Positions 1-64,000 of a stretch of DNA of 64,000 nucleotides are shown piece after piece. Where the stretch lies: assembly GCF_014359565.1 (NCBI RefSeq), contig NZ_JACIZD010000001.1, forward strand, positions 248,001-312,000, read 5' to 3'. How positions within the stretch are numbered: position 1 is the stretch's first letter; every line of letters begins with the position of its first letter. The translations under genes were made by a program, and so were the position numbers. The notes below the pieces were generated by a model. It did not search any database. It had not been told where the DNA came from and saw nothing but the letters and a program-made list of their open reading frames with translations. The stretch is from Immundisolibacter sp. (GTDB lineage Bacteria; Pseudomonadota; Gammaproteobacteria; Immundisolibacterales; Immundisolibacteraceae).

Positions 1-647
1 TGCGCGCGCGCCGGCGGCGGCTCGAACTGCTTGACCACCACGTCCTGGAGCCGCCACACGCGGTCCTGCTCCAGACTCGCGCGCTCGGCATGCAGATAGC
101 GCCGCAGACGCCCGGCGTCATCAAAGTCATACACCGTCACATCGGACGGGGTGCGCCCGCGCAGCATGCGCCCGACGTTCAGGAAACTGCGCCCGTCGCG
201 CGACCAGAAGCCGCCGCGAAAATCCACCGACACATCCTCGGCCAGCGCCGCGGCGCGCATGCGCTCGGCGCGCATCTCCAGTGCCGGCGCCACGAATTGG
301 GCCATCAGCAGCATCAGCATCAACAGCGTCAGGCCGGGCGCCAGCACCATGCCGATCAGCCGCCGCAGCGGCAGGCCGGCGGCGCGCATGGCCAGGATCT
401 CGTTGCCGTCCGCGAGCAGGCCCAGCGGCACCAGCGTGCCCAGCAGGGCGATCACCGGCGTGGCATCCAGCAGCCGGCGCGGCAACATCATCAGCACGTA
501 CAGGAATGCGTCGACCAACGTGTAGGCGCCCTCGACGTCGTCGAGCTGCTGGATCAGCTCGATGAAACTGAACAGCGCCACGAACACCAGCGCCACCAGC
601 AGGTAGCCCTGCGCCATGGCGCGGGCGATGTAACGGGCGAGAATCAT
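1..647 (-). CDS. lptG: LptG, LPS export ABC transporter permease (3' end outside window)
   Basis: This is the inner-membrane permease that pairs with LptF and the LptB ATPase to extract lipopolysaccharide and push it through the Lpt bridge. The visible 215 codons begin MILARYIARAMAQGYL, followed by a hydrophobic segment and a second hydrophobic stretch near residues 60-115, as expected for the YjgP/YjgQ fold. The family is about 355 residues long, so roughly the last 40 percent lies beyond base 1. The start ATG overlaps the lptF stop in an ATGA at 644-647, so the two are translationally coupled. Order lptF-lptG is the usual one. LptF and LptG are paralogues; the assignment here rests on gene order and on the N-terminus. 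Confidence 0.9.
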   Translation of the reverse strand, partial: MILARYIARAMAQGYLLVALVFVALFSFIELIQQLDDVEGAYTLVDAFLYVLMMLPRRLLDATPVIALLGTLVPLGLLADGNEILAMRAAGLPLRRLIGMVLAPGLTLLMLMLLMAQFVAPALEMRAERMRAAALAEDVSVDFRGGFWSRDGRSFLNVGRMLRGRTPSDVTVYDFDDAGRLRRYLHAERASLEQDRVWRLQDVVVKQFEPPPARA

Positions 648-1720
648 CGGTGGCGGCGACGCCGCCACTGTGGCAGCACGATCAGCACGGCCAGCACCAC
701 GCAGCCGAGCAGGGGAACGAGCAACACCCCGGGCCAGGGCGCCAGCTCGCCGTTCTCCACCGCATCCATCACCACCGCCAGCAGGTTGTAGTACACGATG
801 CAGCCGAGCAGGCCGACCGTCAGCTTGCTGGAGCGGCTGCGCCGCGGCGGCATGCGGCTGATCGGCACGCCCAGCAGGCCCAGCAGGACGGTGGAGAACG
901 GCGCGGCGATGCGCCACTGCAGCTCGGCCGTGTCCTTCGGATCCGCGGACGCCGCCAGCTCGCCGTTCGCGGTGGCCTTGCGGCGCTTGCGCACGATGGC
1001 CTGCTCCTCGTCCAGGCGCAGCGCCAGCGTGCGGTAGCTGATGATCATGTCGCTGCCCAGGCTGTCGCCCGTGCCCGGATCGAGCTGGTAGTAGCGGCCG
1101 TCGAGGAATTCCACGACCTGCCGCCCGTCGGAGTCGGTGAGCTGGCGTGCCCGCTGGGCGAACACCACCCCATCGGCCTGGCCGCCGCTGTCGGCGTGGG
1201 TGAACACCTGCAGCCGCTCGTCACCGTCGGCCGCTTCGCTGAACATCACCAGACCGCCGGTGAAGTCGGCATAGAACCGGCCCGGCGGCAGGCGCGTCAG
1301 GTCGAAGCGGCGCTCGGCGCTGGCCTCCAGCCGGTAGACGTTCTGATACAGCTGCGGGCGCACCACCAGCGATGCGACTGCCACTACCGCCGCCACCGGC
1401 AGCGCCAGCCACAGCACGGCCTGGAACAACCAGCGTTCGCCGATGCCGCAGGCTGCCAGGGCGGTGGTCTCCTGATCGCGCTGCAGGCGCCCCAGGCCGA
1501 GCGCCACCGACAGCATCAGCGCCATCGGCACGATGGCGTCCAGGCTGATGAACAGCTTCAGCCCGATCAACACCGCCGCCAGGCTGCCGGGCAGTGCGCC
1601 GCTGGCCGCCTCGCCCAGAAAGCGCGCCGAGCTGTAACCGGTAAAAACCAGCAGCAGGCTGCCGCACACCACCGCAAACGGGCTCGCCAGCTCGCGCAGC
1701 AGGTAGCGTCTGAGGATCAT
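644..1720 (-). CDS. lptF: LptF, LPS export ABC transporter permease
   Basis: The 358-residue protein is a YjgP/YjgQ-family permease for lipopolysaccharide transport. It starts MILRRYLLRELASPF and has an N-terminal hairpin of membrane helices (about residues 12-75), another membrane segment near 100-125, a soluble periplasmic beta-jellyroll-like middle (about 130-270) and two or three C-terminal helices (about 275-350). This is the normal LptF layout and length. The C-terminus is strongly basic (WRRRRHR). It is the first gene of the lptF-lptG pair and faces away from the nucleotidyltransferase gene at 1995, so the 274-base gap between them must carry its promoter. Confidence 0.93.
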   Translation of the reverse strand: MILRRYLLRELASPFAVVCGSLLLVFTGYSSARFLGEAASGALPGSLAAVLIGLKLFISLDAIVPMALMLSVALGLGRLQRDQETTALAACGIGERWLFQAVLWLALPVAAVVAVASLVVRPQLYQNVYRLEASAERRFDLTRLPPGRFYADFTGGLVMFSEAADGDERLQVFTHADSGGQADGVVFAQRARQLTDSDGRQVVEFLDGRYYQLDPGTGDSLGSDMIISYRTLALRLDEEQAIVRKRRKATANGELAASADPKDTAELQWRIAAPFSTVLLGLLGVPISRMPPRRSRSSKLTVGLLGCIVYYNLLAVVMDAVENGELAPWPGVLLVPLLGCVVLAVLIVLPQWRRRRHR

Positions 1721-1994
1721 GGCAAACGGTAAGGGCGTGGCCGGGACTGGATGTATCGGGGGCCGGCAGTCTAGCAGGCCGCATCAGCTCATTCGCCAGA
1801 CCGCCACCACCGGCGGGCAGCCAGTCGCCCTGACCCGCCGCTACGCCAGCCGGACCGCGAACGCCGCTGTGCTAGGCTTTGCGGCCGGCGCAGGCCTGCC
1901 TGTCCCGGCATGCCGACCGCCCTGCTGGGCGTCCTGCCCCTTTCCCGGTCGTCGCCTGGCGGCCATCTCGTTTCGCGGAGTTCCGATCCAACCC

Positions 1995-2717
1995 ATGCAG
2001 GCCGTCATCCTGAGCGCCGGTCAAGGCCGGCGCTTGCTGCCCCTCACCGCCGATCGCCCCAAGTGCCTGGTCGACCTGCACGGCAAGACGCTGCTGCAGT
2101 GGCAACTGGACGCCCTGCTGGCGGCCGGCGTCGGGCCGATCACCGTGGTCACCGGTTACGCCAGCGAGGCGGTCGAGGCGGTAATCGCCAGCCACTACGC
2201 CGGGCGCCCGGTGCAGGTCCAGTTCAACCCGTTCTTCCAGGTGGCGGACAACCTTGGCAGTTGCTGGATCGCCCGCGCCGCCTTCGACGGCGAGCTGCTG
2301 CTGCTCAACGGCGACACGGTGTTCGAGCCGGCGGTCGTGCAGCGCCTGCTGGCGGCGCCGGCGGCGCCGATCCGCCTGGCCATCGACCGCAAGGCCAGCT
2401 ACGACGACGACGACATGAAGGTCATCGTCGATGGCGAGCGCCTGCTGCGCATCGGCAAGCAGCTGCCGGTGGATGCGGTGGATGCCGAATCGATCGGCAT
2501 GCTGCGCTTCGACGCCGACGGGGCACGACATTTTCAGGCGGCCGTCGAACGCGCGCTGCGCGAGCCCGACGGCCTGCGCTGGTGGTATCTGTCGGTGATC
2601 GACCGGCTGGCCGACGAGGGCCTGGTCATGACCTGCTCGATCGAAGGCCTGCGCTGGGCCGAGGTGGATTTCCCGCGGGATCTGGACGCCGCGCGGGCGG
2701 TAGTGGCCGAAGGCTGA
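1995..2717 (+). CDS. LicC-like nucleotidyltransferase (sugar/choline/inositol-phosphate NTP transferase type)
   Basis: This 240-residue protein has the GT-A-like nucleotidyltransferase fold that transfers NMP from CTP or another NTP to a phosphorylated alcohol or sugar. The signature loop is at the extreme N-terminus (AVILSAGQGRRLLPLT, then RPKCLVDLHGK, with the conserved Arg and Lys), and a metal-binding Asp lies in LLLNGDTVF. A longer open frame runs upstream from 1719, but the nucleotide-binding loop normally begins within a few residues of the start, so ATG 1995 is chosen. It is single-domain, unlike GlmU. It lies beside the ceramide-synthesis genes, so activation of a head group is the inferred role; the substrate cannot be read from the sequence. 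Confidence 0.75.
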   Translation: MQAVILSAGQGRRLLPLTADRPKCLVDLHGKTLLQWQLDALLAAGVGPITVVTGYASEAVEAVIASHYAGRPVQVQFNPFFQVADNLGSCWIARAAFDGELLLLNGDTVFEPAVVQRLLAAPAAPIRLAIDRKASYDDDDMKVIVDGERLLRIGKQLPVDAVDAESIGMLRFDADGARHFQAAVERALREPDGLRWWYLSVIDRLADEGLVMTCSIEGLRWAEVDFPRDLDAARAVVAEG

Positions 2718-2747
2718 TCCGTCCCCGCTCCCGGCCCCCGACCTGTC

Positions 2748-2838
2748 CGCGGCGGGGGCGCCGCTCACACAGCGCTTCCGCGGTGTGGGAAGCCCGCCCC
2801 CGGGCCGAATGTCAGCCGAATGCTTCGGCGTTTCCTTA
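2748..2838. repeat. Dispersed REP-like repeat, copy A
   Basis: The gap between two convergent genes holds a composite of short GC-rich inverted repeats. A 32-base block at 2780-2811 matches the reverse complement of 17553-17584 with two differences. A 21-base block at 2817-2837 matches 17625-17645 in the same orientation, also with two differences. A third block near 2748-2769 is the inverse of the GTGGGAGCGGCG motif seen at 17516 and 34699. The element reaches into the last codons of the minus-strand gene ending at 2836. Confidence 0.7.
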
Positions 2839-3627
2839 GCCGGCGCCGGCCAACAGTCGCTCGACCAGCTCGAAATCGGCCACCGAATCGACATCCACCG
2901 CCGCCCGCGGATCGTCCAGCAACACGGCCCCGAGCCGCGCCCCTACCCGCCGCGACAGGCGTTCTAGGCCCGCCTCCAGGGTCAGCCAACCGCACAGGTA
3001 CGCCAGCAGCGTACCCGGACCGAGCGCCGCGGCCAGCCGGTGCGGCTTCTTGCGCTGCTGCTCGATGTGGCGCCAGAACTCGGGCGCGCGCCGACCGGCC
3101 GGGGTCAGAAACGCAAACAGATTGCAGCCGCAGTAGGCGCCATCCCGAAACCGCAGCGCCGTGCGGCGCGACTGCGGAAATGCCGCCTGCACCGCCGCAT
3201 GGCGCGCCAGGCCGACGACGGCATCCTTGCCGGTCGCCTGCGCCGCGGCGCAGAAGGCATCGACCCAGCCGGCCTGCAGCAAGGCGTGGTCGGCCGTCGT
3301 GAGCAGCACCGGCGTGTCCGCCGGCACGCTGGCCAGACCCGCCAGTGCACTCTGGCTGGGCGAGGGCGCCGGCGCCAACCAGCTCAGCTCGCCGTCGGCA
3401 ATCCGCCGCGCCAGCGGCGGGCAGGCGGCGATCTGCTCCCGGCTCGGGCCGACCAGCGTCACCCCGTCCACCGCCGTGCTGCCCGCCAGCGCGTCCAGCA
3501 CGCGCAGCAGCATCGGCTGGCCGGCCAGAGGCACCAGCGCCTTGCCGGCGGCGCCGACGTGGCGTGCCACCGGATCGTCGGCGCCGCGGTCGCCGGCCAG
3601 CACCACGGCATGAAAGCGGGCGCTCAA
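2836..3627 (-). CDS. MobA-like NTP transferase family protein
   Basis: This 263-residue protein starts with the nucleotidyltransferase loop FHAVVLAGDRGADDP, followed by GKALVPLAGQPMLLRVLDAL, as in the MobA/GlmU-like NTP transferases. A candidate metal-site Asp occurs in LLTTADHALL. The chosen start is TTG at 3627, whose bases overlap the stop of the preceding gene in a TTGA. The in-frame extension to 3720 would lie entirely inside the neighbour and adds nothing family-like. Coupling to the GNAT acyltransferase gene suggests that it acts on the same lipid, perhaps activating a polar head group. Together with the gene at 1995 it makes two NTP transferases flanking one pathway. The substrate is not known. 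Confidence 0.7.
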   Translation of the reverse strand: MSARFHAVVLAGDRGADDPVARHVGAAGKALVPLAGQPMLLRVLDALAGSTAVDGVTLVGPSREQIAACPPLARRIADGELSWLAPAPSPSQSALAGLASVPADTPVLLTTADHALLQAGWVDAFCAAAQATGKDAVVGLARHAAVQAAFPQSRRTALRFRDGAYCGCNLFAFLTPAGRRAPEFWRHIEQQRKKPHRLAAALGPGTLLAYLCGWLTLEAGLERLSRRVGARLGAVLLDDPRAAVDVDSVADFELVERLLAGAG

Positions 3628-4760
3628 AGCGCCTTGCCGTAGATGCGGTAGCGCTTGTAGCAGCGGCTGCCCAGCGACTCGATGATGCTGCGCATGCCGC
3701 GGTTGTCCTCCAGAATCCACGACATCTCAGCCTGCTTGACACCGCGCCGCAGACCGGTCTGGCGGGCGGCATCGATCACCAGCATGGCCAAGGCGGTGCC
3801 CAGCCGGGTGCGCTGCAGGCGTTGGCGCACGCCCATCAGCGCCACCCGCACGGCCTTCGGGTGGCGCACCTTGAGCCGCCACAGCAGCCTGGCCCAGCCA
3901 AACGGCAGCAGGCGGCCATGCAGGTCCGCGATCGCCTCGTTTAGGTTGGGCAGCACGGCGATCATCGCCACCGGCTCGCCGGCCACCTCGGCGATCTGCA
4001 CGAAGCCGGGGTCGACCAGCCACCGCACCAGTTGCCCCAGGGCCTTGAACTCGGCCTCAGTGAACGGCACGAAGCCCCAGTTGCCGGCCCAGGCATCGTT
4101 GAAGATGTCGCGCAGGATGGCGATGTCGCGGTCCAGGTGCTTGAGGTCCAGCGACCGCAGCGTGACCTGGTCACGCTCTCGCTCGAGCAGGCGCTGGGCC
4201 GCCGGCGGGAATCGAAAATCCGTACCGACTATGTAGGCCAGCAGATCCTTGGCCTTGGCATAGCCCTGCTCCTGGACGCGCGGCCCGTAGTACGGCAGGG
4301 CATGGCCCATCATCACCATCGGCGGGGTGTCGAAGCCGTCCACCAGCAGCCCGCATTCCTCGTTGACGGACAGGTTGAAAGGTCCGCGAATCTCGGTCAT
4401 CCCCTGGCCACGCAGCCAGTCTTCCGCAGCGCCCAACAGGGCCGCGAATACCTGCGGGTCGTCTTCGGCCTCCAGCAGCCCGAAATACCCGACCCGCTCG
4501 CCGTGCGTCTGCTCGTGCAGCCGGTCCACCTGCGCGCTGATGCGCCCGACCACCTGGTCGCCGCGCTTGGCCAGCCAGGCCTGCCAGCGGGCGTGCTCGA
4601 ACAGCGGATTGCGGGCCGAGAGCAGTTCATGCCGCTCCAGCAGCAGCGGCGGCACCCAGTGCGGATCGTTCCGGTACAGGCGCTGTGGCAGCGCCCAGAA
4701 AGCACGCCTGGCCGACCGCCCCATCAAGGGCGTGACGGTCAGCGACGCCAGGCCGTTCAT
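3624..4760 (-). CDS. GNAT-fold N-acyltransferase, candidate bacterial ceramide synthase (bCerS-like)
   Basis: The 378-residue protein belongs to a large bacterial family with a C-terminal GNAT (acyl-CoA/ACP N-acyltransferase) fold. Conserved-looking blocks include LYRNDPHWVPPL near the start, GYFGLLEAEDDP, GPFNLSVNEECGLL, the Asn/Trp-rich NDAWAGNWGFVPF and a final SWILEDN motif. In Caulobacter a GNAT-type protein of this size acylates 3-ketosphinganine to ketoceramide; assignment to that role here rests on the adjacent serine palmitoyltransferase, ACP and CerR-like genes. ATG 4760 is chosen, with GTG 4766 as an alternative. The longer frame up to 4934 runs through the AT-rich divergent promoter region and was rejected. 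The gene is divergent from the HIT-led operon. Confidence 0.65.
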   Translation of the reverse strand: MNGLASLTVTPLMGRSARRAFWALPQRLYRNDPHWVPPLLLERHELLSARNPLFEHARWQAWLAKRGDQVVGRISAQVDRLHEQTHGERVGYFGLLEAEDDPQVFAALLGAAEDWLRGQGMTEIRGPFNLSVNEECGLLVDGFDTPPMVMMGHALPYYGPRVQEQGYAKAKDLLAYIVGTDFRFPPAAQRLLERERDQVTLRSLDLKHLDRDIAILRDIFNDAWAGNWGFVPFTEAEFKALGQLVRWLVDPGFVQIAEVAGEPVAMIAVLPNLNEAIADLHGRLLPFGWARLLWRLKVRHPKAVRVALMGVRQRLQRTRLGTALAMLVIDAARQTGLRRGVKQAEMSWILEDNRGMRSIIESLGSRCYKRYRIYGKAL

Positions 4761-5043
4761 GCGCACAGCCGGCGCGAGGCAAACAGACGAAAACGGATCA
4801 TCGACCACCTGGCGGACAAGGAAAGCGCGGCCCAACCGGCCGCCGATTTTTCGAACACATGTTGGATACGTTATATTCCGCGGCAATTTTACGATTGTGA
4901 CGAAATCATGTATCCGGCTCCCCGGCCCATGCATGCGGTCATCGAAGCGAAAGCCACACAGGGTTCAACTTGCTCGCCGTACCAGCCCAAGCCTTGTCTG
5001 CCTTTCGATCAGCGGTACATATACCGCCTCCTGACAGCCCGGC
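4761..5043. promoter_or_regulatory. Divergent intergenic region between the bCerS-like gene and the HIT-led operon
   Basis: These 283 bases separate two divergent transcription units of the putative sphingolipid locus. The stretch around 4848-4912 is clearly richer in A and T than the surroundings. A possible plus-strand sigma-70 promoter is TTGTCT at 4994-4999, a 16-base spacer and TACATA at 5016-5021, placing transcription start near 5028, 16 bases before the HIT start codon. A minus-strand TATAAC at 4870-4875 could be the -10 of the acyltransferase gene, but no good -35 was found for it. All of this is by eye. Confidence 0.4.
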
Positions 5044-5472
5044 ATGAACGCCACGGCGCGAAAATTCGGCGACCCGGCCACGCGCATCGCCACCTGCGGT
5101 GCCTGGACCGTGCTGCTGCGCCCACGCCAGCCGACGCTGGGCGCGCTGGTGCTGGTGTGTGATGAACCGGTACGCGCGTTCGGTGATGTGAGTGCGGCGG
5201 GCTACGCCGATCTTGCCCGAACCACCCGCCGCGTCGAGGCCATGCTTGGCGCCGCATTTGCTTATGACAAGATCAATTACCTGATGCTCATGATGGTGGA
5301 CCCCGACGTGCATTTCCATGTCCTGCCGCGCTATGCGCAGGTCCGGCACTTCGCCGGGCATGCGTTTTCCGATCTGGCCTGGCCCAACGCCCCGGATCTG
5401 GGTTTCGATCATGCCATCGACGCCGCGACGCAGGCCACCCTCATCGCGCGCCTGAAAGAGGCGTGGCAATGA
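5044..5472 (+). CDS. HIT-like family protein
   Basis: This 142-residue protein has the histidine-triad signature region VDPDVHFHVLPRY, with His90 and His92; the third His of a classic HxHxH triad is replaced, so it is a HIT-like rather than canonical HIT hydrolase. Such proteins cleave or transfer nucleotide-phosphate bonds. It leads the five-gene run HIT, acyl ligase, reductase, ACP and synthase, and its stop overlaps the next start (ATGA at 5469-5472). A role in handling a nucleotide-linked intermediate made by the nearby NTP transferases is possible but unproven. Confidence 0.7.
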   Translation: MNATARKFGDPATRIATCGAWTVLLRPRQPTLGALVLVCDEPVRAFGDVSAAGYADLARTTRRVEAMLGAAFAYDKINYLMLMMVDPDVHFHVLPRYAQVRHFAGHAFSDLAWPNAPDLGFDHAIDAATQATLIARLKEAWQ

Positions 5473-7268
5473 GCGGTGCGGCCCGGGCCAACCCGGACTT
5501 CGGCCACCGCGCGTCCATGACCCAGCCGACGCCGACGCACAATACCCTGCCGGTGCGTTTTGCCGACTTCGATACGCTGACCGACGCGCTCGATTACGCG
5601 GCAGCGGGCACCACCGGCAGCAATTTCTACAATGCGCGCGGCGATCTGGCGCTGGCGCTCAGCTACGCCCAGCTGCGTCGGGATGCGCTGGATCTTGCGC
5701 AGCGCTTCGCGGCTCTGGGCCTGCCCCGGCAGGCACGCGTGGCGCTGGTGGCGGAAACCGACCCGGACTTCGTGCGGCTGTTTTTCGCCTGCCAGTACGC
5801 CGGCCTGGTGCCGGTCCCCCTGCCCGCGGCGGTGCACCTGGGCGGGCGTGAGGCCTTTGTGCGCCAGTTGCGCACCATGCTGGACGGTTGCCAGGCCAGT
5901 GTGGCGATCGCGCCGCCGGACTTCGGCCCCATGCTGCACGCCGCCGCCGTCGGTATGCCGCTCGCGTTCTGTGGCACGCCCGATGAGTTCCGTGCGCTGG
6001 CGCTGGCGGACCGCCCGCCGCAGCCGTCGCAGCCCGACGAGCTGGCCTATTTGCAGTACACCTCCGGCAGCACCCGCTTCCCGCGCGGGGTGATGATCAC
6101 CCACCGCACCGTGATGCAGAACCTGCAGGGCATCGTGCGCCACGGCCTGGCCATCAGCGACGCTGACCGCTTCATGTCCTGGCTGCCCTTCTATCACGAC
6201 ATGGGACTGGTCGGACTGGTGTTCTCGCCGCTGGCCGCGCAGCGTTCCGTGGACTACCTGGGCACGCGCGATTTCGCCATGCGGCCGCGCCAGTGGCTGG
6301 CGCTGATGTCGCGCAATCGCGCCACCATCGCCTTCAGCCCGCCGTTTGGCTACGCGCTGGTCGGGCGCCGCCTGCGGCCGACCGATGTCGCCCAGTACGA
6401 CCTGTCGGCCTGGCGCATCGCCGGTGTCGGCGCCGAGACCATCCGCGCCGAGACGCTGGAAAAGTTCGCAGCGGTGCTGCACGACAGCGGCTTTCGCGCC
6501 GAGGCCTTCCTGCCGTGCTACGGCATGGCCGAGTGCTCGCTGGCGGTCAGTTTCGCGCCGCTGGGCCTGGGCATCGACACCGACACCGTGGATGCCGAAG
6601 TGCTTGGCCATCAGCGGGTGGCGCAAATCGCCGACGCGCAGACCGCCAGCGTCAACCGCTTCGTCAATTGCGGCACGGTATTGCCGGGACATTGCCTGGA
6701 AATTCGCGACGAGACCGGACGCCGACTTCCGCAGCGGCGCTGCGGCACCATTTTCGTGCGCGGACCCAGCGTCATGTCCGGCTACTTCGGCGATGCCGCC
6801 GAAACCGCCCGCGTGCTGTCACCTGACGGCTGGCTCAATACCGGCGATGTGGGTTATCTGGCCGACGGCCGCCTGTTCATCACCGGTCGCGAGAAGGACC
6901 TGTTCATCATCAACGGGCGCAACATCTGGCCGCAGGATCTCGAATTCCTGGCCGAACAGCAGCCGGAGCTGCGCCCGGAAGATGCCTCGGCGTTCGCCGT
7001 GCCCGACGCCAACGGCGACGACCTTGCGGTGCTGGTCGTGCAATGCCGCGAGCACGACCCGCTGCGTCGCATCGACCTGGTCACCCGCCTGCAGGGCCTG
7101 ATCAAGGCCGAGCTTGGCATTCCCTGTTTCATCGAACTGGTGGCCCCGCACACCCTGCCGCGCACCTCGTCGGGCAAGCTGTCGCGTTCCGGCGCCCGCC
7201 GCGACTTCCTGGAGCGCAACGGCAACCAGGCGCTGACGCCCGATCGCCTCGCCAAGAGCGTTGACTGA
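5469..7268 (+). CDS. Fatty acyl-AMP ligase / acyl-ACP synthetase (AasR-like)
   Basis: The 599-residue enzyme is an ANL-superfamily adenylate-forming ligase that activates a fatty acid with ATP and probably loads it on the ACP encoded just downstream. The P-loop-like core motif YTSGSTRFPRG is at residues 197-207, SWLPFYHDMGL follows, and the hinge and C-terminal catalytic Lys lie in YLADGRLFITGREKDL and LPRTSSGKLSR. The SWLPxxHDMGL block is typical of fatty acyl-AMP ligases rather than CoA ligases. ATG 5469 overlaps the HIT stop; ATG 5517 is an alternative start nearer the conserved region. In Caulobacter an acyl-ACP synthetase of this kind (AasR) belongs to the ceramide gene set. Confidence 0.8.
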   Translation: MSGAARANPDFGHRASMTQPTPTHNTLPVRFADFDTLTDALDYAAAGTTGSNFYNARGDLALALSYAQLRRDALDLAQRFAALGLPRQARVALVAETDPDFVRLFFACQYAGLVPVPLPAAVHLGGREAFVRQLRTMLDGCQASVAIAPPDFGPMLHAAAVGMPLAFCGTPDEFRALALADRPPQPSQPDELAYLQYTSGSTRFPRGVMITHRTVMQNLQGIVRHGLAISDADRFMSWLPFYHDMGLVGLVFSPLAAQRSVDYLGTRDFAMRPRQWLALMSRNRATIAFSPPFGYALVGRRLRPTDVAQYDLSAWRIAGVGAETIRAETLEKFAAVLHDSGFRAEAFLPCYGMAECSLAVSFAPLGLGIDTDTVDAEVLGHQRVAQIADAQTASVNRFVNCGTVLPGHCLEIRDETGRRLPQRRCGTIFVRGPSVMSGYFGDAAETARVLSPDGWLNTGDVGYLADGRLFITGREKDLFIINGRNIWPQDLEFLAEQQPELRPEDASAFAVPDANGDDLAVLVVQCREHDPLRRIDLVTRLQGLIKAELGIPCFIELVAPHTLPRTSSGKLSRSGARRDFLERNGNQALTPDRLAKSVD

Positions 7269-8187
7269 CGCCGGCAGCGGAACGGTCGCCATCACCGGCG
7301 CCAGCGGTTTCGTCGGCGCTGCCCTGGCCCACCATCTGGCCAGCCAGGGTTGGCGTTTGCGGCTGCTGGTGCGGCCGGGCTCGCAAGACCGCCTGCCCCG
7401 GATCGACGGTGCGCAGGTCGTCACCGGATCACTGGGCGACGCGAATGCCCTGCGGCAGTTGCTGGACGGCGCCCCGGCACTGGTGCACTGCGCCGGGGCG
7501 GTGCGCGGACTGACGCGCGCCGACTTCGACCGCGTCAATGTCGACGGCGTACAGGCGCTGCTGGACGCCACCGACGCGGCCCAGCGGGTGGTGCACATCT
7601 CGTCGCTGGCGGCGCGTCATCCCGGCCTGTCGCACTACGCCGCCAGCAAGCTGGCCGGCGAGCAGCGGGTGATCGACCAACTGCCGCCCCAGCGGCGGGT
7701 CGTGCTGCGCCCGCCGGCGATCTACGGCCCGGGCGACCGGGAACTGCGTCCGCTGCTGGACCGGATGATGCGCGGCCTGGCGCTGCTGCCGGGCCCACCG
7801 GGGGCTCGATTCTCGCTGCTGCACGTCCACGATCTGGCCCGCGCCGTCGGCTGCCTGTTGGCGGGCGATGCCGGCTGGGGCCAGACCCACGAGCCGGACG
7901 ACGGCCACCGGCCAGGCTACGGCTGGCAGGATCTGCTGGACGCCGTCGCCCGGCTGCGCGGCGCGCCGGTGCGAGCCGTGCGCGTACCCGGTCCGCTGCT
8001 GTCGGCGCTGGGCGCCTGCAACGAACTGGCGGCCCGGCTCGCTGGCCGCGCGCCGATGCTCAGTCGCGGCAAGGCACGCGAGCTGCGCTGGCCGGACTGG
8101 CTCGCCGGCGGCAACGCCAGCCTGCTCGGCTGCGGCTGGCGGCCGGAAATCACACTCGATCAGGGGCTGCGGGACACGCTTGGCTGA
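7261..8187 (+). CDS. NAD(P)-dependent epimerase/dehydratase-fold reductase (CerR-like)
   Basis: This 308-residue extended short-chain dehydrogenase has the Rossmann loop TGASGFVG at residues 12-19 and the catalytic Tyr126-x3-Lys130 in YAASK, with HISSLA supplying the Ser. The RPPAIYGPGD block is typical of the epimerase/3-beta-hydroxysteroid dehydrogenase branch. In the bacterial ceramide pathway the CerR enzyme of this family reduces the keto group of ketoceramide; position between the acyl-ACP ligase and ACP genes supports the same role. The start is TTG 7261, giving an 8-base overlap with the preceding gene; no in-frame ATG lies close to the Rossmann loop. Confidence 0.75.
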   Translation: MTDAGSGTVAITGASGFVGAALAHHLASQGWRLRLLVRPGSQDRLPRIDGAQVVTGSLGDANALRQLLDGAPALVHCAGAVRGLTRADFDRVNVDGVQALLDATDAAQRVVHISSLAARHPGLSHYAASKLAGEQRVIDQLPPQRRVVLRPPAIYGPGDRELRPLLDRMMRGLALLPGPPGARFSLLHVHDLARAVGCLLAGDAGWGQTHEPDDGHRPGYGWQDLLDAVARLRGAPVRAVRVPGPLLSALGACNELAARLAGRAPMLSRGKARELRWPDWLAGGNASLLGCGWRPEITLDQGLRDTLG

Positions 8188-8259
8188 GCCGGGCCGCTAT
8201 ACTCCCGCCGCCAGCCGCGCCAGTTGCGCGCAGGGCAGCAGGCGAGCGGGAGGAACCAC

Positions 8260-8502
8260 ATGGCAGTCAGCGCACAGCGCATCCTCGAAACCCTGCAGGA
8301 TCGCCTGAACGCTCTTACCGGCGGCAAGGCGGTCAGCGGCGACACCGATCTGGTCGGCGACCTGGGACTCGATTCCCTGCAGGTCATGGAATTACTGATG
8401 GAAATGGAAGACGCATTCGACATCTCGATCCCGGTCAACGTGATGGCCGACGTGCGCACCGTCGGCGAGCTTGCCGCCGCCGTGCAAGCCCTGCTCGCCT
8501 GA
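8260..8502 (+). CDS. Acyl carrier protein dedicated to the sphingolipid operon
   Basis: The 80-residue protein is an acidic four-helix ACP. The phosphopantetheine attachment site is Ser39 in LGLDSLQVMELL. It would carry the acyl chain used by the synthase, by the N-acyltransferase or by both. A strong ribosome-binding site, GGGAGGA at 8248-8254, precedes the ATG and breaks the pattern of overlapping starts, which fits a need for more ACP than enzyme. It is 14 bases upstream of the synthase gene. In Caulobacter a dedicated ACP (AcpR) is likewise next to spt. It differs from a housekeeping AcpP, which would be among fab genes. Confidence 0.88.
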   Translation: MAVSAQRILETLQDRLNALTGGKAVSGDTDLVGDLGLDSLQVMELLMEMEDAFDISIPVNVMADVRTVGELAAAVQALLA

Positions 8503-8516
8503 TCCGGCGGCCCGAC

Positions 8517-9731
8517 ATGGCTCTGTTCGACAAACTCGCGAGCGCTGCCGCGGTTCGCCGCGACGTGATCAGCTCCGGCGGCCTGGTGCCGTTCGGCGTC
8601 ACCGTGGAGCGCATCGTGTCGCCCACCGAGGGCATGGTCGCCGGCCGTCGGGTGATCCTGGGCGGCACCAACAACTACCTTGGGCTGACCTTCGACCCCG
8701 AGTGCATCGAGGCCGGTGCCGCCGCGCTGCGCAGCGAGGGCACCGGCACCACCGGTTCGCGCATGGCCAACGGCAGCTACGCCGGCCACTTGGCGCTGGA
8801 ACACGAACTGGCACAGTTCTACGGCTGGCCCCAGGCGATCGTGTTCTCGACCGGCTACCTGGCCAACCTGGGCATGATCGGCGCGCTGGCCGCGCCGGGC
8901 GACGTGCTGGTCATCGACGGCGACTGCCACGCCAGCATCTACGACGGCTGCAAGCTGTCCGGGGCGGAAGTCATCCGCTTCCGGCACAACAATGCCGCCG
9001 ATCTTGACCGCCGTCTGGCCCGCCTGGGCGAGCGCGCCCAAAATGCCTTGGTCATCGTCGAGGGTATTTACAGCATGCTGGGTGACCAGGCGCCACTGGC
9101 CGATATTGCCGCGGCCACACACCGCCACGGCGCCCTGCTGATGGTGGACGAGGCGCACTCGCTGGGCGTGTTGGGTGCCAACGGCCGGGGCCTGTGCGAA
9201 GCCGCCGGCGTGATGGACAGCGTCGATTTCGTGGTCGGTACCTTCAGCAAGAGCCTGGGCGGGGTCGGCGGTTTCTGCGTCAGCCCGCACGCCGAGCTTG
9301 GCCTGGTGCGCTACACCAGCCGGCCGTACATCTTCACCGCCTCGCCCTCGCCGGCCACCATCGCCTCCACCCGCACCGCGCTGGCTGCGCTGCGCAGCCG
9401 CCCGCAGCTGCGCCAGCGGCTGTGGCACAACGTGTCGCGCCTGCACGCGGGCCTGACCGCGATGGGTCTGCCGCCGGCGGCCGAGCCGAGCCCGGTGCTG
9501 GCGGTGCTGCGGGACAGCCGCGACCAGGCCCTGGCCGACTGGCAGCAGTTGCTGGATGCCGGTGTGTACGTGAACCTCATGGTGCCGCCAGCCACGCCGG
9601 GCGGCATCAGCCTGCTGCGCTGCAGCATCAGCGCCGCCCACACCGACGCGCAGATCGACCAAATTCTCGCCGCCTTCCGCGCCCTGCCGGGCGCCGGTCA
9701 CGCTGTCGCGGGGCAGGCTGCTCTGGCATGA
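8517..9731 (+). CDS. spt: Serine palmitoyltransferase (alpha-oxoamine synthase)
   Basis: This 404-residue PLP enzyme condenses serine with a long-chain acyl thioester to give 3-ketosphinganine, the first sphingolipid intermediate. Visible landmarks are GTGTTGSR at 75-82, the ring-stacking His138 in DGDCHAS, DEAH at 211-214 and the PLP Lys245 in GTFSKSLGG. These are shared with 8-amino-7-oxononanoate synthase, glycine C-acetyltransferase and ALA synthase, so the family alone does not fix the substrate; adjacent ACP, acyl-ACP ligase, CerR-like and bCerS-like genes strongly favour serine palmitoyltransferase. No other biotin gene is present. Its stop overlaps the next start in ATGA (9728-9731). 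Confidence 0.85.
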   Translation: MALFDKLASAAAVRRDVISSGGLVPFGVTVERIVSPTEGMVAGRRVILGGTNNYLGLTFDPECIEAGAAALRSEGTGTTGSRMANGSYAGHLALEHELAQFYGWPQAIVFSTGYLANLGMIGALAAPGDVLVIDGDCHASIYDGCKLSGAEVIRFRHNNAADLDRRLARLGERAQNALVIVEGIYSMLGDQAPLADIAAATHRHGALLMVDEAHSLGVLGANGRGLCEAAGVMDSVDFVVGTFSKSLGGVGGFCVSPHAELGLVRYTSRPYIFTASPSPATIASTRTALAALRSRPQLRQRLWHNVSRLHAGLTAMGLPPAAEPSPVLAVLRDSRDQALADWQQLLDAGVYVNLMVPPATPGGISLLRCSISAAHTDAQIDQILAAFRALPGAGHAVAGQAALA

Positions 9732-12028
9732 GCCAAGCCGCCTCGCGGTCGACCCCGCCGGCACAAGCGCCCCTGCTCACCCCGGTGGTTTTCGAGGCGG
9801 TGGCCGGGGCCGCCGCCAGTCCGTTGCCGCCGGTGCGCATCTTTCTTGGCACCGAACCGGCCCAGCACCGGGCCGAGCGGGTGTTTTTCCACTCCCTGAA
9901 AAAGGTCCGCGATCCGGCGCGCCGGTACGAGGTGTACCGCATGACGCGCCTGCCGGGCTTCGCGCAGGGCCCGTGGCGCACCGGCTTCACCAACTTCCGC
10001 TTCGCCATTCCGGATCTGGCCGGTCGCCACGGGCGCGCGATCTACAACGACGTTGACGAGATTTACCTGGCCGACCCGGCGCCGCTGTTCGACCTGCCGA
10101 TGGGCGAGGCCGGCTATCTGGCCCTGACCCCGGCCGATACCGCCGTGATGCTGCTCGACTGCGCGCGCATGGCCGAGGTGTGGACGCTCGAGCGCGCGCA
10201 GCGCCTGGGCAAGAAGACGCTGCTGGAACTGGCGGCCGAGAAGCCCGGCCTGTGGGCGCCGCTGCCGGCGCAGTGGCACGCGCGCGACATGGAGTACCAG
10301 CCGGGCTTCACCGCCTGCCTGCATTACACGGCGCTGAACCTGCAGCCGTGGCACCCCGCGCCGGACCAGTATTCCTACCACCCGCACCCGCTGGGCGAGC
10401 TGTGGCGCGACCTGGAGCGCGAGGCCGATGCCGCCGGCTACGAGATTTTTTCCGCCGCAAACCCGAGCCCGGCCTTTGCCGGCGCGGTGGCCCGTCTGGC
10501 AGCGGCGCCGCGCTGGCAGTTGCCAGCCGATGTCGCTGCGCTGGCCGGTCGCCCGGGCAGCGTGGCGGCGGTGGGACCGCTCGATACCAGCGCGCTGGGC
10601 GCGCCCGAGGTGGCGGAGCTGACGATCGATGCGCTCGCCGACGCCAAGGCCGACCTGGTCGCCGCGGCTCGCCTGGATCAGTGCCCGGCGGACGATCTGC
10701 CGTGGCTGATCGACGCCCTGTTCGCCGCCGCTCAGCGCGCCGTCTACCTGGCCGTGGCGCCGGCCGCTGCCGAAGAGCCGGCGGATACCGAGGCCTGGTG
10801 GCGGGCACGCTTGCGCGCCGCCGTGCGCCGCCACCCTGGCCGCGCCTGGCGGCTCGACGTGCTGGATGCCGCCGGCCAGCGAACGCACGGCTGGCAGGCC
10901 AAGGCGCCCGCCGGCATGGCACCGACCGTGTGGCGGCTGCACGGCAAGCACGCCGGCGACAACGCGCAGATCGACGCCTTGGCCGCCGCCCTCGGCTGGC
11001 CGAGTCGGCCGCACCGCCTGCGCTTCTCGCCGCGGTCACGTCTGCCCGGCTGGCTCAAGGGCGCGAACCGGCTGGGCCTACTCGGCAGCGAGCCGGCGCT
11101 CGAACCGCCGTGGCCGGACCTGGTCATCGCCGCCGGCCGGCGCAGCGCCAACGTGGCGCGCTGGATCGTCAAACAAAGCGGCGGGCGCACGCGCAGCGTG
11201 CTGCTGGGCCGGCCGCGGGCACCGCTGTCGACCTTCGATCTGGTGATCACCACGCCGCAGTACGGTCTGCCGGTGCGCAGCAACGTGCTGCACCTGCCGG
11301 CACCGCTGGCGCTGCCCGCCACCGCCGACGACGCCACGCTGGAGGCCTGGCGCGCGCGCTGGGCGGCACTGCCGCGGCCATGGATCGGCCTGTTGGTGGG
11401 CGGCGACCGCGCGCCGTACCGGATCGATGCCGACGCCGCCCGGCGGCTGGCCGCGGCAGCACGGGCGCTCGCCGCCCAGCGCGGCGGCAGCGTGCTCGCC
11501 ACAACCGGCCCGCGCACCATGCCGGCGGCGGCCGAGGCGCTGGTCGCGGCGCTCGGCGAGCGCGCCTTCTGCCACCGCTATGTGCCGGGGCAGGCGGACA
11601 ACCCGTACCGCGCCTTGCTGGCACTGGCCGACCAGTTCATCGTCACCGGCGACAGCGCCTCGATGCTGGCCGAGGCGGCGGGCACCGGCAAACCGCTCGC
11701 GGTGTTCGAACCGCCCCGCCAAAGCACCGCCGCCAAGCGCCTGCTGCACTGGCTCGAACAGCGCCTGGGCCTTATCGAGCGCGGCGCCGGCAGCCGCGGC
11801 ACGGCTCGGCAGCAAAACCGCCTGGGCCGCGCCTATGACCGCCTGCTGGCGGCCGGCATCGTCGATCGCGAGCGCGATGTCGCCGCCGTGCAGCGCAGCC
11901 TGGGACTGCTCACCCTGCCGGCCGAGCCCGCGCCGGCGCAACTCGGGCCGGCGCAGCGGGAGCGAGCGCTCGCCGACGCCGCCGTGCGGGCGCGCGAATT
12001 GCTGACTGCCGAACAACGCCTCGACTGA
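9728..12028 (+). CDS. Fused glycosyltransferase-ELM1 domain protein
   Basis: This 766-residue cytoplasmic protein joins two domains. Residues about 35-290 look like a GT-A glycosyltransferase, with a DxD-type metal motif at Asp108-Val-Asp110 followed by EIYL. Residues about 400-745 are an ELM1-like (DUF1022, GT-B-resembling) domain, with LHGKHAGDNAQIDALA, VIAAGRRSANVARW and TGDSASMLAEAA blocks. An Ala-rich linker of about 110 residues lies between them. The ATG overlaps the synthase stop, so the protein is made together with the sphingoid-base enzyme. A role in glycosylating the sphingolipid is inferred. The ELM1 half is paralogous to the separate gene at 15277-16362. The long upstream frame extension inside spt was rejected. 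Confidence 0.72.
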   Translation: MSQAASRSTPPAQAPLLTPVVFEAVAGAAASPLPPVRIFLGTEPAQHRAERVFFHSLKKVRDPARRYEVYRMTRLPGFAQGPWRTGFTNFRFAIPDLAGRHGRAIYNDVDEIYLADPAPLFDLPMGEAGYLALTPADTAVMLLDCARMAEVWTLERAQRLGKKTLLELAAEKPGLWAPLPAQWHARDMEYQPGFTACLHYTALNLQPWHPAPDQYSYHPHPLGELWRDLEREADAAGYEIFSAANPSPAFAGAVARLAAAPRWQLPADVAALAGRPGSVAAVGPLDTSALGAPEVAELTIDALADAKADLVAAARLDQCPADDLPWLIDALFAAAQRAVYLAVAPAAAEEPADTEAWWRARLRAAVRRHPGRAWRLDVLDAAGQRTHGWQAKAPAGMAPTVWRLHGKHAGDNAQIDALAAALGWPSRPHRLRFSPRSRLPGWLKGANRLGLLGSEPALEPPWPDLVIAAGRRSANVARWIVKQSGGRTRSVLLGRPRAPLSTFDLVITTPQYGLPVRSNVLHLPAPLALPATADDATLEAWRARWAALPRPWIGLLVGGDRAPYRIDADAARRLAAAARALAAQRGGSVLATTGPRTMPAAAEALVAALGERAFCHRYVPGQADNPYRALLALADQFIVTGDSASMLAEAAGTGKPLAVFEPPRQSTAAKRLLHWLEQRLGLIERGAGSRGTARQQNRLGRAYDRLLAAGIVDRERDVAAVQRSLGLLTLPAEPAPAQLGPAQRERALADAAVRARELLTAEQRLD

Positions 12029-12060
12029 GTCGGCGGCTGGCCGGCGCTGGGCGGCGAATC

Positions 12061-12954
12061 TCAGGCGGCGGCTTGTCGACGCACCCGCGCCAGCACCTCG
12101 AAGGCGTCGTGGCGCACATGGTCGCGCGCCATCTGCTCGCGCAGCATGGCCTCGGTCACCAGCCCCTGATCGAGACACTCGCCGAGCAGCTGGAAGAAAA
12201 ACGCCTCCACGGCCGGCTGCGGGTGCGGTTCGTAGGTCGCCCGCGGTGCCGGCTTGCCCTTGATGCTGCGCACCATGCTGCGCAGCCGCCCGCCCAATGA
12301 GCGATCCAGATGCCGCGCCGAGGGCGTGAAATCCACCGGCAGGCCGGTCTTCCAAGGCTGCGTGCGGCGCTTGGTTGTGTGCAGCATCTGCGTGGCCGGG
12401 GTGAGCCGGTCGAAGTCGTTCCACTCGGGCTCCAGCAGCCCGATGGTCGCCGGATCCTCGCAGCGCAGCGAGATCCAATCCATGTAATCGCGCCGCATCT
12501 GGAACAGCTCCTCGAACTGCTCCTCGCAGCGCCAGTGCGTGAGCCTGGCGCAGTCGAGCAGCATCACGCTGGAGGCGTACTGCTTGGCACCCTCCCGCGC
12601 CCGGCACATGATGGCGCTGCCGTGCATGTCGCGCGTCAGCAGCGCGTGCACGTCGCCCACCGCGAACACGTCCGGGTCCACCACCACCGCCCGGCCCTGG
12701 TAGCCCATCAGTGCCGGCGGCAGGAAACGCAGCGGCGTGAACGACTGCAGGTCATCGTTGCGCCACACGCGCGTGGCGCCGTCGCGCAGGAAGGCGCGCC
12801 CCTCGTGCGCTGCCAGGAACGGCTGCTCCTCGGCCTTGATGATGCGCACCTCGAAGGCGTCCGGCTGGCGCGAATTGCGGCGCATGGCGTGGGCGGCAAC
12901 GATGGCGCCGATGATCTGCTTCTCGTTGGTGTGGATAAAGACCGTGCCGTCCAC
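12061..12954 (-). CDS. GT-A type glycosyltransferase family protein
   Basis: The 297-residue protein has a nucleotide-sugar glycosyltransferase layout: an N-terminal beta strand (TVFIHTNEKQ), a metal-binding Asp93-Pro-Asp95 in VVDPDVFAVG, and MLHTTKRRTQPWKTGLPV, a His/Lys/Trp block typical of family-8-like enzymes near the donor site. Start is GTG 12954, with a GGAGG five bases upstream; this decides the start. No signal peptide is seen, so it acts in the cytoplasm. It converges on the fused glycosyltransferase-ELM1 gene with a 32-base gap, and belongs to the surface-glycan annex. Donor and acceptor are unknown. Confidence 0.7.
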   Translation of the reverse strand: MDGTVFIHTNEKQIIGAIVAAHAMRRNSRQPDAFEVRIIKAEEQPFLAAHEGRAFLRDGATRVWRNDDLQSFTPLRFLPPALMGYQGRAVVVDPDVFAVGDVHALLTRDMHGSAIMCRAREGAKQYASSVMLLDCARLTHWRCEEQFEELFQMRRDYMDWISLRCEDPATIGLLEPEWNDFDRLTPATQMLHTTKRRTQPWKTGLPVDFTPSARHLDRSLGGRLRSMVRSIKGKPAPRATYEPHPQPAVEAFFFQLLGECLDQGLVTEAMLREQMARDHVRHDAFEVLARVRRQAAA

Positions 12955-13308
12955 GCTCGCCTCCGCTGGCCGCCTGACGCGCCCTCAACTGGCGCGCCTT
13001 GTCGGTTCGAAGGGTACCCGCGTCGGGGTGCGCCGCCAATTGCCCGCCGTCAAGCGCCGCGCTGCTTGGCGCCGGCTCACGCCAAGCCGCTGGGTGGCGC
13101 CGCACAGCGCTGGGGCTGGCGGCGCGACTGTTAAACTTCGCCCGAGCCGCGTGCGATCGCCCGCCGCTCCCGCGGCACCCGACGCCAATCACGAAATCCC
13201 CGCCAGGCACGCCTGAACGCGCCGCCCAGCAACGGCCCGATCACCAGCTAACTGCCGCGTCGGCGTCATGCCCGCTGTGGGCCCCTGCATCAGACGAGGT
13301 CACCACGC
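12955..13308. other. Divergent intergenic region without a convincing gene
   Basis: These 354 bases separate the minus-strand glycosyltransferase from the plus-strand methyltransferase. Short open frames here have arginine/proline-rich translations typical of GC-driven shadows and no family features. The region should contain both promoters. The only AT-rich spot is around GTTAAACTTC near 13128-13138. No RNA gene, terminator or clear repeat was seen. Confidence 0.5.
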
Positions 13309-14268
13309 ATGTCGAGTGTTCCGGTTCCGCTGTCGTCGCTGACGGACGCGCTGGGCGTCACACCCGGGCAGATCGATGAGCTGCTGGAACCGTTCGTGTC
13401 GGCGCAGGTATCGCGTTTCGATCGGCGCTGGCAGACACAGGTCTGGCGGCAGCGCTACAAGGTCCTGCGCCGGCTGTGGCGCGCCCCGGGCCACCAGGGC
13501 TCCTTGCCACAGGGCCGCAGCGTCGAGGTGGTGCAAGCCGAGTATGGCGATGTCTGGTCACGCTGGGCTTTCGACCGCTACGACCTGCGGCAGGCTTCCA
13601 GCGACGCCACGCCGTGGCTATGGCGTGGTCAGCGCCTGCTGGCGAACACCCTGGGCGCCACGCGCTGGCGCCAGCTGCTGTTGATCAAGGCCATCGAGCG
13701 GGTGCGCCCGAAGACGGTGCTCGAGGTCGGCTGCGGCAACGGCATCAACCTGCTGCTGCTGGCCTGCCGCTTTCCGGACATTGCCTTCACCGGCATCGAA
13801 CTGACGGCCGAGGGACACGCCGCGGCACAATCCTTTCAGCAGACCCATGCGCTGCTGCCGGAACATCTGCAGGCCTTCGCGCCGCAGCCGCTGGCCGACC
13901 TGCAGGGCTTTCGCCGGGTGCGCTTCGTGCAGGGATCGGCGACCGAGCTGCCGTTCGAGAACGGTGCCTTCGACATGGCCATCACCGTGCTGGCGCTGGA
14001 GCAAATGGAGCAGATCCGTGCCCGGGCGCTGGCCGAAATCGCTCGCGTGGTGCGCTCGCACGCGCTGATGATCGAGCCGTTTCGAGACGTGAACCGCGGC
14101 TTCTGGCAACGCCTCAATGTCGATCGGCGCAACTACTTTCGCGGCAGCATCGGCGAGCTGGCCGACCACGGGCTGCGCCCGCAGGTGGCCTGCGCCGATT
14201 TTCCGCAGAAATACATCCTGCGCGCCGCGCTGGTTCTGAGCGAGCGGGTGAATCAGCCCAGCGGGTAG
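13309..14268 (+). CDS. Class I SAM-dependent methyltransferase
   Basis: The 319-residue protein has an N-terminal helical segment of about 130 residues and then a Rossmann methyltransferase core: motif I VLEVGCGNGIN near residues 138-148, an acidic residue after the next strand (FTGIELT) and a motif resembling post-II/III ELPFENGAFDMAITVLALEQ. This last block is typical of the UbiE/COQ5-like Methyltransf_11 group. The acceptor is unknown. It overlaps the sulfotransferase gene by 16 bases tail to tail. Its surroundings of glycosyltransferase, sulfotransferase and ELM1 genes suggest modification of a glycan or lipid head group. Confidence 0.75.
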   Translation: MSSVPVPLSSLTDALGVTPGQIDELLEPFVSAQVSRFDRRWQTQVWRQRYKVLRRLWRAPGHQGSLPQGRSVEVVQAEYGDVWSRWAFDRYDLRQASSDATPWLWRGQRLLANTLGATRWRQLLLIKAIERVRPKTVLEVGCGNGINLLLLACRFPDIAFTGIELTAEGHAAAQSFQQTHALLPEHLQAFAPQPLADLQGFRRVRFVQGSATELPFENGAFDMAITVLALEQMEQIRARALAEIARVVRSHALMIEPFRDVNRGFWQRLNVDRRNYFRGSIGELADHGLRPQVACADFPQKYILRAALVLSERVNQPSG

Positions 14269-15104
14269 CCGAAGCTGGGATCCAGTTCGGCCCGCACCTG
14301 GGCGTCGATGCGGGCCACCTGCTCGGGCGTGTAGACCTCCCGGTAGCCGCCCACGCGCCCGCTGCGCACCTTGAACGACTGCGGGTTGTTCACGTCGCGC
14401 GGCTTGAGCCGACTGGACGCCCGCGGATCGTCGGCGTTTTGCCGCTCCAGGCGCTGCATGTTCTGGAAGGAACCGTACTCGACCGCCGCGCGCACCGCGG
14501 CCGGATCGACACTGCCGGCCACGAAGCGGATCAGCTGTTCCAGGGCCTCCTGCGGGGTGCGGCGCAGGTCTTCGTAACGCACGCGCAGCACGTCGTCGCG
14601 ACCGGCGGTTTCCGCTGCCAGGCGATTCATGAAGGCGATCAGATTGTCGAGCCCGGTGCGCGGATGCTGGGTGAATTCCCACAGATCCAGCGGTCCGTAT
14701 GGATAGTCGTTGACCCAGTGCTTGCCCGGCTTCATGCGGTGCTGCCAGTGGTGGTAGAAGGACACCAGCACGTCCCCGGGCTCGCGCACCAGCAGTACCA
14801 GTCGTTTGCCGGCATGCCAGGGCTGCGCGCCGCGCGCGCTCCAGTCACGGATGTAATTGTCGTGACTGAAGAACACCCCGACCGGCGCACCCGCCGCACG
14901 CTCGTAGGCGGCCAGCATGGTGGCAAGCCAGGTGCGTCCACTCTTGGCGTGCGACAGCACCACCGCATTGGCGCGCCCGATGCAGCGCGCCTCGTGCCAG
15001 CCGCGAACCTGGCGCGCAAAGCGCTTGCGCCGCGGCGGCGGCAACACACGACCCGCTCGCAGCAAGACGGCGCGCAGCAGATCATCGACTCTGGCAATCG
15101 ACAC
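14253..15104 (-). CDS. PAPS-dependent sulfotransferase family protein
   Basis: This 283-residue protein has the 5'-phosphosulfate-binding loop of sulfotransferases, VVLSHAKSGRTWLATML at about residues 48-64 (PKSGTTWL type), and the 3'-phosphate-binding strand-helix LVLLVREPGDVLVSFYHHW around 110-130. YEDLRRTPQEALEQLIRFV matches a later conserved block. It would transfer sulfate from PAPS to a hydroxyl of a glycan or lipid. Start GTG 15104 is chosen because GGAGG lies four bases upstream and the longer in-frame extension is Ser/Arg-rich without motifs. No PAPS synthesis gene is in the window. Sulfation of the sphingolipid or its sugar is an inference from proximity. Confidence 0.78.
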   Translation of the reverse strand: MSIARVDDLLRAVLLRAGRVLPPPRRKRFARQVRGWHEARCIGRANAVVLSHAKSGRTWLATMLAAYERAAGAPVGVFFSHDNYIRDWSARGAQPWHAGKRLVLLVREPGDVLVSFYHHWQHRMKPGKHWVNDYPYGPLDLWEFTQHPRTGLDNLIAFMNRLAAETAGRDDVLRVRYEDLRRTPQEALEQLIRFVAGSVDPAAVRAAVEYGSFQNMQRLERQNADDPRASSRLKPRDVNNPQSFKVRSGRVGGYREVYTPEQVARIDAQVRAELDPSFGYPLG

Positions 15105-15186
15105 GATGCCTCCGCAAGGTGAGCGGCTCGAACATGACCGGCAGTCCAACACGGACGCGCTCGATCGTGTGAGCCATCGGAAAACT

Positions 15187-15213
15187 GTGGGAGCCCGGCT
15201 GTGCCGGGCGATC
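15187..15213. repeat. REP-like palindrome, copy B
   Basis: The sequence GTGGGAGCCCGGCTGTGCCG and the next few bases contain a GCCCGGC-TGT-GCCGGGC hairpin. It shares the GTGGGAGC head with the copies at 17516 and 34699. It lies in the gap between the sulfotransferase start and the ELM1 gene stop, where it could also reduce read-through or stabilise RNA ends. Confidence 0.55.
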
Positions 15214-15276
15214 ATCGCGCAACGACGCTGCGCTTCGACCGGGGTTTCTGCCGGTGGGCAGGGCGCTGCGGGCGCG

Positions 15277-16362
15277 TCACGGTGCAGAACCCTCCAGCAG
15301 GACCAGCACACGGCTCCGGATTTCGGCCAGCTGCGCCGACACGCCAGCGCCATCGGATGGCGGCGAAAAACCCCGGTCCAGTGGCCGCGCCAAATCGAGC
15401 CGGTACAGGACACGGTGTAGCGCCGTCAGATCGCGCTGTGGGCGGCCGAGCCGGGCCGGCCACAGCGCCCGGGCACGCAGCAGCACCCGCGCCAGCAGCT
15501 GCCGTGGCCCTCGCCAGGCTGGCAACTCGAAAATCGCCAGCGGCCGCCCCAGACGCGCCACCTCGACCAGCATCGAGGCGCTGTCACCGGTCACCACGAA
15601 GCGGTCGGCCAGGGCCAGCAGCGCCAGGTAGGGGTTGTCAGACGCCTCGGCGCTCCAACGGAACAGCCTCGCGCCCGCCGGCAGCTTCGCCGCCAGCGCG
15701 TCGGCCACCCCAGTCGGGGTACGCCGGCTGGTGCTCACGTACAGGGTGCCGGCGCCACCGGTCGCAGCGAGCGTGAGGGCGATCAGCGCTCGCGCCTGGT
15801 CGGGACCGAAGCGAAACGGCTGTGTGGGGCCGCCGACCAGCACGGCGGTAATCGGCCGGGCGAGTGCCGCGAATTCGTCGCGCCAGCGCTCAACTGCCTC
15901 GCCGATGGCGGCCGGCGGCGGCACGATCAAGGGCAACTCAAGATTGATCACGTTCGCGCGCGCGGGCAGACGAAACTGCGGCGCGGCGATGATCAGATCG
16001 AAAGCCTCGTAATGGCCATGCGGACGCCCGACCAGTACCAGCCGCGTGCGGCCCCGTGACTGTTCCCGCAGCCAAAGAGCCACGTTCATCAAACGCCGCC
16101 CGCTGAGCACCACCATGTCCGGCCAGGGCGGCTCCAGTGCATCGCTCGCCGCCCGGTCGAGGTGTCCCAACCCGGCGCGGATCCTGGGCTTGCCCCGATG
16201 CCAGCGCCGGCGCATGCGCAGGCGCTTGACCGTGACCGGCAGGCCGACTGCCTCCAGCAGCGTGTCCACCTGCGCGTTGTCGCCGGCCTTCTCGGCCTGC
16301 AGCGCCCAGATCAGAGGCGTTGGCCGGGCCGCGTCGGGCGCTGGCGGAAACGTGGCATTCAC
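15277..16362 (-). CDS. ELM1-like (DUF1022) GT-B-fold protein
   Basis: The 361-residue protein is the stand-alone paralogue of the C-terminal half of the protein encoded at 9728-12028. Matching blocks are LQAEKAGDNAQVDTLLEAVG, VVLSGRRLMNVALWL, LVGRPHGHYEAFDLIIAAPQF and VTGDSASMLVEVARLGRPLA. The family is named after a plant mitochondrial fission protein, but bacterial members resemble GT-B glycosyltransferases; the biochemical role is not established. GTG 16362 is chosen as start, placing the conserved core near residue 14; the in-frame ATG at 16470 is an alternative. It could glycosylate the same lipid, or act as partner of the fused enzyme. Confidence 0.7.
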   Translation of the reverse strand: MNATFPPAPDAARPTPLIWALQAEKAGDNAQVDTLLEAVGLPVTVKRLRMRRRWHRGKPRIRAGLGHLDRAASDALEPPWPDMVVLSGRRLMNVALWLREQSRGRTRLVLVGRPHGHYEAFDLIIAAPQFRLPARANVINLELPLIVPPPAAIGEAVERWRDEFAALARPITAVLVGGPTQPFRFGPDQARALIALTLAATGGAGTLYVSTSRRTPTGVADALAAKLPAGARLFRWSAEASDNPYLALLALADRFVVTGDSASMLVEVARLGRPLAIFELPAWRGPRQLLARVLLRARALWPARLGRPQRDLTALHRVLYRLDLARPLDRGFSPPSDGAGVSAQLAEIRSRVLVLLEGSAP

Positions 16363-16518
16363 GGGCGGGCTTTCTCGCGGCACTGCGACAGGTGCAGGCC
16401 GGCTGTGCGTCAGGAAGGCGGGGATTATCGTTGCAAACGCCCACCGGCACGGCGACCGGGAGCGTTCCAAGTGCCAGGCTTCGCCGCGTGCGCCTCAGGC
16501 GCTGAACACAGACGTTCT

Positions 16519-17499
16519 TCAGTCCCCGACCACGATGCGGGCAATTTCCGGACTCGGGAACATCAGCTCCAGCCAGTTGTCGGCCAATGGCTGGATCACT
16601 TCCACGAACAGGCCAGCCAGCGGCTGGCCGCCGTCGAAGTAGGCAAAGGCCATCAGGCCCGGGATGCTGGCGGACTGGCCGACCACGATGCCGCGCGGCG
16701 CCAACTCGGCCGCCGCGCGCTGGAAGTCCTGCGGCGACGCCAGGCTGACCATGATGTGGTGCACGCACTCGCCGCGCCGGTCGAGCGCGTCGCGGTAGAC
16801 GGTGGGGCCGCTGAGCGGCTCGACCAATTCGAAGCAGGCGCCCTCGCGCCGACCGATGGCCAGGCGGGCGGTATGTTCGACCGGCCTGCCGTAATACTCG
16901 CAGCCGGGCATCTGCGCGCTGTCGATGCCGATGTCGACCCAGGCCTCGATGCCCAGCAACGCGCGAAAGCGCGCCTTCGCTGCCTCCAGGTCGCGCACCA
17001 TCACCGACACCTGATAGAGCTTTTGCACCGGCAGGATGGCCTCGCCCGGCAGGTGCAGCGGCTCGCCGTGCGGGATCAGCGCGTCGGCGTCGGCGAACAC
17101 CAGGCCCAGGCCGCCCAGCGCCGTGCGGCTGTCGAGCAGCCGGCGCCGGCCGCCATGCTCCGCGTGCTCGGCCAAGCTAGCCAGACCGGCGGCCGCCTGC
17201 GCCTGCGTCAGCGCTGCCCAGTCGGGGGCCGGGATCACCACATGGCTTGGCCCCTCGCCGCAGCGGTCGAGCGCCTGCGCCCATACCCCGGACTGCGGCT
17301 CGATCAGCTCGAAGCCAACGCCGTTGGCGTAACCCACCGCCTGCCGGTGGGCATACTCGTACCCGTCCTCGGTGCGCCCGGCGCAGTCGGCGACGCGCCA
17401 GTCGTTGATGCCGAAAAAGCGTGCGTACTGGGCAGCGGCGGCGCGGCAGTCGCGTGTCAGCACGCCGACCCGGGCGATGGCGGTTACCGGCAGCGACAT
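16519..17499 (-). CDS. VOC-superfamily (glyoxalase/dioxygenase-like) two-domain protein
   Basis: The 326-residue protein contains two vicinal-oxygen-chelate modules, roughly residues 5-150 and 165-320. Each has the pattern of an early strand (IARVGVLTRDCRAA and LYQVSVMVRDLEAA) and a late Glu-containing strand (FELIEPQSG and FELVEPLSG). The second module carries HHIMVSL, a plausible metal His. Members act as lyases, isomerases or ring-cleaving dioxygenases; which one cannot be told here. ATG 17499 has an AAGGAGG ribosome-binding site. It is the last gene of the minus-strand catabolic block, separated from the transporter gene by a repeat element. Confidence 0.65.
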   Translation of the reverse strand: MSLPVTAIARVGVLTRDCRAAAAQYARFFGINDWRVADCAGRTEDGYEYAHRQAVGYANGVGFELIEPQSGVWAQALDRCGEGPSHVVIPAPDWAALTQAQAAAGLASLAEHAEHGGRRRLLDSRTALGGLGLVFADADALIPHGEPLHLPGEAILPVQKLYQVSVMVRDLEAAKARFRALLGIEAWVDIGIDSAQMPGCEYYGRPVEHTARLAIGRREGACFELVEPLSGPTVYRDALDRRGECVHHIMVSLASPQDFQRAAAELAPRGIVVGQSASIPGLMAFAYFDGGQPLAGLFVEVIQPLADNWLELMFPSPEIARIVVGD

Positions 17500-17515
17500 G
17501 GTGGCCTCCTTCGAT

Positions 17516-17645
17516 GTGGGAGCGGCGCCCCCGCCGCGAATCTTCGATCGAGCATTCGGCCCGAGGGCGGGCCTCCCACACCGCAGAACCGCGGTGGGAA
17601 ATTCCATGGCTCCGGTGCAGGCGCTGAATGCTTCGGTGTTTCCTT
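17516..17645. repeat. Dispersed REP-like repeat, copy C
   Basis: This copy fills the gap between the VOC gene and the transporter gene. It has the 25-base unit starting GTGGGAGCGGCG at 17516-17540 (one difference from 34699-34723), the 32-base block 17553-17584 that is the inverse of 2780-2811, and the 21-base block 17625-17645 matching 2817-2837. The mixed orientations look like a mosaic of alternating palindromes, as in bacterial BIME clusters. Confidence 0.7.
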
Positions 17646-17662
17646 TGGATTCAGGTGTCGAC

Positions 17663-19054
17663 TCAAAGATTCGGCGGGATGAACAGCATGGCAATCATCA
17701 TCATGATGCCGATCGGCACGCCGACCATGAACGAGTACCCGGCAAAGCGGCCGAAGCGGATACCGGTGATGGCGACGATGGGGATGGCCATGTACGGGTG
17801 GATCAGGTTGGTCAGCGAGCCGCCGTGCATGTAGGCAAGCAGCGTGGTGGTCACGGAAACGCCCAGTTCGCGCGCCGCCGGGATGACGTAGGGCGCCTCG
17901 ATGATCCACTTCGAGCCGGCCGAGGGCACGAAAAAGTCCATGATCCCCGAGTAGACGTAGATCACCAGCGGGAACATTTCCTGGCTGGAGAAGCGCACGA
18001 ACAGGCTGCTCAGCCAGTGTCCCAGCTCGGTGCCGGTCATCAGGCCGAAGATGCCGCCGTAGAACGGAAACTGCAGCACCACGCCGTAGGCCGAATCGAG
18101 CCCGCGGCGCACCGCCTGCACGAACGACAGCGGGTTGCCGTGCAGCAGCAGGGCGAGACCTAAGAACACGGCGTTGTAGGCGTTGATGTTCCAGGCCCGG
18201 GCGAAGCCCTGCGTGGCCATGTTGTAGCCGAGCGTGAACAGGATCATGCCGCCGGCCAGGTAACACCAGATGCGCCGGTTCTCCAGCCAGCTGGCGGGCG
18301 TGGCGCGCTCGGCCTCGATGCTGGGCGGCTGCGGCAGGATGGCGTCCAGGCGCTCGGCGTCCAGCGTTACTACCGGCGTCTTGCCGCGCGGATGCAGGGC
18401 GCAGATCGCGGCGATACTGATTACCGACAGCAGCGCCAGCAGCATCAGGTTGAAGTGGGCAAACACGGTCTCGGTGACCGGGTACAGGCGATCGACGATC
18501 GGGCTGCCGGCGGCGGGCTTCATCATCGGGTTGTCGGGCGTGGCCATGATCAGCGCCGCCGAGCCGGACAGCGCGGCGTTGGTCACCGTGCCGACGCCCA
18601 TGAAGGCCGCCGCGCACAGCACGCGGATGTCGGTTTTCGGATTGCGCCGCGCCACGAACGGGATCAGCAGCGCGCTGACCACGAAGCACAGCGCCCAGTT
18701 CAGCAGCCCGGTCACGGTGGTGGTGACCGCCAGCAGCAGCACCGCCTGCACCGGTTTGTCCGGATTGGGGATGCGCGCCAGGCGGTCGAACAGCCAGAAG
18801 CCGGGCCGCGACATCACGCAGGCGTAGGCCGCGAACACCGAGATCGAGAACTGCATGGTGATCTGCAGCAGTCCCCACATGCCGTTGCCCCAGGCGGTGA
18901 CCGCCCGCAGCGGCTCGGCATCGGCACCGAACACCGCCAGCGCGAGGGCGATGGCGGTCAGCACCATGCACACCACCCAGGCGTCCGGGATGTAGCGCTC
19001 GGCCACGCCCGAGGCGGCGTTGCCGGCGCGGCTGAAGGCTTCCAGCAAGGCCAT
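17663..19054 (-). CDS. AtoE-family short-chain fatty acid transporter
   Basis: The 463-residue integral membrane protein belongs to the short-chain fatty acid transporter family typified by AtoE. About 10-12 hydrophobic segments are spread over the whole length. Family-like stretches include AALIMATPDNPMMK, FVPSAGSKWIIEAPYVIPAA and GGSLTNLIHPYMAIPIV. ATG 19054 is preceded by GGAGGGGAG. It would bring a small carboxylic acid across the inner membrane, matching the CoA ligases, thioesterases and acyl-CoA dehydrogenase of this island. The true substrate may be an aliphatic or cyclic acid other than butyrate. Confidence 0.85.
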   Translation of the reverse strand: MALLEAFSRAGNAASGVAERYIPDAWVVCMVLTAIALALAVFGADAEPLRAVTAWGNGMWGLLQITMQFSISVFAAYACVMSRPGFWLFDRLARIPNPDKPVQAVLLLAVTTTVTGLLNWALCFVVSALLIPFVARRNPKTDIRVLCAAAFMGVGTVTNAALSGSAALIMATPDNPMMKPAAGSPIVDRLYPVTETVFAHFNLMLLALLSVISIAAICALHPRGKTPVVTLDAERLDAILPQPPSIEAERATPASWLENRRIWCYLAGGMILFTLGYNMATQGFARAWNINAYNAVFLGLALLLHGNPLSFVQAVRRGLDSAYGVVLQFPFYGGIFGLMTGTELGHWLSSLFVRFSSQEMFPLVIYVYSGIMDFFVPSAGSKWIIEAPYVIPAARELGVSVTTTLLAYMHGGSLTNLIHPYMAIPIVAITGIRFGRFAGYSFMVGVPIGIMMMIAMLFIPPNL

Positions 19055-19103
19055 CTCCCCTCCGTGTCGCGTTGTCGGGCGCCGGTCTTGGCGCCGTGCC
19101 CGG

Positions 19104-19523
19104 TCAGGCCGGGATTTTTTTCTGCAAGCGGGCGTTGAACTTCTCGGCGTCGACCACGAAGCGCTCGTGCGTGCCCTCGGCGATCTTGTCAATGCCGTCG
19201 TGGGCGCTGACGGTGAACTTCAGGCGCTTGCCGTCCACTTCGTCCAGGCGCACCTGCACGGTCACCGTCAGGCCCGGCGGGGTGGCTGCCAGGTGCGACA
19301 CGTTGATGTGCGTGCCGACGCTCTGCTCGGCCGGCCAGTCCAGGTGCGGCTTGATGGCGTCGATGCAGGCCCACTCCAGCAGCGCCACCAGGTAGCCGGT
19401 GGCGAACACCCGCGGCATGGCCTGGAAGTCCGCCGCCTCGGGGTAGATGTTGGGCACCGTCTTGGCGTCGGTGACGGTGAACTGGAACGTGTGCTCCAGG
19501 CCGGGTTTGAGGCTGTCTTTCAT
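19104..19523 (-). CDS. FlK-like acyl-CoA thioesterase (hotdog fold)
   Basis: The 139-residue hotdog protein closely resembles fluoroacetyl-CoA thioesterase FlK: the blocks MPRVFATGYLVALLEWA, GTHINVSHLAATPPGLTVTV and SAHDGIDKIAEGTHERFVV follow the FlK pattern, including Thr, Glu and His residues at the expected catalytic places. ATG 19523 is the first Met before the conserved region. It sits between the transporter and an NDP-forming acyl-CoA ligase, so it probably releases or proof-reads a CoA thioester of the pathway. Activity on fluoroacetyl-CoA is not implied. Confidence 0.78.
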   Translation of the reverse strand: MKDSLKPGLEHTFQFTVTDAKTVPNIYPEAADFQAMPRVFATGYLVALLEWACIDAIKPHLDWPAEQSVGTHINVSHLAATPPGLTVTVQVRLDEVDGKRLKFTVSAHDGIDKIAEGTHERFVVDAEKFNARLQKKIPA

Positions 19524-19536
19524 GGCAGATTTCCGG

Positions 19537-21630
19537 TCAGTCGAAACGCGCAAGCGCGTCGATGAGGGTGGTCGGCGTGCCGGCCGGCGGCACGATGACG
19601 GGGTTCAGGTCCAGCTCCTTGAGGCTGTCGCGGTGCTCGTAGGCGAACTGCGACAGGCCGACCAGGGTGCTGACCAGCGAGGCCGTATCCAGCGCCGGCT
19701 TGCCGCGGTAGCCGTTCAGGATCTTGCGCACGCCGATGCGGTCGATCATGACTTCGGCCTGCTCGGGCGTGATCGGGCACAGCGCGTGGGCGTGCTTGTC
19801 GAACAGCTCGGCCAGCACGCCACCGGCACCCAGCGTCAGCACCGGGCCGGCCACGTGGTCGTGCACCACGCCGGCCAGCAGTTCCAGGCTGTCCGACAGG
19901 TCCAGCATGGGCTGGGCGATGATCGACCAGGTGGCCAGTTTCTGCTGCTCGGCGATGGCGGCCAGCACCTCGACCGCGGCCGAGCAGGCGGCGGCGTCGG
20001 CGATGCCGACCTTGACCGCGCCATGTTCGGTCTTGTGCGGCAGGCCGGGCGATTCGAGCTTGAGCACTGCCGGGAACGACGGCTTGCCCTCGCCGGCCTT
20101 GCCGGTGTGGTCGAGCAGGGTCACGTGTCCGGCGCAATTCAGGCCGTACGCCGCCAGCGGCTTGACCATGTCCGGGAAGGTCGCCACCGCCGGACCCTTC
20201 CAGCGCTTGGGTTCGTCGTTGCACCAGCCCTGCGGCAGGTAACCGGGCTTGTCGAAGTAGTCACGCATGGCCGCCAGGCCGCGCGCCAGTGCCTGCCCGC
20301 CCTGCACGTTGGGCATCGGATCACTGTCCAGCCAGTCGCGGTAGGTGTCCTTGAGCGCACTGGTCTCGATGCAGCTGGCCAGGATGGGCTTTTGGAGTCG
20401 GCCCTGCCAGGTGGCGACCGGCGCGTAGAAGCGCTCGCCGCCGTCCCAGTTGCCGAACATGATCGACACCGCGTCGAAGCCCTCGTGTTTGATCATCTCG
20501 TCGGCCATCTGGTAGTAGACCTCGGCAAAACCGTAGATCTGCGCCGTGATGTCGAAGGGGTTGTTGAAGGTGACGTTCTCGACCCAGCCGGGCAGCAGCC
20601 GGGTGACGCTCTCGGGCAGCGGCGGCGTTTCGATGCCCTCGTCGGCGAAATAATCACCCATCAGCGCCGACCAGCCGCCGGAGATGCTGATCAGACCTGC
20701 CGTGCGCACCGGCCGCCAGCTGCGCGGCGGCGTGACGGCGAACACCGAGGCGCGGTCGAGCGCCTCGTCCAGCGTGTCGACCGGAATGGCGCCGGCCGCC
20801 TCGATGGCGGCGCGCGTGATCGCGCCGGTGGTGGTGATGGCGCCGGTGTGGCCCAGCGCCGCGCCGCGGCCGGCTTCGGACCGGCCGATCGCCACCACGA
20901 TCACCGGCGTGTTGTTGGCCCGGCACTTCTGTACTGCTTCAACGAAGTGCGGGTAGTCGCCGAACTGCTCGACGTAGGTCACCACCACCCGCGTGTCGGA
21001 GTTGGTGGCCAGGAAATTGAGCGCGTCGGTGAGCGCGAAATTGACCTGATTGCCGGTCGAGATCTGGAAGCTGATGCCAAGACCGCGGTCCCAGGTCAGG
21101 CAGCACAGCGCGCCCAGCACGCCGCTGGACTGGCCCAGCAGCGCCACCGTGCCGTGCCGGTAGGGGCGGTTGATGGGGCCGGTCCACAGGTGCAGGCCGG
21201 CGCCGGCGTTGATGTAGCCGTTGCAGTTGGGGCCGATGATGATCAGGCCCAGTTTCTCGGCCTGCGCCCGCAGCGCCGCCATCTGCTCGGGCTTCTCGAA
21301 GCCGGCCGCCAGCACATAGGCGGCCTTGCAGCCGGTGGCGGCGACCTGTTCCAGCATGCCCGGCACGTGTTTGGCGCCCAGCAGCACGGCGGCGATATCG
21401 GGTTTTTCCGGCAGGTCGGCCAGTGATTTGAAGGACTGGAAACCCAGCACCGAACTGCGCGACGGGTTGACCACGTACACCCGTCCCTGGAAACCATGGC
21501 CACGCAGGCCATCGAGCAACTGGCGCGACCACAGCGTGTCCGGTGAGGCGCCGATGACGGCAACGACCTTGGGATTGAAAAACGCCTCGACGGTGGCGGC
21601 GTCGTAGTGAGCCGCGCGCACAGCAGTCAT
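19537..21630 (-). CDS. NDP-forming acyl-CoA synthetase (acetate-CoA ligase ADP-forming family)
   Basis: The 697-residue protein joins a CoA-binding/succinyl-CoA-ligase alpha-like part (about 1-460) and an ATP-grasp part (about 480-697). The CoA-binding start VVAVIGASPDTLW and the phosphorylated His261 in GHTGA are visible, and GPNCNGYIN resembles the family GPNxxG loop. In the ATP-grasp part FPAVLKLESPGLPHKTEHG and the metal/ATP residues in ELDLNPV are present. It interconverts acyl-CoA and free acid with nucleotide phosphate. Start ATG 21630 has AAGGAGG upstream. The acid is unknown; co-transcription with transporter and thioesterase suggests a pathway intermediate or substrate. Confidence 0.82.
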   Translation of the reverse strand: MTAVRAAHYDAATVEAFFNPKVVAVIGASPDTLWSRQLLDGLRGHGFQGRVYVVNPSRSSVLGFQSFKSLADLPEKPDIAAVLLGAKHVPGMLEQVAATGCKAAYVLAAGFEKPEQMAALRAQAEKLGLIIIGPNCNGYINAGAGLHLWTGPINRPYRHGTVALLGQSSGVLGALCCLTWDRGLGISFQISTGNQVNFALTDALNFLATNSDTRVVVTYVEQFGDYPHFVEAVQKCRANNTPVIVVAIGRSEAGRGAALGHTGAITTTGAITRAAIEAAGAIPVDTLDEALDRASVFAVTPPRSWRPVRTAGLISISGGWSALMGDYFADEGIETPPLPESVTRLLPGWVENVTFNNPFDITAQIYGFAEVYYQMADEMIKHEGFDAVSIMFGNWDGGERFYAPVATWQGRLQKPILASCIETSALKDTYRDWLDSDPMPNVQGGQALARGLAAMRDYFDKPGYLPQGWCNDEPKRWKGPAVATFPDMVKPLAAYGLNCAGHVTLLDHTGKAGEGKPSFPAVLKLESPGLPHKTEHGAVKVGIADAAACSAAVEVLAAIAEQQKLATWSIIAQPMLDLSDSLELLAGVVHDHVAGPVLTLGAGGVLAELFDKHAHALCPITPEQAEVMIDRIGVRKILNGYRGKPALDTASLVSTLVGLSQFAYEHRDSLKELDLNPVIVPPAGTPTTLIDALARFD

Positions 21631-21697
21631 GAAACCTCCTTGACGAAAAACGGCCGCGGGCCGGGCACCGGTTGGCACCCGGCCCGCGGAATCAGAT

Positions 21698-22183
21698 TCA
21701 GTTGAGCTTGAGAATGGCCTCGATCATCGGCCGTACCTGTTCGGCGCTCAGCTGCGGATGCGCGATCATCGGCGTCGGCCCCCACACGCCACCGCCGCCG
21801 TGCAGGACTTTCTGCGTCAGCTTGTCCACGGCCTGCGGGTCGGTGCGGTACAGCCCCGCCACCGCGCGCAGCGGCGGGCCAATGCGGGCGCCGTTCACGT
21901 CGTGGCAGGAATAGCAGCCGTCCTTGATCAAGGTATCCGGCAGGCCGGCGGCCGCAAACGTTGCAGCCGCGCTTTCGGGTGGCAGGGCGGCGGCAGGCTC
22001 GGCTGCCGGGGCTTCGACCGGTGCGGGTGCCGGCGCAGCGGCAGGTGCCGACGCCGCAGCCGGCGGCGTTGCAGGCGTGCTGCTGGTCGCCTTTTCGGGC
22101 TGGTCCTGATCCTTGCCACAGCCGGTCAGGCTGGCCATGGCCAATGCCGCCAGAAGAAGCCCCTTCATCGGTATGCCTGACAC
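21698..22183 (-). CDS. Cytochrome c lipoprotein with Ala/Pro-rich linker
   Basis: The 161-residue protein has a lipoprotein signal peptide ending in LTGC (Cys22), then a linker of about 45 Ala/Pro/Glu residues, then a small class I cytochrome c domain with heme motif Cys90-x2-Cys93-His94 and a likely distal Met139 in PTPMI. It would be anchored to a membrane and carry single electrons in the periplasm. GTG 22183 with a GGGAGGGGG ribosome-binding site is preferred over ATG 22168. It may accept electrons from a periplasmic dehydrogenase or flavoprotein of this island. No partner dehydrogenase with a heme or PQQ site is next to it. Confidence 0.8.
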   Translation of the reverse strand: MSGIPMKGLLLAALAMASLTGCGKDQDQPEKATSSTPATPPAAASAPAAAPAPAPVEAPAAEPAAALPPESAAATFAAAGLPDTLIKDGCYSCHDVNGARIGPPLRAVAGLYRTDPQAVDKLTQKVLHGGGGVWGPTPMIAHPQLSAEQVRPMIEAILKLN

Positions 22184-22219
22184 TTGTCCCCCTCCCGTAA
22201 CGGTGTGTTCTGGTAACGA

Positions 22220-22570
22220 TCAGCTCGCCAGCAGGCGCCGCTCCATTGTTTCCGACAGCACGTCCATGTGCTCCGCACCCAGGCTCTCCGGCACGTCCGG
22301 CCCTTTGAACAGTTCCACACTCACCGCCGCTTCCATGAACATCAGGCCCAGATACAGCAACGGTTTTTGCTCGGCCGGCAGGTCGTCGATCGAGAACCGC
22401 GACAACTGCTCGGCCAATGCCTCCATGCGCGGCAGCAGGGTCCGATAATAGTCCGTCAGTTCGATCATGCTGGACGCCAGACGCTTGCGCATCCGCGCGT
22501 CCTCGGTCGGCAGCGCCCAGGTACGAAAGCGCTCCAGATCTTTGAACTCGGTCGGCCACTCGTTTGCCAT
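22220..22570 (-). CDS. Conserved-looking hypothetical protein, helical, 116 residues
   Basis: This 116-residue soluble protein is predicted by eye to be almost all helical, with many charged residues and no cysteine or signal peptide. I do not recognise its family. A good ribosome-binding site (AAGGAG) precedes the ATG. It lies 30 bases downstream of the luciferase-like monooxygenase gene and just upstream of the cytochrome gene, so it is co-transcribed. It could be a small accessory or chaperone-like subunit of one of the oxygenases, but nothing in the sequence proves it. Confidence 0.6.
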   Translation of the reverse strand: MANEWPTEFKDLERFRTWALPTEDARMRKRLASSMIELTDYYRTLLPRMEALAEQLSRFSIDDLPAEQKPLLYLGLMFMEAAVSVELFKGPDVPESLGAEHMDVLSETMERRLLAS

Positions 22571-22600
22571 GCGATTTCTCCTTGGTGATTCGCCAGCCGG

Positions 22601-23653
22601 TCAACGCAATGCCGGCATGACCTCGCGCGCGAACAGCGTCAGCGTGCGGGCGATCTGCCACTCTTCGAGCCCCCCGAAGTCGCCCATCACGGCCAGTTCC
22701 TGAAAGTCGTAATACTGACGGCGAAAACGCGCCAGCCAGTCCACGAACTGCGTCGGCGTGCCAACAAAGGCGATGTCGTTCTTGATGACGTAATCGTAGG
22801 TGTAGTCGTTGAGCTGGTTCAGGAAACCGCCGGCGTAGAAGTGGAAACCGCCCTCGCGCAGGCGGGCCTTGGTCTCCTCGCTGTTGATGCTGGCCTGCGG
22901 CACTGCCAGATTGCGATAGCTTTGCATCATCGCCCGTTCTGCCTCGCGGTGGGCGGTGGCCTCGTCGGCGGCCAGAAAAGCCGGCACCACCAGTCCCACG
23001 TGAGGGGCGTTGCCGACTTCCTTGCAGGTATTGGCGTAAGTGTGGACCGCCTCGGCAAACATCGGCGGCGAAGCGGCACCGACGAACACGCCCCAACCCT
23101 TGCGGGCGGCGTCGCCGAATACCCGCGCGCTGGTGCCGGTCTGGAAGATTTTCAGGCTCGGTTGCAGCGGCTTTGGCACCACCTGCACGTCGCGCACCTT
23201 GTAGTGCTTGCCCTCAAAAGAGAAGCGTTCGTTGCTCCAGGCGCGCTGCAGGATTTCGAGCGATTCCTCGTACAGGCCGATGCTGTCGGCCATCGGCACG
23301 CTGGCCGGGTCAAACAGCCAGCCGTGGCCGCGCCCGACGCCCACTTCCAGCCGGCCATCGGTCAGGTGGTCGCACTGCGCGATTTCACCGGCCAGCACCA
23401 GTGGGTTGTGCACCGGCAGGGTGTGGCACATGGCGCGGAAACGGATATTGCGCGTGCGCTGCGCCGCCGCGGCAAAGAACGCCAGCGGGTTGACCGAAAT
23501 GGAGAAGGTGGGGAAGAAGTGGTGTTCGAGTGTCATGAACACGTCGTAACCGAGCGCATCGCCCAGTTCCACGCTGCGCAGGGCCTCGTCGTAGCGCTGC
23601 TTGTAATTGGCGCCGGGCGAGGCCTGGATTTCGTTGTAGATGCCGAACTTCAC
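22601..23653 (-). CDS. LLM-class flavin-dependent oxidoreductase
   Basis: The 350-residue protein is a bacterial luciferase-like TIM-barrel enzyme that uses reduced FMN/F420-type flavin. The N-terminus MKFGIYNEIQ, the EHHF motif near residue 43, the block GRLEVGVGRGHG and the C-terminal VGTPTQFVDWLARFR are typical. The start is GTG 23653 with GGAG seven bases upstream. It follows the Rieske oxygenase gene by 12 bases, and the pair probably acts on successive intermediates. A flavin reductase is not encoded next to it. The family does not reveal the substrate. Confidence 0.85.
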   Translation of the reverse strand: MKFGIYNEIQASPGANYKQRYDEALRSVELGDALGYDVFMTLEHHFFPTFSISVNPLAFFAAAAQRTRNIRFRAMCHTLPVHNPLVLAGEIAQCDHLTDGRLEVGVGRGHGWLFDPASVPMADSIGLYEESLEILQRAWSNERFSFEGKHYKVRDVQVVPKPLQPSLKIFQTGTSARVFGDAARKGWGVFVGAASPPMFAEAVHTYANTCKEVGNAPHVGLVVPAFLAADEATAHREAERAMMQSYRNLAVPQASINSEETKARLREGGFHFYAGGFLNQLNDYTYDYVIKNDIAFVGTPTQFVDWLARFRRQYYDFQELAVMGDFGGLEEWQIARTLTLFAREVMPALR

Positions 23654-23665
23654 GAATGTTTCTCC

Positions 23666-24871
23666 TCAGCGCCCGACCAGCCGCTCGACGGTGCGGTACA
23701 GGTGCCGCACGGCCGCTTCCTGGTCGGACAGGGTGATGCTCTTGATGGCGCCGGAATTGAGCGCCCGCTGCGTGACTTCGTTGGTGTACAGGTCTTCCCG
23801 GGACAGGTCGCGCAGCACGATCTTGCTGAACTCCTGGCTGATCATCTCGGCCGCCGACTTGGGTTTCGGAAAGTAATAGGCCAGTTCGTACACGGTTTCG
23901 TTCTGCGACACCGGCCAGAAGGCGTCCAGGTAGTACCAGCCGGCGCCGACGTTGATGCGCGAGAACGGGAACAGGATGTTGAGCTCGAAACCCCAGTCGG
24001 CGCTCTTGTCCTGCTGGGTGCCCGGATAGGCGCCGCGCCCGCCCGTGCCCTGCGTGAACGTGGAACCGAACTTGAAGGCGAGCTGCTCGGTCGGCGACAG
24101 GTCGTGCGCCGGGTTGCCGGGTACCGACAGGTGCTGGTTGCCGTTCGGCTGCAGCTTCATGTAGCTGATGTTGCAGTATGGGTTGTCGGTGCCGGTGAAG
24201 GCATCCGGCGCCGAACGCTTGTGCACGAAGGCCACGTGATAGCCCTCCTGAAAGGCGTTCATGGTCACCTTCCAGTTGGCCTTGACGTGGTAGCGCCAGC
24301 GTCCGGCGCAGATCATCTGGTCGAAGGGAAACGGCTTCAGGTCCTGGTTGAAGTCACCCATCGCCTGTTCCAGCGTCTGGCGCGGCGTTTCATCGAAATT
24401 GACGAACAGGAAGCCGGCCCAGGTGTCCAGGTGCACCGAAGGCAGGCCCATCTTTGACTTGTCGAAATCGAAGAACTGGCCCTCGTCGGGCACGAACTGC
24501 AGGCTGCCGTCGGTGGCGAAGGTCCAGCCGTGGAAGTCGCACTGCCAGCCGCGCGCGCAGCCGTCGGCGGCGCGCACCAGCCGATTGCCGCGGTGGGTGC
24601 AGACGTTGTGGAAGGCGCGCAGCTGTCCGTCCGGGCCGCGGGCGACGATGACCGAGGTACCCAGCACCTCGATGTCGCGCACAAAGAAATCGCCCGGATT
24701 GGGAATCTCCTCGGCGCGCTTCAAAAGGTTGAACCACTGGTGGCGAAAAATCGCCTCCCGCTCGCGGGCGAAAAATTCCGGCGTGACCACCGTGTCGGTG
24801 CTCACCGGACCGGTGTCCAGACCAAAGGCTTGCGTGTGGCCACACTGTGGCCGGCCTGCGGGTGCGTTCAT
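23666..24871 (-). CDS. Rieske non-heme iron oxygenase, large (alpha) subunit
   Basis: The 401-residue protein has the Rieske 2Fe-2S ligands Cys91-x-His93 and Cys111-x2-His114 (CTHRG and CDFHGW) and a ring-hydroxylating catalytic domain with the mononuclear iron His pair in NAFQEGYHVAFVH. It would hydroxylate an aromatic, alicyclic or quaternary-amine substrate using electrons from a reductase. There is no small subunit, ferredoxin or reductase gene beside it, so the electron chain must come from elsewhere, or it is a homo-oligomeric type. It is the first gene of the run downstream of a 121-base gap that may hold a promoter. Confidence 0.87.
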   Translation of the reverse strand: MNAPAGRPQCGHTQAFGLDTGPVSTDTVVTPEFFAREREAIFRHQWFNLLKRAEEIPNPGDFFVRDIEVLGTSVIVARGPDGQLRAFHNVCTHRGNRLVRAADGCARGWQCDFHGWTFATDGSLQFVPDEGQFFDFDKSKMGLPSVHLDTWAGFLFVNFDETPRQTLEQAMGDFNQDLKPFPFDQMICAGRWRYHVKANWKVTMNAFQEGYHVAFVHKRSAPDAFTGTDNPYCNISYMKLQPNGNQHLSVPGNPAHDLSPTEQLAFKFGSTFTQGTGGRGAYPGTQQDKSADWGFELNILFPFSRINVGAGWYYLDAFWPVSQNETVYELAYYFPKPKSAAEMISQEFSKIVLRDLSREDLYTNEVTQRALNSGAIKSITLSDQEAAVRHLYRTVERLVGR

Positions 24872-24992
24872 GTCTCCTCCATGCCGGGCGCGGCGGCGCC
24901 ATCAGGCGCGCCTGACCGGGCGATCATTTAGCGGGCGCCGGGACGGAATCTAACATGCCGATCGGTCCACGGCAGACAAAAACGACGCGCCG

Positions 24993-26132
24993 TCAGGGTT
25001 CGAGCGTATCGGGCCGCACTGCGCAGGCGCGGTGATTGCCGGTCAGGGCCATGGCGACGTCCAGTTCCTGGCGCAGGATGGCCAGCACGCGCTCGACGCC
25101 GCCCTGTCCGCCGGCACCCAGGCCGTACAGCGCCGCCTTGCCGATCATGCAGGCACGTGCGCCCAGCGCCAGGGCTTTCAGGATGTCGGCACCGCGCCGC
25201 ACGCCGCTGTCGAGGATGACGTCCGCGCTGGTACCCACGGCATCGACCACGCCGGCCAGCGCGCTGATGGTGGATGGCGCGCCGTCCAGCTGGCGCCCGC
25301 CGTGGTTGGACACGATGATGCCGTCAGCCCCGGCGGCAACCGCCTGGCGGGCATCGTCCGGATGCAGGATGCCCTTGACCAGCAGCGGCAGATCCCACTC
25401 GGCGCGCAGCCAATCCAGATCGGCCCACGAAATGCTGGGATCGATCTGCGTGTTCATGAAGGTGCCGAGCGCCACCACGTTGCTGTCCTGCCCGCCCCAG
25501 CCGACCAGGTTGCCCAGCGTCAGGCCACGGTGCGGCGCCATGCGCCACAGCCAGGCGGGGTGGCGCAGCAGGTCGAGCGCGGTGCGGCGCGTGAAGCGCG
25601 GCGGCACGGTAAAACCATTGTGGATGTCCTTCTCGCGCTTGCCGCCGCGGCTCAGGTCGACCGTCACCACCAGCGCCCGGTAGCCGGCGGCGCGGGCACG
25701 CTGCAGCAGGCTGCGGGCGAATTCGCGGTCGCGAAAGATGTAAAGCTGGAACCACATATTGCCCGGCGCGGCGTCCATCACCGCCTCCAGCGGATGACTG
25801 GAGGCAGTCGACAGCACAAACGGGATGCCGGCCGCCTTGGCGGCGCGCGCCAGCGCCAGTTCGCCTTCCGGGCGCACCAGACCGCACAGGCCCATGGGCG
25901 CGATCAGCAGCGGCAGGGCAAGCTGCTCGCCCAGCAGCGTGGTGGACAGATCGACCTGACTGACGTCGGTCAACACGCGCGGCGCGAAACGCAGCGGCTC
26001 GAAGTCGGCGGTATTGGCCCGCAGGGTGATCTCGCGCTCGGCGCCGCCATCGACGAAGTCGAACACCATGCGCGGCAGGTAGCGCTGCGCCTGGCGGCGC
26101 AGGTCATCGACGCTGGCGTAAACGGCGCTCAC
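24993..26132 (-). CDS. FMN-dependent alpha-hydroxy-acid oxidase/dehydrogenase
   Basis: The 379-residue protein is of the lactate/glycolate/mandelate dehydrogenase family. Clear landmarks are LPLLIAPMGLCGLVRPEGE, WFQLYIFRDR, VTVDL, the catalytic His in SNHGGRQLD and the FMN-phosphate region LDSGVRRGADILKALALGA. It oxidises a 2-hydroxy acid to a 2-keto acid, passing electrons to oxygen or a quinone/cytochrome. GTG 26132 overlaps the DUF971 stop (GTGA), so the start is well supported over the longer frame. A hydroxy acid made by the oxygenases is a plausible substrate; the nearby cytochrome could accept electrons. Confidence 0.85.
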   Translation of the reverse strand: MSAVYASVDDLRRQAQRYLPRMVFDFVDGGAEREITLRANTADFEPLRFAPRVLTDVSQVDLSTTLLGEQLALPLLIAPMGLCGLVRPEGELALARAAKAAGIPFVLSTASSHPLEAVMDAAPGNMWFQLYIFRDREFARSLLQRARAAGYRALVVTVDLSRGGKREKDIHNGFTVPPRFTRRTALDLLRHPAWLWRMAPHRGLTLGNLVGWGGQDSNVVALGTFMNTQIDPSISWADLDWLRAEWDLPLLVKGILHPDDARQAVAAGADGIIVSNHGGRQLDGAPSTISALAGVVDAVGTSADVILDSGVRRGADILKALALGARACMIGKAALYGLGAGGQGGVERVLAILRQELDVAMALTGNHRACAVRPDTLEP

Positions 26133-26494
26133 GGCTGGCGTGACTGGCCCGCCTCGGCCAAGCGATCCAGATACCGCTGCCACAGCGTGTCCTGCTCACG
26201 GCCCAGGCGGTACAGGTAATCGAAGCCGAACAGGCCGCTGTCGTGGCCATCCGAGAAGGTGATCTGCAGCGCGTAATGGCCGACCGGCTCGAGCCGGGTG
26301 ATGGCGACCTCCTGCTTGCCGCCGACCAGCACGCCCGGCCCCGGTCCGTGGCCCTGCACCTCGGCCGACGGCGAGTGCACGCGCAGGAACTCGGCCGGCA
26401 GCCGGAACACGCTGCCGTCGGCAAAGCGCACTTCGAGCGTGCGCGTCGCCTGATGCAGGACGATGTCGGTCAGCTCGGGCGTCGCGACGGCCAT
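26129..26494 (-). CDS. DUF971 family protein (gamma-butyrobetaine hydroxylase N-terminal-like)
   Basis: The 121-residue protein is a small beta-rich DUF971 domain. Family features are LRVHSPSAEVQGHG, VAITRLEPVGHYALQITFSDGHDSG and FGFDYLYRLG. The domain also occurs fused to gamma-butyrobetaine hydroxylase and in iron-sulfur related proteins; its own function is unsettled. The ATG is two bases beyond the HAD gene stop and its stop overlaps the next GTG, so it is tightly coupled to the hydroxy-acid oxidase and HAD genes. A metal or Fe-S helper role for the Rieske enzyme would be speculation. Confidence 0.8.
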   Translation of the reverse strand: MAVATPELTDIVLHQATRTLEVRFADGSVFRLPAEFLRVHSPSAEVQGHGPGPGVLVGGKQEVAITRLEPVGHYALQITFSDGHDSGLFGFDYLYRLGREQDTLWQRYLDRLAEAGQSRQP

Positions 26495-27184
26495 TCAGGC
26501 ACCCCAGTTGCGGCACAGGGCGAGCAGGCCGGCCGGCGAATCGATGCAGGCGTCGGCGCCCCATTCGGTTACGTCTTCACCGGGCGCGATGTAGCCGTAA
26601 GCGGCCACCACGGTGCGCGTGCCGGCGGCCTTGCCGGCGACCACGTCGCGCCGATCGTCACCCACGAACACGCTGGCCGCCGGCGCCACGCCCAGGCGCT
26701 GGCAGGCCAGCAGCACGCCTTCGGGATCGGGCTTTGGCTGGCGCAGCAGGTCGGGCGTGATCAGGCAATCGGCGTCCGGCCACACGTCCAGCGCCCGCAG
26801 CAGCGGCAGCGCGAAGCGCTCCAGCTTGTTGGTGACGATGCCGATGCGCAGACCTCGCCCGCGCAGCTCGCCTAGCACGTCCGCAAAGCCATCGAACAGC
26901 GTTGCCCGGCGGGCGCAGGACTCGGCATAGATGGCAAAAAAGCGCTCCCGCACGCGGGCGTAATCCGCGTCCGGCGGTCCGATGTCGAGCGCGCAGGCGA
27001 GCATGCCACGCGCGCCCTGCGATACGTAGGGCCGCAGCTCGGACACGGCCAGCGGCGCCATGCCCTGCTCATCGCGCAGGCGGTTCAGCGCCTGCGCGAG
27101 GTCCGCCGCGGTGTCGGCCAGCGTGCCGTCCAGGTCCAGCAGGACCGCCGCCAGCGGCGCTGCCTGGCGGGCGGCCACACTCAC
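26495..27184 (-). CDS. HAD-family phosphatase, phosphoglycolate phosphatase-like
   Basis: The 229-residue protein begins with HAD motif I LLDLDGTLADT (nucleophile and acid Asp two residues apart), has motif II Thr in IVTNK, a Lys in RQPKPDPEG and motif IV acidic pair in VFVGDDRRDV. A helical cap after motif I matches the Gph/PGP subgroup. GTG 27184 overlaps the PdxA-like stop in GTGA and is preferred; the frame continues upstream through the neighbour only by chance. It may dephosphorylate a pathway or damage metabolite; a Gph role in photorespiration-like salvage is possible but not shown by context. Confidence 0.78.
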   Translation of the reverse strand: MSVAARQAAPLAAVLLDLDGTLADTAADLAQALNRLRDEQGMAPLAVSELRPYVSQGARGMLACALDIGPPDADYARVRERFFAIYAESCARRATLFDGFADVLGELRGRGLRIGIVTNKLERFALPLLRALDVWPDADCLITPDLLRQPKPDPEGVLLACQRLGVAPAASVFVGDDRRDVVAGKAAGTRTVVAAYGYIAPGEDVTEWGADACIDSPAGLLALCRNWGA

Positions 27185-28170
27185 GCCGCGGCGGCGTCCT
27201 TGTGAAAGCCCTTGCCGGCCGCCAGGCTGGCGGCCTGACGCATGGCGGTCAGCATCATCTCGTGGCTGGCGATGCCCTTGCCGACGATGTCGAAAGCCGT
27301 GCCGTGCGCCACCGACATGTGGATGTACGGCATGCCCAGGATCATGGCGCAGTTGCCGACGAAGCCCCAGGTCTTGACCGCGATGTGGCCCTGGTCGTGG
27401 AACATGGCCAGCACCACGTCGTACTCGCCGTCGATGCACCAGCGAAACACGCTGTCCGGCGAGGCCGGGCCGGTCACGTTGATGCCCTCGGCCTTGGCCC
27501 GCTCCACGCCGGGCGCGATCTGGGTCTTGTCCTCTTCGCCGTAGGCGTGGGCGTTCAGGCCCGCCACGACGATGCGCGGGTTGGGGATGCCCCAGCGGGT
27601 GAAATCGTCGTGGATGGTGCGCAGCGCCTTGTAGACAAGGTCCGGCGAGATGATGTCGCACACCTGACGCAGCGGGATGTGGTCGGTCAGGTGCACCACC
27701 CGCAGCGGGCCGGTGATCAGGAACAGGTAGGTCTTGCCGACCTCGACGCCGACCACCTCGTCGAACTTGCCGGCCATCTTCAGGGCATCGGTGTTGATCG
27801 GACCCATGATGGTGGCCTGCACCTTGCCGGCCAGGGCCAGGCTTTCCATTTCCTTCAGCCAGGCCGCGCTGGCGCGCCCGCACTCGGCATTGGCCTTGGC
27901 CGGGGTGATGAATTTCGGGTCCAGCTGACCGGTGTCGTAGACGTCGATCACGGCCGGATCCAGTCCCGCACCCTCGACATCGCTGACACGGCGGACCTTC
28001 AGCTTCAGGCCGAGCATGTCTACCGCCTGCTGCACGGACTCGGTACAGCCAAACACCACCGGCCGGCACTGCTCGTACATGCCGCCCAGCGCCAGTGACT
28101 TGACCACCACTTCCGGCCCGATGCCGCACGGGTCACCGATCATGGTGGCGACCACGGGTTTGTTGGACAT
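27181..28170 (-). CDS. PdxA-family NAD-dependent dehydrogenase (possibly cis-diol dehydrogenase, TphB-like)
   Basis: The 329-residue protein has the PdxA fold: TMIGDPCGIGPEVVVKSL at the N-terminus, metal-ligand His residues in LTDHIPLR, HDQGHIAVK and SVAHGTAFDI. Canonical PdxA oxidises 4-hydroxythreonine phosphate in vitamin B6 synthesis. PdxA homologues also work in aromatic degradation, for example TphB, which oxidises and decarboxylates a carboxylated cyclohexadiene diol. Here the neighbours are a Rieske oxygenase and other catabolic genes, with no pdxJ, ksgA or surA, so the diol-dehydrogenase role is favoured by context. ATG 28170 has a GGAGAAA site. Confidence 0.75.
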   Translation of the reverse strand: MSNKPVVATMIGDPCGIGPEVVVKSLALGGMYEQCRPVVFGCTESVQQAVDMLGLKLKVRRVSDVEGAGLDPAVIDVYDTGQLDPKFITPAKANAECGRASAAWLKEMESLALAGKVQATIMGPINTDALKMAGKFDEVVGVEVGKTYLFLITGPLRVVHLTDHIPLRQVCDIISPDLVYKALRTIHDDFTRWGIPNPRIVVAGLNAHAYGEEDKTQIAPGVERAKAEGINVTGPASPDSVFRWCIDGEYDVVLAMFHDQGHIAVKTWGFVGNCAMILGMPYIHMSVAHGTAFDIVGKGIASHEMMLTAMRQAASLAAGKGFHKDAAAA

Positions 28171-28252
28171 GGTGTTTCTCCTTAGTTATGGGTGGCGATG
28201 GAGATGCTGGCCGCCGAGCGACGGCGTGCTCGCGAAGGTCGGCCGATGCTCG

Positions 28253-28642
28253 TCAGTCGTTGCGAACCAGCGCCAGTTTCAGGAACAGGCCCTTGAGGTT
28301 GTAGTCGATCTTGTTGTCCACCAGCGCGGCGACCCGGTTCAGGGTGCAGACCAGGTTGAATTTCTGGCCGTGGATCATGTAGCCGTCGGCCGGCATCAGG
28401 CTGTGCGGGTTGGTCTTGCGGTCCCGGTAGTAGTCGATTTCGAGCACGCCCTTGATGGACAGGCCCATGGCTTCGGTTGTCAGCATGAGCTGGCGGGCCC
28501 GCTCCTCGCTGTCGAAGCCCAGGTACTCGACCAGCCGCGCCGGGTAGGCGATGGCGTTGATGAAGCGCGATTCCTGCCAGCGCAGTGCCCCCACCACGCC
28601 GTCCAGTTCCATCAGATCCTGTAGTTTCAGCGGTTCAGACAT
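28253..28642 (-). CDS. Hypothetical protein, 129 residues, first gene of the minus-strand catabolic block
   Basis: The 129-residue protein has a mixed pattern of helices and strands, no signal peptide and no recognised motif. It starts MSEPLKLQDLMELDGVVGAL and carries one Cys in FNLVCTLNRVAA. I do not recognise the family. It lies first in the block divergent from the hydratase operon, 82 bases upstream of the PdxA-like gene. Because it is promoter-proximal in a degradation cluster, it may be a small binding or accessory protein; it does not look like a helix-turn-helix regulator. Confidence 0.55.
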   Translation of the reverse strand: MSEPLKLQDLMELDGVVGALRWQESRFINAIAYPARLVEYLGFDSEERARQLMLTTEAMGLSIKGVLEIDYYRDRKTNPHSLMPADGYMIHGQKFNLVCTLNRVAALVDNKIDYNLKGLFLKLALVRND

Positions 28643-28842
28643 GGCCTGTACGTGCTCCGTGCGTTGCGCCCGGGCACCGGCGCCCGGGCTTTGAAGATGT
28701 GTATGCCGTGCATGGTAGTTCAGCAGCCCGGTCAGCTGCCACCGGCGCCCGGCGCGCACCCCCTGCCAAACGATCGTTATGGTTAAATTGCCGTCCCGCC
28801 GTGTGCGGGTACTCCATCCATAGCGCCTTAAGGGGGCCTGTC
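28643..28842. promoter_or_regulatory. Divergent control region of the catabolic island
   Basis: These 200 bases lie between the two divergent catabolic blocks. A perfect 10-base palindrome, AACGATCGTT, is at 28769-28778, followed by an AT-rich stretch (TTATGGTTAAATT) that could contain the plus-strand promoter. The palindrome resembles TetR- or FadR-like operators. A GC-rich repeat of CCCGGG around 28666-28690 lies upstream of the hypothetical minus-strand gene. No regulator gene is encoded nearby, so the cognate protein would be elsewhere in the genome. Confidence 0.4.
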
Positions 28843-29664
28843 ATGTCCAGTTACGAGTGCATCAACCTGACCATCGACGGCGACGTCGCGACCATCCAGT
28901 TCAACCGCCCCGAAAAGAAGAACTGCATGAGCCCGACGCTGCACAACAACGTGCGCAATGCCCTGGTGGAGGTCGAAAAGGCCCGCGTCAAGGTGCTGGT
29001 GATCACCGGAATCAAGGACGCTTTCTGCGCCGGCATGGACCTGGAGCAGTGCTTCTTCGAACCCTTCGACGATCCGCAGCGCATGGCCGCCATCAACGAC
29101 GACGTGTTCACCTGGTTCCAGCATCTGAAGAAGTTCCCGGCGGTCACGATTGCCAAGGTCAACGGCTGGTGCTTCGGTGGCGGCATGGAACTGGCCGGCA
29201 TCTGCGACATCGCCATCGTGGCCGACGAATCCACCTGGGGCTTGTCCGAGGTCAACTTCGGCATCTTCCCGGGCGGCGGCACCTCGTGGGCCTACGCGCA
29301 CAACATCCCGTCGCGCAAGAAGGCGCTGTACTACGGCCTGACCGGCGAGACCTTCACCGGCAAGCAGGCCGAGGAAATCGGCTACGCCACCAAGTCGGTG
29401 CCGCTGGCGCAGCTGGACGCCGAAACCGACCGCGTGGTGAAGATGCTGACCCGACTGGGCCGCACCGTGCTGCGCAAGACCAAGGAGGTCTACGAGAAGG
29501 TCAAGTGGATGGACTTCGAGGCCGCCGTCGACTACGAGATGGCCAAGCTGTGGGAACTTTCGCGCGAGACCAACGACGACTGGATCCGCACCGCGCTGGC
29601 CTCGTTCAAGCGGCGCGAGTTCAAGCCCGGCACGCAGTCCTACAAGCTGACCAAGGACGTCTGA
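28843..29664 (+). CDS. Crotonase-family enzyme resembling hydroxycinnamoyl-CoA hydratase/lyase
   Basis: The 273-residue protein has a crotonase fold close to the feruloyl/p-coumaroyl-CoA hydratase-lyase branch: NRPEKKNCMSPTLHNNV, AGMDLEQCF, VNGWCFGGGMEL, the Glu in GLSEVNFGIFPGG, a Tyr in DYEMAKL and the C-terminal KPGTQSYK. The oxyanion-hole Gly residues and the equivalent of the HCHL catalytic Glu are kept, but the HCHL Ser region after GGG differs (MELAGICD). It may hydrate an enoyl-CoA and possibly split it by retro-aldol. It leads an operon with an acyl-CoA dehydrogenase and a synthetase. A purine-rich GGGGG site precedes the ATG. Confidence 0.78.
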   Translation: MSSYECINLTIDGDVATIQFNRPEKKNCMSPTLHNNVRNALVEVEKARVKVLVITGIKDAFCAGMDLEQCFFEPFDDPQRMAAINDDVFTWFQHLKKFPAVTIAKVNGWCFGGGMELAGICDIAIVADESTWGLSEVNFGIFPGGGTSWAYAHNIPSRKKALYYGLTGETFTGKQAEEIGYATKSVPLAQLDAETDRVVKMLTRLGRTVLRKTKEVYEKVKWMDFEAAVDYEMAKLWELSRETNDDWIRTALASFKRREFKPGTQSYKLTKDV

Positions 29665-29667
29665 GTC

Positions 29668-30825
29668 ATGGACTTCTCGCTCAGTCAGGATCAACAAATG
29701 CTGGTCGACCTGTGCGAGAAGATCGCGCAGGGCTTCGAGGACAGCTACTGGCAGAAGATCGACGAGGAGTACGGCTTCCCGCGCGAGTTCTGGAGCACCC
29801 TGGTCGAGCAGGGCATCCTGGGCATCACCATTCCCGAGGAGTACGGCGGCAGTGGCCTGGGCATGGTCGAGATGTGCCTGGCCGCCGAGGCACTGTCCAG
29901 CAACGGCGGCGACTGCGGCGGCATGTTCGTCGGCGGGCCGGTGTTCGGCGGCTGCCTGATCAACTCCGCCGGCACGCCCGAGCAGAAGGCGCAGTACCTG
30001 CCGGGCATCGTCAAGGGCGAGCTGTGGGCCGGTGGTTTCACGGAGCCGAACTCCGGCTCCAACATCACCACCATCCGCACCGAGGCGCGCAAGGAAGACG
30101 GGCACTATCTGGTCAAGGGCCAGAAGATGTACATCTCCAACATCAAGGTAGCCAGCCATATCGGCATCATGTGCCGCACCTCGCCCTACGACCCGGCGCG
30201 CCGCACCGAGGGCGTGTCCCTGCTGGTCGGCGACCTGCCGGGGGAGGGCCTCGAAGCACGGCCGCTCAAGAAGATGGGCAGCCACTTCATGGACACCAAC
30301 GCAGTGTTCTTCGACGACTTCAAGGTTCCGGAAAAGAACCTGGTCGGCGAGGAAGGCAAGGGCTGGAAGGCGCTCTACGCGGTGCTGAACCCGGAGCGGC
30401 TGGCGATTGCCGCCAGCTGCATCGGCACCGGCAACTACCTGATCCGCAAGGCGGTGCAGTACGCCAGCGAGCGTTCCATCTGGGGCAAACCGCTGGCCAC
30501 CCACCAGGGCCTGCAGTTCCCGCTGGCCGAGGCGCGCATTCAGCTCGAATGTGCGCGCCTGAAGGTGTATGAAGCCGCCTGGCTGTACGACCAGGGCAGG
30601 GAATGCGGCGTGCAGGCCACGTCGGCCAAGTACGCGGCGGCGCATGCCTCGCTGTATGCGGCCGATCGGGCCATCCAGACCCTGGGTGGCGCCGGCTACA
30701 TCAGCGAATCGGGCATCGAGCGGCACTACCGCAACCTGCGCCTGAACCGCATCGCGCCGGTCACCGACGAGATGACGCTCAACTACATTGCCCAGCACGA
30801 TCTGGGCATGCCGCGCTCGTACTGA
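29668..30825 (+). CDS. Acyl-CoA dehydrogenase
   Basis: The 385-residue flavoprotein has the full acyl-CoA dehydrogenase layout: N-terminal helices, FAD-contact block GGFTEPNSGSNITTI (residues about 120-135), the MYISN strand and the C-terminal QTLGGAGYISESGIERHYRNLR region. The expected catalytic Glu lies in the last helical domain; I could not fix it from sequence alone. It introduces a 2,3 double bond in an acyl-CoA, feeding electrons to ETF. It is 3 bases downstream of the hydratase gene. The substrate acyl group is unknown but is presumably activated by the synthetase that follows. Confidence 0.9.
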   Translation: MDFSLSQDQQMLVDLCEKIAQGFEDSYWQKIDEEYGFPREFWSTLVEQGILGITIPEEYGGSGLGMVEMCLAAEALSSNGGDCGGMFVGGPVFGGCLINSAGTPEQKAQYLPGIVKGELWAGGFTEPNSGSNITTIRTEARKEDGHYLVKGQKMYISNIKVASHIGIMCRTSPYDPARRTEGVSLLVGDLPGEGLEARPLKKMGSHFMDTNAVFFDDFKVPEKNLVGEEGKGWKALYAVLNPERLAIAASCIGTGNYLIRKAVQYASERSIWGKPLATHQGLQFPLAEARIQLECARLKVYEAAWLYDQGRECGVQATSAKYAAAHASLYAADRAIQTLGGAGYISESGIERHYRNLRLNRIAPVTDEMTLNYIAQHDLGMPRSY

Positions 30826-30925
30826 GCCCGGCACCCCGCCGCAACGGCGGGACATACGGCGGTTCACGGACGAACCGCCGACGTTTTCGTCAGGACGACC
30901 CACCGCAGCTTCCAGAGGGGACAAG

Positions 30926-32491
30926 ATGACACGCGACACCAACCTGCGCGAAATGCTGCACCGCGCGGCCAAGTGGTTTCCGAACAACGAAGCCGTGGTG
31001 GATGACCTGTACCGCTACACCTATGCGCAGCTGAAAGACCAGGTGCAGCGCATGGCCAAGCTGCTGCACACCCGCGGCGTGCGCAAGGGCGATCGCGTGG
31101 CGCTGCTGATGTATCCGTCGGTGCAGCACGTGGTGGCGCTGTTCGGCGCCTTCGAGCTGGGCGCCATCCCGTCCGCATTGCACCTGCGCGAATCGCCCAA
31201 GATCCTGGCGGCGGTGCTCGAACGCCTTTCCCCGCGGGTACTGATCTACGACGGTGCCCTGGAGGAGCTGGCCGGTGAACTGCGCCGCGCGGCGCCGTTG
31301 GTAAGTTTTGCTGTTCGTGCCATCTCCGAACTCACCCCGCCCGACAAGCGCGAGGGCGGCGACGATCCGATCATCCCGCGCGACCTGGCCGAGTACGCGC
31401 TCGACTTCGAGCCGATGCCGATCTTCAGCCACGACACGTCCATGATCGCCCTGTCGTCCGGCACCACCGGCGTGCCCAAGGGCATCATGCACACCCACCG
31501 CACGCAGATCGAAAGCGCGCGCGGCGGTGCCCTGGTGTTCGATGCCGACCCGTATGCCTGCATCGTCAACGTGTCCACCACCGCCTTCATCGGCTGGTAC
31601 AACTGCACCATCCCGTTCCTGAACGCGGCCAGCAAGATCGTGTTCATGGCCCAGTGGGACGCCAAGCGGTTCCTGCAGAAACTTCAGGACGAGCGGGCCA
31701 CCTTCGCCTTTCTGGTGCCCACCATGTGGCGCATGCTGTTTCGCGAGGATCTCGACAACTACGACCTGTCCAGCCTGAAGAAGGCCGGCTACGCCGGCGA
31801 GCCGATGGACACCCGCACCATGGGCCTGGTGCGCGAAAAAATCTGCTCCAACATCATCAACATCTACGGCACCACCGAAACCGGTTCCTGCGCCGGCGGC
31901 ACCATGATGTACAACGAGGATTACCGCGACCCGAGCAAGCAGGAGAGTGTCGGCAAGCCGTTCCTGAATGCCGATGTGCGCATCATCCGGCCCGGCGGTG
32001 CCCTGACCGATGAAGTGCCTCCCGGCGAGGAAGGCGAGGTCATCATCCGGGGTCTTTCGGTGGCCGATCAGGTGTGGGATCAGCCGGCCCTGGCGCGCAA
32101 GATCTTCGAGGATGGCTGGTGGCGCTCCGGGGACATGGGCACGCTGGACACTGACAACTATCTGTACCTGCGCGGGCGCCTCGACGACATGATCATCTCC
32201 GGCGGCATCAACGTGCTGCCGAGTCAGGTCGAGGAGGCCGTTCTCAGCCACCCGGCGGTCAGCGAGTGCGTGGTGATCGGCATTCCGGACGAACAATGGG
32301 GCCAGCGCATCGTCGCCTTCGTGGTGGCCAAGGAGCCGGTCACGCCCGAGCAGCTCAAGGCGCATGTCGAGGCCAGCGACCTTGCGCACTACAAACGCCC
32401 GCGCGAATACCGGCTGGTCAGCGAACTGCCGCGCGGCAACACCGGCAAGGTCAACCGCCGCATGCTGCGCTCGCAAGTGGCCGGCCGATAA
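30926..32491 (+). CDS. Acyl-CoA synthetase (AMP-forming, ANL superfamily)
   Basis: The 521-residue ligase activates a carboxylic acid with ATP and CoA. Motifs are LSSGTTGVPKGIMHTHR (phosphate loop), IYGTTETGSC, WWRSGDMG, LRGRLDDMIISGGINVLP and the catalytic C-terminal Lys in PRGNTGKVNRR. The ATG at 30926 follows an AGAGGGG site after a 100-base gap; the in-frame extension to 30788 overlaps the dehydrogenase gene and was rejected. Together with the hydratase, dehydrogenase and thioesterase it forms a beta-oxidation-like segment, probably for a side chain or ring-cleavage product. This is a different mechanistic family from the NDP-forming ligase at 19537. Confidence 0.88.
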   Translation: MTRDTNLREMLHRAAKWFPNNEAVVDDLYRYTYAQLKDQVQRMAKLLHTRGVRKGDRVALLMYPSVQHVVALFGAFELGAIPSALHLRESPKILAAVLERLSPRVLIYDGALEELAGELRRAAPLVSFAVRAISELTPPDKREGGDDPIIPRDLAEYALDFEPMPIFSHDTSMIALSSGTTGVPKGIMHTHRTQIESARGGALVFDADPYACIVNVSTTAFIGWYNCTIPFLNAASKIVFMAQWDAKRFLQKLQDERATFAFLVPTMWRMLFREDLDNYDLSSLKKAGYAGEPMDTRTMGLVREKICSNIINIYGTTETGSCAGGTMMYNEDYRDPSKQESVGKPFLNADVRIIRPGGALTDEVPPGEEGEVIIRGLSVADQVWDQPALARKIFEDGWWRSGDMGTLDTDNYLYLRGRLDDMIISGGINVLPSQVEEAVLSHPAVSECVVIGIPDEQWGQRIVAFVVAKEPVTPEQLKAHVEASDLAHYKRPREYRLVSELPRGNTGKVNRRMLRSQVAGR

Positions 32492-32494
32492 GCC

Positions 32495-32926
32495 ATGACG
32501 ACGCCCACCGCCAAGCCGGACCTGACCGTCATCGACCTCGACCGCCCGCCGACCATGGCGCAGTTCGGCGGCACCATCGCCGAATCCGCGCCCAATTTCG
32601 CGCGCCTGGTGTTCCCGTTCGATCAGCGCTGGTGCAACCCGCGCGGCTCGGTGCAGGGCGGCGTGCTGGCCGTGTACGTGGACGAGGCGGTCGGCTACGC
32701 CATGATGGCGACCTTCCCGGATCTGAAAACCGTGTGGACCACCACCAGCCTGACGTTGAACTACCTGCGCCCGATCACCGGCGGCGACATCACCGCCATC
32801 GGCCGGGTGATCCGCGTCGGCGCCCGCACCGGCTATGTGGAGGGTGAAATCCTGGACGCCGACGGCGCGCTGTGCGTGAAGGCGGTGTCCGGCTTGCTGA
32901 TCCTGAAGCGTCCGGACGCCACCTGA
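32495..32926 (+). CDS. PaaI-type hotdog thioesterase
   Basis: The 143-residue hotdog protein has the PaaI/YdiI-like pattern: WCNPRGSVQGGVLAVYVDEAVGYAM with an Asp/Glu catalytic residue in the central helix, then TTSLTLNYLRPITGGDITAIGRV. It hydrolyses an acyl-CoA, probably to rescue CoA trapped in dead-end products. It follows the synthetase by 3 bases. It is a distinct subfamily from the FlK-like thioesterase at 19104. Confidence 0.85.
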   Translation: MTTPTAKPDLTVIDLDRPPTMAQFGGTIAESAPNFARLVFPFDQRWCNPRGSVQGGVLAVYVDEAVGYAMMATFPDLKTVWTTTSLTLNYLRPITGGDITAIGRVIRVGARTGYVEGEILDADGALCVKAVSGLLILKRPDAT

Positions 32927-32998
32927 GCCGGCGTTCAACGCCGGCGGCAGGAGCTTCCATCACGATGGTGGGCGCCGCAACCGACAAGGAGGAGAGCC

Positions 32999-34612
32999 AT
33001 GCCCGCGACCGAACACCGCCAACTCGACGCCGTCGTCATCGGCGCCGGCTTCGGCGGCATGTATGCCCTGCATTTGCTGCGCGGGTTGGGACTGAAGGTG
33101 CGGGCCTACGACGACGCCGACAGCGTCGGCGGCACCTGGGCCTGGAACCGCTACCCGGGCGCGCGGGTGGATTTTCCCGGCGGGCCCTACTACTGCTACA
33201 CCTTCTCGCGCGAACTGGTGCGCGACTGGGACTGGCCGGAAACCCAGCCCGACCAGCCCTCGGTGCTGGCCTATCTGAACCATGTCGCGGACCGCTTCGA
33301 CCTGCGGCGGGACATCGAACTGCGCGCCCGCGTCACCGCCGCCCGCTATGACGAGGCCGCGCAGCGCTGGCAGCTGGACATCGCCACCGGCGAGCGCGTC
33401 AGCGCGCGGTTCCTGATCTGCGCCACCGGCGCCCTGTCGGCCGCCAACCGTCCCGACATTCCCGGCCTGGACCGTTTCGCTGGCGAGTGCTACCACACCG
33501 GTCTGTGGCCACAGCGGCCGGTCGACTTCGCCGGCAAGCGGGTCGGCGTCATCGGCACCGGCTCGTCCGGCGTGCAGGCCATCCCGGTCATCGCCCGCAC
33601 GGCAGCGCATCTGAGCGTGTTCCAGCGCACGCCGCAGTACGCCATCCCGGCGCGCAACCGCCCGCTCGACGCGGCGTTCAGGCGAGACACGCGCGAAAAG
33701 TGGCCGCAGCTGCGCGCCATGATGCTGGAAACGCTGGCCGGAACGCCGTTCCCGTCGCCGACCCGCTCGGCGCTGGAGGATTCCCCACAGCAGCGCGAGG
33801 CGCTGTACGAGGAACACTGGCAACGCGGCGGGCTCGGCATCGCGTTTGGCACCTACGGCGACCTGATGAGCAACGCCGAAGCCAACGCCACGCTGTGCGA
33901 GTTCGTGCGCGAAAAGATCCGTCGCGCGGTGCGCGACCCGGAGATCGCCCGCCGCCTGCTGCCCGATTACCCCATCGGCACCAAGCGCCTGATCCTGGAC
34001 GAGGGTTACTACGAAACCTACAACCGCTCCAACGTCACCCTGGTCGACCTGCGCGAGAACCCGATCATCGAGATCACGCCGCAGGGCGTGCGCACCGCGC
34101 GCGGCGAGCATGCGCTCGACATGCTGGTCCTGGCCACCGGCTTTGACGCCATCACCGGCGCGCTGACACGCCTGAACCCGCGCGGGCGCGGCGGCCTGCC
34201 GCTGGCCGAGGCCTGGGCCGGGCGGTTCAGCACCTATCTTGGACTGGCCGTGCGCGGCTTTCCGAACCTGTTCATGATCCACGGCCCGGAGTCGCCGTCG
34301 GTGCTGTACAACATGCCGCTGGGCGCCGAACGACAGGCAGAGTGGATCAGCGACTGCATCGCCGACCTGCAAGAACGCGGCCTGGGCGGCATCGAAGCCG
34401 CCCCCGGCGTCGACCTGGAGTGGGGCAGGACGGTGGCCGAAATCGCCGACCAGACCCTGTTTCCGCGCACCGACTCCTGGTACACCGGCGCCAACATACC
34501 GGGCAAACACCGCCAGTTTCCGGTGCACCTGGACGCGCCGCGGTATTTCGCCACGCTGCGGCAGGTGGCCGCTGCGGGTTATGCGGGCTTCAGCCTGGAA
34601 CCGGCACGCTGA
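32999..34612 (+). CDS. Flavin-containing Baeyer-Villiger-type monooxygenase
   Basis: The 537-residue protein has two Rossmann motifs, GAGFGG (15-20) for FAD and GTGSSG (186-191) for NADPH, with the Baeyer-Villiger fingerprint F160-x-G-x3-H166-x3-W170-P between them. Domain spacing and length match cyclohexanone and steroid monooxygenases. It would insert oxygen next to a ketone to make an ester or lactone. A GGAGGAG-like site precedes ATG 32999. It is the last gene of the plus-strand catabolic operon and implies that a ketone, perhaps cyclic, is an intermediate. Confidence 0.9.
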   Translation: MPATEHRQLDAVVIGAGFGGMYALHLLRGLGLKVRAYDDADSVGGTWAWNRYPGARVDFPGGPYYCYTFSRELVRDWDWPETQPDQPSVLAYLNHVADRFDLRRDIELRARVTAARYDEAAQRWQLDIATGERVSARFLICATGALSAANRPDIPGLDRFAGECYHTGLWPQRPVDFAGKRVGVIGTGSSGVQAIPVIARTAAHLSVFQRTPQYAIPARNRPLDAAFRRDTREKWPQLRAMMLETLAGTPFPSPTRSALEDSPQQREALYEEHWQRGGLGIAFGTYGDLMSNAEANATLCEFVREKIRRAVRDPEIARRLLPDYPIGTKRLILDEGYYETYNRSNVTLVDLRENPIIEITPQGVRTARGEHALDMLVLATGFDAITGALTRLNPRGRGGLPLAEAWAGRFSTYLGLAVRGFPNLFMIHGPESPSVLYNMPLGAERQAEWISDCIADLQERGLGGIEAAPGVDLEWGRTVAEIADQTLFPRTDSWYTGANIPGKHRQFPVHLDAPRYFATLRQVAAAGYAGFSLEPAR

Positions 34613-34660
34613 CACTGACTCGAGGCGGGCATTGGCGAGTGCTGGATGGCACTGGCTCGA

Positions 34661-34723
34661 TAGGCCCGCGGGCGGGCTTGCCACGACAGGGCGGCGCCGT
34701 GGGAGCGGCGCCCTCGCCGCGAA
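34661..34723. repeat. REP-like repeat, copy D, in a convergent gene border
   Basis: Between the monooxygenase and dxs genes, which point at each other, lies a perfect GCCCGC-GG-GCGGGC inverted repeat (34664-34677) and a 25-base unit beginning GTGGGAGCGGCG at 34699-34723, nearly identical to 17516-17540. The hairpin may also serve as a bidirectional transcription end, but no T-run follows it. Confidence 0.55.
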
Positions 34724-34755
34724 GCTTCGCAGTGCCGCGCGCGAGAATCGCCCGC

Positions 34756-36684
34756 TCAGCGTCCCGCCGTGCGCAGGTTGGGCGTTGCAATGCATCCGGG
34801 CAGGCTGCTCACCAGGGCACGTCCAGCGGCGGCAATGCCGGCGGCATCCAGACCGAACTCGGCCAACTGCGCCGCCGGGTCGCCGTGCTCGACCAGCCGG
34901 TCCGGCACCGCCAGCAGCCGCGCCGGCACGCTGATCCCCTCGCCGGCCAGGGCTTCCAGCACGGCGCTGCCGAAGCCGCCGGCGAGGGCATGTTCTTCCA
35001 CCGTCAGCAGCGCCCCGCAGCGGCGCGCCAGCTGCGCGATGGCCGGCAGGTCCAGCGGCTTGACGAAGCGCGCGTTGAACACCGCGGCACTGATGCCCGC
35101 CTCGGCCAGCCGCTGCGCGGCCTCCAGCGCCGGCGCCACGCGGCTGCCCAGCGCCACGATGGCCAGATCCTCGCCATCCCGCAGCAGCTCGCCGCGGCCA
35201 ATCGGCAGCGCCCGGATGTCGGCATCCAGCGGCACGCCAAGGCCGTTGCCGCGCGGGTAGCGCAGCGCCGCCGGCCCGGGATGTTCGATGGCGGTGCGCA
35301 GCATGTGCCGCAGCTCGTTCTCGTCCTTGGGCGCCATCAGCGTGATGTTGGGCAGGCAGCGCAGGTAGGCGATGTCGTACAGCCCCTGGTGGGTGGCGCC
35401 GTCGGCGCCGACCAGCCCGGCCCGGTCCACCGCCAGGGTGACGTCCAGGTTCTGCAGGCACACGTCGTGCGCCACCTGGTCGTAGCCGCGCTGCAGGAAG
35501 GTCGAGTAGATGGCCACCAGCGGCTTGCGGCCGGTGGTGGCCAGGCCGGCGGCGAAGGTCACGGCGTGCTGTTCGGCGATGCCGACGTCGAAGAAACGCT
35601 GCGGCAGGACCTCGGCAAAGCGGCTAAGGCCGGTGCCGCCGGCCATCGCCGCGGTGATCGCCACGATGCGCTCGTCCGCCTGCGCGAGCTCCAGCACGGT
35701 GTCGGCAAAGACGGCGGTATAGGACGGCGCCGGCGCGGCCGGCTTGGGCATGTGGCCGGTGACGACGTCGAAGGGCGTCACGCCGTGGTACTTGAGCGGG
35801 TCCTGCTCGGCCGGCGCGTAGCCGGCGCCCTTGCGCGTCAGCGCGTGCACCAGCACCGGTCCTTCGCCGTTGCCGAGCATGCCGCGCGCGTTGGTCAAGG
35901 TCTCCAACAGCGCCGGCAGGTCGTGCCCGGACACCGGTCCGATGTAGCGAAAGCCAAAGGCATCGAACAGCGCGCCCGGCGTCAGCAGGGCCTTGGCGGA
36001 CTGCTCGGCGCGCCGCGCCAGCTCCTGCAGCGGCTGCGGCAGCGGCGCCAGCACGTCCTTGGCCAGGCGTCGCAGGCGCCGCGCCGACGGCGCCGACAGC
36101 TTGCGCGACAGGAAGGCGCCCAGCGCGCCCACGTTCGGCTCGATGGACATTGCGTTGTCGTTGAGCACCACCAGCAGGTTCGGTTGCCTCAGGTGCCCGG
36201 CGTGGTTCAGGGCCTCCAGGGCCATGCCGGCGGTCAGGCCGCCGTCGCCGATCAGCGCGATGGCGCAGGCGTTCTCGCCCGCCGCCTGCAGGCCGCGGGC
36301 CATGCCCAGCGCGGCGGAAATCGAGGTGCCGGCGTGGCCGGCGCCGAAGGTGTCGAACGGCGACTCGCCGCGGCGCAGGAACTTGGCCGGGCCGCCCTCT
36401 TGGCCGATGCGGGCAAAGCCCTCACGCCGCCCGGTCAGCAGCTTGTGGGCATAGCCCTGGTGGCCGACATCCAGCACCAGCCGATCGCGCGGCGTGTCGA
36501 ACACGTAATGCAGCGCCACCAGCAGTTCCACGGCGCCGAGGCTGGAGGCCAGATGCCCGCCGCTGCGCGCCACCTGGGCCACGATTTCCTCGCGCAGGGC
36601 GACGGCCACCGCCGGCAGCGCGGCGGCCGGCAGCTGGCGCAGGTCGGCCGGCGTGTGGATGCTATCGAGCAGGTTCTGGTTCAT
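34756..36684 (-). CDS. dxs: 1-Deoxy-D-xylulose-5-phosphate synthase
   Basis: The 642-residue thiamine-diphosphate enzyme makes DXP from pyruvate and glyceraldehyde-3-phosphate, the entry step of the MEP isoprenoid pathway. Motifs include DVGHQGYAHKLLTGRR, the ThDP-binding GDGGLTAGMALEALNHAG, VSGHDLPALLETL and DRAGLVGADGATHQGLYD. Start ATG 36684 overlaps the upstream Rieske gene by 23 bases; the longer in-frame extension lies inside that gene. As the last gene of the carotenoid run it should raise isoprenoid precursor supply when pigment is made. A second, housekeeping dxs elsewhere is possible. Confidence 0.93.
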   Translation of the reverse strand: MNQNLLDSIHTPADLRQLPAAALPAVAVALREEIVAQVARSGGHLASSLGAVELLVALHYVFDTPRDRLVLDVGHQGYAHKLLTGRREGFARIGQEGGPAKFLRRGESPFDTFGAGHAGTSISAALGMARGLQAAGENACAIALIGDGGLTAGMALEALNHAGHLRQPNLLVVLNDNAMSIEPNVGALGAFLSRKLSAPSARRLRRLAKDVLAPLPQPLQELARRAEQSAKALLTPGALFDAFGFRYIGPVSGHDLPALLETLTNARGMLGNGEGPVLVHALTRKGAGYAPAEQDPLKYHGVTPFDVVTGHMPKPAAPAPSYTAVFADTVLELAQADERIVAITAAMAGGTGLSRFAEVLPQRFFDVGIAEQHAVTFAAGLATTGRKPLVAIYSTFLQRGYDQVAHDVCLQNLDVTLAVDRAGLVGADGATHQGLYDIAYLRCLPNITLMAPKDENELRHMLRTAIEHPGPAALRYPRGNGLGVPLDADIRALPIGRGELLRDGEDLAIVALGSRVAPALEAAQRLAEAGISAAVFNARFVKPLDLPAIAQLARRCGALLTVEEHALAGGFGSAVLEALAGEGISVPARLLAVPDRLVEHGDPAAQLAEFGLDAAGIAAAGRALVSSLPGCIATPNLRTAGR

Positions 36685-37672
36685 CGGCGAAGCCCTGCGA
36701 GGGACATGAGGGAGCGGGTTCGGCGGCGGCCTGCTGGCGCAGCGCATAGCGGCGCTCGCAGTAGGCGGCATCCTCCACCCACAGGCGCCGGGCCGCAAAG
36801 CGCATGTACGGCGCGATCAGGGCGCCCAGCCGGCGCGCCACGGCAAAACCCGGCCGCGCCGAGGTGGCGAACACCGCCTCGGTGATCTGGCAGCGGTCCG
36901 GGCCCAGCGCCGTGCCGTGCGTTTCCACCACCGAGCCGGTGCCCTCGCCGGCGACGATGGTCATGGCGATGCAGCGCGCCTGCGGGCAATGAAAGCGCGC
37001 GTCCACCTCGACCGCCAGGGGGCCGGCGACGCGAAAGGCCACGCGCACGGTGATGCTGTCCTCGGCGCGCTCGAGCACCGCCAGGCGGGCGAAGGAATGG
37101 CGGTGGAAGTGCGCGCCGTGCCAGGGATCGAGGCGGTTTTCCAGCACCTCGCGCGGCGTGCAGCGGGCCGGCAGCGTCATCACCGACACCAGCGCCTGGG
37201 CCGGGCGCGGCGGCAGCACCGGCGCCGGCAGCGGCGCCTCGCCGGGCAGCTGCACCCACACCAGCACGCCGTCGTCGTGGACCGGCAGCAGCGGATTGCA
37301 CGGCGCCGCCGGGTCGAAGGCCAGGCCGTGCCAGGGGCAGATCAGGCGCCCGCCGGCCAGGTGCCCGTCCGACCAGCGTGCGCCCAGGTGCGGGCAGTGA
37401 TCGGCCGTCGCATGCAGACCCTGCGCGCCGCACCACAGCACCAGCGACTGGCCGAGCACCTGTGCCGCCAGCGGCTTGTCGCGCAGCGCCGCGGATGCCG
37501 CCACCACGTGCCAACCACCGGCCGGGCGCGCCAGCGCGCGCCGCAGCGCTTCGGCGATCCAGCGCGGCTCGGCGGCCTGCCAGTCCGGCTGCGCAGCCGG
37601 CGGCGGCGGGCCCAGATCCTGCCCGAACAGCCACAGGCGCCGGCCGTGGCGGTCTTCGGTGCGGCGCAGCAT
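36662..37672 (-). CDS. Rieske iron-sulfur oxygenase-like protein of the carotenoid cluster
   Basis: The 336-residue protein carries Rieske ligands Cys93-Pro-His95 and Cys112-x2-His115 (CPHLGARW and CPWHGLAFD). The C-terminal part, about 170-320, has LDPWHGAHFHRHSFARL, a possible mononuclear iron site with several His residues. It resembles Rieske proteins sometimes found next to CrtU genes (DUF5914-like, from memory). ATG 37672 overlaps the crtU stop by one base (TGATG). It probably oxidises the carotenoid or its end group, giving a keto or hydroxy aromatic pigment; this is an inference. No dedicated reductase is encoded nearby. Confidence 0.72.
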   Translation of the reverse strand: MLRRTEDRHGRRLWLFGQDLGPPPPAAQPDWQAAEPRWIAEALRRALARPAGGWHVVAASAALRDKPLAAQVLGQSLVLWCGAQGLHATADHCPHLGARWSDGHLAGGRLICPWHGLAFDPAAPCNPLLPVHDDGVLVWVQLPGEAPLPAPVLPPRPAQALVSVMTLPARCTPREVLENRLDPWHGAHFHRHSFARLAVLERAEDSITVRVAFRVAGPLAVEVDARFHCPQARCIAMTIVAGEGTGSVVETHGTALGPDRCQITEAVFATSARPGFAVARRLGALIAPYMRFAARRLWVEDAAYCERRYALRQQAAAEPAPSCPSQGFADEPEPAR

Positions 37673-39144
37673 CAGGCCACCCCCGGCAGCGCCGCCAGCA
37701 GCCCGCGCTGCGGCCCGCTCCACAGCGGCGCCGGGTCCACCTGGCGCGTGGCCAGCAGGCCGTTGGCCGCCAGCGTGCCGGCGGCCACCGCCCGCTCCAT
37801 CAGCGCGCAGGCAAACGGCAGGCGCAGGTGATCGCCGGCCAGCCACAGCGAGGCATCGGCGGTGCCGACGCCCGGCCGGACGGCGGCGCTGCCGGGCGGA
37901 AAGGCCGGGCAGTCGGCGCGCAGCAGGAACTGCTCGCCGAGCAGCTGCGCCGGCGCGGTCTCCGGATACACGGCGTGCAGCGCGGCCAGCAGGCGCCGGC
38001 GCAGCTCGGCCGGGTCCTCGCACTCCAGGCCATAGGCGTGCAGCTCCAGCACCGCGCCGCCGCGGCGGGCGGCCCAGTCTCGGCTCGGCTCGTGAAAGGC
38101 GCTGTACACGGATACGTTGTCCAGAAGGTCGTAGCCGGCGGTGCCGGCGAAGGCGGCGCGCCCGGCCGCCAGCGGCCGGTCCAGCCACAGCCGCCACACG
38201 GCAAACGGCCGCGTCGCCTGCTGCGCGCGCACCGGCGCGCGCACCGCCGCGGCGAGCGCGGGACTGGCCGCCAGCAGCGCCTGCAGACCCGGCACGTCCA
38301 GCGCCAGCACCACGGCATCCGCGCTCAGCGTGGCCTCGCCGGCCCGCACCTGCCAGCCGGTGGCCTGGCGCTCGGCGGCCTGCGCCGCGCAGCCCAGGCG
38401 CAGCTGCACGCCCAGCGCCTGCAGGTGCCGCTCGAACGGCTGCCACAGCCACTGCCCAAACGGCCGCCGCGCCACGTCGAACACCAGCCCCTCGCGGTTG
38501 CCAAAGAAGTAGTAGTGAAACAGCATCAGCAAGTCGGCGGCCGAGAACTCACCGGTCGGGTTGAAGAAGCTGTGCGCGAACACGTCCAGCAGGCGCATGC
38601 GCGCCGCCGGCGGGAAGTTCAGCCCCTGCAGCCACTGCTCGGCGCTGATGCCGTCCCAGCGCGCCGGCGTGCGCTGCGGGTGCCAGGCGAGCATGGCCAG
38701 CGCGTAGCCGACGCGCACCTGCCGCAGATCGCGCAGGCCAAGGCCCACCTGGCGCATCAGCGGCCACAGCGTGAGCAGCGGATTGGCCGGCAGCTTGGCA
38801 AAGCTCAGCGGCCCGGCCGGGGTCAGGATCGGGTAGTCGGCGAGCGGCAGCAGGCCATCCAGCGCCGGGTCCACCCGCCGCAGCAGCGCGCGCAGGTTGT
38901 AGTAGTGGCGAAAGAAGGCGTGAAACCCGCGGTCCATTTCGAAGCTCTCGCCGGCCACCTGCACCGGCCAGGCCGCCAGCCGGCCGCCGAGGCCGGCCGC
39001 GCGCTCGAGCAGCGTCACCTGCGCGCCGCGCTCGGCCAGCACGCAGGCCGCCGCCACGCCGGCCAGCCCGCCGCCGAGCACCGCCACGCGCAGCGGCGCA
39101 TCGAGCCGGGCGCGGCCAAACTGCGGCTGCTCGAAGACCTTCAC
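37672..39144 (-). CDS. crtU: CrtU-like carotene desaturase/methyltransferase (aromatic ring forming)
   Basis: The 490-residue FAD protein resembles beta-carotene desaturase/methyltransferase CrtU, which converts beta-ionone ends into aromatic phi rings. The dinucleotide motif GGGLAG is at 24-29, and MDRGFHAFFRHYYNLRAL, LNFPPAARMRLLDVFAHSFF and MLFHYYFFGNREGLVFDVA follow the CrtU pattern closely. The C-terminal LWLAGDHLRLP strand fits the FAD-binding end. GTG 39144 overlaps the upstream methyltransferase stop (GTGA). With crtY in the same cluster, beta-carotene can be made, so isorenieratene or beta-isorenieratene would be the expected product. The squalene-type HpnE is the nearest alternative. 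Confidence 0.75.
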   Translation of the reverse strand: MKVFEQPQFGRARLDAPLRVAVLGGGLAGVAAACVLAERGAQVTLLERAAGLGGRLAAWPVQVAGESFEMDRGFHAFFRHYYNLRALLRRVDPALDGLLPLADYPILTPAGPLSFAKLPANPLLTLWPLMRQVGLGLRDLRQVRVGYALAMLAWHPQRTPARWDGISAEQWLQGLNFPPAARMRLLDVFAHSFFNPTGEFSAADLLMLFHYYFFGNREGLVFDVARRPFGQWLWQPFERHLQALGVQLRLGCAAQAAERQATGWQVRAGEATLSADAVVLALDVPGLQALLAASPALAAAVRAPVRAQQATRPFAVWRLWLDRPLAAGRAAFAGTAGYDLLDNVSVYSAFHEPSRDWAARRGGAVLELHAYGLECEDPAELRRRLLAALHAVYPETAPAQLLGEQFLLRADCPAFPPGSAAVRPGVGTADASLWLAGDHLRLPFACALMERAVAAGTLAANGLLATRQVDPAPLWSGPQRGLLAALPGVA

Positions 39145-39827
39145 GCCGGCCGCCGAGCAACGAAGGTGTGCACGATCTGCCGCTGCCACAGGCGCCCGGG
39201 AATGACGCGCAGCAGCTCGAAGCCAGCGCCGCGGATGCGCGCCGCCAGGGCGTCGCGGCGGTCGAACTCGCGCACGCTGCGTTCCAGGTACTCGAACAGC
39301 TGCGGCGCGCCCGACACGGCGGCGCAAAACGGCCGCACCAGCGCCCGGCACATGAAGGTCCACAGCCGCTCGGCGCCCGGCCCGGCCAGGCTGTAGTCGT
39401 GCACCGCCAGCAGGCCGCCGGGCACCAGCAGGCCGCGCAGCTGCGCCAGCGTGGCGTCCGGATCGGCCACATTGCGCAGGCCGTAGCTGATCAGGATGCC
39501 GCCGAAGGGACCGTCCAGGCTGTCTTGCGGCGCCTGCGCGTCGCCGCGCACGAACTCGATCGGCGCCAGCGGCTTGCGCCGCGCCTGCTCGAGCATGCCC
39601 GGCGAGCCGTCGAGCGCCACGATCGGCACACCCGGATGCGCCCGGCGCAGCGCCAGCGTCGACAGCCCGCTGCCACAGCACAGGTCCAGCAGCCGCGGCT
39701 GCGGCAGCGGTGCCAGCGCCCGCGCCGCGTCGCCGAGCATGCCCATGTAGCCGGGATTGAGCCGGCACATCAGGTCGTAGCGCGGCGCCACGGCGTCGAA
39801 GGCGTTCGGAACGGCGGGCTTTTCCAT
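39141..39827 (-). CDS. UbiE/COQ5-like SAM methyltransferase in the carotenoid cluster
   Basis: The 228-residue protein has motif I LLDLCCGSGLSTLAL at about residues 46-60, VALDGSPGMLEQAR for the SAM ribose and ISYGLRNVADPDATLAQL, very like UbiE. The N-terminal NAFDAVAPRYDLM also matches the family. UbiE itself methylates quinones; in the middle of a pigment operon the likely acceptor is a hydroxyl or carbon of the carotenoid, or a tocopherol-like quinone. ATG 39827 is 3 bases after the DUF2141 stop. The long fused frame up to 40631 was rejected because it runs through crtB. Confidence 0.75.
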   Translation of the reverse strand: MEKPAVPNAFDAVAPRYDLMCRLNPGYMGMLGDAARALAPLPQPRLLDLCCGSGLSTLALRRAHPGVPIVALDGSPGMLEQARRKPLAPIEFVRGDAQAPQDSLDGPFGGILISYGLRNVADPDATLAQLRGLLVPGGLLAVHDYSLAGPGAERLWTFMCRALVRPFCAAVSGAPQLFEYLERSVREFDRRDALAARIRGAGFELLRVIPGRLWQRQIVHTFVARRPA

Positions 39828-39829
39828 GC

Positions 39830-40261
39830 TCAGAAGTACTTCATGTCGATGATGACGGGCTGCCCCGGCTGCGGCACCAGGCGCGCATCCTCGAAGCGCG
39901 GCGGGCCGAACAGGATGCGCGGGTTGTTGGACACGCCAAAGCCTTCCTTTGGCATGCCGAACAGGCCGGTGGCCATGCGCTTGTCGCCATCCTCGTCGTG
40001 CAGCACCGCCACTGCCAGCGCCTGACCGTCCGGCACGTCGCTGAAGCGGGCCTGCACCTGATCGGCGTCGATCGGTACTTCCACCCGCATGGCGGCCAGT
40101 TCGCCGCGGTCTGGAAAACCGCGCGGCTCGATGAACAGCGCGAACAGCACGCTGCCCTGGTGGTTGCGCAGACCGCGCGCGATGACCTCTACGTCCATGG
40201 CCTTGCCCTGCCCTGTCAGACCCAAGCACACCACCAGCCCGATGCCGCGCGCTACAGACAC
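39830..40261 (-). CDS. DUF2141 secreted protein
   Basis: The 143-residue protein has a short signal peptide (VARGIGLVVCLGLTGQGKA, cleavage near residue 22) followed by a DUF2141 beta-sandwich domain with VLFALFIEPRGFP, VAVLHDEDGDKRMATGLFGMPKEGFGVSNN and VIIDMKYF. GTG 40261 gives a complete signal peptide and overlaps the crtB TAG by 10 bases; ATG 40198 would remove the signal. DUF2141 proteins are periplasmic or surface proteins of unknown role and recur in carotenoid clusters of other bacteria. It may bind or move the pigment to the outer membrane; that is a guess. Confidence 0.75.
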   Translation of the reverse strand: MSVARGIGLVVCLGLTGQGKAMDVEVIARGLRNHQGSVLFALFIEPRGFPDRGELAAMRVEVPIDADQVQARFSDVPDGQALAVAVLHDEDGDKRMATGLFGMPKEGFGVSNNPRILFGPPRFEDARLVPQPGQPVIIDMKYF

Positions 40262-41166
40262 AGCTCGGGCCCGAATCGCACCTGCCGCGCCGGCACGCGG
40301 GTAACAGCGCGCGCACTGGTCGCCGCGCCGCATTGGCCGGCCAGCGCCAGCAGCACCTGCCCGGCCTTGCGCCAGCCCGGCAGGTAGGCGCGCCCGGCCA
40401 GCGGCTGGTAGCCCTGACGCGCCAGCGCCGTGCCGATGCCGCGGTAGATGCCCGCCGCCGCCCGCACGGCCAGCCCGCAGCGCCAGTCGAGCGCACCGAT
40501 GCCGCCCATGCCGCAGCGGTAGTAGGCGTCCGCTCGCGCCAGCAGGTCGCGCACCTGCGCCGGCAGGCGGCCAGCAAGGTCGGCGTCGATCGGCCCGGCC
40601 AGCGCGGTACGCACGGCCGCTTCATCGGCAAAACCCAGCGCGCGGTACGGCAGGTACAAACGCCCGCGCTGCCAGTCCTCGGCCACGTCGCGGCAGATGT
40701 TGGTCAGCTGCATGGCCATGCCCAGCTGCGCCGCCTGTTCCAGCGCCGCATCGTCGGCCACGCCCATCACGTGACACATCATCAGACCCACCACGCCGGC
40801 CACCCGATAGCAGTACAGGGCCAGGGCGGCATGATCGGCATACAGCGCCGGCTCGAGGTCCATGGCCATGCCGGCCAGCAGTTCCTGCGGGTAGTGGCGC
40901 GGCAGGGCGCGGCGGCGCACCACCTGCGCGAAGGCGTCCAGCAGCGGGTCGCCAGCCGGGCGGCCTGCGTAGACGGCATCCAGCTCGGCTTGCAGACGCG
41001 CCAGGCCGACCGCCGGATCGGCCGCCAGGTCCACCGTGTCGTCGGCGCGCCGGCACCAGGCGTACAGCACCAGCACGTCGGCCCGCACCGCCGGCGGCAA
41101 CAGCCGCGACGCCAGCGCGAAGCTCTTGGAGTGGTGCTGGATGAAGGCGGCCAGCGGCGCGTTCAT
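40252..41166 (-). CDS. crtB: Phytoene synthase
   Basis: The 304-residue enzyme condenses two geranylgeranyl diphosphates head to head to phytoene. Both Asp-rich motifs are visible: WCRRADDTVDLAADP (about residues 38-52) and LTNICRDVAEDWQRGRLYLP (about 157-176). It also has HSKSFALASRLLPP at the N-terminus. ATG 41166 overlaps the crtI stop (ATGA at 41163-41166). It is closer to phytoene synthase than to HpnC/HpnD because crtI, crtE and crtY flank it. Confidence 0.93.
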   Translation of the reverse strand: MNAPLAAFIQHHSKSFALASRLLPPAVRADVLVLYAWCRRADDTVDLAADPAVGLARLQAELDAVYAGRPAGDPLLDAFAQVVRRRALPRHYPQELLAGMAMDLEPALYADHAALALYCYRVAGVVGLMMCHVMGVADDAALEQAAQLGMAMQLTNICRDVAEDWQRGRLYLPYRALGFADEAAVRTALAGPIDADLAGRLPAQVRDLLARADAYYRCGMGGIGALDWRCGLAVRAAAGIYRGIGTALARQGYQPLAGRAYLPGWRKAGQVLLALAGQCGAATSARAVTRVPARQVRFGPELCL

Positions 41167-42647
41167 CGCGGGAAATCCTCGTCCACCAGCGTCATGGCGG
41201 CCTTGGCCGAGTTGATCACGCCCGGCATGCCGGCGCCCGGATGCGTGCCGGCGCCGACCAGATACAGGCCTGGAATGTGCCGGTCGCGGTTGTGCGGACG
41301 CAGATACGCGCTTTGCCACAGCACCGGCGCCAGCGAGAAGCCGTTGCCTTGGTAGGCGCCCAGCTCGCGCTCGAAATCGCGCGGCGTCATCCAGCGCTTG
41401 ACCGTGACGTGGGCACGCAGGCCCGGCATGGCATGCGCCTCCAGATAGGCCAGGATGCGCTCGGCGTACTCGGCGCCGGTGCGGTCCCAGTCGATGTCGG
41501 CATTGCCCAGGTGCGGCACCGGCGAGAGGGCGTAGAAGGTGTCGCCGCCGGGCGGCGCCAGCTGCGGATCGGTCACCGTCGGCGCGTGCAGGTACAGGCT
41601 GAAATCGTCCGGCAGGTGATGCCCGTTGAAGATCTCGCGCACCAGGTCGCGGTAGCGCGGCCCGAACAGGATGGTGTGGTGGCGCACCTGGTCGCGGTAC
41701 AGGCGGTCGGTGCCGAAATAGACCACGAACAGGCCCATCGACCAGCGCGAGCGGGCCAGGCGCCGGGCCATGCGCTGGCCGCGCGGCAGCTGCCCGTACA
41801 GCCGGCTGTAGGTGTGCATCACGTCGGCATTCGAGACCACCAGATCGAAACGCTGCTCGCCGCCGGCGTGCGTCAGGCAGTGGTGGCGGCCGTCGAGGCG
41901 CGCGCTGTGCACCGGGCAGGACAGGCGCATCTGCCCGCCCAGTTCCTCGAACAGCGCCACCATGGCGCGCACCAGCGCGTGCGTACCGCCGCGCACGAAC
42001 CACACGCCGTGCGTGCGTTCCAGATGATTGATGAGGGCGTAGATGGCCGAGGTGACGAACGGGTCGCCGCCGACGAACAGCGGGTGAAACGACAGCGCCT
42101 GGCGCAGCTTGTCCGAGCCCACGTAGCGGCGCACCGCCCCGTACACGGAGCGTTCGGCACGCAGGCCGACCAGCTTGGGCAGCGACCGCAGCATGCTGGT
42201 CAGAGTGACGAATGGCGCGCCGGCGAGATTCTCGTAACCCTCGCGGTACACCGCCTCGCTGTAGCGGGCAAAACGCGCGTAGCCGGGCCCGTCGCCGGGG
42301 GCGATGCGCTCGATCTCCTGCGCCAGCTGCTCAGCGTCGGCAAAGGCCTCGAAGTGCGTGCCGTCCTCCCACTGCAGGCGATAGAACGGATCGAGCGGCA
42401 GCAGCTCGACCCGCTCGTGCAGGCGCGCGCCGGCCAGCGCGAACAGTTCTTCCAGGCACTGCGGCGCGGTGACCAGGGTCGGGCCCATGTCGAACACGTG
42501 GCCGTTTTCGCGAAACGCATAGGCGCGACCGCCGGGCAGGTCGCGGGCCTCGAACAAGGTGGTGTGGATGCCGCGCGCCTGCAGACGGATGGCTGCCGCC
42601 AGTCCGCCGAAGCCGCTGCCGATGACCGCCGCGTGCCGCTCAGCCAT
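41163..42647 (-). CDS. crtI: Phytoene desaturase
   Basis: The 494-residue FAD enzyme dehydrogenates phytoene, normally to lycopene in four steps. The FAD loop GSGFGGLAAAIRLQARG is at residues 10-26, the second fingerprint is the C-terminal LYLVGAGTHPGAGMPGVINSAK, and the length is typical of bacterial CrtI. It overlaps crtE by 8 bases and crtB by 4. With crtY downstream in the pathway the product should be cyclised. It starts ATG 42647 with a GGAGCG site. Confidence 0.95.
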   Translation of the reverse strand: MAERHAAVIGSGFGGLAAAIRLQARGIHTTLFEARDLPGGRAYAFRENGHVFDMGPTLVTAPQCLEELFALAGARLHERVELLPLDPFYRLQWEDGTHFEAFADAEQLAQEIERIAPGDGPGYARFARYSEAVYREGYENLAGAPFVTLTSMLRSLPKLVGLRAERSVYGAVRRYVGSDKLRQALSFHPLFVGGDPFVTSAIYALINHLERTHGVWFVRGGTHALVRAMVALFEELGGQMRLSCPVHSARLDGRHHCLTHAGGEQRFDLVVSNADVMHTYSRLYGQLPRGQRMARRLARSRWSMGLFVVYFGTDRLYRDQVRHHTILFGPRYRDLVREIFNGHHLPDDFSLYLHAPTVTDPQLAPPGGDTFYALSPVPHLGNADIDWDRTGAEYAERILAYLEAHAMPGLRAHVTVKRWMTPRDFERELGAYQGNGFSLAPVLWQSAYLRPHNRDRHIPGLYLVGAGTHPGAGMPGVINSAKAAMTLVDEDFPR

Positions 42648-43728
42648 ATGCGCGCTCCAGACCGGCCAGCTCGCTCAGCACCTCGCGCACCGCCGCCTCC
42701 GGCAGCGAGGCGGCGGCCAGCAGATCGCCGGCCTTGGCCAAGGCTTCGTGCGCGGCGGCCCGGCCGGCCTCGCCGACCACCTCGGCCAGCAGCGCGCACA
42801 GCGGTCGCCAGTCGGCGCCCGCGGCGGCGGCGCGGGCCTGTTGCGTCAACATCAGGTACTCCCCCTCGTTGCAACTCTGGGCGGCCAGCGCCCACACCCA
42901 GGTCGGGCGGCCGAAGCGCAGATCCTCGCCGGCCTTGTCGTGCCGGGACGGCAGCACGGCGGTGAGGTCGTCCAGCATCTGCAGCGCCACACCCACCTGC
43001 TCGCCAAACCGCATGAGCAGCGCCACGCGCCGCGCGCTGCCGCCGGCGGTGAGCGCGCCAAGCCCAGTGCACAGCGCGGTGAGGCAGCCGGTCTTGAGGC
43101 GGCTTTGTTCCGCCACCAGCGAAGCCACCGAATGCTGCGGCAGCGTCCATACCTGAACGCCAAGGTCGAGCGCCTGGCCACGGTGGCAATCCAGCAGCGC
43201 CGCGGTGATCAGCTGCGCAGCGCGGCGGCGCCGCGACGCCGGCAGGCGCATTTCCTCCAGCAGCGCGTAGGGCCAGAAATACAGCCAATTGGCGGCATTC
43301 AGCGCCCGCTCGGGGCCGATCAGGCGGTGCAGCGCCGGACCGTCGCGACGGCACTCGGCGCCGTCCTGGATGTCGTCCACGATCAGCGAGGCGCTGTGCA
43401 GGATCTCCGGCAGCAGGCACAGCGCCGGCGGCGGGTCGCCGCACCCGTCGACCAGGCGCCAGCCATGACGCAGAAGGCGCGCCCGCAGCAGCTTGCCCGG
43501 CCGGGACAGGAACTGCGCCAACGGCCGGTACAAGGTCTCCTGCCAGACCATGCCAGACACCCCTTCTGCGCCCGGCAGCTCACTTACCCGGTGCTCGAAG
43601 AACGCGCCCAGATCGAGATCGGCGAGCGCATCGGCGGCGCCCGCGGTACGACGCTGCCGCGGCCCGACGGCAAGGGGCCGTTCCGAGCCTGCCGAAGGCG
43701 CGGACGCCGAGACTGCCAGGGCTTTCAT
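42640..43728 (-). CDS. crtE: Polyprenyl diphosphate synthase, geranylgeranyl type
   Basis: The 362-residue all-helical trans-prenyltransferase supplies geranylgeranyl diphosphate. The first Asp-rich motif is DDIQD at 118-122 followed by GAECRRDGPALH; the second is reduced to MLDDLTAV. FLSRPGKLLRARL gives the usual Gly-Lys-x-Leu-Arg block. It has about 40 extra N-terminal residues of low complexity. The second motif lacking a final Asp is unlike classic GGPP synthase (DDxxD), so activity or chain length may differ. ATG 43728 overlaps the crtY stop (ATGA). Confidence 0.85.
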   Translation of the reverse strand: MKALAVSASAPSAGSERPLAVGPRQRRTAGAADALADLDLGAFFEHRVSELPGAEGVSGMVWQETLYRPLAQFLSRPGKLLRARLLRHGWRLVDGCGDPPPALCLLPEILHSASLIVDDIQDGAECRRDGPALHRLIGPERALNAANWLYFWPYALLEEMRLPASRRRRAAQLITAALLDCHRGQALDLGVQVWTLPQHSVASLVAEQSRLKTGCLTALCTGLGALTAGGSARRVALLMRFGEQVGVALQMLDDLTAVLPSRHDKAGEDLRFGRPTWVWALAAQSCNEGEYLMLTQQARAAAAGADWRPLCALLAEVVGEAGRAAAHEALAKAGDLLAAASLPEAAVREVLSELAGLERAYG

Positions 43729-44912
43729 GATCCGGCCTCCGAAGTGTGCTGCCCGGCCCGCCAGGCACTGCCAAAACCGCGCGGCGGGCGCCCGACCAGC
43801 AGACGCGCCACATCCAGCGCCGTGCTCTGCAGGCTGCAGAAGCGGCCGATCACCGGCAACGGCAGGCGGTAGAAGCGCGCGAACGGATGCCACATCAGAT
43901 CCGGCCGGAAGCCGCGAAACGCCAGCCAGTTCAGCACCAGCCCCAGACGAAAGCGCCGCCGGTGACGCCGCCATTCGGCCTGCAGTGCGGCCAGCGGCTG
44001 GCGCCGGTGACGTGCCAGCAGCGCCGCCAGACGCAGCGCGCTGGAAGCGGAATAGCCGGTGGCCGGATGAAACCAGCCACCGGCATAGCCAACCGTGAGC
44101 GGCATCCGCGGTGCCGGAGGCATGCCCCGCCAGGGCATCGGCAGCAGGCCGCTTTCCTCGCGCACCACCGCGCGGATGCGCCAGCCGCTGGCCGCCGCGT
44201 AGGCGTGGATCGCGGCGCGTCGCTGCGCGGGGTCCAGCTCGGGTGTGCGGGCAAAGGCGGTGTCCTCGATCAGCAGCCGCCGCGGCGCCAGCGGCAACAC
44301 ATACATGAAACGGAACTGCTGCCCCTGCGCCACGCGGGCATCCATCAGCACCGGCCGGTCCAGACCGCTGTCGGCATCGAGTTCAACCTCCAGGCCCAGG
44401 AATTTCTGATACCCACCGCCCTCGCCACGGCCCGCGCCAGCCCGGGCGTCGATCACCAGCGGCGCGCGCAGCCGGCGACCGTCGGCCAACGTCACGCTGT
44501 GCCCGTCCAACGCCGTCACCGCGCAGCCTGTAAGCAGGCACGCCGTCGCCTGCGCGGCGAAGGCGTCCTGCAGTGCCGTGGCGAGCGCCGCGGACGTGAG
44601 GCAGCAGTAAGGCAGGTCCAGTGTGCGCTCGAAGCCCGGAAATGCCACCCGATAGCCGGGCCAGCCGATCAACGGCAGGCGCACAAACCAGGAGCCGATG
44701 TCCGGCGGCACGTCGGCGCGGTGAAAGCACCAGGTGTGATTGCCGGCCGGCCGATCGGCGCGCTCGACCAGTGCCAGACGCAGGGTCGGCTCGGCGTCCA
44801 GCAAGGCCAGCGCGATCAATCCGCCGTGCAGCCCGGCACCGGCGATCACCACGTCGTACTGCATCGGCTCGGCGGCGCAGCGTGGCGCTGGCGCGGTATC
44901 GGTTGAAGTCAT
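43725..44912 (-). CDS. crtY: Lycopene beta-cyclase, CrtY type
   Basis: The 395-residue FAD-dependent cyclase turns lycopene ends into beta-ionone rings. It has the N-terminal dinucleotide motif VVIAGAGLHGGLIALAL, the family block NHTWCFH, LIEDTAFARTP and the C-terminal VGYAGGWFHPATGYSASSALRLA. This is the proteobacterial CrtY family, not CruA or the membrane CrtL-like types. ATG 44912 is the Met nearest the conserved part; ATG 44930 is possible. As first gene of the minus-strand run it is controlled directly from the CarH-facing promoter. Its presence is what makes a cyclic, CrtU-modified product likely. Confidence 0.93.
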   Translation of the reverse strand: MTSTDTAPAPRCAAEPMQYDVVIAGAGLHGGLIALALLDAEPTLRLALVERADRPAGNHTWCFHRADVPPDIGSWFVRLPLIGWPGYRVAFPGFERTLDLPYCCLTSAALATALQDAFAAQATACLLTGCAVTALDGHSVTLADGRRLRAPLVIDARAGAGRGEGGGYQKFLGLEVELDADSGLDRPVLMDARVAQGQQFRFMYVLPLAPRRLLIEDTAFARTPELDPAQRRAAIHAYAAASGWRIRAVVREESGLLPMPWRGMPPAPRMPLTVGYAGGWFHPATGYSASSALRLAALLARHRRQPLAALQAEWRRHRRRFRLGLVLNWLAFRGFRPDLMWHPFARFYRLPLPVIGRFCSLQSTALDVARLLVGRPPRGFGSAWRAGQHTSEAGS

Positions 44913-44955
44913 GGAAGCCTTGGATCGCATCGGGCCGGCGGCCGGCATTTATTGA

Positions 44956-44970
44956 TTTGTCATGGACAAA
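44956..44970. promoter_or_regulatory. Candidate CarH operator 1
   Basis: A perfect inverted repeat TTTGTC-ATG-GACAAA lies between the crtY start and its promoter, about 10-25 bases downstream of the predicted crt transcription start. The same TTTGTC and GACAAA half-sites recur at 45008-45013 and 45028-45033, the latter overlapping the carH start codon. Repetition of one half-site across a 120-base gap suggests binding of several regulator dimers. Confidence 0.55.
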
Positions 44971-44986
44971 ATACGTTTTTTGGTCA

Positions 44987-45015
44987 AAAGTAGGGGCCGA
45001 TTCTTGCTTTGTCAA
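44987..45015 (-). promoter_or_regulatory. Predicted sigma-70 promoter of the carotenoid operon
   Basis: On the minus strand TTGACA (45010-45015), a 17-base spacer and TACTTT (44987-44992) form a near-consensus promoter aimed at crtY. Transcription would start close to 44980, leaving a leader of about 68 bases. The -35 element lies inside the inverted repeat at 45011-45024, so a bound regulator would block polymerase. Confidence 0.6.
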
Positions 45016-45024
45016 CTGTTTGAC
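45011..45024. promoter_or_regulatory. Candidate CarH operator 2 overlapping the crt -35 element
   Basis: The inverted repeat GTCAA-CTGT-TTGAC covers the predicted -35 hexamer of the crtY promoter and lies 9 bases before the carH start codon. CarH proteins repress by occupying the -35 region in the dark. This placement predicts repression of crt genes and autoregulation of carH. Confidence 0.55.
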
Positions 45025-45032
45025 TTGGACAA

Positions 45033-45917
45033 ATGGACATTTCGCACTTGTCGATCGCCGCTCTCGCCCAGGAGACAGGCATCGCCAAAGACACGCTGCG
45101 CGTCTGGGAGCGGCGCTATGGCTTCCCGCAGCCGGTGCGCAATGGGCGCGGGCAACGCCTGTATCCGGCGCAGCAGGTGGCGCGGTTGCGGCACGTGCGT
45201 CGCCTGCTCGATCAGGGTCTGCGCCCCGGCCAGGTGCTGACGCTCAGCGCCGAGGAACTGGCGCAGGCGGTCGAACGGCAGCCGCCGTCCGGCGAGCCGG
45301 AGCCGGCGGTGATCGAGCTCCTCAAGCGTCACGACGACGATGCCCTGCGGCAGGAACTGCGCGCCCGCCTGCTGCGGGACGGGCTGCGCCAGTTCGTCAC
45401 CCGCGCCGCGCCGGCCATGCTCGCCGCGGTCGGCAACGGCTGGGCACGGGGCGAGGTCGAGGTGTTCGAGGAGCACCACTTCTCGACGCAACTGGACACC
45501 CTTCTGCGCGAAGCCATGATGCAGCTGCCAGCAGCCAACAGCGGCCCGCGCGTGCTGCTGACCACGCTGCCGGGCGAACCGCACACGCTCGGTCTGTTGC
45601 TGACGCTGGCGCTGCTGCGCCTCGAAGGGGTGGCCTGCATCTGGCTGGGCGCGCAGACTCCGCAGAGCCAGATCGTGGCCGGCGCACGCGCTTTCGGGGC
45701 GCAGGTCGTGGCGCTGTCATTCTCGGAGTACGTCGACCCGGGCGCGGTGCGCCGCGGCGTATCGCAGCTGCGCCAGCGACTGCCGCCGAACACCGAACTG
45801 TGGTGCGGCGGCCGCTCGGCCGCGCGCCTGAAGCGCCCACCCGCCGGGGTGGCCATCTTCAGCGATCTGGATCAGCTGGCGCAGCGGCTGCAGGGCCGGT
45901 CCGCGAAGGCCGACTGA
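45033..45917 (+). CDS. carH: CarH/LitR-type MerR regulator, adenosylcobalamin photoreceptor
   Basis: The 294-residue protein has an N-terminal MerR helix-turn-helix (SIAALAQETGIAKDTLRVWERRYGF, residues 7-31), a four-helix cobalamin-capping domain carrying the CarH signature Trp137-x9-Glu147-His148, and a Rossmann B12-binding domain with Glu182-x-His184-x2-Gly187 (ExHxxG, lower axial His). These residues define the light-sensing CarH group, in which light breaks the Co-C bond and releases DNA. It is divergent from crtY across a 120-base operator region. There is no clear Shine-Dalgarno site before the ATG, so translation may be weak or nearly leaderless. Confidence 0.9.
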   Translation: MDISHLSIAALAQETGIAKDTLRVWERRYGFPQPVRNGRGQRLYPAQQVARLRHVRRLLDQGLRPGQVLTLSAEELAQAVERQPPSGEPEPAVIELLKRHDDDALRQELRARLLRDGLRQFVTRAAPAMLAAVGNGWARGEVEVFEEHHFSTQLDTLLREAMMQLPAANSGPRVLLTTLPGEPHTLGLLLTLALLRLEGVACIWLGAQTPQSQIVAGARAFGAQVVALSFSEYVDPGAVRRGVSQLRQRLPPNTELWCGGRSAARLKRPPAGVAIFSDLDQLAQRLQGRSAKAD

Positions 45918-45919
45918 GC

Positions 45920-46354
45920 ATGCGCCTGTGGTCGGTACATCCGCGTTGCCTGGATGCCACCGGACTGGTGGCGCTGTGGCGCGAGGCGCTTCTGGCGCAG
46001 GCCGTGCTGCGCGGCGAAACGCGCGGCTATCGCCATCATCCGCAGCTGCGGCGCTTCCAGGAGTGCGCCGATCCGTGCCAAAGCATCGCGGCGTACCTGT
46101 GGCCGGTACAGGCCGAAGCTGTCCGCCGCGGCTACCGGTTCGATGCCGGCAAGATACGGGGTCCGGCGGGTGCGCCGATGCTGACGGTCAGCGTTGGCCA
46201 GCTCGACTACGAGTGGCAGCACCTGACCGCCAAACTGAGCCTGCGCGCCCCCGATTGGCTTGCGCAGCTCGACCGCGATCCGCAGCCACACCCGCTGTTC
46301 ACCGTGGTGCCGGGCACCGTCGCGCCATGGGAGGTCATGCGCGCGACAAGGTGA
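45920..46354 (+). CDS. Pyrimidine dimer DNA glycosylase (endonuclease V family)
   Basis: The 144-residue protein starts MRLWSVHPRCLDATGLVALW and continues with EALLAQAVLRGETRGYRHHPQLRRF, the pattern of the DenV-like pyrimidine-dimer glycosylase/lyase family that removes UV cyclobutane dimers. The start codon is 2 bases after the carH stop, so the two form an operon. Placing a UV-repair enzyme under a light-sensing regulator makes biological sense: pigment and repair would respond to the same signal. The family assignment is by recollection of its N-terminus; catalytic residues were not checked position by position. Confidence 0.75.
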   Translation: MRLWSVHPRCLDATGLVALWREALLAQAVLRGETRGYRHHPQLRRFQECADPCQSIAAYLWPVQAEAVRRGYRFDAGKIRGPAGAPMLTVSVGQLDYEWQHLTAKLSLRAPDWLAQLDRDPQPHPLFTVVPGTVAPWEVMRATR

Positions 46355-46409
46355 CCAGCTTCATCCTGCCCGTGCCGGGCGCTTCACGGGCGGCAGCCGC
46401 CCGGCGGGC

Positions 46410-47738
46410 TCAGAAAAAGCGGTTGGCCGGCCGCGGCAGGCCCAGGTGCTCACGCAGCGTTGCGCCTTCGTAGTCGCGCCGGAACAGGCCGCGCCGCTGC
46501 AACTCCGGCACCACCCGGTCGACGAAGTCGTCCAGGCCCCCGGGCAGGTAGGGGAACATCACATTGAAGCCATCACAGGCGCGGCTTTCCAGCCATTCCT
46601 GCATCTGGTCGGCGATCATGGCCGGGGTGCCGATCATCTCCAGCGTACCGAAGGCGCCGCCCACGTACTGCGCCAGCTGGCGCACGGTCAGCTTGTCGTT
46701 GCGGGCCATGTCGACCAGCTTCTGGCGCGAGGTGTGGCTGGCGTTGGTGGGCGGCAACTCCTCCGGCAGCGGGCCGTCCAGGTCGAGCTTCGACACGTCG
46801 AAGCCCAGCTGCACGGACAGGGTGCCGATGCCGCTGGCCGGATGGACCAGGCTGTCGAGTTTGGCCTTCTTGGCGCGCGCCTCGGCGGCCGTGTCACCGA
46901 CCACCGCGAACGCGCCCGGCATGATGACCAGATGGTCCGGATTGCGGCCGGCCGCCTGCGCGCGGCCCTTGATGTCGGCATACACGCGCTGGGCCTGCGC
47001 CAGGTCGCTGACGCCCGAGAACACCATCTCGGCGGTTTCGCCCGCCAGTTGCCGGCCGGCATCGGACTGGCCGGCCTGCACGATGACCGGCCAGCCCTGC
47101 ACCGGCCGGGCCACGTTCAGCGGCCCGCGGCACTCGAAGAACTCGCCGTGGAAGTCCAGCACGTGCAGCTTGTCGGGGTCGAAGTAGACGCCGCTGTCGA
47201 CATCGCGGATGAAGGCGTCGTCGGCCCAGCTGTCCCACAGGCCGGTGACCACGTCGTAGAACTCGCGCGCGCGCCGATAGCGCTGGTCGTGTTCCAGGTG
47301 CTCCTTGAGGCCGAAGTTGAGCGCCTCGAAAGGGTTGGTGGAGGTAACGATGTTCCAGCCCGCGCGCCCGCCGCTCAAGTGATCCAGCGAGGCGAACAAA
47401 CGCGCCACGTGGTAGGGCGCGTTGTAGGTGGTGGACATGGTGGCGATCAGGCCGATGCGCTCGGTCACCGCCGCCAGCGCCGGCAGCAGTGTCATGGGCG
47501 CGAACGAGGTGACGGTGGCGCTGCGCTTGAGCGCCTCCATCGGCATGTTGGGCACGGCCAGGTGGTCGGCCATGAAAAAGGCGTCGAACTTGCCGTGTTC
47601 GAGCTTTTGCGTGAGGCGCTTGATCAGCGGCCAGTTGAAGTTGGCATCCGGCGTGCCGCCCGGGTAGCGCCAGGCGGCGGTGTGGATGCTGATCGGGCGC
47701 ATGAAGGCGCCCAGGCGCAGCATTCGGGATTCGCTCAT
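46410..47738 (-). CDS. FMN-dependent monooxygenase, NtaA/SnaA/DmoA family
   Basis: The 442-residue LLM-class enzyme uses reduced FMN and oxygen. Family markers are GAFMRPISIHTAAWRYPGG, FDAFFMADHLAV, the flavin region TMSTTYNAPYHVARLFASLDHLSGGRAGWNIVTS and HGEFFECRGPLNVARPVQGWPVIVQAGQSDAGRQLA. The family cleaves C-S or C-N bonds of sulfonates, sulfides or aminopolycarboxylates. No flavin reductase is adjacent. It is 12 bases downstream of the M20 peptidase gene on the same strand. It belongs to neither the carotenoid nor the trp/leu block by function. Confidence 0.85.
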   Translation of the reverse strand: MSESRMLRLGAFMRPISIHTAAWRYPGGTPDANFNWPLIKRLTQKLEHGKFDAFFMADHLAVPNMPMEALKRSATVTSFAPMTLLPALAAVTERIGLIATMSTTYNAPYHVARLFASLDHLSGGRAGWNIVTSTNPFEALNFGLKEHLEHDQRYRRAREFYDVVTGLWDSWADDAFIRDVDSGVYFDPDKLHVLDFHGEFFECRGPLNVARPVQGWPVIVQAGQSDAGRQLAGETAEMVFSGVSDLAQAQRVYADIKGRAQAAGRNPDHLVIMPGAFAVVGDTAAEARAKKAKLDSLVHPASGIGTLSVQLGFDVSKLDLDGPLPEELPPTNASHTSRQKLVDMARNDKLTVRQLAQYVGGAFGTLEMIGTPAMIADQMQEWLESRACDGFNVMFPYLPGGLDDFVDRVVPELQRRGLFRRDYEGATLREHLGLPRPANRFF

Positions 47739-47750
47739 GGCCGGTCTCCG

Positions 47751-49274
47751 TCAGGGTGAGGGCGGCGGCTGCAGGGTCACGCCGGCCGCCAGCTGCGCCA
47801 GGGCCGCCAGGTAAATGGCCATGCCGCGGCGCAGGTGGTCCACTTCGAGTCGTTCGTTCTCGGCGTGGGCCAGCATCGGCCCGCCAGGAAAGCCCATGCC
47901 GAAGGCCACGAATCCAGGAAAGGCCTTGGCGTAGGTGGTGCCGCCGATGGCCATCGGCGCCGTCTGATCGCCGGTGAACTGCCGGTAGATGCCAAGCAGG
48001 GTCTGCACCAGCGGCGTTTGCGGATCGACCCACAGCGCCTCCTTGCCTTCGATCACCTCGAGCCGGGCCTGGTAGGGCGCCAGCGCTTGCGTCAGGCGCG
48101 CGCGCTGGGTAGCCAGATCGAGACCCGTTGGCACGCGGATGTTCAGCTGCGCGCGCAGACCCTCGTCACTGCCCGACAGCAGGCCCAGATTGACCGTGGA
48201 GGCACCAAGGTTCGCCACGCTGTGACGCAGGCCAAGCGTACCGCCATCGGTTTCAAGACCGAGCTGCTCGGCAATGAAGGCAACCGCCCGGCCCTGCGCC
48301 GATGCCGTGTCGATACCCAGCGCCTGGCGCGCACCGTGCAGCAGGCGGGCAAGGTGGGTGACGGCATTGATGCCGGCTTCGGGCTTGGCGCCGTGGGCCG
48401 CCTTGCCGCGGGTGGTGATCTCGACCCCGGTGGCGGTCTCGCGCAGCGCAAAGCTGGCCGGCGTGGCGCCGCCCTGGTAGGCGCCGATGGCGGCCTTGAG
48501 GGCAGCGGCGAGTTTGGGCGGCTCGCCGGCAAGGGACGCGGTGGCCGCTTCCGGCACCGCATTGGGCGCCGTGCCGCCCGAGAACTGCCGCAGCACCGGG
48601 TCGGCCGCACCGTCGAACCGAACAGCCACATCCAGATAGCTCTTCTCGGCGTAAATGACCGGGAATCCGGCATCCGCGGTCCAGCCCTCGGCCGGCACCA
48701 GGCCGGCGGCACGCACGGCGTCCAGATCACGCCAGTCCATGTTCTCTTCGCTGCTGCCGACGATCAGGCGCACCGGCCGGGTGAGCGGCAGGCCGGAATC
48801 CTTGAGCGCCGCCATGGCGTACAGGCTCGCCGCCAGCGGCCCCTTGTCGTCCAGGCTGCCGCGGCCCCACACGGCGCCGTCGACCAGTTCCCCGCCAAAG
48901 GGCGGGTGCGCCCAGCGCGCGGCGTCTCCGGCCGGCACCACGTCCGCATGCACCAGGATGCCGAGCGCGTCTGGACCCTGACCCAGCTCCACCACGGCCA
49001 CCTGCTGACCCGACAACAGCCGGGCCGCCAGACCCAGGGCCTGCGCACGGGCCACCACGGCATTCAGCAGCGCGGTCTTGTCGGCGCGATGCGGGTCGCC
49101 GGCGGCGGTGATGCTGGGGATGCGCACCCAGGCCTGCAGGTCGGCCACCGCGGCATCCAGGCGCGCGGCGACGGCGCTGTCGAGTTCGGCTCGATCGAAC
49201 GCATGCGCCGACGCTGCCGCGGCCAGCAGCAGCGCGGCGCCAAGCAGTGATCTAGACCACGATCTGCAGTTCAT
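47751..49274 (-). CDS. Exported M20-family metallopeptidase/dipeptidase
   Basis: The 507-residue protein has an N-terminal signal peptide ([17 protein letters not shown]) and an M20 catalytic core with zinc ligands in [11 protein letters not shown] and the DDKG, SSEE and later His motifs ([22 protein letters not shown]). Middle residues form the dimerisation lid. It would cleave short peptides or acylated amino acids in the periplasm. ATG 49274 lies inside the 3' end of purF (23-base overlap), a close packing that suggests it was inserted tightly or is coupled. No peptidase partner or transporter is next to it. Confidence 0.82.
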
Positions 49275-50757
49275 CGCGGGCCGCCACGGCACGCAGCTGC
49301 TTGGCGCCGTCGCTGCGAGTCTGGCCGATGTGGTCCAGGTACGGCTGATCCACGTCGCCGGTCACGTAGCGGCCATCGAAGCAGGAGGCGTCGAATTCGG
49401 TGATTCCGGGGTTGCCCTCGCGCGCTGCGTCCTTCAGATCCTCCAGGTCCTGGTAGATCAGCCAGTCGGCGCCGATCAACTCGCACACTTCCTGCTCGCT
49501 GCGGCCGTGGGCGATCAGCTCCTGCGGGTTCGGGATGTCGATGCCGTAGACGTTGGGGTAACGCACCGGCGGCGCGGCGGAGGCGAAGTAAACCTTGCGC
49601 GCGCCGGCCTCGCGGGCCAGCTGCACGATCTGCTGCGAGGTGGTGCCGCGCACGATCGAGTCGTCCACCAGCAGCACGTTCTTGCCGTCGAATTCGAGCT
49701 CGATCGGGTTCAGCTTCTGGCGCACCGAGCGCTTGCGCTCACCCTGGCCGGGCATGATGAAGGTGCGCGCGATGTAGCGGTTCTTGATGAAGCCCTCGCG
49801 GTACTTGATGCCCAGTTCGGTGGCCATCTGCATGGCGGCGGTGCGGCTGGTGTCCGGAATCGGGATCACCACGTCGATGTCGTGGTCGGGCCATACCCGG
49901 TGCAGCTTGTGGGCCAGTTTTTCGCCCATGCGCATGCGGCACTTGTGGACCGAGATGTCGTCCAGGATCGAATCCGGCCGGGCGAAGTAGACCAGCTCGA
50001 ACAGGCACGGCGTCAGCTGCGGCGCCTCGGCGCACTGGCGGGCATGCAAACGGCCGTCACGGTCGATGATCACCGCCTCCCCGGGCGCCACGTCGCGCAG
50101 CAGGCGAAAACCCAGACTCGACACCGCCACGCTTTCCGAGGCCAGCACGTACTCGGTGCCGAGCAGGCTCTCGCGCACGCCGATCACCAGCGGGCGAATG
50201 CCGTAGGGATCGCGAAAGCCGACCACGCCGAAGTCGGTGATCATGGCCACCACCGCATAGGCGCCGCGGCAGCGCCTGTGCACCGCGCGCACGGCGGCGA
50301 ACACGTCCTCGTTCGCGGCGCGCACGCGGCCGATGCGCTGCAGCTCGCCGGCAAACACGTTCAGCAGAACCTCGGAGTCCGAGTCGGTGTTCAGGTGCCG
50401 CAGCTCGTCCTCGGTCAGCGCCTGGCGCAGCAGGTCGGCGTTGGTCAGGTTGCCGTTGTGGGCCAGGGTGATGCCGTACGGGGAATTGACGTAGAACGGC
50501 TGCGCCTCGGCCGCGGCCGAACTGCCGGCGGTCGGGTAGCGCACGTGGCCGATGCCCATGTTGCCGCGCAGGCGCTCCATGTGCTGCTGGGCGAACACGT
50601 CGCGCACCATGCCGTTCTCCTTGCGCATGTACAGGCGCCCGTTGTCGGCGGTAACCATGCCGGTGGCGTCCTGACCACGGTGCTGCAGCACCGTCAGGCC
50701 GTCGTAGATGGCCTGGTTGACCGCCGTCTGGGCAACGATGCCGATGATTCCGCACAT
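49252..50757 (-). CDS. purF: Amidophosphoribosyltransferase
   Basis: The 501-residue enzyme makes phosphoribosylamine, the committed step of purine synthesis. Cys2 of [10 protein letters not shown] is the glutaminase nucleophile, and [18 protein letters not shown] is the PRPP loop. Length and motifs are those of the E. coli type without the Fe-S/propeptide form. It follows cvpA by 14 bases, the normal cvpA-purF pair. Confidence 0.97.
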
Positions 50758-50771
50758 GTCGCGTTACCTCG

Positions 50772-51269
50772 CTATCCGGCCCGGGGCGGCTGGAATTGCC
50801 CAAGCCCCCATTCAACCGTCGCCCGCAGCCACTGCGCCGACGAACGTGCCTGCGGCACCAGGCTCGAACCCTGCCACCACAGCGATTTCTGCAGCGGCGT
50901 GGCCTCCACCAGCAGCACCGTGGCTGCCACCAGCACCACCCCGCGCAGCACCCCGAACACGGCGCCCAGCGCCCGGTCGGTGCCGCGCAGCGGACTGCCC
51001 TTGAGCAGGCCGACCAGAAGGTGAGACAACAGCGCCAGCACAACCACCGCGGCGATGAAGGTGAGCAGCAGCGCCGCTGCCTGACGCGCCCCGGCGCTGG
51101 CAATGAGGCCCGCCAGCGGCCCCATCAGCAGACCGTGGAAACGCCATGCGATCCAGGCCGCCGCCAGCCAGGACACCAGCGACAGCAGCTCCCGCAGCAG
51201 GCCGCGCCATACACCCACCAGCAGCGACAGCACTACCATCAGCACGAACAGTACGTCGACCAGGTTCAC
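50772..51269 (-). CDS. cvpA: CvpA family inner-membrane protein
   Basis: The 165-residue protein has four predicted membrane helices, about residues 5-22, 27-45, 63-85 and 100-120, and matches CvpA in length and position immediately upstream of purF. CvpA is needed for colicin V production in E. coli and envelope stress tolerance; its molecular role is unsettled. GTG 51269 is the chosen start because the longer in-frame extension overlaps the SPOR-domain gene and is not hydrophobic. Confidence 0.9.
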   Translation of the reverse strand: MNLVDVLFVLMVVLSLLVGVWRGLLRELLSLVSWLAAAWIAWRFHGLLMGPLAGLIASAGARQAAALLLTFIAAVVVLALLSHLLVGLLKGSPLRGTDRALGAVFGVLRGVVLVAATVLLVEATPLQKSLWWQGSSLVPQARSSAQWLRATVEWGLGQFQPPRAG

Positions 51270-51288
51270 GGCGCGGCGGTCGAGGCGA

Positions 51289-52131
51289 TCACGGATAGGC
51301 CACGACGATGCCGTCGTGACCGGTTTCCTTGGCCAGGCGGTCACGCACGGCCTGCGCCTTGGCGCGATCCAGCTCCGGACCGACCCGCACCCGCAGCGCC
51401 TTGCCCTGCGGCGTCGTGATTTCTTCGGTGAATGCGCTGTGACCGGCCTTGCGCAACTGTTCACGCAGGTCGATGGCGGTCTTCAGATTACCGAACACAC
51501 CCAGCTGCACCACCCAGGCCTGCTGGACGCTGGGCGCCGTCGCGGTGGCGACCGCTGCCGGGGCCACGGACTTGGCCGCCTGAATCGGCGCCGCCGGCGC
51601 CGGCGCCGGGGCAGCAGGCTTGGCCACCGGGATCGGCGCGGGGGCCGAAGCGGGCGCCGGCTTGGCGACCACCGCGGGTTTGGGTGCCGGCGGCGGTGCG
51701 GGCTTGGCCACCGGCGGCTTGCTGGCAACGACCGGTGCAGGTGCCGGCTTGACTGCTGGCGCAGGTGCACGCGGCGGGCTGGCGGGCGCCGGACGCGCTA
51801 CCGGAACGGGCGGCCTGGCCTGCCCCGGCGAGGCGGGAGGCGCAAGCCCAGCGCCCGCGTCCGGCGGCACAACGTCGGTGTCGTCGCCGAGCGGTGGCGG
51901 CGGTGCAGGCGGGGGAATGTCTTCCGGTTCCGGGACAGTGCCGTCCAGCGGCGGGGCATCGACCGGCAGCCGGCTGGCCAGGCCATCGGTTGGTTCGGCC
52001 GGGATGTCGATTGCCTGTGGTCCCTGCGGCAACGGCTGACGCATGTCGCTCAACACCGGCACCAGGATGGCCGCCAAGGCCACCAGCACGATGCCACCCA
52101 CGATCCGGTACTTGAGCCTGGCCTGATCCAT
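51289..52131 (-). CDS. dedD: SPOR-domain inner-membrane protein, DedD-like
   Basis: The 280-residue protein has one N-terminal membrane helix (YRIVGGIVLVALAAILVPVL), an Ala/Pro/Lys-rich periplasmic linker of about 150 residues and a C-terminal SPOR domain (WVVQLGVFGNLKTAIDLREQLRKAG). SPOR domains bind denuded septal peptidoglycan. The order folC-dedD-cvpA-purF supports DedD. ATG 52131 has GGAG eight bases upstream; GTG 52137 lies too near that site. The linker length and composition are variable between species. Confidence 0.85.
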   Translation of the reverse strand: MDQARLKYRIVGGIVLVALAAILVPVLSDMRQPLPQGPQAIDIPAEPTDGLASRLPVDAPPLDGTVPEPEDIPPPAPPPPLGDDTDVVPPDAGAGLAPPASPGQARPPVPVARPAPASPPRAPAPAVKPAPAPVVASKPPVAKPAPPPAPKPAVVAKPAPASAPAPIPVAKPAAPAPAPAAPIQAAKSVAPAAVATATAPSVQQAWVVQLGVFGNLKTAIDLREQLRKAGHSAFTEEITTPQGKALRVRVGPELDRAKAQAVRDRLAKETGHDGIVVAYP

Positions 52132-52164
52132 CGACACTCCGGGATAGTCGGCAGCAGCCGCGAA

Positions 52165-53469
52165 TTATAGCCCCGCGCCGTCACCGGCCGCCGGCAGCAG
52201 CCCGCTGCGCAACGCCTGTTCGACGGTGACGAAGGAGCCGAACACCAGCACGCGGCCGATGCCGCCGGTCGCTGCCGCGCCTTGCGCCGCCCGGCAGGCG
52301 GCCGCGACATCGCCATGGCAGGCAATCGCTTGCGACACGCCGGCGGCGCACAGCCGCGCGGCGAGTTGCTCGGCGCTGCTGCCGCGCGGCCCGGCCAAGC
52401 CGGCCAGATGCCAGCCATCGATCGAGTCCGCAAGCGGCGCCACCACTCCCGCGGCGTCCTTGTCCCCCAACATGGCCAGCACCGCCAGCGTGCGGCCTGC
52501 AACCGGATACGCGCGCAGGTTGGCGGCCAGATTGCGGGCCGCTTCCGGGTTGTGGGCGACATCGAGCACCCATTCGGGCGCGTGGCCACGGCGCTCGAAG
52601 CGCCCGGCAACCTGAGCGGTCCGCACGCCCTGCGCGATGGCTGCGTCGTTCACCGACAGGCGGGCCTGCAGGCACCGCACGGCCAACACGGCGCTGGCGG
52701 CGTTGCGCAGCTGCACGGCGCCGGCCAGCGCCGGCATGGGAAAAATGCACGCGTCGCCGCTGGCCTGCCAGTGCCAATCCCGCTCGTCGACAGGCGTTGC
52801 CACGTAGTCCGTGCCGTAACGCATCACGGTCGCGCCCACGGCAGCGGCATGCGCCGGCACGCTCGCCGGCGGGTCCGGATCGGCCACGATCAGCGGCCGA
52901 CCAGGGCGGGCGATGGCGGCCTTCTCGGCGCCGATGGCCTCGCGCGTGTCGCCCAGGAACTGCTGGTGATCCAGATCGACCGAGGTGATGATCGCCAGGT
53001 CCGGGTCGACTGCATTGACGGCATCCAGCCGCCCGCCGAGGCCGACTTCCAGGATCAGCACCTGGCAGCCGGCGTCGGCGAACAGCACCAGCGCTGCCAG
53101 CGTGCCCCACTCGAAGTAGGTCAGCGACACCGCGCCGCGGGCGGCGTCGATGCGCTCGAAGGCGGCGCACAGGGCGGCGTCGTCCGGCAGCTGCCCGGCG
53201 ATGCGGATGCGCTCGTGATAGCGCAGCAGATGCGGCGAGGTGTAGGCGCCGGTGCGGTAGCCGGCGGCGCGATAGATGGCCTCGAGAAATGCCACCGTCG
53301 ACCCCTTGCCGTTGGTGCCGGCCACGGTGATGACCGGTACGCCGGCCAGCGGCGGCGCGAGGCGCTGCAAGACCTCGCGCACGCGATCCAGGCTCAGATC
53401 GATCTTCTTCGGGTGCGCCGTCTCCTGCCAGGCCAGCCAGTCCTCCAGGCGGCTGAAGCGCGCGCTCAC
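52165..53469 (-). CDS. folC: Bifunctional dihydrofolate/folylpolyglutamate synthase
   Basis: The 434-residue Mur-ligase family enzyme adds glutamate to dihydropteroate and folates. The P-loop GTNGKGS is at 51-57, followed by [31 protein letters not shown] and the His-containing [14 protein letters not shown] 53469 overlaps the accD stop (GTGA), and the frame before that is a chance extension. It is the usual accD-folC pairing. Confidence 0.95.
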
Positions 53470-54326
53470 GCGGCGGCGGCTGGCCCGCACAGCATCCCGA
53501 GCAGGCGCGCGATGTGCTCGCGCAGTTGCCGGCGGTCGATGATCTGATCGACGGCGCCATGGCTGAGCAGGAACTCGCTGCGCTGGAAGCCCGGCGGCAG
53601 CACCTCGCGCACGGTCTGCTCGATCACCCGCGGCCCGGCGAAGCCGATCAGCGCGTTCGGCTCGGCGATGATCACGTCGCCCAGCATGGCCAGACTGGCC
53701 GACACGCCGCCGGTGGTCGGGTCGGTCAGCACCGAGATGTACGGCAGGCCGGCCTCGCCCATGCAGGCCAGCATGGCCGAGGTCTTGGCCATCTGCAGCA
53801 GCGAAAACAGGCCCTCCTGCATGCGCGCGCCGCCGGAGGAGGAAAAGCACACCAGCGGCAGCTTCTGATCCAGGCACACCTGGGCGCCGCGCGCGAAGCG
53901 CTCGCCGACCACCGAGCCCATGGAGCCGCCCATGAAGCGGAACTCGAAGGCCGCCGCCACCAGCGGCCGGCCCAGCAGCGCGCCCTGGTAGACCACCAGC
54001 GCGTCGCGCTCGCCGGTTTCCTTTTGCGTGGCCAGCAGGCGGTCGCGGTAGCGCTTGGTGTCCTTGAACTTGTGCACGTCGACCGCTTCCAGCTCGGCGC
54101 CGATTTCCTGGCGCGGCTCGGCGTCCAGGAAGGCGTCCAGCCGCTGCCGGGCGCCGATGCGCAGGTGGTGGCCGCAGCGTGGGCAGACCTCGAGGTTGTG
54201 TTCGAGCTCGGTGCGGTACAGCACCGCCTTGCACTCCGGGCACTTCACCCACAGCCCTTCGGGCACCCGCTTGGAGGCGCCGCTGGTGCGGATACGGGCA
54301 GGGACCAGTCGGGTCAGCCAGTTCAT
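53466..54326 (-). CDS. accD: Acetyl-CoA carboxylase carboxyltransferase subunit beta
   Basis: The 286-residue subunit forms, with AccA, the carboxyltransferase of fatty-acid synthesis. A zinc ribbon has Cys29, Cys32, Cys48 and Cys51 (CPECKAVLY and CPRCGHH). The crotonase-like core follows with [18 protein letters not shown] and [17 protein letters not shown]. It overlaps trpA by 4 bases, a common arrangement in gammaproteobacteria. Confidence 0.97.
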
Positions 54327-55150
54327 CGCTTTCCTCCGGCAGCTTCGATGCCGGCGCGCAGCGCGCGCACCTGCTCCACGGCGCCGTCCAGCGCCGCCGG
54401 CCCGGTGATGCCGGCCGCGGCCGCGGCTTCGAGTTGTTCGATCACGGCGCTGCCGACCACCACCGCATCGGCAAAACCGGCGATCCGTGCCGCGGCAGCC
54501 GGCGTGCGCACCCCAAAGCCGACGCCGATCGGCAGCGTGGTGTGCGCCTTGAGCGCCTCGACATGCGCCTGCACGTCGGCCAGGTCCACCTGCCCGGCGC
54601 CGGTCACGCCGCGCACCGACACGTAGTACAGAAATCCGCTCGCCTGTGCCGCCACGGCCCGCGCCCGCTCGGGTCCGCTGGTCGGCGCCAGCAGGAAGAT
54701 GCTGTCCAGGCCCGCGGCCTTGAGCGCCGCCGCGTGCTCGGGCTCTTCGTCAAACGGCAGGTCCACGGTCAGCACGCCATCCACGCCGGCGGTGGCCGCG
54801 GCGGCGGCAAAGTGCGCCACGCCCATCTGCTCGATGGGGTTCAGGTAGCCCATCAGCACCAGCGGCGTGGTCCGGTCGGTCTGCCGGAAGGCCTGCACCA
54901 TCTCCAGCACCCGCCGCAGGTCCATGCCGTGGGCCAGCGCCCGCTCCGAAGCGCGCTGGATCACCGGCCCGTCGGCCATCGGGTCCGAGAACGGCACGCC
55001 GAGCTCCAGCACGTCGGCGCCGGCCGCCACCAGGGCGTGCAGCAGCTCGACGGTCAGATCGGGATGCGGATCGCCGGCGGTGACGAAGATCACCAGCCCG
55101 GCCCGCCGCGCCTGGCGCAGGGCGGCAAAGCGCTCGGCCAGGCGGCTCAT
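54323..55150 (-). CDS. trpA: Tryptophan synthase alpha chain
   Basis: The 275-residue TIM-barrel subunit splits indole-3-glycerol phosphate to indole. The catalytic Glu lies in [20 protein letters not shown], a second catalytic Asp in VDLPFDEEP, and the phosphate loop GVGFGV is near residue 215. It starts at ATG 55150 inside an ATGA overlap with trpB, the usual coupling for the alpha2beta2 complex. Confidence 0.97.
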
Positions 55151-56358
55151 ACCTGCAGGCCCTCGATCGTCGCCACGGTGTGGATGTCCTTGTCGCCGCG
55201 CCCTGAAAGATTCACCACGATGCTCTGGTCGGTGCGCATGCCGGCGGCCAGCTTGCCGGCAAAGGCCAGCGCGTGAGAGGACTCCAGCGCCGGGATGATG
55301 CCCTCGGTGCGCGTCAGGTGATGGAAGGCCGCCAGCGCCTCGTCGTCGCCGACCGTCACGTAGCGCGCGCGGCCGGTGTCGTGCAGCCAGGCGTGCTCGG
55401 GACCGACGCCGGGGTAATCCAGGCCGGCCGAGATGGAATGCGTGCTGCCGATCTGGCCGTCCTCGTCCTGGATCAGGTAGGTGCGGTTGCCGTGCAGCAC
55501 GCCCGGGCTGCCGGCGCTGATCGAGGCGGCATGGTGGCCGCTGGCCAGGCCATAGCCGGCCGCCTCGACGCCGTACAGGGCGACCTCGGGGTCGTCGATG
55601 AAGGGATGGAAGATGCCGATGGCGTTCGAGCCGCCGCCCACGCAGGCCACCACCGCGTCCGGCAGCCGGCCCTCGCGCTCGAGCATCTGCGCCCGCGTCT
55701 CGCGGCCGATGATGGCCTGGAAGTCGCGCACCATCTGCGGGTAGGGGTGCGGCCCGGCCACGGTGCCGATGATGTAGAACGTGTTCTCGACGTTGGCCAC
55801 CCAGTCGCGCAGGGCCTCGTTGAGCGCATCCTTGAGCGTGCGCGAGCCGCTTTCGACCGCCCGCACCTGCGCGCCCAGCAGGCGCATGCGATAGACGTTG
55901 GCGGTCTGGCGGCGGATGTCCTCGGCGCCCATGTAGACCACGCACTCGACGCCCAGGCGGGCCGCCACGGTGGCGGTGGCCACGCCGTGCTGACCGGCGC
56001 CGGTTTCGGCGATCACTCGCGTCTTGCCCATGCGTCGGGCCAGCAGGATCTGGCCGACCGTGTTGTTGATCTTGTGCGCGCCGGTGTGGTTCAGGTCCTC
56101 GCGCTTGAGGTAGATGCGCGCGCCGCCGGCCTCGCGCGTCCAGCGCTGCGCCAGGTACAGCGCCGACGGCCGGCCGACGTAGTCGCGCAGATCCTGTTCC
56201 AGCTCGGCCCGGAACGCCGGATCCGCCTGCGCCGCACGGTAGGCGTCTTCGAGTTGCCGCAGCGGCCGCATCAGCGTCTCGGACACGAAACGTCCACCGT
56301 AGCGGCCGAAATAGCCGTGCGCGTCCGGCAAGGTGGCGTGGCGCGTTTCCTCAGCCAT
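55147..56358 (-). CDS. trpB: Tryptophan synthase beta chain
   Basis: The 403-residue PLP enzyme joins indole and serine. The PLP Lys is in [16 protein letters not shown], GCxxN-type contacts appear as [10 protein letters not shown], and the catalytic Glu region is [11 protein letters not shown]. It overlaps trpF by 8 bases at its start and trpA by 4 at its end. trpC, trpD, trpE and trpG are not in the window, as expected for the split trp arrangement. Confidence 0.98.
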
Positions 56359-56983
56359 GCGGGCTGTCTCCTTCTCGAACCGCTTGCATGAACATTCCTA
56401 TCTTTTGCGCATCCTTGATGCCGGGCGCACTCTCGACACCACTGCTGACATCCACCGCCCAAGGTCGCAGGCGGCGGATGGCCATCGCCACATTGCCGGC
56501 ATCCAGGCCGCCGGCCAGCAGCAGCGGCCGCGGCAGCTCGGCCGGCACCACTGCCCAGTCGAAGGTCTGCCCGCTGCCCCCCGGCACGCCTGGCACGAAG
56601 GCGTCCAGCAGCAAGCCGGCCGCGTCGTCATAGGGCGCCGCGGCGGTGGCCAGATCGGCACCCGGCCTGACATGCAGCGCCTTCAGGTAGCGCCGGCCGT
56701 AGCGCCGGCACTCCGGCGCCGGCTCGGCGCCGTGGAACTGAATCAGGTCCAGCGGCAGCTGCGCCAGCACCTGCCGAATCGCGCTTTCGGCCGCGTCCAC
56801 GAACAGCCCGACCACGCTCACCAGCGGCGGCAGCGCCGCGACGATGGCGCGTGCCTGGGCGATGCTCACGCAGCGCGGGCTGGCGGGGTGGAAAACGAGA
56901 CCGATGGCATGTGCGCCGGCGGCAGCGGCAGTCAGGCCATCCTGCGGGCGGGTAATGCCGCAGATTTTAACGCGCGTGGGCAT
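56351..56983 (-). CDS. trpF: Phosphoribosylanthranilate isomerase
   Basis: The 210-residue TIM-barrel enzyme isomerises phosphoribosylanthranilate. The catalytic Cys is in [11 protein letters not shown] at the N-terminus and the catalytic Asp in FDWAVV; the phosphate-binding end is [16 protein letters not shown]. It starts 4 bases after truA. truA-trpF-trpB is a widely kept order in gamma- and betaproteobacteria. Confidence 0.96.
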
Positions 56984-56986
56984 GGA

Positions 56987-57763
56987 TCAGACCGGAAGCA
57001 GCGGCAGCGGCGGTTCTAGGCCGAAGTGGGGCGGGTAATGTACCGCCGCCAGGTACAGGCCGGCCGGCGGCGCCGTGCGCCCGGCCAGCGTGCGGTCGCG
57101 CCCGGCCAGCAGCTGCGCCGCCCAGGCCGGCGGGCGCTTGCCGGTGCCGATGTCCAGCAGCGTGCCGACCAGGTTGCGCACCATGTGGTGCAGGAAGGCA
57201 TTGGCGACCACGTCGATCACCAGCCACGGGCCGTGACGGGCTATATCAAGGCGGTGCAGCGTGCGCCAGGGCGAATGCGACTGACAGCTGGCAGCCCGAA
57301 AGGCGCTGAAATCGTGCTCGCCCAGCAGCTGCCCTGCGGCGATCTGCATGGCCGGCACGTCCAGCGGCCGTGGCTCCCAGGCGACACGCTCATGACCGAC
57401 CGCCGGCGCCTGCGGGCGGTTCAGGATCAGATAACGGTAATGGCGCGAAATGGCGCTGAAGCGGGCGTGAAACTCATCCGCCACCGGATGCCCGCCCAGG
57501 ATGCGCACATCGCCCGGCAGGCGGGTGTTGACGCCGCGCAGCCAGGCCCGCTGCGGGCGATCGCGGCAGGTGTCGAAATGCACCACCTGCCCGAGCGCGT
57601 GCACGCCGGTGTCGGTGCGCCCGGCGGCCACCACCCGGATCGGCTCGTCGGCAACGCTGGACAGGGCCTTTTCCAGCGCTTCCTGCACCGACGGGCTGTG
57701 CGCCTGCACCTGCCAGCCGCAGTAGGCGCTGCCGTCGTATTCGACGTTAAGAGCGATCCGCAA
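56987..57763 (-). CDS. truA: tRNA pseudouridine(38-40) synthase
   Basis: The 258-residue enzyme modifies the anticodon stem-loop of tRNAs. The catalytic Asp51 is in AAGRTDTGVHALGQ, and NFLHHM-type VANAFLHHMVRNLVG is in the C-terminal half. The start is TTG 57763, 22 bases after the fimV stop, and MRIALNVEYDGSAYCGWQ follows directly, as in other TruA proteins, so the rare start codon is well supported. Confidence 0.95.
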   Translation of the reverse strand: MRIALNVEYDGSAYCGWQVQAHSPSVQEALEKALSSVADEPIRVVAAGRTDTGVHALGQVVHFDTCRDRPQRAWLRGVNTRLPGDVRILGGHPVADEFHARFSAISRHYRYLILNRPQAPAVGHERVAWEPRPLDVPAMQIAAGQLLGEHDFSAFRAASCQSHSPWRTLHRLDIARHGPWLVIDVVANAFLHHMVRNLVGTLLDIGTGKRPPAWAAQLLAGRDRTLAGRTAPPAGLYLAAVHYPPHFGLEPPLPLLPV

Positions 57764-57784
57764 AACGGTGGCTGGCGCCTGCCC

Positions 57785-59440
57785 TCAGGCGTCGAGGCGG
57801 GCCAGCAGAGCGGCGGCCTGCGCCTTCTGGGCCGGCGTACCCGTGCGCTGGATTTCGTCGTGAATCTGCCGCGCCGACGGGCCGTCCGCCATGCCGACAT
57901 AGGCCGTCAGCAGGTCGATCTGGGTGTCGACCGGGTCGCCGAAACCGTCATCACTCGATGCCAACGGCGCCGCCGGCATTTCTACCGGCGCGGGCTGCGC
58001 CACCACCGGATCGACCCATTCAACCCGGGTCGCCGCCTCTGCCGCGATCCCGGCAGAGCCCGCCGTTGGCGCCACCGCCCCGCTGGCACTGGTCGCGTCG
58101 TCGTCGAGCAGCGGCCTGAGCTGGCTCGCCGCCTTGCGCCGCCGCACCCAAAGCAGCAAGCCACCCAATCCCAATGCTGCAACCGCCGCCGCCAGATAAG
58201 CGCTGGAGCCGCCACCTGCATCGGCCGCAGCCTCAGCGGGAGCAACCGATGCTGGAACCGCGGGCGAAGCGGGCGTTAGCGGCGAAGCCGGCGCAGCGGC
58301 GTCCGCCGCTCCACCGGCGGCCGCCTGTTCGACCGGCCGACCTGCCGGTTCCGCATTCGGTTCCGCTTTCACCAGCTCGGTCAGGGTCCGGATCTGCGCC
58401 TCCATGGCGCTCATGCGTTGTTGCAGGGATTCATTCTGCTGCTGCGCGGCATCCAGCGCTTCTTCCAGCAACTGCACGCGATTGCCGGGCGCCTCGGCGG
58501 GCGCCGTTGACGCCGCGGCGGCCGATTGGGCATCCTCGCTGCGCAATACACGCACCTCGGCATCAGGCGTCGGCGCGGCTTCACTCGGTGTCGGCAGCGC
58601 CGACGACGGCGCCGGCTGCTCGACCGGCGCCTGGGGCGCCGTCGCCGCAGCGACCGGTGGCGTCTGCGGCTCCGGTGGTGTCTGCGGCTGCGCATCGGCT
58701 ACCGGTGCCTCGCTCAATGCCTGGGCGTCCGGGATGCTCAGGCGGCTGCCGGCCTTCAGCCGCGCTGGGTCACCATCGATGAAGGCCTGCGGGTTGGCGC
58801 GCACGATGCTCGACATCACCGCGTCGAGATCCGTATCGCCGGGACGCACGCGGCGGGCGATGGCCCACAGCGTCGTGCCCGGCGGCACCGGGCCGTACAC
58901 GGCACCCGCCTTGGGCAGGCCGACGTTGGCAAACGGATTCGCCCGCGGCCGCGGCGCGGCCTGCTCCGGCATGGGCGTGACCAGGGGCGACCAGGCAGAG
59001 GAAGCAGCCGGTGTGCGCGCTACGGTCGTGCCAGCCGGATCGAGCAGGACGGTGTAATGGCGCGCCACCTGGCCGGTTGGGCTGACGGCCTGGACCACGA
59101 AATCGATATAGGGTTCGCGTACCGGCTCGTGCGAGCTCACCGCGACGTAGGACCGGCCGTTGCTGCCGACCTTAACGGCGAACCGCAGCATCACTCCGCC
59201 CAGGGCGCTGTCGATGCCCAGGCGCTGATGCACCTCGGCCGATGCCAGGCTGATCGTCGCCAACTCCGCCTCCGCCGGGGTGGCGCCAACCAGCTCGATG
59301 CGCGCATCGAGCGGCTGCCCGAGCGCCGAATCCACGCGCAGAGCGCCCAGCCCCAGCGCCTGCGCGCCCAGCGGCGCAAGCCCCAGCGGCAACAACAATG
59401 CCGGCGCCATCACTCGCCCAAAACGCTTGCGCTTGGCCAC
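57785..59440 (-). CDS. fimV: FimV-family LysM peptidoglycan-binding inner-membrane protein (short)
   Basis: The 551-residue protein has a signal peptide, the FimV N-terminal region (LGLGALRVDSALGQPLDARIEL), a LysM-like module near residues 180-240, a coiled-coil-like Gln/Glu stretch (RVQLLEEALDAAQQQNESLQQRM) near 325-350, an Ala/Pro linker, one membrane helix (AYLAAAVAALGLGGLLLWV) and a short cytoplasmic tail. FimV organises type IV pilus secretion and cell poles. Pseudomonas FimV is about 900 residues, and this one seems to have lost much of the cytoplasmic TPR part. GTG 59440 is the start. Confidence 0.88.
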   Translation of the reverse strand: MAKRKRFGRVMAPALLLPLGLAPLGAQALGLGALRVDSALGQPLDARIELVGATPAEAELATISLASAEVHQRLGIDSALGGVMLRFAVKVGSNGRSYVAVSSHEPVREPYIDFVVQAVSPTGQVARHYTVLLDPAGTTVARTPAASSAWSPLVTPMPEQAAPRPRANPFANVGLPKAGAVYGPVPPGTTLWAIARRVRPGDTDLDAVMSSIVRANPQAFIDGDPARLKAGSRLSIPDAQALSEAPVADAQPQTPPEPQTPPVAAATAPQAPVEQPAPSSALPTPSEAAPTPDAEVRVLRSEDAQSAAAASTAPAEAPGNRVQLLEEALDAAQQQNESLQQRMSAMEAQIRTLTELVKAEPNAEPAGRPVEQAAAGGAADAAAPASPLTPASPAVPASVAPAEAAADAGGGSSAYLAAAVAALGLGGLLLWVRRRKAASQLRPLLDDDATSASGAVAPTAGSAGIAAEAATRVEWVDPVVAQPAPVEMPAAPLASSDDGFGDPVDTQIDLLTAYVGMADGPSARQIHDEIQRTGTPAQKAQAAALLARLDA

Positions 59441-59521
59441 CGAAGCTCTCCCTTTTTCGCTGCCGCAGTGCGGATTTGACCAGAGGTTAGCGCAGCACGG
59501 CGGGCGCCACCAACCGCCGGC

Positions 59522-60547
59522 TCAGTCGCCCAGGTAATCGGCGATCAGCCGCTCGGCGATCTGCACGCTGTTGGTGGCCGCGCCCTTGCGGATATTGTCG
59601 GACACCACCCACAGGTTCAGGCCGCAGGGGTGCGAGATGTCCTCCCTGATACGGCCGACGAAAACCCAGTCCTGACCGGCCGCCTCGGCAGCGGTCGGAT
59701 AGCCCCCCGGCACGCGCTCGTCGATCACCTGCACGCCCGGCGCCCGGGCGAGCAGCGCCCGCGCCTCGTCGGCGCCGAGCGGCCGCTCGAACTCCACGTG
59801 CACGACCTCGGAGTGCCCGTAGAACACCGGGATGCGCACGCAGGTCGGGTTCACCTCGATGTCGGCATCGCCCAGGATCTTGCGCGTCTCCCAGACCATC
59901 TTCATCTCTTCGCGGGTGTAGCCGTTGTCCTGGAAACTGTCGATCTGCGGCAGGGCATTGAAGGCAATCTGCTTCGGATACACCTTCGGCTCGATCGACT
60001 GGCCATTGAGCAGCGCCGCGCTCTGGCCGGCCAGCTCCTCGATTGCCTTCTTGCCGGTGCCGGACACCGACTGGTAGGTCGCCACGTTGATGCGCCGGAT
60101 GCGCGCGGCATCGTGCAGGGGCTTCAGGGCCACCACCATCTGGATGGTGGAGCAATTCGGGTTGGCGATGATGCCGCGGTTGCGGTAATCGGCGATGTCG
60201 CCGGGGTTGACCTCCGGCACCACCAGCGGGATGTCGTCGTCATTGCGAAAGTGCGAGGTGTTGTCGATCACCACGCAGCCGGCCTCGGCGGCGCGCGGCG
60301 CATGCTCCGCCGACACCGACCCGCCGGCCGAGAAAAGACCAATCTGGGCCTTCGAGAAATCGAACGTGGCCAGGTCCTGCACGCGCAGGCGCCGAGCGCC
60401 GCAGGTCACCATCTTGCCGACCGACCGCTCGCTGGCCAGCGCGTACAGCTCGCCGATCGGGAAATTTCGCTCGGCCAACACTTCCAACATGGTCTCGCCG
60501 ACGGCGCCGGTGGCACCGACGACCGCCACGTTGTACAGACGACTCAT
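59522..60547 (-). CDS. asd: Aspartate-semialdehyde dehydrogenase
   Basis: The 341-residue enzyme reduces aspartyl phosphate for lysine, threonine and methionine synthesis. NADP loop GATGAVGETM is at 11-20, the substrate-phosphate region FSAGGSVS at 72-79, and the active-site Cys132 lies in NPNCSTIQ. The C-terminus contains the conserved His in NPTCVRIPVFYGHSE. It follows leuB by 68 bases. ATG 60547 is preferred over the earlier in-frame start because the Rossmann loop begins a few residues later. Confidence 0.96.
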   Translation of the reverse strand: MSRLYNVAVVGATGAVGETMLEVLAERNFPIGELYALASERSVGKMVTCGARRLRVQDLATFDFSKAQIGLFSAGGSVSAEHAPRAAEAGCVVIDNTSHFRNDDDIPLVVPEVNPGDIADYRNRGIIANPNCSTIQMVVALKPLHDAARIRRINVATYQSVSGTGKKAIEELAGQSAALLNGQSIEPKVYPKQIAFNALPQIDSFQDNGYTREEMKMVWETRKILGDADIEVNPTCVRIPVFYGHSEVVHVEFERPLGADEARALLARAPGVQVIDERVPGGYPTAAEAAGQDWVFVGRIREDISHPCGLNLWVVSDNIRKGAATNSVQIAERLIADYLGD

Positions 60548-60615
60548 ATCAACTCCGTTCGGGCACGCCGACAAATCTGCCCGGGATTTCGCTCGGCAGT
60601 TCCAGATTCAACAAA

Positions 60616-61701
60616 TCAACCGCCGGCGCACAGCGCCGCCACCACCGCATCGCCCATGGCGGCGGTGGACAGCACCGGCTCGCCCGCCACCGCGATGTCG
60701 GCCGTGCGCAGGCCCTGGCGCAGCACGCTGGCGACCGCCTGCTCCACGCCGTCGGCGGCAGCCGCCTCACCCAGGCTGTAGCGCAGCAGCATCGCCACCG
60801 ACAGCAGGGTCGCCAGCGGATTGGCCTTCTGCTGGCCGGCGATGTCCGGCGCCGAACCGTGCACCGGCTCGTACATGCCAAAACCGGTCTGGTTCAGCGA
60901 GGCCGACGGCAGCATGCCGATGGAGCCGGTCAGCATGGCCGCACAGTCGGACAGGATGTCGCCGAACAGGTTCTCGGTGACCACCACGTCGAACTGCTTC
61001 GGTGCCCGCACCAGCTGCATGGCGGCGTTGTCCACATACATGTGGCTGAGCTCCACGTCCGGGTACTCGCCGCCCAGGCGGACCATCACCTCGCGCCACA
61101 GCTGACTGGTCTCCAGCACGTTTGCCTTGTCCACCGAGCACAGGCGCCGGCCGCGCCGACGCGCGATGTCGAAGCCGGTGCGCCCGATGCGCTCGATCTC
61201 GGCCTCGCTGTAGACCATGGTATTGCGGCCCTCGCGGCTGCCGTCGGGCAGCCTCTCGACGCCGCGTGGCTCGCCGAAGTAGATGCCGCCGGTCAGCTCG
61301 CGGATGATGACGATGTCCAGGCCCGCCACCACCTCCGGCTTCAGGGTCGAGGCACCGGCCAGTTCCGGGAACAGCAGCGCCGGGCGCAGGTTGGCGTACA
61401 GGCCAAGTGCCTTGCGGATGCCAAGCAGGCCGCGCTCCGGGCGCAGGTGTGCCGGGCCGCGGTCCCACTTCTGGCCGCCCACGGCGCCCAGCAGCACCGC
61501 GTCGGCGTCACGCGCCAAGGCCAGCGTTTCGTCCGGCAGCGGCGTGCCGGTGGCATCGATGGCGCAGCCGCCCAGCAGGCCGCGGGTGAAACTGAAATCG
61601 AGGCCGAATTTCTCAGCCACCGCCCGCAGCAACTTTTCCGCTTCCGCGACGATTTCGGGGCCGATGCCGTCGCCCGGCAACAACAGGATGCGGTAACTCA
61701 T
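60616..61701 (-). CDS. leuB: 3-Isopropylmalate dehydrogenase
   Basis: The 361-residue enzyme oxidatively decarboxylates 3-isopropylmalate in leucine synthesis. It has the N-terminal [19 protein letters not shown], the Tyr in [13 protein letters not shown], the Lys in SVDKANVL and metal Asp residues in VDNAAMQL and [13 protein letters not shown] 61701 overlaps the leuD stop by 4 bases, so leuD and leuB are coupled. Confidence 0.97.
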
Positions 61702-62357
61702 CGGCCTGCTCCGGCGCGATCGGGAAACAGCCACGGCGCCTCAGCGGCGCGGCGCGCCTCGTAGGCGCGGATGGCGTCGGCATGCGCCAGCGTGAGCGCG
61801 ATGTCGTCGAGGCCGTTCAGCAGGCGATGGCGACGGTCGGCGTCGACGGAAAAGGCAAACACCTCGCCATCGGGCGTGCGCACCTGCTGCGCCTCCAGAT
61901 CGACCGTCAGCCGGTAGCCCTCGTTGGCGGCCACCGCCTGGAACAGCCGCTCGACGACGTCCTCGGGCAGCGTCACCGGCAGCAGGCCGTTCTTGAAGCT
62001 GTTGTTGTAGAAGATCTCGGCGAAGCTCGGCGCGATCACGGCGCGGATGCCGTAGTCGACCAGCGCCCACACGGCATGCTCGCGGCTGGACCCGCAGCCG
62101 AAGTTGCGCCGCGCCAGCAGTATCTGCGCGCCGGCGTAGCGCGGCTGGTTGAGCACGAAATCCGGGTTCAGAGGCCGCCCCGAGCAGTCCTGCCCCGGCT
62201 CGCCGTGATCCAGATAGCGCCACTCGTCGAACAGGTTCGGCCCGAAGCCGCTGCGCTTGACCGACTTTAAGAACTGCTTCGGGATGATGGCGTCGGTGTC
62301 GACGTTGGCCCGGTCAATCGGCACCGCCAGGCCATTGATAGACGTGAATTTTTCCAT
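61698..62357 (-). CDS. leuD: 3-Isopropylmalate dehydratase small subunit
   Basis: The 219-residue subunit forms the swivel domain of isopropylmalate isomerase. [17 protein letters not shown] at the N-terminus and [16 protein letters not shown] are typical. The chosen ATG 62357 gives the family start [16 protein letters not shown]. It pairs with leuC, from which it is separated by a small lipoprotein gene. Confidence 0.97.
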
Positions 62358-62367
62358 GGTCGGGCGC

Positions 62368-62493
62368 TTACTTGGCAGACTTCTCGATGGCCTCGCCACC
62401 CTTCTGGATGTCCTTGCCGACTCCCTCGACGGTGTTGCAGGCGCCCAGCATCAGCAGCACACCCGCGGCAAGCAACAGTTTCAGAGCACGCAT
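62368..62493 (-). CDS. Entericidin-like small lipoprotein (41 residues)
   Basis: Reading the minus strand from ATG 62493 gives a 41-residue peptide: a signal peptide with the lipobox LMLGAC (Cys19), then [22 protein letters not shown], an amphipathic charged tail, and TAA at 62368. This is the pattern of entericidin A/B family lipoproteins, which are small envelope proteins of stress or maintenance systems. It lies between leuC and leuD, 3 bases after the leuC stop and 10 bases before leuD. Similar genes occupy the same position in betaproteobacteria, as I recall. Only one entericidin-like protein is seen, so there is no antidote/toxin pair here. Confidence 0.85.
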
Positions 62494-62496
62494 CGG

Positions 62497-63906
62497 CTAA
62501 CCCTCAAGTTGGCGCACATCGACGAAACGACCGGCGACGGCGGCGGCGGCGGCCATCGCCGGGCTGACCAGGTGGGTGCGCCCACCCTGGCCCTGGCGGC
62601 CTTCGAAATTGCGGTTGGACGTCGAGGCGCAGCGCTCGCCCGGCTCCAAACGGTCGGCGTTCATGGCCAGGCACATGGAACAACCGGCCTCGCGCCACTG
62701 GAAACCGGCGGCGCGGAAGATCTCGTCCAGTCCCTCGGCCTCGGCCTGGCGCTTGACCAGGCCGGAGCCCGGCACGGCGAGCGCCAGGCGCACGTTGTCC
62801 GCCACCTTGCGGCCCTTGAGCACCGCCGCGGCGGCACGAAAGTCCTCGATACGGCCGTTGGTGCAGGAGCCGATGAACACCTTGTCGATGCGCACGTCGG
62901 TCAGCGCCGTGCCGGGCTGAAGGGCCATGTAGCCAAGCGCCAGGCGCATGCTCTCGGCGCGCGCGGGGTCGGTTTCGGAGGCCGGATCCGGCACGCGGCC
63001 ATCCACCGGCAGCACCATCTCTGGCGAGGTGCCCCAGGTCACCTGCGGCACCAGGCTGGCGGCGTCGATTTCAACCACGCGATCGAAGCGCGCATCCGGA
63101 TCGGACACCAGTTCCCGCCAGGCAACGGCGGCTTGCTCGAAGGCCGCGCCCTGCGGCGCAAACGGCCGGCCACGGACGTAGTCGATGGTGATGTCGTCCA
63201 CCGCCACCAGGCCGACTCGGGCACCGGCCTCGATGGCCATGTTGCACAGCGTCATGCGCCCTTCCATGGACAGCGCGCGCACCGCCTCGCCGGCGAACTC
63301 GATGGCGTAGCCGGTGCCGCCGGCGGTGCCGATGGCGCCGATGATGGCCAGGATCAGATCCTTGGCGTACACACCCGGCCCGAGTCGACCATCAACCCGC
63401 ACCAGCATGTTCTTGGACTTGCGCTGCGGCAGGGTCTGCGTGGCCAGCGTGTGCTCAACCTCGGAGGTGCCGATGCCGTAGGCCAGCGCGGCAAACGCCC
63501 CGTGCGTGGCGGTGTGCGAGTCGCCGCACACCACGGTCATGCCCGGCAGGGTCGCGCCCTGTTCCGGGCCGATGATGTGCACCACGCCCTGGCGTGGGTC
63601 GTTCATGCGAAATTCGGTGATGCCGAAGGTGTCGCAGTTGCGGTCCAGCGTCTCCACCTGCTCGCGCGACACCGGATCGGCAATGCCGGCACTGCGGTCG
63701 GTGGTCGGCACGTTGTGATCGGCCACCGCCAGATTGGCCGCCAACCGCCACGGCTTGCGGCCGGACAGCGCCAGGCCCTCGAAGGCCTGCGGCGAGGTCA
63801 CCTCATGGATCAGGTGACGGTCGATATACAGCAGCACCGAGCCGTCCGGCTCGGTGTGCACCACGTGGGAATCCCACAGCTTGTCGTATAAGGTCTTGCC
63901 GGCCAT
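62497..63906 (-). CDS. leuC: 3-Isopropylmalate dehydratase large subunit
   Basis: The 469-residue aconitase-family subunit carries a 4Fe-4S cluster for isomerising isopropylmalate. The cluster Cys residues are in [14 protein letters not shown] and [25 protein letters not shown] supplies active-site His and Ser residues. It is the first gene of the leuC-lipoprotein-leuD-leuB run, so the 94 bases before it up to the window end should include its control region. No leader peptide or attenuator is visible in those bases. Confidence 0.98.
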
Positions 63907-64000
63907 GGCATTTACCGTGTGTTGCGCAGTGAAGCTCGTGTGCCCGCGGCGGGCTGGTTTAAAGTCCGCGCGCGGTGGACCGCCGGCCGCTCGACAAGCG

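Follow-up and report, generated by a model that had tools for sequence, protein, structure and literature searches.

The window, by which we mean the whole 64,000-nt stretch analysed here, carries at its left end a gene cluster that begins 5.8 kb upstream of the window itself (the desaturase start used is L003:12163, equivalent to window position -5837). L003 denotes positions 230001-249800 of contig 1, and a window position is the L003 position minus 18000. The genes of the region, in the order in which they lie, are as follows.

Upstream of the window (L003 coordinates)
12163-13260: fatty acid desaturase-family gene
13253-14206: DAGK-type kinase (PF00781, GGDG motif)
14203-15141: CC_1161-like gene, assigned by conserved neighbourhood only
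15279-16436: CDP-alcohol transferase (PF01066)
16538-17476: metallophosphoesterase (PF00149)

Within the window
1..647, minus strand: lptG, sphingolipid-linked type, 5' end of the gene (whole gene, L003:17586-18647); TIGR04408 322 bits, cut-off 240
644..1720, minus: lptF, sphingolipid-linked type; TIGR04407 277 bits, cut-off 230
1995..2717, plus: CC_1152-like nucleotidyltransferase (PF12804/PF00483); adjoins SPT in many compared loci
2836..3627, minus: CC_1153-like, MobA-like nucleotidyltransferase (PF12804, 56.7 bits); adjoins SPT in many compared loci
3624..4760, minus: GNAT N-acyltransferase, putative bacterial ceramide synthase of the CerS/YghO family (PF00583)
5044..5472, plus: HIT-domain protein (PF01230, 22.9 bits, cut-off 21.5)
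5469..7268, plus: AasR, fatty acyl-AMP ligase / acyl-ACP synthetase (NF006624, 800.7 bits, cut-off 600); 49% identity to the E. coli orthologue
7261..8187, plus: CerR-like NAD-dependent reductase (PF01370, 75 bits); 44% identity to the E. coli orthologue, at the equivalent position
8260..8502, plus: AcpR, dedicated acyl carrier protein (PF00550, 55.3 bits); 47% identity over 72 residues to the E. coli orthologue
8517..9731, plus: serine palmitoyltransferase, SPT (NF047599 equivalog, 604 bits, cut-off 500)
9728..12028, plus: GT8-like/Elm1 fusion (PF06258, 177 bits); GT8-like at about residues 35-210, Elm1 at 409-685
12061..12954, minus: GT8-like glycosyltransferase without a Pfam match (Foldseek GT8 E 5e-9)
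13309..14268, plus: methyltransferase (PF13649/PF08241), link to the cluster unproven
14253..15140, minus: sulfotransferase (PF00685, 57 bits)
15277..16362, minus: second Elm1-domain protein (PF06258, 180 bits), 47% identical to the Elm1 part of the fusion

The initial annotation had described a five-gene ceramide synthesis locus at 1995-12028. All five core proteins were found where it had placed them, with Pfam and NCBIfam scores far above chance, and the coupled starts and tight overlaps that it reported were confirmed: ATGA overlaps at the HIT/AasR and SPT/fusion junctions, a TTGA overlap at which the TTG start of the nucleotidyltransferase lies on the GNAT stop, and 8 bases shared by the AasR and CerR reading frames. 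The start of AasR is ambiguous, being either 5469 (coupled) or 5517 (by homology), and the coding regions of lptG and lptF overlap as well. The range did not hold as the limits of the cluster, which begins upstream of the window and includes lptG and lptF at the left edge. Neither are the five genes alone within it, as two nucleotidyltransferases, the HIT protein and the GT8-like/Elm1 fusion lie inside the same range. The set of genes for a phosphosphingolipid (CPG) is complete, comprising the kinase, the CDP-alcohol transferase, the phosphoesterase, both nucleotidyltransferases and, by neighbourhood only, the CC_1161-like gene. The methyltransferase at 13309 was set aside as a member, since no homologue of it adjoins SPT in the compared loci.

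Two other parts of the window drew our attention. Positions 17000-36000, with a short-chain fatty acid transporter, acyl-CoA ligases, a luciferase-like monooxygenase, a Rieske ring-hydroxylating oxygenase and a flavin monooxygenase-like gene, have the appearance of a region for the catabolism of aromatic or alicyclic compounds. A phytoene desaturase-like gene and its neighbours at 41163-44948, recognised by eye in the first part of the translation, are possibly a carotenoid cluster.

Ceramide core enzymes and their published relatives

The synthase was assigned to SPT both by score and by phylogeny. Its scores against the models of related families fall below their cut-offs (bioF, 318 vs 426 bits; KBL, 256 vs 493; ALAS, 220 vs 339), and its best matches in the PDB are SPT structures (2x8u, 431 bits), with KBL and BioF structures at 208 and 205 bits, respectively. 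In an IQ-TREE tree of 93 sequences, from which ALAS was left out, the window SPT joined 82 other cluster SPTs including 2x8u with support of 100/99, apart from BioF and KBL, which formed their own groups. The active-site residues H138, D211 and H214 and the PLP lysine K245, matched to 2x8u, are invariant in the alignment. A separate BioF gene is present in the genome, on contig 9.

The GNAT protein belongs to the bacterial ceramide synthase family as had been suspected, sharing 49% identity over 376 of 378 residues, i.e., its whole length, with E. coli YghO, the orthologue of CC_1154 (PMC9386255). The dedicated acyl carrier protein is encoded 5' of spt, and the fatty acyl-AMP ligase lies in the same gene run, as expected of an AcpR/AasR pair. 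An Epimerase-family reductase (PF01370) is found inside the cluster, as expected of CerR. The location of CerR is periplasmic (PMC11087976), and inspection of the window CerR by eye revealed no obvious signal peptide. Neither outcome that the initial annotation had named as refuting, a synthase grouping with BioF or KBL and a GNAT protein outside the ceramide synthase family, was observed. With these core families, an E. coli-like gene order and the SPT tree, the ceramide-pathway reading of the locus proved right, and the organism very likely makes ceramide.

The HIT gene deserves a comment of its own. It lies where CC_1157 would be expected, as does the HIT gene of a Caulobacteraceae locus (L083), and CC_1157 has been called probably unrelated (PMC11324152). 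HIT genes adjoin ceramide clusters in 16 of the compared loci, from alpha- and gammaproteobacteria and Nitrospirota. On the grounds of this recurrence and of the ATGA coupling to aasR, we argue for a link of the HIT gene with the ceramide cluster, contrary to the published view.

The initial annotation also regarded sphingolipid synthesis as known for few gammaproteobacteria, which is weaker than stated. Ceramide clusters have been described in E. coli BL21, Azotobacter vinelandii and Pseudomonas luteola (PMC9386255, PMC11324152), being contiguous in the latter two (PMC11324152), and in E. coli B the five ceramide genes are clustered and SPT, AcpR and AasR were shown to work (PMC9386255). A match to spt was found in 4,020 of 5,426 complete E. 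coli genomes (~74%; partial query cover, 60-80% identity), so a ceramide cluster as such is no novelty. SPT scored above the cut-off in 16 of 276 genomes sampled from Gammaproteobacteria, and a scan of named genomes returned at least 588 relatives, spread over many gammaproteobacterial orders and other phyla. The best 80 of these include the gammaproteobacteria Pseudomonas, Azotobacter, Thiohalobacter, Dyella, Serratia, Tatumella, Panacagrimonas and Solimonas, as well as Nitrospirota, Gemmatimonadota and Fidelibacterota.

The region CC_1168-CC_1152 of Caulobacter crescentus (PMC11324152) shares with the present cluster the five ceramide genes, ceramide kinase, CC_1161-, CC_1159-, CC_1158-, CC_1153- and CC_1152-like genes and an LptF/LptG pair. 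We judged this likeness through orthologues in E. coli and in L083, where the accessory set adjoins SPT in the published order. Here, however, the genes are rearranged, a desaturase lies inside the cluster, a GT8/Elm1/sulfotransferase block has been added, the genome has no LptFG pair besides that of the cluster, and no LptC2, CC_1167 or CC_1166 gene was recognised in the cluster (judged without homology search). The E. coli cluster yghO-aasR-cerR-acpR-spt with lptG/lptF (PMC9386255; L024) has the same five-gene order and orientation at 44-57% identity, and its linked LptFG falls in the same clade as the window pair; it is without the HIT, CDP-alcohol, kinase and nucleotidyltransferase genes of the present cluster, and E. 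coli K-12, unlike the present genome, has a housekeeping lptFG adjoining pepA. The ceramide/CPG2 clusters of Azotobacter and Pseudomonas (PMC11324152; L034, L070) share the order of CDP-alcohol transferase, LptFG, both nucleotidyltransferases, GNAT, AasR, CerR, AcpR and SPT, but show no GT8/Elm1 block in the flanking sequence that was retrieved. Two features of the present cluster were not found in published descriptions of such clusters, namely a sphingolipid-linked LptF/LptG pair that is the sole pair of the genome and the GT8-like/Elm1 fusion overlapping spt.

The glycosyltransferase block next to spt

The N-terminal part of the fusion protein is homologous to the GT8-like protein encoded at 12061. 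Alignments revealed two invariant aspartates in each, D108 and D110 in the GT8-like domain of the fusion and D93 and D95 in the protein at 12061. A GT8-type fold is predicted for the latter, with Foldseek GT8 TM-scores of only 0.46-0.58 for a model of pLDDT 85. For the fusion, Foldseek returned GT-B hits on a low-confidence model (pLDDT 61.5), which is too weak for a firm claim on its fold.

A GT8-like match was detected in only 8 of the 276 class genomes, and seven of the eight are SPT-positive (Fisher p 4e-9, kinship ignored); the family adjoins SPT in several families. Of the 16 SPT-positive genomes of the class, 12 have the Elm1 domain, against 50 of the 260 others. In G081, G122, G194, L029, L032, L044 and L084, the SPT cluster is interspersed with GT8-like, Elm1 and mostly also sulfotransferase genes, and homologues of the sulfotransferase adjoin SPT in L029, L032, L044, L048, G081 and G122. 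Some of these genomes are rich in such genes: five Elm1-domain genes were counted in G081 and six in G194, several of them around the SPT cluster, and G194 has seven GT8-like matches.

Because the GT8/Elm1/sulfotransferase block recurs adjoining spt elsewhere, we suggest that sugars are added to the lipid, and the product would then be a glycosylated, perhaps sulfated, sphingolipid. It could be argued instead that the cluster yields ceramide or phosphosphingolipid only and that the block is a chance neighbour engaged in the synthesis of the LPS core. Elm1 proteins are predicted GT-B glycosyltransferases, one of which is needed for assembly of the lipooligosaccharide core in Acinetobacter (PMC10936431), and the LptFG pair of the present locus probably serves LPS (see below), both in keeping with a role in the core. 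Nevertheless, the ATGA overlap between the fusion and spt, together with a GT8-like family nearly confined to SPT-positive genomes, speaks against chance, and we regard a block devoted to the LPS core as unlikely. The Elm1 proteins of the Acinetobacter lipooligosaccharide loci (PMC10936431, PMC4172580) share the Elm1 domain, whereas in the present cluster it forms one protein with a GT8-like domain, and the gene for this protein is coupled to spt.

The sole LptF/LptG pair of the genome

The source genome (G000, 100% complete) carries one LptF and one LptG, as do G001 and the congeneric G002, the last of which is a single contig of 3,243,537 bases. Since NCBIfam scores do not tell the two types of LptFG apart, we relied on trees for typing. 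Both the LptF tree (100/98) and the LptG tree (SH-aLRT 98) split SPT-adjoining copies from housekeeping copies and placed the window pair with the former, outside the LptFG group of SPT-negative gammaproteobacteria. In the LptF trees, one copy from G150 that is not in an SPT cluster branches basally on the cluster side. Four or more LptF/G-like hits were found in 10 of 16 SPT-positive genomes and 1 of 260 others (p 1e-13, a value that overstates independence because the genomes share ancestry, as do the sequences in the LptF tree). The sister genus g2 (G003-G006) has one housekeeping-type pair and no SPT above the cut-off. In G122 and G129, the sphingolipid-type LptF is also the sole LptF.

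Both G000 and G002 encode LpxC, LpxB and LptD, which makes a working LPS route in the source genome likely; the idea that sphingolipids have replaced LPS entirely was dropped for this reason. As the window pair is the only one in a genome that keeps these three genes, we propose that it carries LPS too. This dual cargo is a tentative reading, albeit one that comes close to being evenly balanced. On the same tentative footing stands the proposal that an LptFG of the sphingolipid type replaced the housekeeping LPS exporter, leaving one inner-membrane machine for LPS and sphingolipid, possibly without a classical LptC. Alternatively, ceramide is made and this LptFG is simply the housekeeping LPS exporter, adjoining the cluster by chance and unrelated to sphingolipids, as its being the sole pair beside LpxC, LpxB and LptD and its passing the curated cut-offs for LptF and LptG would allow. 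Yet both proteins fall inside the clade of SPT-adjoining copies from other species, many of which carry a housekeeping pair in addition, and the pair of the sister genus is of the housekeeping type; we consider a chance neighbour quite improbable.

The residue at E. coli LptF position 212, at the interface with LptC, also separates the two types. Arginine occupies this position in 35 of 36 housekeeping copies and in none of 30 cluster copies, and the window LptF has tyrosine. In E. coli, replacement of this residue by Gly, Ser or Cys renders cells viable without LptC if LptA is overexpressed (PMC9972910). The Pfam model for LptC (PF06835) had no match in G000, G001 or G002 and a clear match in G003 of the sister genus; we take this as a lead only, because LptC is poorly conserved and the same model also misses G081. 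We found no support for a tie between the loss of Arg212 and the missing LptC2 of the cluster, as most alphaproteobacterial sphingolipid-linked LptF proteins are also without the arginine (some alignments being uncertain) and Caulobacter has LptC2.

G122 (40 contigs, 100% complete) is a case apart. It has SPT, no LptF but that of the sphingolipid type and a GT8/Elm1/sulfotransferase cluster rich in genes, and no match to LpxB was found although LptD is present. This bacterium may be without lipid A.

Proposed pathway and its implications

Judged from its gene content, the cluster is one for the biosynthesis and export of a phosphosphingolipid, as in Caulobacter and some gammaproteobacteria, and ceramide plus phosphosphingolipid is, as a whole, a likely reading. 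The initial annotation recognised the ceramide pathway and left out head-group synthesis and export.

From the identity and order of the genes and the single-copy state of lptFG, all observed directly, we infer enzyme activities, head-group chemistry and cargo as follows. AasR would load a fatty acid onto AcpR, and SPT would condense acyl-AcpR with serine to 3-oxo-sphinganine. An alpha-oxoamine synthase that uses cysteate, alanine or glycine, yielding a sulfonolipid or deoxy-sphingolipid rather than ceramide, is highly improbable, for although substrate choice cannot be read with certainty from sequence and the protein also matches the cysteate acyltransferase 28eh, that match reaches 176.5 bits vs 431 for the SPT 2x8u, NF047599 is above its cut-off and the protein is 57% identical to E. 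coli Spt, which has been shown to be active (PMC9386255). The lipid may be hydroxylated by the desaturase-family enzyme. The kinase, for which the ceramide kinase CpgB serves as the comparison (PMC10331486), the CC_1161-like protein, the two nucleotidyltransferases, the CDP-alcohol transferase and the phosphoesterase would build a head group of the phosphoglycerate type. The gene set from the kinase to the nucleotidyltransferases has been linked to ceramide phosphoglycerate in Caulobacter (PMC11324152), and by analogy the head group here is probably of that type. The GT8/Elm1 fusion, the GT8 protein and the sulfotransferase are candidates for the attachment of further sugars or of sulfate. Finally, extraction of the product from the inner membrane would fall to the sphingolipid-type LptF and LptG; the pair would have replaced the housekeeping LptFG in this genus and would most likely export LPS too.

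A second LptFG pair has been proposed, without test, as a selective carrier of sphingolipids (PMC11324152). Either the sphingolipid-type pair of the source genome handles LPS as well as sphingolipid, or a different route exists for LPS. The presence of a sole pair of the sphingolipid type together with lipid A genes and LptD makes the question of how bacterial sphingolipids reach the outer membrane directly testable, and the single-exporter case is a testable variant of a known system. The spt-linked GT8/Elm1 family, in turn, provides candidates for the glycosylation of sphingolipids by enzymes other than the known glycosyltransferases.
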